Positions 1-34,422 of a stretch of 34,422 bases of DNA are shown piece after piece. Under the pieces are notes generated by a model. The model was not told where the DNA came from, searched no databases, and saw nothing but the letters and a program-made list of their open reading frames with translations. Positions within the stretch are counted from its first letter, which is position 1, and each line of letters begins with the position of its first letter. Source of the DNA: an uncultured Oscillospiraceae bacterium (GTDB lineage: Bacteria > Bacillota > Clostridia > Oscillospirales > Oscillospiraceae); contig CANPWM010000019.1 of assembly GCA_947584295.1 (NCBI GenBank), positions 1-34,422 of the forward strand. The letters run 5' to 3'. Both the position numbers and the translations under genes were made by a program.

Positions 1-189
1 CTGTGCGCCGTCTACGTCATCGCCGCCCACAACCACCCCAGCGGCGTCGCCCTGCCGTCGGCGGCGGACGAGCGGGCTACCCTCCGCTTCCGGGACGCCC
101 TGGGGGAGCGGGGCATCACCCTTCTGGATCACATCGTCGTCTCCGGGGACGACTTCGTTTCCCTGTGGGAGAACGGTCTGTTGAGTTGA
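1..189 (+). CDS. radC: RadC/JAB-domain DNA repair-like protein, 3' end only
   Basis: This is the last 62 codons of a gene that begins before the window. The visible protein carries the RadC (JAMM/MPN-like) metal-site signature: an HNHPSG motif at visible residues 10-15 followed by S-A-A-D nine residues later, which is the H-x-H...D pattern of the family. The end, with HIVVSGDDFVSLWENGLL, also matches the usual RadC C-terminus. RadC proteins are linked historically to DNA repair, but their biochemical role is unsettled. The gene ends about 80 bases before uvrB and points the same way. Identity is secure from the motif; the missing N-terminal part (probably a helix-hairpin-helix region) cannot be seen. 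Confidence 0.9.
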   Translation: MCAVYVIAAHNHPSGVALPSAADERATLRFRDALGERGITLLDHIVVSGDDFVSLWENGLLS

Positions 190-272
190 GTACCTGTTGA
201 CCTGATCTCAGCTTATGCGGATCACCTTATCGTATGCCGCCGCGCCCCGGGGCCGGCGGGAGAGGAAAGCCT

Positions 273-2246
273 ATGGAATTTAAACTGCACGCCCCCTATA
301 AGCCCATGGGCGACCAGCCCGAGGCCATCGACACCCTGTGCCGGGGGCTGGAGATGGGCATCGACGAGCAGGTACTGCTGGGCGTCACCGGCTCCGGCAA
401 GACCTTCACCATGGCCAACGTCATCGCCCGTATGAACCGGCCCACCCTGGTGCTGGCCCACAACAAGACCCTGGCGGCCCAGCTCTGCGCGGAGTTCAAG
501 GAGTTCTTCCCGGAAAACGCCGTGGAGTATTTCGTCAGCTACTACGACTACTACCAGCCGGAGGCGTATATCCCCCACACGGACACCTACATCGAGAAGG
601 ACAGCTCCGTTAACGACGAGATAGACCGTCTGCGCCTGTCCGCCACCGCCTCCCTGCTGGAGCGGCGCGACGTGGTGGTGGTAAGCTCCGTGAGCTGTAT
701 TTACGGCCTGGGCGAGCCGGACGACTTCGAGGCCATGATGGTGCCTGTCCGGGTGGGCATGGAGATCAAGATCCCGGAGCTTCTGAAAAGGTTCGCCGAT
801 ATCCGCTACGAGCGCAACGACCTGGCCTTTGAGCGCAATATGTTCCGGGTGCGGGGGGACACCGTGGAGGTGTGGCCCGCCTACTGGAAGGACACCGCCC
901 TGCGGATCGAGTTCTTCGGGGACGAGGTGGACAGGATCAGCGAGATCAACACCGTCACCGGCGCCGTGGTGCGCCGCCTCACCAATATCCCCATCTGGCC
1001 CGCCACCCATTATGTGACGCCCCGGGACAAGATGGACAGGGCCATTCAGGAGATCCTCCGGGAGATGGACGACAGGGTTGCCTGGTTCAAGGAGCATGAC
1101 AAGCTCATCGAGGCCCAGCGCATCTACCAGCGCACCATGTACGACGTGGAGATGCTCCAGGAGCTGGGCTACTGCTCCGGCATCGAGAATTACTCCCGTA
1201 TCATCTCCGGCCGTCCCGAGGGCTCCGCCCCCATGACGCTGTTAGATTATTTCCCCAAGGATTTTATCCTCTTCGTGGACGAGAGCCACGTCACCTTGCC
1301 CCAGGTCCGGGCCATGTACCGGGGGGACAGGGCCAGGAAGGAGTCGCTGGTGGAGTACGGCTTCCGCCTCCCCTCCGCCTTTGACAACAGGCCGTTGAAG
1401 TTCGACGAGTTCAATCAGCGTATCCACCAGGCCATCTACGTCTCCGCCACCCCCGCCCAATACGAGCGGGAGCGGGCCGGGCAGATCGCCGAGCAGATCA
1501 TCAGGCCCACGGGCCTGCTGGATCCCCGGGTGGAGGTGCGCCCGGTGGAGGGGCAGATCGACGACCTCATCGGCGAGATCAACGCCCGGACCGCCAAAAA
1601 TGAGCGGGTGCTGGTCACCACCCTCACCAAGCGCATGGCCGAGGATCTGACGGCCTATCTCACCAAGGCGGGCATCAAGGTGCGGTATATGCACCACGAT
1701 ATCGACGCCATCGAGCGCATGGAGATCATACGGGATCTGCGCCTGGGTACCTTCGACGTGCTGGTGGGCATCAACCTGCTGCGGGAGGGCCTGGATCTCC
1801 CCGAGGTGAGCCTGGTGGCTATCCTGGACGCGGACAAGGAGGGCTTTCTGCGCTCCGAGACCAGCCTTATCCAGACCATCGGCAGGGCGGCCCGGAACGC
1901 CCAGGGCCTGGTGATCCTCTACGCCGACACGGTGACCCCCTCCATGCGGGCCGCTATGGACGAGACGGACAGGCGGCGGAAGAAGCAGGACGCCTTCAAT
2001 CGCGCCAACGGCATCGTCCCCAAAACCATCGTCAAGGATATCCGCTCCGTCTTGGAGCGGGAGGAGGAGAAGCCCGCCAGGGGCGTCACCGACGACGACG
2101 GCCGTTACCTCACAAAGCGGGAGCGGGAGGAGGCCATCGCCAAGCTGGAGCGCGAGATGCGCAAGGCCAGCCAGATGCTGGAATTCGAGTACGCGGCGCT
2201 GCTGCGCGACAGGATCATCAAGCTGCGGGGCCAGACCGGCAAATGA
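273..2246 (+). CDS. uvrB: UvrABC excinuclease subunit B
   Basis: UvrB is the damage-verifying helicase subunit of nucleotide excision repair; it is loaded by UvrA and recruits UvrC. The 657-residue product is full length for the family. Visible landmarks are Walker A GVTGSGKT at residues 37-44, the beta-hairpin [10 protein letters not shown] that clamps the DNA strand, the Walker B-like FVDESHV, the helicase motif [15 protein letters not shown], the motif [11 protein letters not shown], and a C-terminal UVR coiled-coil that contacts UvrC (residues about 620-655). I chose the ATG at 273 because a GGGAGAGGA ribosome binding site sits just before it and the protein then starts [19 protein letters not shown] as in other UvrB proteins; an in-frame upstream start at 234 has no such support. 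The usual partner uvrA is not in the window. Confidence 0.97.
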
Positions 2247-2336
2247 CGGCCTCCGCCCTTAAGAAAACGCGTTTTTTGCCGCCCGGGCCGCACGAACCCC
2301 CGGTAACGGGCATATTGTGGCCTGGGGGTGCTTTGT

Positions 2337-2660
2337 ATGTTGACTGAGACCGTACTGGGCGCGGCCATCGCCGCCGCCGTAATAGGGATCGTCCTGCTTG
2401 TCAGGGCGATCCTGCCGAGACATTACCCCGTGCCGGGGGTGGAGCGGCTGACGGTACTGCGCTGTACCGGCGACGCCGCGGGGCTGGAGGCCGCCATACG
2501 GGAGCCGTGGGACGCCCGGGCGGAGACGGTGATCCTGGACGCCGGCATGACGGCGGAGGCCCGCCGCCGGGCCGAGCTCCTGGCCGCCCGCTACGGGGCG
2601 GAGCTGGTGCGGGACACGAAAGAAACTTTGGACACGGAGACGACTGATGGACGAGACTGA
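2337..2660 (+). CDS. Small single-pass membrane protein of unknown function
   Basis: A 107-residue protein I do not recognise. An N-terminal hydrophobic helix (about residues 5-25, rich in Ala, Ile, Val, Leu) is followed by a proline-containing linker and a compact soluble part of about 75 residues with alternating hydrophobic strands and Ala/Glu/Arg-rich helices (RLTVLRCTGDA, ETVILDAGMTAEARRRAELLAARYG). The ATG at 2337 is preceded by a GGGGGTG ribosome binding site at suitable distance; a GTG at 2328 lies inside that site and is unlikely. Its 3' end overlaps the start of recD2 by 14 bases, so the two are probably translated together. Codon use is as GC-rich as the neighbours, which argues for a real gene. 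Confidence 0.7.
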   Translation: MLTETVLGAAIAAAVIGIVLLVRAILPRHYPVPGVERLTVLRCTGDAAGLEAAIREPWDARAETVILDAGMTAEARRRAELLAARYGAELVRDTKETLDTETTDGRD

Positions 2661-4896
2661 ACTTACCTGCATAGAGGGCACGGTACAGGCCGTGATCTTT
2701 CAGAATCCTGAAAACGGCTATACCGTGCTGAAGCTGCGCTCCGGGGACGAGACGGTGACCTGCGTGGGGAGCCTCCCCGGCGTGGCGGCGGGGGAGGGCC
2801 TGCGGCTCTACGGGGCCTGGACGTCCCACGCCAGCTACGGCCAGCAGTTCAAGGCCGAACACGCCGAGCGATCCTTGCCGGAGGGCAGCGCCGCCATATA
2901 CGACTACCTGGCCTCCGGGGCCATACGGGGCGTCGGCGTCAAGCTGGCGCGGCTCATCGTTTCGGAATTCGGGGCCAGGAGCCTGGAGGTCATCGAAAAC
3001 GCCCCGGAGGAGCTTTCTAAAATCAAGGGGATCACCCTGAAAAAAGCCCAGGATATGCAGGAGCGTTTCCGCCAGCAGACGGGCCTGCGGCGGCTCATGG
3101 AATTTTTAGTGGACAACGGTGTGAAGCCCATCGCCGCCGCCCGGCTCTACCGGGCCTACGGCGACGAGGCGGAGACGGTGATCACGGAAAACCCCTATAT
3201 CCTGGCGGACGAGAGCTTCGGCATGGACTTCTTCGCCGCCGACGGCCTGGCCCGCAACCTGGGCTTCACCCCGGACTGCGTGGAGCGGGTGTGCGCCGGG
3301 ATCGTCTTTGAGCTTCGCCACAACGAGGGGAACGGCCACGTTTTCCTGCCCCGGGACAAGCTCCTGGCCGCCGCCTGCCAGCTTTTGGAGATCGACCGGG
3401 ACCCGGCGGAGCGGGGCCTTCAGGAGCTGGAGGACACCGGCCGGACAGTCGCCCAGCGGGTGGCCGGGGTGGACGCCGTCTATATGCGGGATATGTTCGA
3501 GGCCGAGAGCGAGACGGCCCGCCGGATCGGCCTGATGGCCCGGACGCCGGTGGACGACGTACCGGGACTGGCGGTGCTGGTGGACCGGGCGGAGCGCCGG
3601 TGCGGCATCACCTTCGCGGAGAAACAGCGCATGGCCGTGGAGATGGCGGCCCGGGGCCGGGTCATGGTGCTGACCGGCGGGCCTGGGACGGGCAAGACCA
3701 CCACCGTCCGGGGCATCATCGGCCTTTTTGACGAGATGGGCGTCGAGACACTGCTCACCGCCCCCACGGGCCGGGCCGCCAAGCGGCTGACGGAGCTGAC
3801 GGGCCGGGAGGCCCAGACCGTCCACCGCCTGCTGGGGGCCGGTATGCCCGAGGCCGGGGCGCAGGGGCGGGAGTTTGAAAAGTGCGCCGCCGACCCGCTC
3901 TCCTGCGGGGCGGTGATCCTGGACGAGACGAGCATGGTGGATTTGAAGCTGATGGCCGCCCTGCTGGACGCCATGCCGCCCGCCTGCCGCCTGGTGATGG
4001 TGGGGGACGCGGATCAGCTGCCCTCGGTGGGGCCGGGGAACGTCTTTGGGGACGTTATCCGCAGCCGCGCCGTGCCGGTCATCGGCCTTACGGACATCTT
4101 CCGCCAGGCCCAGCAGAGCAGTATCGTCAAGAACGCCCACAGCATCAACCGGGGCGAGGTACCCAGCCTTAAAAATACCGGCGGCGACTTCTTCTTTTTG
4201 AAGCGCACCACCCCCGAGGACGTGGTCAGGACGGTGACGGAGCTGATCTCCCAGCGCCTGCCCCGGAACATGGGGATCCCCGCCGCGGATATCCAGGTGC
4301 TGTCCCCCTCCCGGAAGTACGGGGGCGGGACGCGAGAGCTGAACGCCGCCATTCAGGAGGCGCTGAACCCCGCCGCCCCGGACAAAAAGGAAAAGGCCGT
4401 GGGAAATATCACCTTCCGGGTGGGCGACAGGGTGATGCAAACCAGGAACAATTATGATATAATGTGGGTAAAGACCGCCGCCGCCCTGCCGCCAGACGGC
4501 GTCTCCGCCGTCCACGGGGAGCCGGGAGCGGGCATCTACAACGGCGACGTGGGCTACATAGAGGACATGGACATGGAGGCCCAAGCGGCCTATCTGCGCT
4601 TTGAGGACAGGCTGGTGCCGTACCCCTTCGACCAGATGACCGACCTGGAGCTGGCCTACGCCGTCACCGTCCACAAATCCCAGGGCAGTGAGTACCGGGC
4701 GGTGATCCTGGCCCTGCCCAAATGCCCGCCGGGACTGGTGACCAGGGGGCTTCTCTACACCGCCGTCACCAGGGCCAGGGAGCTGCTCGTCGTGGCCGGG
4801 GGGCCGGACGTGTTCTCCGCCATGGTGGCCAATGACCGCCGCCAGCGGCGGTATTCGGGCCTGCGGGCGCGGCTGTGCGGGGAGGTGGAGGCGTGA
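2647..4896 (+). CDS. recD2: RecD2-type ATP-dependent DNA helicase (YrrC family)
   Basis: A 749-residue 5'-3' DNA helicase of superfamily 1B, the RecBC-independent RecD2 type found in Firmicutes and implicated in repair and replication-fork maintenance. The N-terminal region has an OB-like segment (GTVQAVIFQNPENGYTVLKL) and tandem helix-hairpin-helix repeats (about residues 90-190) typical of RecD2. The motor region shows Walker A GGPGTGKTTT from residue 344, Walker B VILDETSMVD from residue 423, VGDADQLPSVGPG, and the late helicase motif YAVTVHKSQGSEY near the C-terminus with YTAVTRAR after it. The start overlaps the preceding small gene, and the stop overlaps the GTG start of comF. Identity is secure. 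Confidence 0.95.
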   Translation: MDETELTCIEGTVQAVIFQNPENGYTVLKLRSGDETVTCVGSLPGVAAGEGLRLYGAWTSHASYGQQFKAEHAERSLPEGSAAIYDYLASGAIRGVGVKLARLIVSEFGARSLEVIENAPEELSKIKGITLKKAQDMQERFRQQTGLRRLMEFLVDNGVKPIAAARLYRAYGDEAETVITENPYILADESFGMDFFAADGLARNLGFTPDCVERVCAGIVFELRHNEGNGHVFLPRDKLLAAACQLLEIDRDPAERGLQELEDTGRTVAQRVAGVDAVYMRDMFEAESETARRIGLMARTPVDDVPGLAVLVDRAERRCGITFAEKQRMAVEMAARGRVMVLTGGPGTGKTTTVRGIIGLFDEMGVETLLTAPTGRAAKRLTELTGREAQTVHRLLGAGMPEAGAQGREFEKCAADPLSCGAVILDETSMVDLKLMAALLDAMPPACRLVMVGDADQLPSVGPGNVFGDVIRSRAVPVIGLTDIFRQAQQSSIVKNAHSINRGEVPSLKNTGGDFFFLKRTTPEDVVRTVTELISQRLPRNMGIPAADIQVLSPSRKYGGGTRELNAAIQEALNPAAPDKKEKAVGNITFRVGDRVMQTRNNYDIMWVKTAAALPPDGVSAVHGEPGAGIYNGDVGYIEDMDMEAQAAYLRFEDRLVPYPFDQMTDLELAYAVTVHKSQGSEYRAVILALPKCPPGLVTRGLLYTAVTRARELLVVAGGPDVFSAMVANDRRQRRYSGLRARLCGEVEA

Positions 4897-5555
4897 GCTT
4901 CCTCGAGCGCCTCTCCGATCTGCTCTTTCCGCCCCGGTGCGTCTTTTGCCGGAAACGGCTGGAGACGGGGGATATCTGCCCTGATTGCGCCGGGGAGCTG
5001 CCCCGGTGCGGGAGGATCCGGGGGCGGGGGGAGTTCTTCTCCCGGGCCGCCGCGCCCCTCTACTACGAGGGCCGGACGCGGGAGGCCATACTGCGGTATA
5101 AATTCGGCGGCAAGCGGGGCTGTGCCGTCCCCTTCGCCCGCCTGATGGCGGCCTGCGCCGGGGAGGAGCTGGCGGGCCTCTATGACATGGTCACATGGGT
5201 GCCTGTCAGCCGCCGGCGCCGCCGGAGGCGGGGCTTTGACCAGGCGGAGCTGCTGGCCCGGCTGACGGCGGAGCGCCTGGAGGCGCCGCTGGCGGCGGGC
5301 CTGCGGAAAAAGCGCCACACCGGGGCCAACTCCCGGCTGGAGACCCGGGAGGCCCGGGCCGCCAACGTGCTGGGGGCCTTCGAGGCGGTGAATACCAAGG
5401 CCCTCCGCGGCAAAAGGGTACTGCTGGTGGACGATATCTACACCACCGGGGCCACCCTTTCGGAGTGTTCCCGAATACTGCTGATGGCCGGGGCGGAGGA
5501 CGTGGTATGCCTCACCCTGGCCGCCGCCAGGAAGGCCAATAAAAAGGAAAATTAA
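4893..5555 (+). CDS. comFC: ComF family phosphoribosyltransferase-like protein
   Basis: A 220-residue ComF/ComFC protein, associated with DNA uptake in competent bacteria but widespread in species not known to be competent. The N-terminal zinc-finger-like part has paired cysteines (CVFC at about residues 15-18 and CPDC about 15 residues further on), and the C-terminal type I phosphoribosyltransferase fold has the PRPP-binding motif VLLVDDIYTTGATLSEC. The start is the GTG at 4893, overlapping the recD2 stop (GTGA) and preceded by GGAGGTGGAGG; this gives the normal N-terminus LERLSDLLFPPRC. No comFA helicase is adjacent, so a role in competence is not implied by the context. Confidence 0.9.
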   Translation: MSFLERLSDLLFPPRCVFCRKRLETGDICPDCAGELPRCGRIRGRGEFFSRAAAPLYYEGRTREAILRYKFGGKRGCAVPFARLMAACAGEELAGLYDMVTWVPVSRRRRRRRGFDQAELLARLTAERLEAPLAAGLRKKRHTGANSRLETREARAANVLGAFEAVNTKALRGKRVLLVDDIYTTGATLSECSRILLMAGAEDVVCLTLAAARKANKKEN

Positions 5556-5612
5556 ACCATTCACTTGGGTATACTATACGGTAGAAAGACACCTGAACGG
5601 AGGTTTTTGCAT

Positions 5613-6638
5613 ATGATATTCGGACGCGACATAGGGATCGACCTGGGCACCGCCACGGTGGCCGTGGCCGTCAGGGGCAAGGGGATCGTCACCCGGGAGC
5701 CCTCGGTGGTGGCCATGGACAAGAATACAGGCCGTCTTTTGAAGGTGGGCGCGGCGGCCCAGCGTATGCTGGGGCGCACCCCGGGGAACATCGTGGCGAT
5801 CCACCCCCTGCAGGGGGGCGTGATCTCCGACTTTGACATGACCGAGCGCATGGTACGGGAGCTTCTGCGGAAGGTCACGTCCTTCAGCCTTTTGAAGCCC
5901 CGGGTGGTGGTATCCGTCCCCTCCGGCATCACCGAGGTGGAGGAGCGGGCGGTCATCGACGCGGGCATCCGCGCCGGGGCCAGGAAGGTGTATCTGATGG
6001 AGTCCCCCGTGGCCGCGGCCATGGGCGCGGGGGTGGATATCTCCAAGGCGGAGGGCCACATGGTGGTGGACGTGGGGGCCGGTACCACGGATATCGCGGT
6101 GGTGTCCCTGTCCGGCGTTGTGCAGTCGGAGTCCATCAAGACCGCCGGGGACGCCTTTGACGAGGCCATTATCAAGTATATCCGCAAAAAGCACAACCTG
6201 CTGGTGGGCAAGACCACGGCGGAGGAGCTGAAAAAGTCCATCGGCTGTGTCTTCCCCAAGCCCGACGAGATGAGCATCGAGGTGAAGGGCCGGTGCCTGA
6301 TGACCGGCCTGCCCCGCATGGTGTCCGTCAGCTCCACGGAGATGATCGACGCCTTTGACGAGGTCAGCGAGCAGATATTGGAGGCCATCCACCGGGTCCT
6401 GGAGAACACCCAGCCGGAGCTGGTGGCGGATATCTCCGAAAACGGCATCGTCATCACCGGCGGCGGGGCGCTCCTGTGGGGCTTTGACAGGCTCATCGAG
6501 AGCTCCACCAGCATCCGCACCCGCATCGCCGACGACGCGGATATGTGCGTGGCCTACGGCCTCAACAAAGCCCTGGATATGATAAACGATATGCAGGAGG
6601 GGCCGCTGAACCTGTCAAGACGGAGACAGCTCCGATGA
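5613..6638 (+). CDS. mreB: MreB/Mbl-family bacterial actin
   Basis: A 341-residue bacterial actin homologue that would form membrane-associated filaments directing cell-wall growth. The actin-fold nucleotide motifs are present: phosphate-1 loop GIDLGTATVAV at residues 8-18, phosphate-2 loop VVDVGAGTTDIAVV, and adenosine motif ITGGGALLWGF. The sequence also has the typical VAIHPLQGGVISDF and LMESPVAAAMGAG segments. I chose the ATG at 5613 because ACGGAGGT lies eight bases upstream and the protein then begins MIFGRDIGIDLGT like other MreB proteins. The mreC and mreD genes are absent nearby, so this may be a paralogue (Mbl or MreBH type) rather than the primary MreB. It lies 57 bases after comF and its stop overlaps the next start. 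Confidence 0.92.
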   Translation: MIFGRDIGIDLGTATVAVAVRGKGIVTREPSVVAMDKNTGRLLKVGAAAQRMLGRTPGNIVAIHPLQGGVISDFDMTERMVRELLRKVTSFSLLKPRVVVSVPSGITEVEERAVIDAGIRAGARKVYLMESPVAAAMGAGVDISKAEGHMVVDVGAGTTDIAVVSLSGVVQSESIKTAGDAFDEAIIKYIRKKHNLLVGKTTAEELKKSIGCVFPKPDEMSIEVKGRCLMTGLPRMVSVSSTEMIDAFDEVSEQILEAIHRVLENTQPELVADISENGIVITGGGALLWGFDRLIESSTSIRTRIADDADMCVAYGLNKALDMINDMQEGPLNLSRRRQLR

Positions 6639-7258
6639 CCGCCCTTATTTGGGATCTGGACGGGACGGTTTTGGACTCCTACGGCGTGATCCTGGACTGC
6701 GTTTTGGCAACGCTTCGCCAGGAGGGCGTCATTTGTGACCCCTCCGAGACGTACAGGCGGCTGATCGCCGGTTCGGTAAAAGAGTTTCTGGGCGGCTTTG
6801 CCGCCGCGGGGCTGGATCCCGACAGGCTGTGGGATCGCTACCGGGCGCTCAGTACCGCCAGGGACGGCGAGATAAGGCTGACAGACGGCGCCCGGGAGAC
6901 GCTGGAGGCCCTCTCAGGCCGGGGCTTCGCCCAGTTCGTCTACACCCACAAGGGCGAGTCGGCCCTGACGGTGCTGGAGAGCCTAGGAGTCCTCCCCTGC
7001 TTCACCGACGTGCTTACCGCCGGGGCGGGCCTCCCCAGAAAGCCCGCGCCGGACGGGATAAACGCCCTGTGCGCCCGTCACAGCCTGGACAAAAGCCATA
7101 CTTATTACATCGGCGACAGGCCCATCGACGTGCGCTGCGCGGTGAACGCCCGCGTCAAGAGCGTCCTCTTCCTGCCCCCCGGAAGCCCCGCCGTCCCCAC
7201 CGGGGACGAGACGTATATCGTGGGCGATCTGCGGGAGATCAGTAAGCTGAAGCTTTGA
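6635..7258 (+). CDS. HAD-superfamily hydrolase, phosphoglycolate phosphatase-like
   Basis: A 207-residue haloacid dehalogenase-type phosphatase. The four HAD motifs are visible: motif I DLDGTVLDS near residue 7 (nucleophile Asp and acid Asp), motif II YTHKG (Thr), motif III RKPAPDG (Lys), and motif IV YIGDRPIDV (Asp). A small helical cap lies between motifs I and II, giving a C1-cap arrangement as in Gph and PgmB enzymes. The substrate cannot be told from sequence. The ATG at 6635 overlaps the mreB stop as ATGA, so translation is coupled, although a functional link with the actin homologue is not obvious. The gene is followed by a strong hairpin terminator. Confidence 0.88.
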   Translation: MTALIWDLDGTVLDSYGVILDCVLATLRQEGVICDPSETYRRLIAGSVKEFLGGFAAAGLDPDRLWDRYRALSTARDGEIRLTDGARETLEALSGRGFAQFVYTHKGESALTVLESLGVLPCFTDVLTAGAGLPRKPAPDGINALCARHSLDKSHTYYIGDRPIDVRCAVNARVKSVLFLPPGSPAVPTGDETYIVGDLREISKLKL

Positions 7259-7328
7259 CTTAAGTGCATTATACCATAGAGTTAAGTATATGTCAAGCAT
7301 TATTTTTAATTATTCCAAAGTTGCATAA

Positions 7329-7356
7329 ATCCCCTCCCCGAAACCGGGGAGGGGAT
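7329..7356. terminator. Hairpin terminator between convergent genes
   Basis: A perfect 12-bp stem (7329-7340 with 7345-7356, GC-rich) closes a four-base AAAC loop. It sits between the 3' ends of the rightward HAD gene and the leftward XpaC-like gene. On the minus strand it is followed by a moderately T-rich stretch; the plus-strand tail is weaker. It probably serves the leftward gene and possibly both. Confidence 0.7.
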
Positions 7357-7396
7357 CGTTTGATTGATGAAGGAAAGATTGAATATCGTTACGTCT

Positions 7397-8860
7397 TTAT
7401 TTGCCGGAGCGGCGGGTCTGGAAGGCGCTGCCGTCGCCGGTGAGGCCGTCCCGGCGGAGCATATTCTCCAGCACGTCGATATCCGAGGAGATGTCCATGG
7501 CCTCGGACTCGTAGAGCTTGTCCAGCTGCTTGCGGAAGCCGTCCACCAGCGTCTCCAAGATGCGCTCGATCTCCGCCTTGGTGGACTGGATATTCTCGCC
7601 GGAGGCCCCGGACTTCTCGAAGTCGGCGTAGGTACCCAGGAGCTTTAGGGTGGTGGGCAGGTAGTAGCTCATGAAGGACTTGATCTGCGGCTCCTTTTCG
7701 GGCTTCTCCTGGACGGCCCGGAAGATGCGGCTGGTAAGATCCTCCATCTCGTCGATGCGCCGGGAAACGCCCTCGTCGGGGATATCGTCGTTGAGCTTGC
7801 GGATCTCCTTGAGAATGGCCTTGTAGCGATCCTCGTTGTCCTTCTCCGGCTGGGTGACAGGCGCCTGCTCGGCCTTGGGGGCCGCGCCGGGCTTCAGCAC
7901 CAGCAGGCCGTCGCCCTGGTCGATGTAGGCGCTGCCGGGGAGCAGTTTTTTCTCCAGCATGGCCTCCAGATCCCGCTTGCACTTGCGCTGGGAGACGCCG
8001 GCCTTGGAGGCCAACTCGTCGATCTTCACATAGTCCCGGCCCACGCAGACGGCCTCGTAGAGCTTAAAGCGGTTCTCCCGCTTTTTGAGGAAGCCCCGGT
8101 ATATGAGACACCCCGCGCCGCTGGCTATAACGGAGAGAGGAGGAATGAGGGCCGGAAGCGTATCATAAAGAAAGCTGGGGATCGGGCCGGAGAGTATGCT
8201 CAGGGCATAGCCCCCGCCCAGGACGCACAGGACGATGCCCAACACCAGCAGGATCTTGTTGAGGGCGGTGTACGGGCCCGTTTCCGGGGCCTTGGGGGCG
8301 GTCTGCCCGGCGCTCCCGGCTGATTTTTGGGCGGCCTTCTTTTTAGCGTCGCTGTCGGCGGCCCGGGAGACCATGTTGGAGCCATCCTTGCCGCCGGAGG
8401 GGCGGTTTTGGGCCTGGGCCTGCTTCTTCAGATCCTGGGTCTGCTTCTGAGCCTGGGCCTGGGCGGCGCGGGCGGCGGCGGGATCCAGCACCACGGTCTT
8501 GTCCACATAGTTGATATAGGCCCCGGGGCCGAAGCGGCCCTCGGCCACCATCTTTTGCAGATCCCGCATGGCGGTGTCGAAGCTGACGCCCACGGCGGAG
8601 GCCAGATAGTCGATGGACTCCACACTGCGCCCCTCGGTCATGATGCGGTATTTGTCCATGCGTACCTCCTGCCGGGAATCGGAGGAGATGTTTTTCTCCG
8701 TGGTCCGGCCGCCCAACAGGCCTGACTTCCACAGGGCGATCCCCGCGAACGCCAGGGGCAGCAGGGGCCAGGCCCAGGGGACATTCACAAGGATAAGGAA
8801 GCCCAGAAAAATCAGCCAGCCGCGGGAGCCGGAGCTGTTGTTTTTGTTGTTTTTAGCCAT
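7397..8860 (-). CDS. XpaC-like membrane protein (5-bromo-4-chloroindolyl phosphate hydrolysis family)
   Basis: A 487-residue protein whose C-terminal part (about residues 345-480, with FMSYYLPTTLKLLGTYADFE at its core) matches the XpaC / halogenated-indolyl-phosphate hydrolysis family, often neighbours of toxic-anion-resistance (TelA-like) genes elsewhere. The function is unknown. The N-terminus has one or two membrane helices (residues 14-46), and a second pair lies at about 200-222 and 236-254. Between and after these are two similar winged-helix-like segments (residues about 70-125 and 264-322), joined by a long Ala/Gln/Lys-rich linker. The ATG is preceded by AAGGAGCGG. No telA partner is adjacent. 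The family assignment is from a remembered motif and is fairly secure for the C-terminus only. Confidence 0.8.
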   Translation of the reverse strand: MAKNNKNNSSGSRGWLIFLGFLILVNVPWAWPLLPLAFAGIALWKSGLLGGRTTEKNISSDSRQEVRMDKYRIMTEGRSVESIDYLASAVGVSFDTAMRDLQKMVAEGRFGPGAYINYVDKTVVLDPAAARAAQAQAQKQTQDLKKQAQAQNRPSGGKDGSNMVSRAADSDAKKKAAQKSAGSAGQTAPKAPETGPYTALNKILLVLGIVLCVLGGGYALSILSGPIPSFLYDTLPALIPPLSVIASGAGCLIYRGFLKKRENRFKLYEAVCVGRDYVKIDELASKAGVSQRKCKRDLEAMLEKKLLPGSAYIDQGDGLLVLKPGAAPKAEQAPVTQPEKDNEDRYKAILKEIRKLNDDIPDEGVSRRIDEMEDLTSRIFRAVQEKPEKEPQIKSFMSYYLPTTLKLLGTYADFEKSGASGENIQSTKAEIERILETLVDGFRKQLDKLYESEAMDISSDIDVLENMLRRDGLTGDGSAFQTRRSGK

Positions 8861-8937
8861 AAGCCGCTCCTTGGTACAGGGGTTGGGCGGCGTTCTCGCC
8901 GCCTGCCGGTTCCGAAACCTCGATGCTCTATCCTATT

Positions 8938-8966
8938 ACGATAAGATAAAATCCGTTATTTGTCAA
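8938..8966 (-). promoter_or_regulatory. Sigma-A-type promoter for the XpaC-like gene
   Basis: On the minus strand TTGACA (8961-8966) is followed after exactly 17 bases by TATCGT (8938-8943). The -35 box overlaps the stop codon region of the upstream leftward gene. Transcription would start near 8930 and lead into the gene beginning at 8860. Confidence 0.65.
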
Positions 8967-9369
8967 GGAAAAGATCGTCCAGGCCGTTCTCGTCGAACTC
9001 GTCCAGATATTCCTCCATGCGCCGCTCCAGCTCCCGGTAGTCCTCCTCGGACTCGTTGGCCAGCTCCATGTCCCGGCGGGCCAGCTCCTCGGCCAGAATA
9101 TCGAAGAAAACGGCGTCCTCGTAATCCATGATGGCCTCGTGGATGCCGCCCTCGGAGAAGGCCACGGAGGGCAGAACGACGCCGTCCTCGATGTCGTAAA
9201 GCTCCTGCGTCCCCTCCTGCTGGAGACACTGGGCGAAGATGAGGCTCTCCACCCGGTCGTAGTCGGGGATCCTGTCGTCGCCCCGGGTGGAGTTCAGCAC
9301 CCAGTTGCCGATATAGACCAGATCCAGCAGCCGCCGGAAGTCCTTCCCTGAAAGGTCAAAATGGATCAT
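8956..9369 (-). CDS. Acidic small protein of unknown function
   Basis: A 137-residue soluble protein that I do not recognise. It is rich in Asp and Glu, especially in the last 60 residues (SEEDYRELERRMEEYLDEFDENG), with no signal peptide or membrane helix. The N-terminal part MIHFDLSGKDFRRLLDLVYIGNWVLNS resembles a short helical repeat seen in hypothetical Firmicute proteins, without known function. The ATG at 9369 is chosen because AGAGAGGG precedes it; an in-frame start at 9402 lacks a comparable site and would overlap the likely promoter. It faces away from murI, sharing the upstream region 9370-9540. Confidence 0.7.
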   Translation of the reverse strand: MIHFDLSGKDFRRLLDLVYIGNWVLNSTRGDDRIPDYDRVESLIFAQCLQQEGTQELYDIEDGVVLPSVAFSEGGIHEAIMDYEDAVFFDILAEELARRDMELANESEEDYRELERRMEEYLDEFDENGLDDLFLDK

Positions 9370-9410
9370 GACGAAACCCTCTCTGCTTACCGTTGAGATC
9401 ATACACCCCT

Positions 9411-9416
9411 ATTATA
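9411..9416 (-). promoter_or_regulatory. Extended -10 element for the leftward acidic protein gene
   Basis: On the minus strand the sequence TGCTATAAT gives a perfect -10 box with the TGn extension (TATAAT at 9411-9416). No good -35 is seen at 17 bases, as is common with extended -10 promoters. The distance to the ATG at 9369 is about 40 bases. Confidence 0.5.
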
Positions 9417-9450
9417 GCAAACTCCGCGAAAGAATTCTACAAGAAAACAC

Positions 9451-9479
9451 TTGTTTTATTCCCGGGATTAGAATATATT
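9451..9479 (+). promoter_or_regulatory. Promoter of murI operon
   Basis: TTGTTT (9451-9456) and TATATT (9474-9479) are separated by 17 bases in an AT-rich patch. Transcription would begin near 9486, giving a leader of about 55 bases before the murI start. Two copies of AGGGTGAATC lie in this leader at 9483-9492 and 9513-9522. Confidence 0.65.
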
Positions 9480-9540
9480 ATTAGGGTGAATCAGAATTTG
9501 AGAAATCGTATCAGGGTGAATCGTATCGGAGGGTGTGACT

Positions 9541-10356
9541 ATGGATCTTCGACCCATCGGGGTGTTCGACTCGGGCCTGGGGGGGCTTACCTGCGTGAAG
9601 CGCCTCCGGGAGCTGATGCCGGGGGAGGATATCATCTACCTGGGGGACACCGGGCGGGTGCCTTACGGCGGCAAGAGCCGGGAGACCATTTTGACTTACG
9701 CAAGGCAGGACATCGCCTTTTTGCGGCGCTATGATATCAAGGCGGTGGTGGCCGCCTGCGGGACGGTGAGTACCAACGGCATCGAGGAGATCGCCGGGGA
9801 CTATCCCATTCCCGTGTGGGGCGTGGCCGCGGCGGCGGCGACGGCGGCGGTGAAAAAGACCAGGAACGGGCGCATCGGCCTTATCGGCACCAAGGCGTCT
9901 ATCCGCAGCACCGCCTACGACGAGAAGATCCTGGCGCTGATGCCCCAGGCGCGGATCGTCAAGCGGGCCTGCCCGCTGTTCGTTCCCATCGTGGAGGACG
10001 GGCGCATCGGCGACGGCGACCCGGTGCTGGAGCTGGTGGCCAGGGAGTATTTAGACGAGCTGAAGCGGGCCGGGGTGGACACGCTGATTTTGGGCTGTAC
10101 CCACTACCCGCTGATCGCCGGTACCATCGGGCGCATCATGGGGCCGCGGGTGGCGCTTATCGACTCCGGCGCGGAGATCGCGGCCCTGGTGAAGAGCCGC
10201 CTGGAGCGGGAGAACGCCCTGGCGGATCGGGAAAAGGGGACAGTTGGGTATTTCGTCACCGACAGCGCCGAGGATTTTGCCCAGACAGCCTCGCTGTTCC
10301 TGGGCGTCCCGGTGGAGGGTTCCGTCCGGCGGGTGACCCTGGGGGAGAGCGCGTGA
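9541..10356 (+). CDS. murI: Glutamate racemase
   Basis: Converts L-glutamate to D-glutamate for peptidoglycan. The 271-residue product has the family's N-terminal VFDSGLGGLTCVK motif with catalytic Asp/Ser, YLGDTGRVPYG, a first catalytic-cysteine motif AACGTVSTNG, and the second catalytic-cysteine motif LGCTHYPL. The first cysteine motif is usually written A-C-N-T-A-S; here the Asn is Gly and the Ala is Val, a variant to note, although both catalytic cysteines are kept. The ATG at 9541 follows GGAGGGTG and the protein starts at the usual place. Its stop overlaps the GTG of the next gene, and argS follows, so the three genes form an operon. Confidence 0.93.
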   Translation: MDLRPIGVFDSGLGGLTCVKRLRELMPGEDIIYLGDTGRVPYGGKSRETILTYARQDIAFLRRYDIKAVVAACGTVSTNGIEEIAGDYPIPVWGVAAAAATAAVKKTRNGRIGLIGTKASIRSTAYDEKILALMPQARIVKRACPLFVPIVEDGRIGDGDPVLELVAREYLDELKRAGVDTLILGCTHYPLIAGTIGRIMGPRVALIDSGAEIAALVKSRLERENALADREKGTVGYFVTDSAEDFAQTASLFLGVPVEGSVRRVTLGESA

Positions 10357-10766
10357 GCGCCGCCAGGATATCCGTGGAGCTGCGGGACGGGGAGGAGCGG
10401 ATCCGGCAAGCCTTTGACGGCACGGCGGAGATCCGGGACGGCGCGGCGAGGCTGCGCTATCAGGAGACCGGGGAGAACGGCCTGGACGGCAGTGTGGAGA
10501 TACGGGCCGGGGGCCGGGAGCTGGTCATAGAGCGCCGGGGCGCGGTCACCATGGTGGAGCGGCTGGCCCTGGGGATCCCCACGGTGTTCACCTACGCCAC
10601 GCCCCACGGGGAGACGGACATACGGGTGGACACCCGGAAGCTGCGTCTGGAGATCAAAGAGACAAAAGGCCGCCTGTGGGCGGAGTTTTACCAGCGCCTG
10701 GGCGGCGAGCCGGTGAAAAAGGCGCTGGAGATCAGATATACCGTTACAAAAGAGGGAGAGGATTGA
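10353..10766 (+). CDS. DUF1934 (YwiB-like) beta-barrel protein
   Basis: A 137-residue protein of the DUF1934 family, in Bacillus represented by YwiB, which likewise lies just upstream of argS. The pattern of alternating strands with ERRGAVTMVERLALGIPTVFTYATPHGETDIRVDTRKL and a C-terminal RYTV strand is typical of this calycin-like small barrel. No enzymatic function is established. The GTG start overlaps the murI stop, and the gene ends four bases before argS, so coupling is likely. The assignment rests on motif memory plus gene order. Confidence 0.8.
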   Translation: MSAARISVELRDGEERIRQAFDGTAEIRDGAARLRYQETGENGLDGSVEIRAGGRELVIERRGAVTMVERLALGIPTVFTYATPHGETDIRVDTRKLRLEIKETKGRLWAEFYQRLGGEPVKKALEIRYTVTKEGED

Positions 10767-10770
10767 CCTT

Positions 10771-12516
10771 ATGAACCTGATCGACGAGGCAAAAAAGCAG
10801 ATCGACGAGCTTTTGAACGCGGCCTGTGAGAAGGCCGCCCAAAAGGGGACGCTCCCCGCCGGGTGCGCCCTGCGGGGGACCGTGGAGATCCCCAAGGACG
10901 TGATTTTCGGCGACTACGCCAGCTCCGCCGCCATGGCGGCGGCCAGGGAGATGCGCATGGCCCCCCGGAAGATCGCCGAGGCGCTGTGCGCGGAGCTTGA
11001 CCTGACGGACACGTTTTTTGAGAGCGTCAGCGTCGCCGGGGCGGGCTTTATCAACTTCCGGCTGGGCAGCCGCTGGTACGGCGACGTGATCCGGGCCGTG
11101 GAGGCCGAGGGGAAGCGGTACGGGCAGTCCGATGTGGGCGGCGGCGAGAAGGTCATGGTGGAGTTCGTGTCCGCCAACCCCACCGGCCCCATGCACATGG
11201 GCAACGCCCGGGGCGGCGTGCTGGGGGATACCCTGGCCAACGTCCTGAAGCTGGCGGGCTTTGACGTGTGGAAGGAGTTTTACGTCAACGACGCCGGGAA
11301 CCAGGTACACAAGTTCGCCGTGTCCATCTACGCCAGGGCCATGCAGGAGAAGCTGGGGGAGGACAATTACGAGTTCCCCGAGGACGGCTACCACGGCGAG
11401 GATATCCGGGAGCTGGCCCGGGATTTTCTGGTGGAGGCTCCCGCCTTCCCGGAGGGGAAAAGCGCGGAGGCGTGGCAGGAGGCCATGGCGGTCTTTGGCC
11501 TTGCCCGGAATATCCCCCGCATGAAGGCGGATCTTCTGAAATACGGTATCGAGTATGACCGGTGGTTTTTGGAGTCGGGCCTTCACGAGTCCGGCTATGT
11601 GGCCGAGACGGTGGAGATCCTGGCGAAAAACGGCTGGACCTATGAAAAAGAGGGGGCCCTGTGGCTGAAAACCGCCGATCTGCTGCGGAAAAAGTACGTG
11701 GCCGAGGGGAAAACCCCCGAGGAGGCGGAGAAGCTGGATCTGAAGGACGACGTTCTCCGGCGGGCCAACGGGTTTTACACCTACTTCGCCGCCGACATCG
11801 CCTACCACCGCGATAAGCTTGAGAAGCGGGGCTTCTCTAAGGTCATCAACGTCTGGGGCGCGGATCACCACGGCCACGTGGCCCGCCTGCAGGCCGCCGT
11901 GGACGGCCTGGGGCTGGAGGGGTCGAAGCGCATCGTCATCGTCCTGATGCAATTGGTCAATCTTTTACAGGACGGCCAGCCGGTGCGTATGTCCAAGCGG
12001 ACGGGCAAGGCCATCGCCCTCCACGACCTGCTGGACGAGATCAGCGTTGACGCGGCGCGGTATTATTTCAACAACCGGGCCGCCACCAGCCCCCTGGATT
12101 TCGACCTGGATCTGGCGGTGCGGCAGGACAGCGAGAACCCGGTGTATTACGTCCAGTACGCCCACGCCCGCATCTGCACCCTCCTGGGCCTGCTGGCGGG
12201 GGACGGCCATCAGGTGAAGGCCGCCGGGGCGCTTCGGTTCGACCTGCTGACGGACGAGACGGAAAAGGCGCTGATCAAGCAGATCTCCGCCTTCCCCGAG
12301 GAGATCAAGCTGGCGGCCCGGGACTACGACCCCAGCCGGGTGAACAGGTATCTCATGGAGCTGGCGGCCCGGTTCCATCGGTTCTACAACGCCTGCCGCA
12401 TCCGGGGCGCGGAGGAGGCCCTGCTGGACGCCCGGCTGAAGCTGGCCGACACCGTGCGCGTCGTCCTGGAGGACGGCCTGGCGGTACTGGGGGTAAGCGC
12501 GCCGGAGAAGATGTGA
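10771..12516 (+). CDS. argS: Arginyl-tRNA synthetase
   Basis: Class I aminoacyl-tRNA synthetase that charges tRNA-Arg. The 581-residue product has the ArgRS N-terminal additional domain (about residues 1-110), the catalytic fold beginning with SANPTGPMHMGNARGG, the KMSKS-equivalent VRMSKRTGK, and the C-terminal DALR anticodon-binding domain (about 450-581, with YAHARICTLL and HRFYNACRI). The HIGH motif reads HMGN instead of the usual HVGH, so its last histidine is Asn. Similar HMGN forms occur in other clostridial enzymes as far as I recall, so the protein is probably active. The start is the ATG at 10771 after AGGGAGAGGATTGACCTT. Confidence 0.96.
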   Translation: MNLIDEAKKQIDELLNAACEKAAQKGTLPAGCALRGTVEIPKDVIFGDYASSAAMAAAREMRMAPRKIAEALCAELDLTDTFFESVSVAGAGFINFRLGSRWYGDVIRAVEAEGKRYGQSDVGGGEKVMVEFVSANPTGPMHMGNARGGVLGDTLANVLKLAGFDVWKEFYVNDAGNQVHKFAVSIYARAMQEKLGEDNYEFPEDGYHGEDIRELARDFLVEAPAFPEGKSAEAWQEAMAVFGLARNIPRMKADLLKYGIEYDRWFLESGLHESGYVAETVEILAKNGWTYEKEGALWLKTADLLRKKYVAEGKTPEEAEKLDLKDDVLRRANGFYTYFAADIAYHRDKLEKRGFSKVINVWGADHHGHVARLQAAVDGLGLEGSKRIVIVLMQLVNLLQDGQPVRMSKRTGKAIALHDLLDEISVDAARYYFNNRAATSPLDFDLDLAVRQDSENPVYYVQYAHARICTLLGLLAGDGHQVKAAGALRFDLLTDETEKALIKQISAFPEEIKLAARDYDPSRVNRYLMELAARFHRFYNACRIRGAEEALLDARLKLADTVRVVLEDGLAVLGVSAPEKM

Positions 12517-12530
12517 CGGGGGAAAAGCCG

Positions 12531-13007
12531 ATGCTGATGCTTTTCAAACAACGCTTTTTCTCCTGGTTCGACAGCTACGACATCTATGACGAGGCCGGCG
12601 GCGTACTCTACACCGTCAAGGGGCAGCTCAGCTGGGGCCACTGCCTGAAGATCTTCGACCAGTACGGCGCGGAGGCGGGGACGGTGAAGGAGCGGATCTT
12701 TACGCTCCTGCCCAGGTTCGAGCTGTATATCGGCGAAACGTATGTGGGGTGCGTTAACCGGGAATTCTCCTTTTTTCGGCCCCGGTACAACATCGACTGC
12801 CGGGACTGGCGCGTGGAGGGGAACTTCATGGAGTGGGACTACACGGTGACGGACGGGACGGGCGCGCAGGTGGCCACGGTGTCCAAGGAGCTGTGGAATT
12901 GGACGGACACCTACGTGATCGACGTGGCCGATCCCCGGGACGCCCTTATGGCGCTGATGCTGGTGCTGGCCATCGACGCGGAGAAATGCTCCCGGAACAA
13001 CGGGTGA
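12531..13007 (+). CDS. LURP-one-related (YxjI-like) protein
   Basis: A 158-residue protein of the LURP-one-related/DUF567 type, a tubby-like beta-barrel fold found in bacteria (YxjI) and plants. The start MLMLFKQRFFSWFDSYDIYDEAGGVLYTVKGQLSWGH, the central LYIGETYVGCVNREFSFFRPRYNI and the end DTYVIDVADPRDALMALMLVLAIDA follow the family's pattern of paired strands followed by one hydrophobic C-terminal helix. The function in bacteria is not known. I prefer the ATG at 12531, preceded by GGGGGA, over the GTG at 12513 that overlaps the argS stop. Placement suggests co-transcription with argS. Confidence 0.82.
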   Translation: MLMLFKQRFFSWFDSYDIYDEAGGVLYTVKGQLSWGHCLKIFDQYGAEAGTVKERIFTLLPRFELYIGETYVGCVNREFSFFRPRYNIDCRDWRVEGNFMEWDYTVTDGTGAQVATVSKELWNWTDTYVIDVADPRDALMALMLVLAIDAEKCSRNNG

Positions 13008-13018
13008 ATATGTACCCG

Positions 13019-13047
13019 TTGACATTTCAGACAGGGCATGGTATTAT
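13019..13047 (+). promoter_or_regulatory. Strong consensus promoter downstream of LURP-one gene
   Basis: TTGACA (13019-13024), a 17-base spacer and TATTAT (13042-13047) form a near-consensus sigma-A promoter. It begins only 12 bases after the stop of the preceding gene and feeds a short region that ends at the terminator at 13152-13180. Confidence 0.75.
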
Positions 13048-13053
13048 CAAATC

Positions 13054-13180
13054 GGAAAGGCGGGTGAATGACATGAAAAACAAAGTCCTGACGGGGATAG
13101 AGTGTCATTCGCCCACAGCCTGACGCGGCCACGTGGCTATGGCACAGTTTTGGCGTCCCTTTGTCGGGGGACGCCTTTTT
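13054..13180 (+). ncRNA. Short transcript: candidate small RNA or 16-residue peptide gene
   Basis: Between a near-consensus promoter and a strong terminator lies a unit of about 125 bases. It includes a 16-codon reading frame (13073-13123, MKNKVLTGIECHSPTA) preceded by purine-rich sequence, but most of the transcript is noncoding. The frame is shorter than half the transcript and continues into GC-rich sequence with several small inverted segments. It may be a small RNA, a regulatory leader that ends at the terminator with no gene after it, or a tiny peptide gene. The later insertion of the IS200-like remnant may have cut it off from a former downstream gene. Confidence 0.4.
13152..13180 (+). 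terminator. Rho-independent terminator
   Basis: An 8-bp stem (GGCGTCCC at 13152-13159 with its complement at 13168-13175) is followed directly by five T residues (13176-13180). It ends the short transcript begun at the promoter at 13019. Confidence 0.85.
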
Positions 13181-13190
13181 GTAAACTGAA

Positions 13191-13552
13191 AACCACTCGT
13201 TAAACGAGTGGTTCAAAAAAGCCTATGGCGATGAGGAAGAATCCCTGTTAGAATAAACATACGGTCTGGCAGCTGCATGTATATTCTAACAGGGAGACAT
13301 TCATATGGGAATGAACGACGTAAAGAGTTTAGCATACAAGATACAAAAATGCAGCGGAAAAAGTACAGGGAGTAAAAACCATCCAATGAAGGGGATGCGG
13401 AAAGAAGAATAAAGGATAAAGCCAAAAATAGAAGAAAAAGTGTAGGAGAAAGGATTTTTTACGCGACTGACAGACGTACTTACACGTTTGACGTGTCCGC
13501 GAGGAACATAGGGCTTTGCCCGCATGTGAAAAACCACCGGCTTCGCCGGTGG
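13191..13552 (+). mobile_element. Miniature IS200/IS605-like remnant
   Basis: The segment is bounded by two subterminal hairpins: an 11-bp stem at 13191-13201/13203-13213 and an 8-bp stem at 13534-13541/13545-13552. Both are preceded by AAAAACCAC-like sequence, as in IS200/IS605 ends. Inside, a 13-bp stem (13243-13255/13282-13294) places a long hairpin just before a ribosome binding site and ATG at 13305, the arrangement known to mute IS200 transposase translation. The frame from that ATG starts MGMNDVKSLA, like the beginning of IS200 TnpA proteins (DVxSLAHT), but then departs from the family and stops after 35 codons. No Y1 transposase core (HUH motif) remains. I read it as an internal-deletion derivative. 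The exact ends are uncertain. Confidence 0.6.
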
Positions 13553-13585
13553 ATGTTTATTTGTGGCCGCGATAAAAGGAGATTT

Positions 13586-14044
13586 ATGGATAATATCACG
13601 ATAACCGATTTTACCGATGCGCGTTTTACCCAAATGTTCCGCAGATATTTCGGAGAGCTTGGCATAGCCGTCCGGGACTGGGACGGGCTGTTCCGGGAGA
13701 TGAACGGCGGGGAGAACACCGCCATTATAAGCGTGGCCCCGGACGGTCACGCCACGGGATTTATACAGTTTTGTCCCATGCGCTTTGAAAGCTGGTTCTT
13801 CACCTTCCGCACCGGGTTCATTCGGGAATTCTGGGTGGAGCCGGAGAGCAGGGGCCGGGGGATCGGCTCGGAGCTTTTGCGTCTGACGGAGGAGTACTTT
13901 CAGCGGGCGGGACTGCGGTGGGCGATACTTACCACCGACACGGCGGAGCGGTTTTACACGTGCCGGGGCTACAAGCCAGCGCCGGACATCGGCGCGAAAA
14001 ACGGCGACACGGCGTTCATTCGGGACCTTGAAAAGATTCCTTGA
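13586..14044 (+). CDS. GNAT-family N-acetyltransferase
   Basis: A 152-residue GNAT acetyltransferase. The acetyl-CoA-binding motif A is clear: REFWVEPESRGRGIGSELLRLTEEY, with the R-G-R-G-I-G pyrophosphate loop at about residues 91-96. A second conserved segment AERFYTCRGYKPAP corresponds to the C-terminal FY.xxGF motif. The acceptor substrate cannot be predicted. The ATG at 13586 follows AAAGGAGA. The gene begins 34 bases after the IS-like remnant, and the -35 box of the next gene overlaps its stop codon. No partner gene points to a role. Confidence 0.88.
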   Translation: MDNITITDFTDARFTQMFRRYFGELGIAVRDWDGLFREMNGGENTAIISVAPDGHATGFIQFCPMRFESWFFTFRTGFIREFWVEPESRGRGIGSELLRLTEEYFQRAGLRWAILTTDTAERFYTCRGYKPAPDIGAKNGDTAFIRDLEKIP

Positions 14045-14069
14045 CAAACCCTCCCCGGGGGGATATTCT
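14041..14069 (+). promoter_or_regulatory. Promoter of metY
   Basis: TTGACA (14041-14046), 17 bases, then TATTCT (14064-14069). The -35 box overlaps the stop codon of the GNAT gene. The leader to the ATG at 14107 is only about 30 bases, too short for a SAM riboswitch. Confidence 0.75.
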
Positions 14070-14106
14070 TAGTGTATTACAATAAACCCGAAAAGAGGTA
14101 ATCCAC

Positions 14107-15390
14107 ATGAGCGAACAGGGCATCGGTACCAAATGCGTCCAGGCGGGCTATACGCCGGGCAACGGCGAGCCGCGGCAGATCCCCATTATCCAGTCCACCA
14201 CGTTCAAATACGACACCAGCGAACACATGGGCAAGCTCTTTGACCTGGAGGAGTCCGGCTACTTCTACACCCGCCTCCAGAACCCCACCAACGACATGGT
14301 GGCCGCCAAGATCGCGGCCCTGGAGGGCGGCACGGCGGCTATGCTCACCAGCTCCGGCCAGGCGGCCAACTTCTACGCCGTCTTTAACATCGCCACCTGC
14401 GGCGACCACGTGGTGGCCAGCTCCACCATCTACGGCGGCACCTATAACCTGTTCCACGTGACCATGCGCAAGATGGGCGTGGACTTCACCTTCGTCTCCC
14501 CGGACTGCACCGAGGAGGAGCTGAACGCCGCCTTCCGGCCCAACACCAAGGCCGTTTTCGGCGAGACCATCGCCAACCCCGCCCTGACGGTGCTGGACAT
14601 CGAGAAATTCGCCAAGGCCGCCCACGACCACGGTGTTCCTCTCATCGTGGACAACACCTTCGCCACCCCGGTGAACTGCCGGCCCATGGAGTGGGGCGCG
14701 GACGTCGTCACCCACTCCACCACCAAATACATGGACGGCCACGGCGCCGGTGTGGGCGGGGCCATTGTGGACTCCGGCAAATTTGACTGGCTGGCCCACG
14801 CGGACAAGTTCCCCGGCCTCACCACCCCCGACGACAGCTACCACGGCGTCACCTACGCCAAGAAATTCGGCCTGGGCGGGGCCTTCATCACCAAATGCAC
14901 CGCCCAGCTCATGCGGGACTTCGGCTCCATTCAGTCCCCCCAGAACGCCTTTATCCTGAATCTGGGCCTGGAGAGCCTCCACGTCAGGATGCCCCGCCAC
15001 TGCGAAAACGGCCTGGCCGTGGCAAAATTCCTGAAGGGCCACCCCAAGATCAGCTTCGTCATCTACCCCGGCCTGGAGGGGGACAAGTACCACAACCTGG
15101 CGATGAAATATATGCCCAACGGCACCTGCGGCGTGGTGAGCTTCGGCTTCACCGGCGGCAGGAGCGCCGCCGAGGCGTTTATGAAGCACCTGCGTCTGGG
15201 GGCCATCGAGACCCACGTGGCCGACGCCCGCACCTGCTGCCTCCACCCGGCCAGCGCCACCCACCGGCAGATGAACGACGCGGAGCTGGTGGCCGCCGGT
15301 ATCACCCCCGACCTTGTGCGTATGTCCTGCGGCCTGGAGGATTCCGCCGACCTTATCGCCGACATCGCCCAGGCGCTGGAGAAAATTTAA
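14107..15390 (+). CDS. metY: O-acetylhomoserine sulfhydrylase / aminocarboxypropyltransferase
   Basis: A 427-residue PLP enzyme of the Cys/Met metabolism family, most like O-acetylhomoserine sulfhydrylase (MetY), which makes homocysteine from O-acetylhomoserine and sulfide. Visible landmarks are YTRLQNPTND near residue 57, the glycine-rich SSGQAANF, the VDNTFATP motif with PLP-binding Asp, and the Schiff-base lysine K207 in THSTTKYMDGHG. The length fits MetY (about 425-430) better than cystathionine gamma-synthase (about 380-400), and the insertion around residues 225-250 (TTPDDSYHGVTYA) is typical of MetY. The gene stands alone with its own promoter and terminator. A related methionine gamma-lyase activity cannot be excluded from sequence. 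Confidence 0.92.
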   Translation: MSEQGIGTKCVQAGYTPGNGEPRQIPIIQSTTFKYDTSEHMGKLFDLEESGYFYTRLQNPTNDMVAAKIAALEGGTAAMLTSSGQAANFYAVFNIATCGDHVVASSTIYGGTYNLFHVTMRKMGVDFTFVSPDCTEEELNAAFRPNTKAVFGETIANPALTVLDIEKFAKAAHDHGVPLIVDNTFATPVNCRPMEWGADVVTHSTTKYMDGHGAGVGGAIVDSGKFDWLAHADKFPGLTTPDDSYHGVTYAKKFGLGGAFITKCTAQLMRDFGSIQSPQNAFILNLGLESLHVRMPRHCENGLAVAKFLKGHPKISFVIYPGLEGDKYHNLAMKYMPNGTCGVVSFGFTGGRSAAEAFMKHLRLGAIETHVADARTCCLHPASATHRQMNDAELVAAGITPDLVRMSCGLEDSADLIADIAQALEKI

Positions 15391-15460
15391 CTTACACCCA
15401 ATGACAGGAAGCGTATAGGTGGAAACGAGGATGTTCATTGCCTTGGAGCATGGATCTATT

Positions 15461-15507
15461 CAACGGGCATTTCGGTACGTCAGGTTTTAAATTGCCCGGT
15501 TGTTTTT
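15461..15507 (+). terminator. Probable terminator of metY
   Basis: An interrupted stem (CAACGGGCATTT at 15461-15472 with AAATTGCCCGGTTG at 15489-15502, one bulged base) is followed by five T residues (15503-15507). It lies 70 bases after the metY stop. Its loop is rather long, so it is less certain than the other terminators. Confidence 0.55.
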
Positions 15508-15601
15508 CCAATGCCATTCAGTTAACATACGCCGCAGATACATCTGTGTATCACAACAGGCGCGGATTTCTGTGTGAAAATTTGAAAATACCTTGACAAA
15601 G

Positions 15602-15663
15602 CAGATAGCTTATGGGGCCTTGTTGCTGGCTGTGGTCAGCAACGAGGCCCCATAAGCTATCTG
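15602..15663. repeat. Long inverted repeat (27-base arms)
   Basis: Arms 15602-15628 and 15637-15663 match at 26 of 27 positions; the one difference would be a G-U pair in RNA. The loop is eight bases. A TTGACA lies four bases before the left arm (15593-15598). No T-run follows the right arm, so this is not a normal terminator. It sits at the border between the GC-rich core genes and the accessory island, in a 395-base stretch with no gene. Confidence 0.85.
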
Positions 15664-15683
15664 ACCACAATAGTCGCCGTTTT

Positions 15684-15718
15684 TACCATATTCGCCAAAA
15701 AAGATACCAAATTCGCCA
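15684..15718 (+). promoter_or_regulatory. Tandem operator-like direct repeats, candidate LytTR site
   Basis: Two copies of TACCAWATTCGCCA (15684-15697 and 15705-15718) differ at one base and are spaced exactly 21 bp start to start, two helical turns. They end a few bases before the expected -35 position of the island's first promoter. LytTR regulators such as AgrA, BtsR and YpdB bind direct repeats of about this period at this position. A related 12/14 match lies beside the promoter of the LytTR gene at 32927-32940. Confidence 0.6.
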
Positions 15719-15723
15719 TGAAA

Positions 15724-15752
15724 ATCTTTTTGGAGGCAATTACTGATAAAAT
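15724..15752 (+). promoter_or_regulatory. Promoter of the island's left operon, weak -35
   Basis: A -10 box TAAAAT (15747-15752) lies 34 bases before the DUF6485 start. At 17 bases upstream the sequence is ATCTTT, far from TTGACA. A good -10 with a poor -35, and direct repeats just upstream, is the usual layout of an activator-dependent promoter. Confidence 0.5.
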
Positions 15753-15785
15753 GATCACTGTCGAATTTAAAAGAAGGAATTATTT

Positions 15786-15977
15786 ATGAACGCTTGTGAC
15801 AACACGAGACCCTGCCCGTGTACGTATGACTGCCCGCGTCATGGGAAATGCTGCGCCTGCGTGGCGCACCACCGTGACAACAATGAGGGCGTTCCGGGAT
15901 GTTTCTTTTCTAAAGAAGCGGAGGTGACCTACGACAGAAGCATTGAAAACCTGGCAAGGGATCATGGACTTCTGTAA
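15786..15977 (+). CDS. Small cysteine-rich protein, DUF6485-like
   Basis: A 63-residue protein with eight cysteines, seven of them in the first 40 residues, in the pattern CPCTYDCPRHGKCCACVAHHR...GVPGCFF, as in the DUF6485 family of small clostridial proteins. The spacing suggests a metal-binding (probably zinc or iron-sulfur) mini-domain; the function is unknown. The ATG is preceded by AGAAGGAATTATTT. It is the first gene after the candidate LytTR operator, followed after about 140 bases by the ABC permease gene, so it may head the same transcript. The pattern match is strong for such a short protein. Confidence 0.8.
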   Translation: MNACDNTRPCPCTYDCPRHGKCCACVAHHRDNNEGVPGCFFSKEAEVTYDRSIENLARDHGLL

Positions 15978-16118
15978 GCTTTTGGAAGGAATCGCACGGA
16001 TACACGGAGGAAACGAATTAAATTATACGATTGAACAGTGATTTGAGCATATTGGCTGAATAAGAAGAAATTCACAAAAGCAAGCGAAGAAATCATAGAA
16101 AGACAGGTGAATTTTCAA

Positions 16119-16805
16119 GTGAATATAAAGGAAATCTTTTACAAGACCCTGATTGCCGGGGATTCGTACAAAACCTTGCTGAAAGGCTTGGGCGTGACAG
16201 TACAGATTTCACTGCTTTCCGTGATACTGGGGACGCTTTTGGGAATGGTCATCTGTGCCATGCGAAGAAGCCGGTTTCGGGTGATTCGCACCGTTGCCGC
16301 AGGGTACATTGCCGTCATCAGGGGAAGCCCGGTATTGCTGCTTTTGATGCTGATGTATTATGTGGTGTTTGCCGGCAGCAAAGTGTCCGCAACGATAGTA
16401 GCCGTGGCGGCCTTTTCCCTTCACACGGGTGCCTATACGGCGGCTTGTTTTTATTCCGCTATCAACGCGACGGACGCCATGCAGGCTGAGGCGGCAAGGA
16501 CGCTGGGATTCTCCAAATGGCAGGCTTTTATCCTAATCACATTGCCACAGGCGGCAAAAATAGCAAAAGGAACCTATCAGTCTACAATCGTCACCCTGAT
16601 CCAGTGGACCAGTGTGGTGGGCTATGTTACCATTACCGATTTGACCAGGGTCATCAACAATATCGGCAGTCGCACGATGGAGCCTCTCTTTATGATCCTG
16701 GTGGGACTGTTGCTTTATCTTGGCATGGCCTATATCTGCTACGGTGCGTTTGCCTTGGCGGAAAGGCTGGCGATCTTGCGAAAGGAAAGGAGGAGAGGGG
16801 CATGA
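16119..16805 (+). CDS. Polar amino acid ABC transporter permease (HisM/GlnP-like)
   Basis: A 228-residue inner-membrane permease of the polar amino acid importer family. About five hydrophobic helices are visible, including VQISLLSVILGTLLGMVICA and PVLLLLMLMYYVVFAG. The cytoplasmic EAA loop that docks the ATPase is present as AEAARTLGFSKWQAFILITLPQAAK. The GTG at 16119 is chosen because AGGTGA lies eight bases before it; an in-frame GTG at 16107 falls inside that site. The stop overlaps the ATPase start as ATGA. Its helix-loop order closely matches the permease segment of the 1135-residue protein further on (22918-26325), so the two are paralogues. Confidence 0.92.
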   Translation: MNIKEIFYKTLIAGDSYKTLLKGLGVTVQISLLSVILGTLLGMVICAMRRSRFRVIRTVAAGYIAVIRGSPVLLLLMLMYYVVFAGSKVSATIVAVAAFSLHTGAYTAACFYSAINATDAMQAEAARTLGFSKWQAFILITLPQAAKIAKGTYQSTIVTLIQWTSVVGYVTITDLTRVINNIGSRTMEPLFMILVGLLLYLGMAYICYGAFALAERLAILRKERRRGA

Positions 16806-17902
16806 GCATGATCCGGGTGGAAAAGCTGTCCAAATCCTTCGGTTCTTTACAGGTACTGAAGGAGGTTGATCTGACGGTTGAGAAAGGGGAACGGATCGTT
16901 ATTATCGGCGGTTCTGGCTGTGGAAAAAGCGTATTCCTACGCTGCATGGATCTGCTGGAAACACCGGACGAGGGAACCGTATTTATCGGGGACAACGAAT
17001 TGACGTCGCCAAAAGCGGATCTGAACCGTATTCGGCGCAAGGTGGGCATGGTCTATCAGGGGTTCCATTTGTTTTCCAACATGAATGTGCTGGATAACAT
17101 TACGCTGGCACCGATAAAACTCCTTGGCCTGCCGCGGGCGGAGGCGGAGAAGAAAGCGGAAACGCTTTTGGAGATGGTAGGGCTTCTCAGTAAAAAATAT
17201 ATGATGCCCGACGTGTTGTCCGGGGGGCAGAAACAGAGAATCGCCATTGTACGGTGCCTAGCCATGGAGCCGGATATCATGCTTTTTGACGAACCCACAT
17301 CGGCGCTTGACCCCACTATGGTGGGAGAAGTGCTTGCAACCCTGCGGCTTCTGGCAAAGCAGGGAATGACGATGGTGATCGTTACCCATGAAATGGCCTT
17401 CGCAAGAGAGATTGCCACAAGGATACTCTATTTTGATGAACAGGGCATCTACGAAGAGGGGACGCCCCAGGAAATTTTTGACGCCCCGAAAAAGAAGAAG
17501 ACCAGGGATTTTATTCACAAGATGAAATATTTCTTCTGGCAGATTGATGACCGGAACTTCGATTTAATGCAACTTCAGGGCAATATCCGCAGCTTCGCCG
17601 GAAAGTACGGGATGGATGAAAAAAGGACAAACCGGCTCCAGCTCTGTACGGAGGAGCTTATCTATGAAATGCTGGAACATGGACAGCCTGACGTCGGTGT
17701 GGATATGCAGATACAAATTTCCTTTGATGAGCGTGACGGATGCGCGGTCATCGGACTTCGCAGCAGGGGCGCACAATACAATCCGTTTGAAGCGGATACA
17801 GAGGATGAAATCCACCTGGGCGTTACGATCTTGAAAAACACCGCAAAGCGGTTGGATTATTGGTTTGACGGTGTAAATAATGAGTTGGAAATCGAATTAT
17901 AG
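16802..17902 (+). CDS. ABC transporter ATPase with C-terminal degenerate RsbW-like domain
   Basis: A 366-residue ATPase for an amino-acid importer. The ABC part (residues 1 to about 240) has Walker A GGSGCGKS (36-43), signature LSGGQKQ (139-145), Walker B IMLFDEP (159-165) and the H-loop His196. Normal members end near residue 245. Here a further ~120 residues follow, which resemble the RsbW/SpoIIAB kinase fold: LQLCTEELIYEMLEHG corresponds to the N-box helix, GAQYNPFEADTED to the G1 region ([11 protein letters not shown] in the RsbW-like domain of 20073-22916), and LGVTILKNTAKRLDYWFDGVNNELEI to [26 protein letters not shown]. The catalytic Asn and the DxG aspartate are replaced (by Glu and Ser), so it probably binds a partner rather than phosphorylating it. 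Coupled to the permease by ATGA overlap. Confidence 0.88.
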   Translation: MSMIRVEKLSKSFGSLQVLKEVDLTVEKGERIVIIGGSGCGKSVFLRCMDLLETPDEGTVFIGDNELTSPKADLNRIRRKVGMVYQGFHLFSNMNVLDNITLAPIKLLGLPRAEAEKKAETLLEMVGLLSKKYMMPDVLSGGQKQRIAIVRCLAMEPDIMLFDEPTSALDPTMVGEVLATLRLLAKQGMTMVIVTHEMAFAREIATRILYFDEQGIYEEGTPQEIFDAPKKKKTRDFIHKMKYFFWQIDDRNFDLMQLQGNIRSFAGKYGMDEKRTNRLQLCTEELIYEMLEHGQPDVGVDMQIQISFDERDGCAVIGLRSRGAQYNPFEADTEDEIHLGVTILKNTAKRLDYWFDGVNNELEIEL

Positions 17903-17914
17903 GAGGAACACAAA

Positions 17915-18751
17915 ATGAAAAAAATTCGCGGACTTATGAGTGTCGCCCTGCTTTTGGTGATGATCTTCACCATAGCGGGATGCGGACTGGAAAATTCTCC
18001 GGGGGGGGGTGAAGACATTCTCTGCGGCATAATGGATTGGCAGGAGCCCTCGGATCTGGAAATATTTCCAAAGCCCGCACTGGGCGAGTGGAAGCAGTAC
18101 AACAATCTTACATCCATGGTTCTTGACCTGAATGCCGGCAATATAGAGTATATGCTTGTGCCGTCCTCGGTGGCGGGCTATTTGAAGGCGCAGGACGATT
18201 CGCTGACCATCGCTCCCGGCGGCGCAGGCGTCCCCACGGAGATACGGATGGCAGTCCGCTCGAAAGATGCGGAGCTTTTCGAGCTTTTGCAGCAGGGGAT
18301 TCAGACCCTCCGGGAGAGCGGGACCCTCGATACGCTTATTGAGACCTACATCACGAATATTTCTACTATTTCTACCGAGTCCCCCGGAAACGCGGGGCAA
18401 AACGACGGCGACACCTATGTGGTCGGCGTGACCGGAGATCTGCCGCCGCTGGATTATGTGGCCGCGGACGGGACGCCCGCGGGCTTTAATGTGGCGCTGA
18501 TGAACGCCATCGCCGAGGAGCAAAACGCTAACTTCACCTTTGTTCAGGTGGAGGCGGACGCGCGCCTTTCGGCGCTGAGCAGCGGGAGGATCGACGTGAT
18601 CTTCTGGTACGGCAACGTGCAGGGCTATGAATCGGAACGGGACGATATTCTGATCACGGATGACTACTATACCGACGGTATTTATTATGTGACGAAGTCC
18701 TTTGATATGGACAAGATCTTGGCAGCGATGAGAGAGATGTGGGATCAGTAA
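17915..18751 (+). CDS. Lipoprotein related to family 3 solute-binding proteins, lobes in swapped order
   Basis: A 278-residue lipoprotein: signal peptide with lipobox IAGC (Cys23), so it is anchored outside the cell membrane. Residues about 50-145 look like the second lobe and C-terminal helices of a bacterial type 3 solute-binding protein (MVLDLNAGNIEYMLVPSSVAGYL, then LLQQGIQTLRESGTLDTLIETY). Residues about 165-270 look like a first lobe (VVGVTGDLPPLDYVAADGTPAGFNVALMNAIAEEQ, then SSGRIDVIFWYGN). Normal proteins have lobe I first. It follows the ATPase by 12 bases with the site AGGAGGAA, so it is the likely binding protein of that importer. The lobe reading is mine; the domain borders are approximate. 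Confidence 0.8.
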   Translation: MKKIRGLMSVALLLVMIFTIAGCGLENSPGGGEDILCGIMDWQEPSDLEIFPKPALGEWKQYNNLTSMVLDLNAGNIEYMLVPSSVAGYLKAQDDSLTIAPGGAGVPTEIRMAVRSKDAELFELLQQGIQTLRESGTLDTLIETYITNISTISTESPGNAGQNDGDTYVVGVTGDLPPLDYVAADGTPAGFNVALMNAIAEEQNANFTFVQVEADARLSALSSGRIDVIFWYGNVQGYESERDDILITDDYYTDGIYYVTKSFDMDKILAAMREMWDQ

Positions 18752-18786
18752 ATCGGGCTCTAAACCGGGAGCTCTTATCTATAAAA

Positions 18787-18821
18787 TGGCCTCATCGAAG
18801 AAAAAGCCTTTGATGAGGCCA
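18787..18821. repeat. Intergenic stem-loop
   Basis: A perfect 10-bp stem (TGGCCTCATC at 18787-18796 with 18812-18821) and a 15-base loop lie between two lipoprotein genes. It has no T-run after it on the plus strand. It may act as a processing or stabilising element inside the operon message. Confidence 0.5.
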
Positions 18822-18878
18822 CAAAATTCAACCGGAAATTGGATACGAATGGCGGATCGAGACAGGAGGCGAGTAATA

Positions 18879-19592
18879 ATGAAGAAGCAATGTAGACTTT
18901 GGATGACTATGTTTCTGCTTATGATGCTTTTGGCTTCCTGTGGGCAGAAAACGAATACCGCGGCTGCTTCCCGGTGGCAAATGGCTATGAGCGACGCGGT
19001 ATTCGCCGAGGACGAGGAGATCCATCCGCTTGTTACCCTGACAGCTGAGGACAGCCGGGTTATCTGGGACGATGCCGGTGAAAAGGTTCTTCTCTTAACA
19101 TGGCATGATTATCCAAGCGCGTGCGAGTCCGGAACCTCCATCGGGGAATACGGCGATATTTGGGCGACTTCGCTGGGCGAAATGAGGCGTTGGTTTAAAG
19201 AGAACGGGGAAAAGATAACGGATTGGGAGCTTCGGTTTTCACAGCTTCTCGGCGTGCATGTGGATGAGGGGTACACCAGATTTACCGCTTTCTGGGTATC
19301 GCCGCGGGATGTTGTCCGTCCGGCTTTTGTCACGGATGTGACGGAACAAATGGTGAATGATTACAGCCTTGTCGCCGGAGAGTGGAAGGAATGGTTTGAC
19401 GCCAACATCCTGTTTTCCTATTTTGAAAGTGATTACCCCTGGACAAGACTGGGCTATACCTACGATTGGGGCGGGACGCAGGAATATGGACTGACGGAAT
19501 TTCTGGTGCGCGACCCGTCACAGACGGAGATCGCGTTTACCTTAACGACAGATGAGTTTGTAGAATATTTAAAGGCCCCTGAAGAAGATTAG
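18879..19592 (+). CDS. Lipoprotein of unknown function
   Basis: A 237-residue lipoprotein that I do not recognise. The signal peptide ends in the lipobox LASC (Cys21). The mature part has a conserved-looking core LLLTWHDYPSACESGTSI, many tryptophans (WATSLGEMRRWF, WELRFSQLLG, WVSPRDVVRPAF) and a C-terminal DWGGTQEYGLTEFLVRD. There are no obvious catalytic or repeat motifs. The ATG at 18879 follows AGGAGG at nine bases. Being secreted and lipid-anchored within a transporter/sensor cluster, it may be an extracytoplasmic accessory, but that is guesswork. Confidence 0.75.
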   Translation: MKKQCRLWMTMFLLMMLLASCGQKTNTAAASRWQMAMSDAVFAEDEEIHPLVTLTAEDSRVIWDDAGEKVLLLTWHDYPSACESGTSIGEYGDIWATSLGEMRRWFKENGEKITDWELRFSQLLGVHVDEGYTRFTAFWVSPRDVVRPAFVTDVTEQMVNDYSLVAGEWKEWFDANILFSYFESDYPWTRLGYTYDWGGTQEYGLTEFLVRDPSQTEIAFTLTTDEFVEYLKAPEED

Positions 19593-19609
19593 AATGAGAA
19601 TAATACCAT

Positions 19610-19747
19610 ATTGAAAAATACAAAGACGGTGAAATAGACGCCAAACGGTGCCGCTATGACGCCCATACGGATCAGGGCTTTATGTTGCCCTGCGACTGGA
19701 TGGATTCCGCGATTAAAGATCAACAAAAATTATATTATGGAGGGTAA
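19610..19747 (+). pseudogene. Possible coding fragment without start codon
   Basis: Between two genes, an open frame of 45 codons ending TAA at 19745-19747 reads IEKYKDGEIDAKRCRYDAH and then TDQGFMLPCDWMDSAIKD. It looks like real protein (balanced composition, charged helix followed by a Trp/Cys segment) but has no plausible start codon, and an in-frame stop lies shortly before it. I do not recognise a family. It may be the tail of a gene removed by a deletion. It may also be chance. Confidence 0.3.
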
Positions 19748-19750
19748 ACC

Positions 19751-20047
19751 ATGAACATTCAAAAGACAGTAAACGGAACAACTTTGACCGTTAAATTGGA
19801 GGGGAGACTGGATACCACGACTTCCCCGAAGCTGGAGGAAGAGCTTAGAGGCAGTGTCGGCGGCATGACTTGCCTTGTGATGGATTTTGAGAAGCTGGAA
19901 TACATCTCGTCCGCCGGTCTGCGCGTGCTTCTGGCCATGCAGAAGATCATGAACAGGCAGGGTGAAATGCGGATTAAAAATGTGAGCGAAACGGTTATGG
20001 AAGTCTTTGAGATCACGGGGTTTTCAGATATCTTAACGATTGAGTGA
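19751..20047 (+). CDS. STAS-domain anti-sigma-factor-antagonist-like protein
   Basis: A 98-residue single STAS domain, the SpoIIAA/RsbV fold. These small proteins bind an RsbW-type kinase, are switched off by phosphorylation on a conserved serine, and are switched on by a PP2C phosphatase. The phosphorylation-site loop is present as LEYISSAGLRVLL, with Ser53/Ser54 (Ser54 aligns best with the phospho-serine). It is preceded by GGAGGG at a good distance, and its stop lies 25 bases before the start of the phosphatase/kinase gene. No sigma factor gene is found in the window. Its natural partners here are the RsbW-like domains on the following protein and on the two importer ATPases. Confidence 0.93.
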   Translation: MNIQKTVNGTTLTVKLEGRLDTTTSPKLEEELRGSVGGMTCLVMDFEKLEYISSAGLRVLLAMQKIMNRQGEMRIKNVSETVMEVFEITGFSDILTIE

Positions 20048-20072
20048 ACTCCCTTTGGAGAGGAGGCGTTCT

Positions 20073-22916
20073 ATGGTATACATACAGCTTGGGCTGGCGG
20101 CCCTGTGCCCCGCCATCGTGTCCGCCGCGTTCTATTGGAGCAATAAAAGAGCGGGCTTTTCAAAGCTGTCCGGGAAAACAAAGCAGGCCGTGTATGGCTT
20201 AGCGTTTGGGCTGCTTGCCATTTTGAGTACGGAGTTCGGCTCCCAGGTGGATGGGGCCGTGATCAGCGCCAGGGACGCCGCTCCTTTATGCGCGGGACTT
20301 GTTTTTGGCGCGCCGGCGGGCCTTTTAGCGGGCCTTATCGGCGGCGCGTGGAGATTTTTCGCGGCGATAGGGGGCGAAGGGGTATACACTGGCTTGGGCG
20401 CCAGCTTCACCACCCTCCTCGCGGGACTGCTGGGCGCGGCGCTGCGGAAATGGATGTTTGACAACAAGCGCCCCTACTGGTACTACGGCCTGGCGGCGGG
20501 GTCCGTGGTAGAGGTTGTCAACATGCTCCTGGTGTTCCTCATCAACATGGAGGATGTGCACACGGCCTTTGAGCTGGTGGAGAAGGCCACTCTCCCCATG
20601 GTCATTTTGAATGCCGGAGCGGTGACGCTGGCCATGCTGGTGGTATCCGCCATGGCAGGGGAACTCAGAAAAGTCCGGGGAAAAAACAGAAATCAGCTGG
20701 CACAGACATTTTCCCGGTGGCTGCTCCTCTGCGTCGTGCTGGCGTTTTTGGTGTCCAGCCTGTTTGTCTATGTGCTGCAGACGAGGCTTTCGGCCAATGA
20801 CGCGGAGAAAATGCTCTCCCTCTATATCGAGGACGTCCGGGCGGATATCAACGACGCCTCGGATGACAACCTTTTGAAGCTGACAAGGAAGATACGGGAC
20901 GCTCTCGACGAGACCGGGGATTATGGGGAACCGGCCCTTTTTTCCCTCCTTGATGCCAACAACGTATCGGAGATCAATATCATTGACGAAAACGGTATCA
21001 TTATCGCCAGCACCACAGAGGAGTATGTGGGCTTTGACATGGCCGGCGGCGAGCAGTCGGGCGAATTTATGGCGCTGCTCCACGGGGAAAAGGAGCTTGT
21101 GCAGCGTTATCAGCCTATTTCCCGTAACGAGGGCGTTTCCATGAAATACGCGGGAGCCGTCTTACAAAGCGGCGGCTTTGTGCAGGTGGGATACGATTCA
21201 GGACGGTTTCAGGCGGACATCGACGGACAGGTGGTGGGACTCACCAGGAACCGCCACGTGGGCGAGGACGGATTCATGCTCATTGCCAACGAGGAGCTGC
21301 GCCTCGTGAGCGACCCGGGCGGACACGAGGGGATGTCCCTTGACGTGGCGGGGATCCTTCTCACGCCGGAGGAGGACACCTATGACGCGTCCTCCGAAAA
21401 ATTCGGGAGAGAGTGGCAGATGCTCTCCCAGTCCGTCTTTGGGCAGAGCTGTTACGTGATGTACGGCGTCACGGAGGGGTATTACATCATCGGGGCCCTG
21501 CCGAAGTCCGAGGTGGTTTTTGACCGCAATATGCAATTATACACCACGGTGTTTATTGAGATCATGGTATTCGCGGCGCTTTTCGCGCTGATATACCTCC
21601 TGGTCAAAAAGCTGGTGGTGGAGAATATCCAGAAGATCAACGGCTCTCTGGAGGAGATCACAGGCGGAAACCTGAATGTGACTGTGGACGTGCGGAGCAA
21701 CGAGGAATTTATGTCTCTGTCCGACGACATCAACTCCACGGTACACACCCTGAAGGGATATATCGCGGAGGCCGCCTCCAGAATAGACAGGGAGCTGGAA
21801 TTCGCCAAGACGATCCAGGTCTCCACCCTCCCCTGCGTCTTCCCGCCGTACCCGGACAGAACGGATTTTGACATCCACGCGACTATGGATACAGCAAAAG
21901 AGGTGGGAGGAGATTTTTACGACTTCTATCTGCTGGACGAAAACCGTCTCGCGTTTTTGATCGCGGATGTGTCCGGCAAGGGAATTTCCGCGGCGATGTT
22001 TATGATGAAAGCAAAGACGCTGATCAAAAGCTTTGCCGACAAGGAGAGCGACGTATCCAGGATCCTGACGAGAGCCAACGCGGATCTGTGCGAGAATAAC
22101 GAGGCGGAAATGTTCGTGACCTGCTGGATGGGCATTTTAGATCTTAAGACATACACGGTATATTTTACAAACGCGGGACATAATCCGCCGCTTGTGAGAC
22201 ACAAGGACGGAAAGTTTGAATATTTTAAGACCCGTCCCGGTTTTGTCCTGGCGGGCATGGAGGGCGTGAAGTACAAAAGCGGCGAATTAAAGCTCATGCC
22301 GGGAGACGAGATCTTCCTTTATACGGACGGCGTGACCGAGGCAACGGACGCCCACAACGAGCTTTACGGCGAGGCAAGGCTGAAGGCCGTCCTGGACAGG
22401 CTGGAGGGCGCCAGCGCAAAAGAGATTTGCCTGGGCGTGAAACAGGATGTGGACGCTTTTGTGGGAGAAACGCCCCAGTTCGACGATATGACGATGCTCT
22501 GCCTTCGTCTTACGCCAAAGCACAGCATTACGGTGGATCCGCGGGAGGATACCATGCGGGCCGTGGTGTCCTTTGTGGAGGAGACGCTGGCGCTGGCTGA
22601 AGTTCCCGTGAAAATTGCCATGAAGATGAACATCGCGGCAGATGAGATCTATTCCAATATCCAGCGTTACAGCGGCGCGACAAATGCACAAATAGAGTGC
22701 GCGGTCAGTGAAAACAGGCTCACTCTGGTATTTGAGGACAACGGGAGTCCTTACAATCCGCTTGATAAGGAAGACCCCGACACGACCCTTTCGGCGGATG
22801 AGAGGGAGATCGGCGGACTTGGCATTTTTATGGTGAAGAAGACAATGGACGATGTGTCCTACGAGTATTCGGAGGGCATGAACCGTTTGACGCTGAAAAA
22901 GAGCTGGGAGGCATAA
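20073..22916 (+). CDS. Membrane sensor with PP2C (SpoIIE-type) phosphatase and RsbW-like kinase domains
   Basis: A 947-residue protein combining sensing and both arms of a partner switch. Residues 1 to about 200 form several membrane helices resembling the 5TM-LYT type ([18 protein letters not shown]). A helix at about 214-236, an extracellular Cache-like region (about 240-488), a helix at 489-512 and a HAMP segment follow. The PP2C domain (about 597-812) keeps its metal ligands: GGDFYD (Asp614), ADVSGKG (Asp632), YTDG (Asp752) and FDDMT (Asp804/805). The last 125 residues are an RsbW-like ATPase with intact N-box ADEIYSN (Asn862), DNG (Asp889) and GGLGIF. The ATG at 20073 follows GGAGAGGAGG. 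The STAS protein just upstream is the expected substrate of both activities. Confidence 0.92.
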
Positions 22917-22917
22917 A

Positions 22918-25900
22918 ATGGCGATACGATCGAAGAAAAAATCCTGTCTTACCCTGGCCTTGCCGATCCTTCTTATAAGCCTGCTTCTTGGGGGGTGTGG
23001 GAAAAACGGCGGGAAGAGCGCGCCGATAACCGATATCCGTCAGCTGGACGGACAGGCCATTGGCGTGATGACCGGCTCCAGCTTTGATGTCCATACAGAC
23101 AATCTGATCGAGGACGCGGATAAGCAGTTTTATGACCGGGTCCCGGATCTGGCTCTGGCGGTGGAGCAGGGGAAAATCGCCGGTTTTCTGATGGACGAGC
23201 CCATCGCCCGCCTGCTGTGCATGGAAAACCAGGCGGTGACTTACCTTCCCGATGTGCTGGTGGAGGAGAGCTATGCCGCCGCTTTTTCAAAAACAGAGCG
23301 CGGCGCGGCGCTGAGGGATGAGTATAACGAATTTTTGGCGCAGATCAAGGCGGACGGCACACTGGAGGAGATCGACGGGATCTGGATAGGCACGGATGAG
23401 AGCAAAAAGGTGGTGGAGGACTGGACGTCCTTCCCGGCAGAGAACGGCGTCATCCGGATGGCGGTAAAAACCGACGTCGCGCCCTTCAGCTATATCAAGG
23501 ACAACCAAATCGTCGGGTATGATATTGATATCATGGTTCGTTTCTGCAAGGCCCGGGGCTACGGGCTGGAGGTGACCAGCGCGGAGATCGCGTCTATTTT
23601 CGCGGGCCTTGCCACCGGTACATACGACGTCTCTGCCACCGGCATGACGGTGACGGAGGAACGGTCAGAGAGTGTTAATTTCGCCGTGCCGGATTACACC
23701 GGCGGCGTGGTGGCGGTGGTGGCAAACCATGGGCAATTTGAGGCGCGCTTTCAGACACTCCAGGATTTTGCCGGTACAACAGTGGGAGCGATGACGGGTA
23801 CCATTCATAACGAGCTTTTGAACGATGTCGTCAGCGGCTGTGAATATCAGTATTACGATGATTTTTCCGCTCTGCTTCTGGCGTTGCAGTCGGGTACGCT
23901 GGACGCCGCGGCGGCCGATATGCCCATTGCCCAGCTGGCGGTGGCCAGGCAGCCGGATCTTACGATATTTCCTGAAACGGTGGCTCCCGACACCTACGGC
24001 TTGGGATTGCAAAAGGACAGCCCGCTGACAGATAAGGTCAGCGCTGTCATTGAAAGATATACGCAGGACGGCACACTGGACGCCCTGCGGGAAAAATGGC
24101 TGGGCGCCGACGAAAGCATTAAAACCATTGATGTGGGCGAATATGACGCGCCCAACGGCACCCTGCGGTATGCCCATGACTCTACGCTGGAGCCTATGAG
24201 TTATGTAGGCGGAAACGGCCAATCCCTTGGATATGAGGTGGAACTGGTCTCGCTTATTGCCAAAGAACTGGGGATGAAGCTGGAAATCACCCAAAGCACC
24301 TTCAATTCGCTGATCCAGATGCTCAGCACCGGGCGGGCGGATATTGTATCCGGCGCCATCAGCATCACCGATGAGCGGAAGGAACGCATTGATTTTCCCG
24401 CCACACATTATGTCGGCGGTTCGGTACTCATTGTCAGAGGCGAAGACATGGGCGTGTCCGTAGAGACGGAAGAAACGGGCTTTTGGGCCGGGCTGAGAAA
24501 CAGCTTTTATAAGAATTTCATTCAGGAAAACCGGTGGCAAATGATCCTCTCAGGCCTTGCCGTCACGTTTGTCATCTCCATCTTTTCGGCTTTGTTCGGC
24601 ACTGTGCTGGGCTTTTGCCTGTGCCTGGTGCGCCGCAGCCGCAACAGAATCGCCTCCGGGATCACGGCGGCCTTTATCCGGCTGATCCAGGGGATCCCTG
24701 TCCTGGTACTGTTGATGGTGTTGTTCTACGTGGTATTTGCCGGCGCGCGACTTAACGGGATCGTCGTGGCCATTATCGGCTTCTCTATCAACTTTGGCGT
24801 CTATGTCTCCGAAATGATCCGCACTGGCATCAACGCCGTGGACGCCGGCCAGTGGGAGGCGGCGTCCGCCATGGGCTTTGGACGGGTCAAGACGTTTACA
24901 AAGATCATCGCTCCCCAGGCGGCGCGGCATATTCTGCCGGTATACAAGGGCGAATTTATTTCCATGGTAAAAATGACGTCTGTGGTGGGGTATATCGCGG
25001 TGGAGGATCTGACCAAGGCCACCGACCTTATCCGCAGCCGCACCTTTGAGGCGTTTTTCCCGCTGATCCTGACCGCGGTTTTGTATTTCCTGCTGGCATG
25101 GTGCCTGACCCTCCTGCTGGGACTGGTGGAGAGGAAGATCGACCCCCGCCGCCGGCGCCGGGAACCGAAGGGAATCGACAGGAAAATTTCCCTGTCGGAA
25201 ATTTCGGAGGAACCGACGACCGGGCAAAACGGGGAACCGGTGATCACCATTGCCCATCTAAAGAAGGTATTTCCCAACGTAACGCCCTTGAAGGATGTCA
25301 ATGCCGTCATAAATCAAGGGGATGTTATCTCCATCATCGGCCCTTCCGGCACGGGTAAAAGCACCCTTCTGCGCTGTATCAATCGGTTGGAAACGCCGAC
25401 GGAAGGACAGATCGAGGTGTTTGGCCAGCCAGTGACCGGCGTAAAGCCGGCGCAGCTTGGGGCCGTGCGCCGCCGCATGGGAATGGTATTCCAGAGCTTT
25501 AACCTGTTTGCCCATCTGACGGTGATTGAAAATATCATGCTGGGGCCGGTAGAGCTGCTGGGCTGTACCCGGCAGCAGGCCTATGAACGGGGAATGCGAT
25601 TGCTCTCCAGCGTGGGCTTGGCGGAAAAGGAACTCAACTATCCGGATGAGCTTTCCGGCGGTCAAAAACAGCGCGTCGCCATTGCCCGTACGCTGGGGAT
25701 GCGGCCGGAGATCGTACTCTTTGACGAGCCAACCAGCGCGCTGGATCCTACCATGGTAGGAGAAGTGCTGGCAGTCATCCGCACTCTCGCCGAGCAGGGG
25801 CTGACCATGCTCATTGTCACCCACGAGATGAAGTTTGCCAGGGATGTATCCACGCGGGTATTTTACATGGACGAGGGCGTTGTTTACGAGGAAGGGACGC

Positions 25901-26325
25901 CGGAGCAGGTGTTCGATGCGCCCAGGACCGACCGTTGCCGGGCGTTTGTCCACCGCCTGAAAACCCTTCATCTGGAGATCGCCTCCAGGGAGTTTGACTT
26001 TATCGGCGCGGCGGCGGACATCGACCGCTTTGCCCGCAAGCAGGTGCTGAGCGCGCGTCAGTCCCTCAAGTACCAGCAGATTTTTGAGGAGCTGTGCGTG
26101 ACGAGTATCCTGCCGACCTTGCCGGATGACGGGTGCGATCTGAGCTTCGACGCCTTTTGCGGGGAGGACGGAGGCGAGTGCGAGGCCGTCATCCGCTGGA
26201 AGGGGGAAGCGTTCGATCCGCTGACGCAGGGAGATGAGCTGAGCGCCGCTTTGACCGTCAGCCGGACCAAGAGCAGCGGCCATACCTATGCCGACGGGGT
26301 CAACACGGTGACCATTGTCTTTTAA
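22918..26325 (+). CDS. Single-chain amino-acid ABC importer: binding-protein lobes, permease, ATPase and RsbW-like tail
   Basis: A 1135-residue lipoprotein (lipobox LGGC, Cys27) carrying an entire importer. Residues about 35-165 look like lobe II of a type 3 binding protein; about 180-400 form a full binding domain ([29 protein letters not shown]); about 410-510 look like lobe I of another. The permease spans about 539-737, with the EAA loop [23 protein letters not shown]. The ATPase begins near 775, with Walker [10 protein letters not shown] (808-816), LSGGQKQ (912-918), IVLFDEP (932-938) and H-loop His969. Residues about 1020-1135 repeat the degenerate RsbW-like tail of the 16802 ATPase ([28 protein letters not shown]). 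The ATG follows GGGAGGCATAAA directly after the phosphatase/kinase stop. A lipidated N-terminus outside, with the ATPase inside, fits one continuous chain. Confidence 0.93.
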
Positions 26326-26348
26326 GACTGTTTTTGAGGAGAAAAAGA

Positions 26349-28031
26349 ATGGACATCAGGACAGTTAAGAAAAAACAGCCATGCTTTCTGGCTGTATTGC
26401 TTGCGGTCGCGCTGATTTTGGGCGGGTGCAACGCAAAGGATAAGGCCAAAGCGAACGACATCATCATTTTATATACGAATGACGTGCATTGCGCCGTGGA
26501 CGAGGACATCGGCTACGCCGGACTTGCGGCATACAGGCAGTGGTGTGAGAAAAGTACCCCTTATGTCACGCTGGTAGACTGCGGAGATGCCCTGCAGGGG
26601 GACGCCATCGGAACGGTTTCCAAGGGGGAATATCCGGCGGAGCTTATGAACCGTGCGGGATATGACTTCGCGGTACTTGGAAACCATGAGTTTGACTATG
26701 GGATGGAGCAGCTGAACCGGCTTATGGAGATAAGCGGTGCCCAGTATCTTGGCTGTAATATCCGCTATACAGGGAAGGATGACGCGGCGTTTCTCTCCCG
26801 GCTTTTGCCGTACAAGATCGTATCCTATGGCAAGGTGAAGGTCGGCTTTATTGGGGTGTCAACGCCGGAGAGCATCGTAAAATCCGTTCCGGCATACTTT
26901 TGCGATGAGAACGGGAATTATGTATACGATTTCTATGGGGAAAGCGGGGAGGAATTATACAGACGCGTACAGGAAAATGTGGACGCCTGTGTGAAGGATG
27001 GCGCGGATTATGTCGTGGTTCTTGCCCATCTTGGAACGGATGCGTCGTCCTCGCCGTTTACATCCCGTGAGCTGATCGAAAATACAAGGGGGATCCACGC
27101 CGTGCTGGACGGCCATTCCCACAGCGAGATCCCCTGTGATGTGGTGAAAAACGCCGATGGGAAGAATGTGCTTTTGTCCTCCACGGGTACGGGGCTTTGC
27201 AATATTGGCCGCCTCACCATCACCGTGAATGGAAATATCCAGACAGGGCTGATTGGGGCATACCCGGAGACGGACAGCGAAATGGCAGACTGCATAGAAA
27301 GCGTGGAAGAAAAGCTTGGAGCCGAGATGACGAAAACCATCGGCGTATCGGAGGTGGCGCTTACAACCGTTTCCGATTCCGGCATGCGTCTCATACGGAA
27401 CAGGGAGACCAATCTGGGGGATTTCTGCGCGGACGCCTACCGGGCTGTATCGGGTGCTGATATCGCGCTTGTGAACGGCGGCGGTATTCGGGCAGATATT
27501 TCCGCGGGTGAGATCACCTATGGGGATATCCTGAGCGTGCATCCCTACGGAAATTCCCTATGCGTGGCAAAGGCCACAGGGCAGGAAATACTGGACGCCC
27601 TGGAGATGGCCAGCCGCTTCTGCCTGTCCCGTGCGGACGACGGGGAAAACGCGGTGGGTGAAAACGGAGGCTTTCTGCAGGTGTCGGGGCTTAAATATAC
27701 CATCGACACTTCTGTTGGATCCACGGTGAAGACGGATGAGCAGGGAAATTTCCTCTCCTGTGGGGATGGCCGGAGAGTAAAGGATGTCATGGTTCTTGAG
27801 AAGGATGGCAGCTACACGGCGCTTATACCGGATAGGAACTATACGGTAGCGTCCCACAATTACCTGATCAAGCAAGGCGGGGACGGGCTGAATATGTTCA
27901 TGGACAACGAGCTGACAATTGACGAGGGCATGACGGATTACGAGATCCTTATGACGTATCTCACGGATGTACTCAACGGAACAGTGGGGGACGCGTACGC
28001 TCTGCCGCAGGGACGGATTGAAATCGGATAA
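26349..28031 (+). CDS. Lipoprotein 5'-nucleotidase / metallophosphoesterase (UshA-like)
   Basis: A 560-residue cell-surface enzyme that would strip phosphate from nucleotides, freeing nucleosides for uptake. The signal peptide ends in the lipobox LGGC (Cys27). The metallophosphatase half has its metal motifs: LYTNDVH, VDCGDALQGD, GNHEFDYG, VVLAHLG and GHSHSE. The C-terminal 5'-nucleotidase domain has RETNLGDFCADAYR, ALVNGGGIRADI and the substrate-stacking region SHNYLIKQGGDG. The usual TNDxHG has Cys-Ala in place of Gly after the His. The ATG at 26349 follows GAGGAGA, and the gene starts 23 bases after the giant importer. Its place suggests it feeds substrate or signals to this import cluster. 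Confidence 0.92.
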   Translation: MDIRTVKKKQPCFLAVLLAVALILGGCNAKDKAKANDIIILYTNDVHCAVDEDIGYAGLAAYRQWCEKSTPYVTLVDCGDALQGDAIGTVSKGEYPAELMNRAGYDFAVLGNHEFDYGMEQLNRLMEISGAQYLGCNIRYTGKDDAAFLSRLLPYKIVSYGKVKVGFIGVSTPESIVKSVPAYFCDENGNYVYDFYGESGEELYRRVQENVDACVKDGADYVVVLAHLGTDASSSPFTSRELIENTRGIHAVLDGHSHSEIPCDVVKNADGKNVLLSSTGTGLCNIGRLTITVNGNIQTGLIGAYPETDSEMADCIESVEEKLGAEMTKTIGVSEVALTTVSDSGMRLIRNRETNLGDFCADAYRAVSGADIALVNGGGIRADISAGEITYGDILSVHPYGNSLCVAKATGQEILDALEMASRFCLSRADDGENAVGENGGFLQVSGLKYTIDTSVGSTVKTDEQGNFLSCGDGRRVKDVMVLEKDGSYTALIPDRNYTVASHNYLIKQGGDGLNMFMDNELTIDEGMTDYEILMTYLTDVLNGTVGDAYALPQGRIEIG

Positions 28032-28052
28032 AGACACGGAAGGAGAAAAAAC

Positions 28053-29492
28053 ATGATCACGTTTATCATAGCTCTGCTTGTTTTGCTGGTGGGATATCAA
28101 CTCTACGGGCGCCTGGTCGAAAAAATCGTCGCTCCCGGCGACGATCCCACGCCGGCGATGGCCCACCCGGATGGGGTGGACTTTACGCCCATGAAGAAGT
28201 GGCGGGTGTTTTTGATCCAGCTTCTGAATATAGCCGGAACGGGGCCGATTTTCGGGCCGCTGATGGGAGCTGTCTTTGGGCCGGTGGTGTTTTTGTGGAT
28301 CGTGCTGGGATCCATCCTCGGCGGAGCCGTACATGATTATCTGTCCGGGATGGCATCCGTAAGAAATGACGGCGCATCCATTTCGGAAATCGTCGGAAAA
28401 TACCTGGGTACCGCAGCGAAACAGGTGATGCGTATTTTTTCCGTCGTCCTGCTTGTGTGTGTAGGGGCGGTATTTACCACAAGCCCGGCCGGACTCCTGG
28501 CGAGGCTTACGCCGGATTTTATGGATACCACATTCTGGATCGTCGTCATCATGGCCTATTATGTGCTGGCGACGCTCCTTCCCATTGACAAGGTGATTGG
28601 AAAGCTCTATCCCGTGTTCGGCGTGGTGCTAATGTTTATGGCGGTCGGGATCGCCGGCGGCCTGATTTTCGGAGGCTATACGCTGCCGGAGCTCACCTCC
28701 GAGACCCTTGCCAATCTGCATCCGGAAGGGAAGCCAATCTGGGCCTATATGTTTGTCACGGTAGCCTGCGGCGCGGTATCGGGCTTTCATTCCACGCAGT
28801 CGCCCATGATGGCAAGGTGCATAGAGAGCGAGAAGCAGGGACGCACGATTTTTTACGGCGCAATGCTTGCGGAGGCCGTGATCGCCCTGGTATGGGCGGC
28901 GGCCGGCCTCGGGTTTTACGGCAATACAAGCAGCTTGTCGGGGGCTCTGGCATCGCTGGGTCAGTCGGGAGTGGTTTATGATATTTCGGTGGGCGTACTC
29001 GGTAAGGTCGGCGGGGCGCTGGCTGTCATCGGCGTGGTCGTCTGCCCGATCTCTACGGGGGACACGGCGTTTCGGAGCGCACGGCTCACGCTGGCTGACT
29101 GGTTGAAGCTGGATCAGTCAAGCCTTGGGAAAAGGCTCATTTTAGCGCTTCCCCTGATAGGAACAGCCGCTGTTTTGACGCAAATCGACTTTGACATCAT
29201 CTGGCGGTATTTTTCCTGGTCAAATCAGACGCTGGCTATGATCGTGCTGTGGGCGATGGCTGTCTATCTGGTTCAAAACGCGAAAAAAGAGTGGTATTCC
29301 CTGGTTGCGGCGGCCCCGGCGGCGTTTATGAGCGCGGTCTCCGTCACTTACATACTCATGGCGGACGAGGGCTTCAGGCTTTCCACAAAAATAGCCTATC
29401 CGGCGGGCATTGCGGCGGCAGCTCTCCTGCTTGTTGTATTTCTGCTGTATATGATCCGCTCGGGACGCACAAAAAAGCATGAGATCTCATAA
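28053..29492 (+). CDS. CstA-family transporter (carbon starvation / pyruvate or peptide uptake)
   Basis: A 479-residue multi-pass membrane protein of the CstA family, short form. The hallmark N-terminal region is clear: NIAGTGPIFGPLMGAVFGP, GGAVHDYLSGMASVRNDGASISEIVGKYLG, then STQSPMMARCIESE and CPISTGDTAFRSARL. About twelve helices are visible. CstA and its relative BtsT in enteric bacteria import pyruvate or peptides; BtsT is controlled by the LytTR-type system BtsSR. Here a LytTR/AgrC-type operon lies convergent, its last stop overlapping this stop by six bases, so there is no room for a terminator between them. The ATG follows GGAAGGAG. Substrate is not predictable. Confidence 0.93.
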   Translation: MITFIIALLVLLVGYQLYGRLVEKIVAPGDDPTPAMAHPDGVDFTPMKKWRVFLIQLLNIAGTGPIFGPLMGAVFGPVVFLWIVLGSILGGAVHDYLSGMASVRNDGASISEIVGKYLGTAAKQVMRIFSVVLLVCVGAVFTTSPAGLLARLTPDFMDTTFWIVVIMAYYVLATLLPIDKVIGKLYPVFGVVLMFMAVGIAGGLIFGGYTLPELTSETLANLHPEGKPIWAYMFVTVACGAVSGFHSTQSPMMARCIESEKQGRTIFYGAMLAEAVIALVWAAAGLGFYGNTSSLSGALASLGQSGVVYDISVGVLGKVGGALAVIGVVVCPISTGDTAFRSARLTLADWLKLDQSSLGKRLILALPLIGTAAVLTQIDFDIIWRYFSWSNQTLAMIVLWAMAVYLVQNAKKEWYSLVAAAPAAFMSAVSVTYILMADEGFRLSTKIAYPAGIAAAALLLVVFLLYMIRSGRTKKHEIS

Positions 29493-30773
29493 GGCGATCA
29501 CAAGCTTGAACCAGCCGTCCTCCGCGCCGAACGAGTAAAAAGCGTTGTGCTTTTCGCAGAAAGCCATAATGGAGCGTGTGCCGATCCCGTGGCCGGGTTT
29601 ATGTGATTGCGGGAGTCCGTTTCTTCCAAAGGAGATACGTCCACGGTAGGGGTTTTCAATCTCAAACATGAACTGCGGTTTATGGATGCACCGAATGACG
29701 ATTTTCCGCTGGTTTTCCGGGAGCCGTTCACAGGCGTTTATGGCATTTTCCAGAGCGTTGGAAAAGCAGATCGCAAGCTCGGCGGAATCGACGGGCAGTG
29801 TTTCCGGAAGGGAAAGCCTCTGCTCCACCGCAATGCCGGATCGCTCCGCGCGGCCCAAATAGGCGGCGAGGGTGGCGTTTAAGATGGGGTCATCGCAATA
29901 GCGGGCGGGTGCGGCGGTGTCGTTTCGCGTGGATGCTTCTTTTATGTAAGCAAGGATCGCCTCGGCATTTCCCTCCCGCGCAAACCCGGCGATTGTAGAC
30001 AGCATCTGCCGGATGTCCCGCCTTGCGTTTCTCGCCTCCTCCGCTTTTCTCTCGGTGTCCTTTGCCTGTTTTCTGATGTTCTCTATTTGCAGCCTTAAAA
30101 GATCACGATCTTGCTCCTCCACCCGGTATCGGTACTGGAGCCACAGGTATTGGAAGATGGCGTAGTAGATGATGAGGAGGACTATGCCCGTCAGGGCAAA
30201 CAGAATGGAAAAGGACGTATTCTGCGTATAATGTGCCGGGTAGAGCGCCAGCACCATGGTGAGTATGAAAAAAGAGCAGGGAATCAGAGCGAGGATACCC
30301 CAGCCCCCGGTGACCGTGTCCGCGATATTTAAGAAAACAGTTCGTAGGAAGAAAACTTCCAGTAAAATTACCATCAGGTAGACGGAAAGAAGCAGCAGAG
30401 GATTTGTCACGGAGTTGCCGCCGAACAGCGTATTCAGCTGCGTCACACCGACGATCAGGTAAAGGGACAGGAGAAGCTCCGACAGACAGCAGAAAATATG
30501 CCTTGAAAGGGACTCATCCGCAATCAGAAAGGTTATGATGACTCCGGGTATGGAGATCGTGAGTATGGCGCCGCGCAGAAAGGGCAGAAAGCCCAAAAAT
30601 CGTATGCAGAGGACGGAAAAAGCGATTGAATAGACCGCGTATCCGAGGACAATAAGCAGATTTCTCCTTTTGTTTTCCCTTAGCCTGCTGACGGAAACGA
30701 CCATACCCAGCGTACCGAAGATGGAAACGAGTATCCTGTATGTCTGGTATGCGGTATCGTTATCAAAAATCAT
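29487..30773 (-). CDS. AgrC-type GHKL sensor kinase lacking the phospho-acceptor histidine
   Basis: A 428-residue membrane protein with six or seven N-terminal helices (to about residue 215), a coiled coil, and a GHKL ATPase domain of the HPK10/AgrC type. The N-box is intact (CFSNALENAINAC) and the lid motif is good (GHGIGTRSI, Gly394-Ile402). Where relatives have R-H-D-x-x-x-H, this protein reads R-R-D-I-R-Q: Arg252 replaces the phospho-acceptor His and Gln256 the second His. It therefore cannot autophosphorylate in the usual way. I chose the ATG at 30773 after GAAGGG, giving a length like its neighbour; a longer frame to 30872 would run into the upstream gene. It is the last gene of the leftward operon. 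Confidence 0.9.
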   Translation of the reverse strand: MIFDNDTAYQTYRILVSIFGTLGMVVSVSRLRENKRRNLLIVLGYAVYSIAFSVLCIRFLGFLPFLRGAILTISIPGVIITFLIADESLSRHIFCCLSELLLSLYLIVGVTQLNTLFGGNSVTNPLLLLSVYLMVILLEVFFLRTVFLNIADTVTGGWGILALIPCSFFILTMVLALYPAHYTQNTSFSILFALTGIVLLIIYYAIFQYLWLQYRYRVEEQDRDLLRLQIENIRKQAKDTERKAEEARNARRDIRQMLSTIAGFAREGNAEAILAYIKEASTRNDTAAPARYCDDPILNATLAAYLGRAERSGIAVEQRLSLPETLPVDSAELAICFSNALENAINACERLPENQRKIVIRCIHKPQFMFEIENPYRGRISFGRNGLPQSHKPGHGIGTRSIMAFCEKHNAFYSFGAEDGWFKLVIAL

Positions 30774-30801
30774 GCCCTTCTTGACCTTCTCCCTTCCCGC
30801 T

Positions 30802-32097
30802 TTATAAGGCCACCATGATGCGGAACCATTTATTTTCAGCCGTAAACGAATAAACAGCGTCATGCCGCTCACAGAAGGAAGCTATGGAGCGGAAACTGCT
30901 GTTTAAACCTCCGTCCGGCGGCTTTGGAAGCCCCTTTTTGTCCAGCGGTATTTTGCCCTGACAAGGATAAGTGACCTCAAACATCAGCTTCGGACTGTGG
31001 ATGCACCGAACGCTCATCTTCCGTTCCCCTTCAGGAAGCTTCATGCAGGCATGGATGGCATTTTCCAGCATATTGGCAAAGCAGACAGAAAGCTCGGAAG
31101 AGTCCACCGGAAGGACATCCGGAATGGAAAGCGAGGTCTCGAGCGCGATGCCCGCCTCCCTTGCGGACGTAAGATAGTCGGAGAGCGTGGCGTCCAGAAT
31201 GGGATCGTTGCAATACGGATGCGGCTTTGGAACATCCTCAGACAGTTCCGCGGTATTTTCCACAAAATCGAGGATCGCCTGCGTGTCGCCGCTTTCCGCC
31301 AGGGCGGCGACTGTGGAGAGGATGTGGCGCAGGTCGTGCCGAAGGATCTTCGTTTGCTTTTCAAGGGCCTCCAAATCGGCGTTTTCCCTCCGTATGTTTT
31401 CCAACTGAAGCTCCAGAATTTCCTTGTTCTGCTCTGACCGCAGTCTGCCGTTCTGCATGGACAGGTAGCGTCCGATGGAAAAGTAGACGGCTATAATGAC
31501 GGCCCCCAGCAGATAAAGCGTGACGAAGCTTAATGGCCGCTTCGCATAATGTTCCGGGTAAAGGGCCGCTGTCACGGAAAGGATGATGAACGCGCAGGGG
31601 ATCAGGGAAAGGACGCCCCAGCCCTTTTTGATCATGCTGACAGAATCAAGCCATATATGCCTCACAAAGTAAAAATCAAACAGCGCGGCCAGCAGATAGG
31701 AAAGCAGGCGCAGCAGGATGTCCGACAGCTCGTTTCCATGTAAGGCGGTATTTATCAGGGTAACTGTGGCGGCAATGTAAAGGGAGGCAAGAATATGTGT
31801 CGCCCCGGTAAAGACAAGATTTGCAAACGGCTCGTCAGAGATATTGCGCAAAAGAAGAACCGCCGGGCATGATATGGTGAGGATAAAAACCCGCAGGAAA
31901 TGCTCGTAACCAAAATAGTAAATGATCAAAAAAGTGGAGAGAACGACAAAAACGGCATAGCCCAAAATAACCGCAACGCACACGGTTTTCTTCTGGATCA
32001 TTTTAAAGCTGGTTGTGGATACCATCATGGCGATCGTACCCGCAAAGATAATCAGGACTTTCAGGACTAAAAAAGTAAGGTTAGCCTCAAAAAGCAC
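30802..32097 (-). CDS. AgrC-type GHKL sensor kinase with histidine but degenerate ATP lid
   Basis: A 431-residue paralogue of the next gene (29487-30773), with the same order of membrane helices, coiled coil and GHKL domain. The phospho-acceptor motif is intact: ILRHDLRHIL with His254 and His258. The N-box is kept (CFANMLENAIHAC). But the lid motif, GHGIGTRSI in the partner, reads G-L-N-S-S-F-R-S-I here (residues 397-405): two of the three glycines are Asn399 and Ser401. ATP turnover by this chain alone is therefore doubtful. The GTG start at 32097 follows GGAGGAAA and overlaps the end of the regulator gene by 11 bases. Confidence 0.9.
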   Translation of the reverse strand: MLFEANLTFLVLKVLIIFAGTIAMMVSTTSFKMIQKKTVCVAVILGYAVFVVLSTFLIIYYFGYEHFLRVFILTISCPAVLLLRNISDEPFANLVFTGATHILASLYIAATVTLINTALHGNELSDILLRLLSYLLAALFDFYFVRHIWLDSVSMIKKGWGVLSLIPCAFIILSVTAALYPEHYAKRPLSFVTLYLLGAVIIAVYFSIGRYLSMQNGRLRSEQNKEILELQLENIRRENADLEALEKQTKILRHDLRHILSTVAALAESGDTQAILDFVENTAELSEDVPKPHPYCNDPILDATLSDYLTSAREAGIALETSLSIPDVLPVDSSELSVCFANMLENAIHACMKLPEGERKMSVRCIHSPKLMFEVTYPCQGKIPLDKKGLPKPPDGGLNSSFRSIASFCERHDAVYSFTAENKWFRIMVAL

Positions 32098-32833
32098 GGT
32101 ATTTTCCTCCGTTCAGCCAGAAGGCCGCCCAGTCCTTCTTGACGGCATCATATATGCGGCGCGGGATGGGAACGCGCAGGTTTCCCGTCAAAACCATGTC
32201 CGTTTTCGTTACTTCCGTGACATGGGCCAGGTTTACCACGAAGGAGGAACCGACAAGGAGCATCCCGTTATGGGAGAGCAGGTCTGATACCGCGTCAATA
32301 AAGGAGCCGTTGAAGGTCATGCCGGGTATAATGCTGTCATCCGCCATATAGTAGCAGATCCGTTTTCCGGTGCGTTCCGCGTACCGAATATCGGCAACGG
32401 GGAGGATGCGGATGCTGTCCGCGGTTTTGACGGAAATCATCTCCCGCATGGTCCGGGAAAAAGAGGAGAACGCTTTGTCGAGACTTCGGAAGAACAACGG
32501 CGTATCCACAGGCTTTAAGAGGTAATCGAGGGCGTCCACTCGGTAGGAGTCCAGCGCAAAGTCGGGAGATGTGGTCAGGTAGATAAACATCCCCCGATCA
32601 TCACGCCTGCGCAGCGCCGTTCCAAGCTCTATGCCGTCCATCTCCGGCATGATGCAATCGAGGATATAGAGGGCGAAGCCGCCATATTCGTCCACATGGT
32701 TCAATAGCTCTCTCCCGGAATAGAAAGACGACAGTGAAAGCGAGAGGCCAGGATTAGCCTGCTTATACTCTCCAATCAGGTTTTTTATTGTTTCATGGCA
32801 CGTTTTTTCATCATCGCATAATGCAATCTGCAA
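32087..32833 (-). CDS. LytTR-family response regulator
   Basis: A 248-residue regulator of the AgrA/LytR type: an N-terminal receiver with acidic pair Asp7-Asp8, phospho-acceptor Asp59 in YILDCIMPEMDG and Lys107 in YLLKPVD, then a C-terminal LytTR DNA-binding domain (about 135-240, with ADIRYAERTGKRICYYM and FVVNLAHVTEV). LytTR proteins bind pairs of direct repeats about 21 bp apart. I chose the TTG at 32833, six bases after AGGGGTG; a GTG at 32842 (adding three residues) lies inside that site and is the alternative. It is the first gene of the leftward operon and would take phosphate from the two kinases that follow. Confidence 0.92.
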   Translation of the reverse strand: MQIALCDDEKTCHETIKNLIGEYKQANPGLSLSLSSFYSGRELLNHVDEYGGFALYILDCIMPEMDGIELGTALRRRDDRGMFIYLTTSPDFALDSYRVDALDYLLKPVDTPLFFRSLDKAFSSFSRTMREMISVKTADSIRILPVADIRYAERTGKRICYYMADDSIIPGMTFNGSFIDAVSDLLSHNGMLLVGSSFVVNLAHVTEVTKTDMVLTGNLRVPIPRRIYDAVKKDWAAFWLNGGKYRAF

Positions 32834-32885
32834 GGTTTTCACCCCTTTTCTGATCCAAACGCAGTGGTATTCGACATAATTTTAT

Positions 32886-32914
32886 ATTTTAACAAAGAAA
32901 ATTACGCGTGTCAA
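32886..32914 (-). promoter_or_regulatory. Promoter of the LytTR/kinase operon
   Basis: On the minus strand TTGACA (32909-32914), 17 bases, then TAAAAT (32886-32891). Both boxes are near consensus. Transcription starts about 45-50 bases before the regulator start codon. Confidence 0.75.
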
Positions 32915-32926
32915 CAAACCTGTTCT

Positions 32927-32961
32927 TACCAAATCCGCAAAAAATGTCACTTATTTCTGCA
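32927..32961 (+). promoter_or_regulatory. Motif resembling the left-end LytTR repeats, beside the regulator promoter
   Basis: TACCAAATCCGCAA (32927-32940) matches TACCAAATTCGCCA of the left-end repeats at 12 of 14 positions. A weaker copy starts exactly 21 bp later (32948-32961, 8 of 14, sharing AC..A.TTC..CA). It lies 12 bases upstream of the -35 box of the regulator operon, but on the strand opposite to its transcription. It suggests autoregulation. Confidence 0.45.
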
Positions 32962-33041
32962 AAAGCAAACAGATCATTTGTGAGGAAGCCATATCGCCTC
33001 CAAGTATTTTTCAGAGATACTTTGATTGCTCAGAAGATGTA

Positions 33042-33080
33042 GGCAAGCAGTGCGAAACTAACTGCTTGCCTTTTATTTTT
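33042..33080 (+). terminator. Rho-independent terminator
   Basis: A perfect 10-bp stem (GGCAAGCAGT at 33042-33051 with 33061-33070), a nine-base loop, and a T-rich tail TTTTATTTTT (33071-33080) facing right. No gene precedes it on this strand in the window for about 3.5 kb, so it is probably a leftover from a gene removed at the mobile-element junction. Confidence 0.7.
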
Positions 33081-33204
33081 TATACTTCTCCCTCAAGCTC
33101 ACCTTCCCCTGCTTGGCGTCTCGCTCCAGCTGTACGTCTACCTGCCGCGCCGCCTTTTTGCTCAGTCTCTTTTTTGCTTTCGCGTAGATATTCTCAAGCT
33201 CCAT
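33073..33204 (-). CDS. Short basic reading frame, possible gene remnant
   Basis: A 43-residue Lys/Arg-rich helical protein (MELENIYAKAKKRLSKK, then QVDVQLERDAKQGK and SLREKYKK). I do not recognise it. The ATG at 33204 has AGAGAG upstream at a fair distance, so it could be a complete small gene. It could also be the C-terminal end of a larger gene from a mobile element, because the recombinase fragment abruptly begins about 20 bases away on the other strand. The frame stays open across that junction, where the sequence is antisense to the recombinase. Confidence 0.35.
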   Translation of the reverse strand: MELENIYAKAKKRLSKKAARQVDVQLERDAKQGKVSLREKYKK

Positions 33205-33222
33205 TTTTCTGTTCTCTCTAAG

Positions 33223-34143
33223 GGAAGGAACTTCACCAACTCCACCATCATCAACATGCTCAAGAATATCATCTATGTGGGGATTCTCAAGAGCGGCGAG
33301 ACGAGATCCGAGGTCTTCCCGGAGCTTCAGATCATCCCCGCGGAGCTGTGGGATCGCGCTCAGGCGATCATGGAGGCCCGCACCAAGCCGCACAACAGCG
33401 AAGTGCCCTTTAACTCCAAAAGCCGTGCTATGCTGTCGGGCCTTGTGTACTGCGGCCACTGCGGGAGTAAGCTGGTGTTAACCACCAGCGGCGGCTCACG
33501 GTACAAGCCCATAAAGGAGACAAGGCTGCGCTACACCTGCCACAACAAGATCCGCCACCCCCAGGACTGCGACGGTCAGACGGGCTACTCCCAGGAGAAG
33601 CTGGACGGCATCGTGGAGACGCTGCTTCGGGCGCTGTTCAGCAACATAAAGTCCGTGTCGGAAAAGGAGCTGGTATCCACCCAGCTTGAGCAGAAAACCG
33701 TGGAACAGCGTGGGACATTGTCCCTCCTGAAGACCCAAAAGGCTCAAAAGGAGAAGGAGCTCGCCAGCTATAAAAACGAGGTCTACAAGGCCATCCGTGG
33801 CGAGAGCACATGGGACAGCCGCCTCCTGAATGAGCTTATTGGTGACACAAGGACAAAGCTTACGGAGCTTGAAGCGGAGATCGCATCGGCGGAGCAGGCC
33901 CTTGCCGACACCGACCGCACCGCCGCAGAGCTGCGTGAACAGTATGACCGTGTCCTCACCTGGGCGGACATGTTCGATGGGAGCACCACCGAGGGCAAGA
34001 AGATGATCGCCTACCAGCTCATCCGACAGGTTCGGGTATACAGGAACTTCCGAATTGAGATAGACCTGAAGATGGACTTTGAACAATTCAAGGAGCTGTG
34101 GCATCGGGATGACAAAAAGATATTGGTAAACGTTTCTAAATAA
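33223..34143 (+). pseudogene. Large serine recombinase, 5'-truncated
   Basis: The frame encodes the central and C-terminal parts of a large serine recombinase of the kind that moves Tn4451-like and other integrative elements. It enters in mid-domain at NFTNSTIINMLKNIIYVGIL, the end of the Recombinase domain. It continues through the zinc ribbon (GLVYCGHCGSKL, then a distant YTCHNK and QDCDG), a long coiled coil (about residues 130-245 of the fragment) and the C-terminal strand region. The resolvase catalytic domain with its active serine, roughly the first 300 residues, is missing. The first ATG (33256) lies inside a conserved region, so it is not a true start. The product is not expected to recombine DNA. 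Confidence 0.88.
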
Positions 34144-34146
34144 AAA

Positions 34147-34180
34147 GTTCAGGAAAACCTAAAAAAAGGCTTTCCTGAAC
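34147..34180 (-). terminator. Hairpin after the recombinase fragment
   Basis: A 10-bp stem (GTTCAGGAAA at 34147-34156 with 34171-34180) with an A-rich loop. On the minus strand it is followed by TTTTTATTTA, terminator-like; on the plus strand no T-run follows. It may end leftward transcription, or mark the end of the former element. Confidence 0.45.
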
Positions 34181-34245
34181 AGAAACGGAATGGGTGGTTA
34201 AAAATCCTATTCCGCATCGCTGGAGGTCATCGGAGGGAGGGGAGC

Positions 34246-34274
34246 TCGAGGGGAACCATCAGGGTTCCTCTCGA
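34246..34274. repeat. Short inverted repeat
   Basis: TCGAGGGGAACC (34246-34257) pairs with 34263-34274 over 12 positions including one G-T. It lies in otherwise uninformative sequence between the recombinase fragment and the tRNA remnant. No function is assigned. Confidence 0.45.
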
Positions 34275-34286
34275 ATCGGAATCAAT

Positions 34287-34342
34287 CAGGTCCACCACAA
34301 AGAAAGACCGCCTTTCGGCGGTCTTTCTTTGTGGTGGACCTG
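34287..34342. terminator. 26-bp perfect palindrome including a tRNA terminator
   Basis: Arms 34287-34312 and 34317-34342 are exact reverse complements around a TTTC loop. The inner part (AAAGACCGCC, loop, GGCGGTCTTTCTTT) is a typical bidirectional terminator directly after the CCA end of the minus-strand tRNA fragment. The outer 11 bases of each arm (CAGGTCCACCA) duplicate the tRNA acceptor end in opposite orientation. Confidence 0.75.
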
Positions 34343-34388
34343 AAGGGACTCGAACCCTCGACCTCTCGGATGCGAACCGAACGCTCTC
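34332..34388 (-). tRNA. 3' part of tRNA-Ala (anticodon CGC), 5' part missing
   Basis: On the minus strand the sequence from GAGAGCG (D-arm end, 34382-34388) continues through an anticodon arm (stem TTCGG/CCGAG, loop TTCGCAT, anticodon CGC), variable loop AGGTC, T-arm (GAGGG, loop TTCGAGT, CCCTT), acceptor strand CAGGTCC, then A and CCA. The T at position 70 fits the G3-U70 pair that marks tRNA-Ala. The expected 5' acceptor strand and D-stem are absent in the 34 bases beyond, although a full tRNA would fit in the window. It is therefore a broken gene or a displaced tRNA 3' end at an integration site. Confidence 0.7.
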
Positions 34389-34422
34389 GCACATTGGCAA
34401 GTTTTGTGCGCGGGGTGTATGG

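Follow-up and report, generated by a model that had tools for sequence, protein, structure and literature searches.

A candidate partner-switching module with transport as its probable output, built from a STAS protein, a PP2C-kinase and two ABC ATPases with RsbW-like tails

The window analyzed here, a stretch of 34,422 nucleotides from an uncultured Oscillospiraceae bacterium, contains a co-directional array on the + strand that encodes a permease, a tailed ABC ATPase, a binding protein, a lipoprotein, a STAS protein, a PP2C-kinase and a 1135-aa fusion protein, and an ORF check of the window found all of these genes to be open + strand frames. The array includes an amino-acid-type ABC permease (16107..16805; BPD_transp_1, Pfam E 1.1e-15), which overlaps by 4 bases the start of ABC ATPase 1 (16802..17902; ABC_tran, E 5e-33). 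This ATPase consists of a HisP/GlnQ-type nucleotide-binding domain (NBD; 16802-17521) and a degenerate RsbW-like tail (tail 1; 17522..17899); its relatives were found in named genomes, and none were found in a scan of viral contigs. A matching permease adjoined the tailed ATPase in the examined relatives too. A family 3 solute-binding protein (17915..18751; SBP_bac_3, E 7e-19) and an open frame that looks lipoprotein-like by eye and gave no convincing family match (18786..19592), are followed by a single-domain STAS protein with Ser54 in the motif YISSAGLR (19751..20047; Pfam STAS, E 3e-17; ant_ant_sig, 4.9e-22). The next gene (20073..22916) encodes a membrane protein composed of a 5TMR-LYT region, a middle part, a SpoIIE PP2C phosphatase (21936-22511) and an RsbW-like kinase (22542-22901). 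The fusion protein (22918..26325; Pfam SBP_bac_3, BPD_transp_1 and ABC_tran) joins solute-binding repeats, a permease, ABC ATPase 2 and RsbW-like tail 2 (25966..26322), an architecture that recurs in relatives. The starts at 16802 and 20073 are putative, because the open frames extend further upstream, to 16517 for ATPase 1 and to 20040 for the PP2C protein, which could begin at the ATG at 20073 or the TTG at 20040. Downstream on the same strand lie a 5'-nucleotidase-like phosphoesterase (26334..28031; Pfam), which is a recurring neighbor (7/47 ABC-tail loci, the window counted), and a CstA-family transporter (28053..29492; E 3.6e-55), the next gene along and at most a candidate member of the module. 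A scan for promoter-like sites (21 vs 11.3 expected) and terminator-like sites (15 vs 14.7 expected) was uninformative.

Open frames, Pfam and the tail-family profile all bear out the initial annotation in its naming of a STAS protein, a PP2C-kinase and two tailed importer ATPases. The PDB relatives of the STAS protein are RsbV and SpoIIAA, and its Ser54, Asp21 and Tyr51, equivalent to RsbV Ser56, Asp23 and Tyr53, were invariant in 10/10 aligned sequences. The PP2C protein matched SpoIIE (9e-53), HATPase_c_2 (1.9e-16) and, N-terminally, 5TM-5TMR_LYT (5e-24). The window thus appears to hold the parts of a partner switch, namely a SpoIIE-type PP2C, a GHKL serine kinase whose N-box, G1 and G2 are intact, and a STAS protein with a phosphorylatable serine. 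The Cache-like sensor that had been proposed for the phosphatase was not borne out, as Pfam gave just Diacid_rec at E 0.09; by its domain matches, the sensor combines a LytS-type 5TM module with an unassigned part and has no recognized Cache domain. Relatives do have dCache/PDC sensors. The linked cognate sigma factor of the sigma-controlling Rsb/SpoIIA systems was not seen: a Pfam scan of 19 window proteins (a subset of the ORFs) gave none, and none of the Sigma70_r2 matches listed (27 of 30 for the genome) was on contig C19, in agreement with the annotation.

Whether both ATPase tails are RsbW-like had been set beforehand as a point on which the annotation could fail, and here it held. Tail 1 matched HATPase_c_2 at E 3.4e-5 with 24.3 bits, which is under the Pfam cut-off of 27.4. 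A Pfam scan of the 22918-26325 protein gave no match for tail 2, which is tied to the family through tail 1 (E 7.9e-5) and through the tail-family profile (5.6e-33, tail 2 being itself a member of that profile). Profile comparison by hhalign related the tail family (24 sequences) to 8 RsbW-type kinases with a probability of 97.3 (E 2.4e-11), whereas the negative control, tails against STAS, gave a probability of 0.2 (E 0.32). By sequence profile, then, the tails are related to the RsbW/HATPase_c_2 family. AlphaFold models of both ATPases with their tails (mean pLDDT 89.3 for ATPase 1 and 90.4 for ATPase 2) predicted the order b-a-a-b-b-a-b-b in both tails, with one additional short helix in tail 2. 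When the tail profile was run against PDB sequences, no chain matched at E up to 10, and the matches obtained by Foldseek and VIA-align with the whole-ATPase models were NBD chains that did not cover the tails.

The same kind of domain was also found fused to MATE transporters and, N-terminally, to SDF transporters, the SDF domains matching the tails at E 1.1e-10 and the kinases at 4.8e-9 in hhalign. The description of the module as wired into amino-acid importers therefore stands for the window and fails as a limit, since MATE and SDF transporters carry this kind of domain as well. Two transporter types were arranged around shared STAS genes in 6/70 tail-bearing loci. No natural fusion of a STAS domain to a tail-bearing transporter was found in the examined loci; six frames combining STAS with an RsbW-like domain all matched the kinase model and had no transporter core.

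Alignment of these domains revealed a consistent pattern of kept and lost residues. The N-box Glu was retained in all ABC (50/50), MATE (25/25) and SDF (5/5) domains, whereas the N-box Asn was missing from 47/50, 11/25 and 5/5 and the G1 Asp from 50/50, 6/25 and 5/5, respectively; in tail 1 the Glu is kept as ATPase residue 285 and the Asn and G1 Asp positions are substituted. Judged as active kinases, the ABC tails fall short (Asn in 3/50, Asp in 0/50). By comparison, 13/13 PP2C-linked kinases, including that of the window, had E, N, D, G and GGLG all intact, and all N-box and G1 residues were intact in 3 STAS-linked kinases. The RsbW counterpart of the kept residue, Glu49, contacts RsbV Ser56, the residue that is phosphorylated (PMC7340262, in part), and in SpoIIAB Mg is bound by Asn50, with Glu46 acting as the catalytic base (PMC10345196, in part). 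Because the STAS-contacting Glu is kept and the Mg-binding Asn and the G1 Asp are lost, the ABC tails look like docking pseudokinases. MATE domains often keep the Asn (14/25) and the G1 Asp (19/25), and therefore the tails are not all equally dead. A role as nucleotide sensors was rejected for the ABC and SDF types, in which the ATP/Mg residues are gone; for the MATE-type domains such a role is still conceivable.

The gene set is conserved, as the initial annotation had required, in that it recurs in other genomes and phyla, though patchily. Tail 1 matched at E <= 0.001 in 10/60 relatives and in 5/33 of the same genus, some of them via MATE proteins. Tail-bearing ATPases also occur in a relative with a complete genome, Candidatus Formimonas warabiya. 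Among 112 ABC ATPases (NBDs) examined, 57 carried the tail and 55 were plain; the tailed NBDs fell on one side of a branch with an SH-aLRT of 99 and zero plain NBDs among them, and came from genomes titled as Bacillota, Bacteroidota and Spirochaetota groups. A STAS gene lay within 10 kb of 23/57 tailed NBDs vs 1/55 plain ones, a difference whose Fisher P of 1.7e-7 overstates independence because one group is set against the rest in a single evolutionary contrast. When the link between tail and STAS was examined by independent contrasts, just one independent pair was available, which gave no support for an association. On their own contigs, some of them short and others not, 34/57 ABC-tail genes had no STAS gene within 10 kb, including 16/21 of the Bacteroidota set.

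Taken with this gene content, tail homology, residue pattern, conservation and clustering, we interpret the window as a partner-switching module with transport, not transcription, as its output, a reading to which we give a probability of about 0.62. Phosphorylation, docking and the effect on transport would run as follows. In the 20073 protein, the kinase domain would phosphorylate Ser54 of the STAS protein, and the PP2C half, gated by the membrane sensor, would strip the phosphate off. Dephosphorylated STAS would then dock on the degenerate RsbW-like tails of both ABC ATPases, altering how the ATPase dimer pairs and thereby the import rate, and phosphorylated STAS would be let go. The retained STAS-contacting Glu, together with the loss of ATP/Mg residues in the ABC and SDF domains, strengthens the idea of docking, already put forward in the initial annotation, as read from alignments. 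We lean weakly towards activation as the effect of docking, by analogy, because MlaB-MlaF and SiaC-SiaD work by activation. In relatives, MATE and SDF transporters would receive the same STAS output through their own RsbW-like domains.

Several other arrangements of the same parts were weighed against this reading. The tails might instead pair as mixed dimers with a true RsbW-like kinase, with the transporter, instead of a sigma factor, as the kinase's alternative client, to be freed when STAS removes the kinase. RsbW dimerizes via beta1 and alpha1 (PMC7340262, in part), both of which the predicted tail folds have, and kinase-type domains occur in 14/47 ABC-tail and 13/25 MATE-tail loci. Such pairing would not require the STAS-facing N-box Glu that is kept in 80/80 tail domains, and ABC tails are accompanied by a STAS gene more often than by a kinase-type domain (22/47 vs 14/47, scored at different thresholds), so that we consider it unlikely. 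We hold it similarly doubtful that the tails are nucleotide-binding or fold-stabilizing accessory domains, like other C-terminal domains of ABC ATPases, beside functionally unrelated STAS/PP2C genes that control an unlinked target. The many tailed NBDs without a nearby STAS gene would fit this, as would the unrelated C-terminal domains on other ABC importers (MetN, MalK); against it speak the missing ATP/Mg residues of the ABC and SDF types, which argue against nucleotide sensing, the enrichment of tailed NBDs beside STAS genes, and the fact that domain and STAS neighbor are common to three unrelated transporter families.

Still less probable, in our view, is ordinary sigma control: the STAS/PP2C/kinase set would act on a distant sigma factor, this factor would regulate the transporter genes, and the tails would be passengers in decay. 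The genome does have 30 Sigma70_r2 matches, and its contig C55 carries a SpoIIA-like set (STAS 11393, kinase 10942, sigma 10646), but that sigma gene has STAS and kinase neighbors of its own. Moreover, decay would not yield a tailed group that spans three phyla without plain NBDs, and the operon STAS was the sole STAS match found in G060 and G069, both of which are MAGs and possibly incomplete.

If transport is indeed the output, gut and environmental bacteria appear to have rewired a sigma switch, with worn-out kinase copies on importers and exporters serving as docking sites that could place transport under the direct control of an outside signal. More broadly, we see an even chance that the module belongs to a general class of systems that control bacterial transport post-translationally, in which phospho-STAS is a shared bus loaded and unloaded by an external sensor, and mutually unrelated ABC importers, MATE exporters and SDF symporters plug in via RsbW-derived pseudokinases, so that uptake and export would be coordinated without transcription. 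Partner switching would then govern membrane transport directly through a recognizable plug-in domain in three phyla, and the presence of a degenerate RsbW domain would predict which transporters are regulated. The tails would further provide a clear example of a kinase that became a docking domain, with kept and lost residues legible in the sequence, and the kinase and PP2C would illustrate one route by which STAS proteins that regulate ABC transporters can be controlled in turn, a question left open for MlaFB (PMC7367683, in part).

The initial annotation knew of no described system of this kind. This holds for RsbW-like domains fused to transporters, of which no description was found among the matches listed in a search of titles and abstract openings of the open-licence literature; it does not hold for non-sigma outputs of partner switches, already known as SiaD, HsbD and BgrR (PMC8457831, in part), or for pairing of STAS with an ABC ATPase, known from MlaB-MlaF (PMC7367683, in part). 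RsbU/RsbW/RsbV and SpoIIE/SpoIIAB/SpoIIAA resemble the window in their PP2C, GHKL-type serine kinase, STAS serine motif and intact kinase motifs, but in the window no linked sigma factor was seen and the apparent clients are transporters with a degenerate kinase copy. In SiaABCD, HptB-HsbA-HsbD and BgrSTUWV, a STAS-like protein whose phosphorylation state depends on a phosphatase and a kinase binds an effector other than a sigma factor; according to the available part of PMC8457831, this effector is a diguanylate cyclase, apparently without an RsbW-like docking domain, whereas the clients in the window are transporters, and the window phosphatase matched the SiaA model under the cut-off. In MlaB-MlaF, where replacing the STAS Thr by a phosphomimetic residue weakens binding, MlaB binds an NBD with a C-terminal extension of ~25 aa and not an RsbW-like domain, and the available part of the source names no kinase or phosphatase (PMC7367683); the window encodes both, its ATPases carry RsbW-like tails, its transporters are of amino-acid rather than lipid type, and its STAS protein scored 24.3 bits against the mlaB model (cut-off 90). 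Finally, in SLC26/SulP transporters, where a STAS domain serves in transport (PMC8256260, in part), STAS is built into the transporter, whereas in the window it is the kinase-like partner that is built in and STAS that is separate.

The window array comprises eight genes at 16107-28031, all on the + strand and separated by overlaps or gaps of less than 40 bases, the sole exception being the STAS gene, which is preceded by a gap of about 160 bases. They encode, in order, a permease, ABC ATPase 1 (16802-17902), a solute-binding protein, a protein of unknown family, the STAS protein (19751-20047), a membrane PP2C phosphatase with a kinase domain (20073-22916), a 1135-aa protein that joins a binding protein, a permease, and ATPase 2 (the latter within 22918-26325), and a 5'-nucleotidase-like protein (26334-28031); a CstA-family gene comes next. 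The closest named record found, in a search that may leave out records of the window's own genome, was an uncultured Oscillospiraceae MAG of the same genus group (G005), with an ATPase 98% identical. The 5'-nucleotidase-like phosphoesterase recurs beside modules at other loci (L046, L140, L141, L142, and L146), which could point to a nucleotide or phosphate signal outside the cell. A 5TM-5TMR_LYT module opens the window phosphatase and its relatives in L028, L031, and L140; those of L037, L046, and contig C24 of the window's own genome have a dCache/PDC sensor instead, and that of L141 has a QueT-like membrane domain (below cut-off); the signal probably differs between modules. Beyond the array, two proteins encoded in tandem on the - strand (29487-32097), convergent with the CstA gene, each have a HATPase_c_5 GHKL domain at the C-terminus, and a protein carrying a recombinase zinc beta ribbon (33256-34143), close to the contig end, possibly marks a mobile-element boundary.

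The initial annotation held that both ATPases end in RsbW-like domains (tail 1 and tail 2, respectively), which profile comparison of the tail family bears out. An alignment of 24 tails matched one of eight kinases by hhalign with a probability of 97.3 (E 2.4e-11), compared to 0.2 (E 0.32) for the tail alignment against a STAS alignment as negative control. Individually, tail 1 was matched by Pfam HATPase_c_2 at E 3.4e-5, under the curated cut-off, a Pfam scan of tail 2 gave no match, and the two tails are related to each other (E 7.9e-5). Both ATPases were modelled with confidence (mean pLDDT 89.3 and 90.4), and their tails follow the element order b-a-a-b-b-a-b-b, with an extra short helix in the second, which we take to be the RsbW/GHKL order. 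Matches in structure searches with these models were taken up by ABC ATPases and did not bear on the tail.

Which residues are kept was read from a joint alignment of RsbW-like domains, in which the sets include related sequences and counts are of sequences, not events. The N-box Glu, Asn, G1 Asp, Gly, and GGLG were all kept in PP2C-linked (13/13) and STAS-linked (3/3) kinases, and 15 of the 17 short proteins that scored as stand-alone kinases had Asn and Asp, the remaining two being ABC tails of L056 whose NBD (the HisP/GlnQ-type ABC ATPase domain) is truncated by the frame or the end of the contig. The ABC tails retained the N-box Glu in 50/50 sequences, the Asn in 3/50, and the G1 Asp in 0/50; SDF domains were similar (Glu 5/5, Asn 0/5, Asp 0/5) and MATE domains mixed (Glu 25/25, Asn 14/25, Asp 19/25). 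Two papers describe Asn50 of SpoIIAB as chelating Mg and Glu46 as the catalytic base (PMC10345196), and RsbW Glu49 as directly contacting RsbV Ser56, the phosphorylated residue (PMC7340262). Given these roles and counts, the ABC and SDF domains thus retain the STAS-facing part and lack the ATP-holding part, and the ABC tails are best described as putative pseudokinases with the contact residue kept. The STAS positions equal to RsbV Asp23, Tyr53, and Ser56 were invariant in 10/10 sequences.

RsbW-like domains were found on three transporter families. Pfam placed a C-terminal HATPase_c_2 on MATE proteins of L046 (E 1e-9), L057 (8e-9), L067 (5e-7), L060 (1.5e-11), and L141 (7e-14), and below cut-off in L014 (3e-5). 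In SDF symporters adjoining STAS genes there is an N-terminal domain, about 125 aa long, that Pfam saw in one of four scanned (E 0.08); by profile this domain matched both tails (E 1.1e-10) and kinases (4.8e-9), and one such domain matched the ABC-tail model (1.2e-8). A tail-bearing transporter was present in 70 of 76 loci, which were fetched for their tails, some with short flanks, and partly served to build the models: ABC tails in 47 (STAS in 22, PP2C in 17, kinase-type domain in 14), MATE tails in 25 (14, 13, and 13, respectively), and SDF in 4 (4, 3, and 3), with two transporter types together in six (L030, L031, L046, L141, L144, and L148). Near MATE proteins with RsbW-like tails (by Pfam, two such MATE proteins in L060 and one in L067), STAS is also fused to an APH (phosphotransferase) fold (L060:3760-6129, L067:9812-11404, L153:4866-6482, and L165:10452-12038); the fusions of L067, L153, and L165 end in a kinase-type RsbW domain, the latter two scanned apart from their middle parts.

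The gene set was expected to be conserved in related genomes; it does recur, with a patchy distribution. ATPase 1 served as query for a pattern scan across 84,980 species genomes, which gave 26 loci. A tailed ATPase is encoded in 23 of them (L027-L049), from Candidatus Formimonas warabiya and from MAGs whose titles name Bacillota, Spirochaetota, or Bacteroidota groups. PP2C, kinase, STAS, permease, tailed ATPase, and binding protein genes are consecutive in four Bacteroidota loci (L037, L038, L040, and L044). In L046, from a Treponema MAG, the genes for permease, tailed ATPase, and binding protein are accompanied by those for STAS, a MATE protein with an RsbW-like domain, PP2C, nucleotidase, and kinase. 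In L031, from a Sphaerochaeta MAG, STAS and PP2C-kinase occur with both ABC-tail types and with an SDF symporter whose RsbW-like domain is N-terminal. Contig C24 holds a second set, in which STAS proteins and a PP2C-kinase accompany a giant ABC-tail fusion. Tail 1 matched in 10/60 relatives and in 5/33 of the same genus, and a tail profile, which detects true kinases too, matched in 35/198 genomes of a sampled Bacteroidota order and 52/245 of the window's order. The giant C24 gene is flanked by two genes with a C-terminal STAS domain and a weakly LCM-like (carboxyl methyltransferase), sub-threshold N-terminal part (L177:5400-6635 and L068:2789-4099). In Bacteroidota, an outer-membrane beta-barrel protein follows the tailed ABC operon (OMP_b-brl_4; L037:11929-15171), with genes alike in size in L039, L041, and L047. 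Proteins with N-terminal STAS and C-terminal TCAD9/APH-like parts also lie downstream of this operon in L041 (16714-18954) and L047 (15161-17281).

Proximity to STAS was compared in genomes selected because they have tails, irrespective of STAS: 51 handles, or 49 distinct genomes once two duplicates were removed. Their 112 HisP/GlnQ-type NBDs were sorted by adjacent tail match into 57 tailed and 55 plain. A STAS match lay within 10 kb of 23/57 tailed versus 1/55 plain NBDs (Fisher P 1.7e-7, cases not independent), and within 5 kb of 16/57 versus 1/55. At 10 kb, non-Bacteroidota genomes (our own grouping, from record titles and the scan of the Bacteroidota order) gave 18/36 versus 1/55, and the Bacteroidota set, which has no plain NBDs for comparison, 5/21. 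MATE-type rows, hand-picked by frame length and partly by domain, gave 12/18, with two taken without a MATE-core check and a 580-aa row beside STAS (genome G068, contig C21) left out. In a quick, unrooted tree of the 112 NBDs, with some plain rows on long branches, a branch with SH-aLRT 99 had all tailed NBDs on the same side, so the tail requires one change without loss, compared to 20 changes for STAS proximity. The cases behind the P value are therefore not independent. Function is better indicated by tail retention throughout the group, and 34 tailed genes with no STAS nearby speak against strict linkage. A STAS match occurred somewhere in 51/51 handles (19/19 plus 32/32); in genomes G060 and G069, the operon STAS was the only one found.

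The absence of a sigma factor from the array, as first annotated, agrees with the profile matches: of 30 Sigma70_r2 matches in the window's own genome, none lies on the window's contig (C19) or C24 among the 27 listed (our own count). The sigma switch seems to be kept apart from the transporter modules in this genome, since STAS, kinase, and sigma factor sit together on another contig (C55), like a SpoIIA operon.

Judged by its genes, the window module would work like a partner switch, with all three core parts there. Rsb and SpoIIA feature a linked sigma factor, whereas none was seen linked to the window module among the matches listed. Earlier work already describes partner switches with cyclase output (PMC8457831) and a STAS-ABC pair, MlaB-MlaF, whose authors found no other pair of this kind within one PDB entry and did not settle how the STAS protein might be controlled (PMC7367683). 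RsbW-like domains fused to transporters appeared in no paper among the best matches in the open-licence literature, and description elsewhere is possible. What appears to be new is a fused, degenerate RsbW domain that would act as the docking part and that recurs across three families of transporters.
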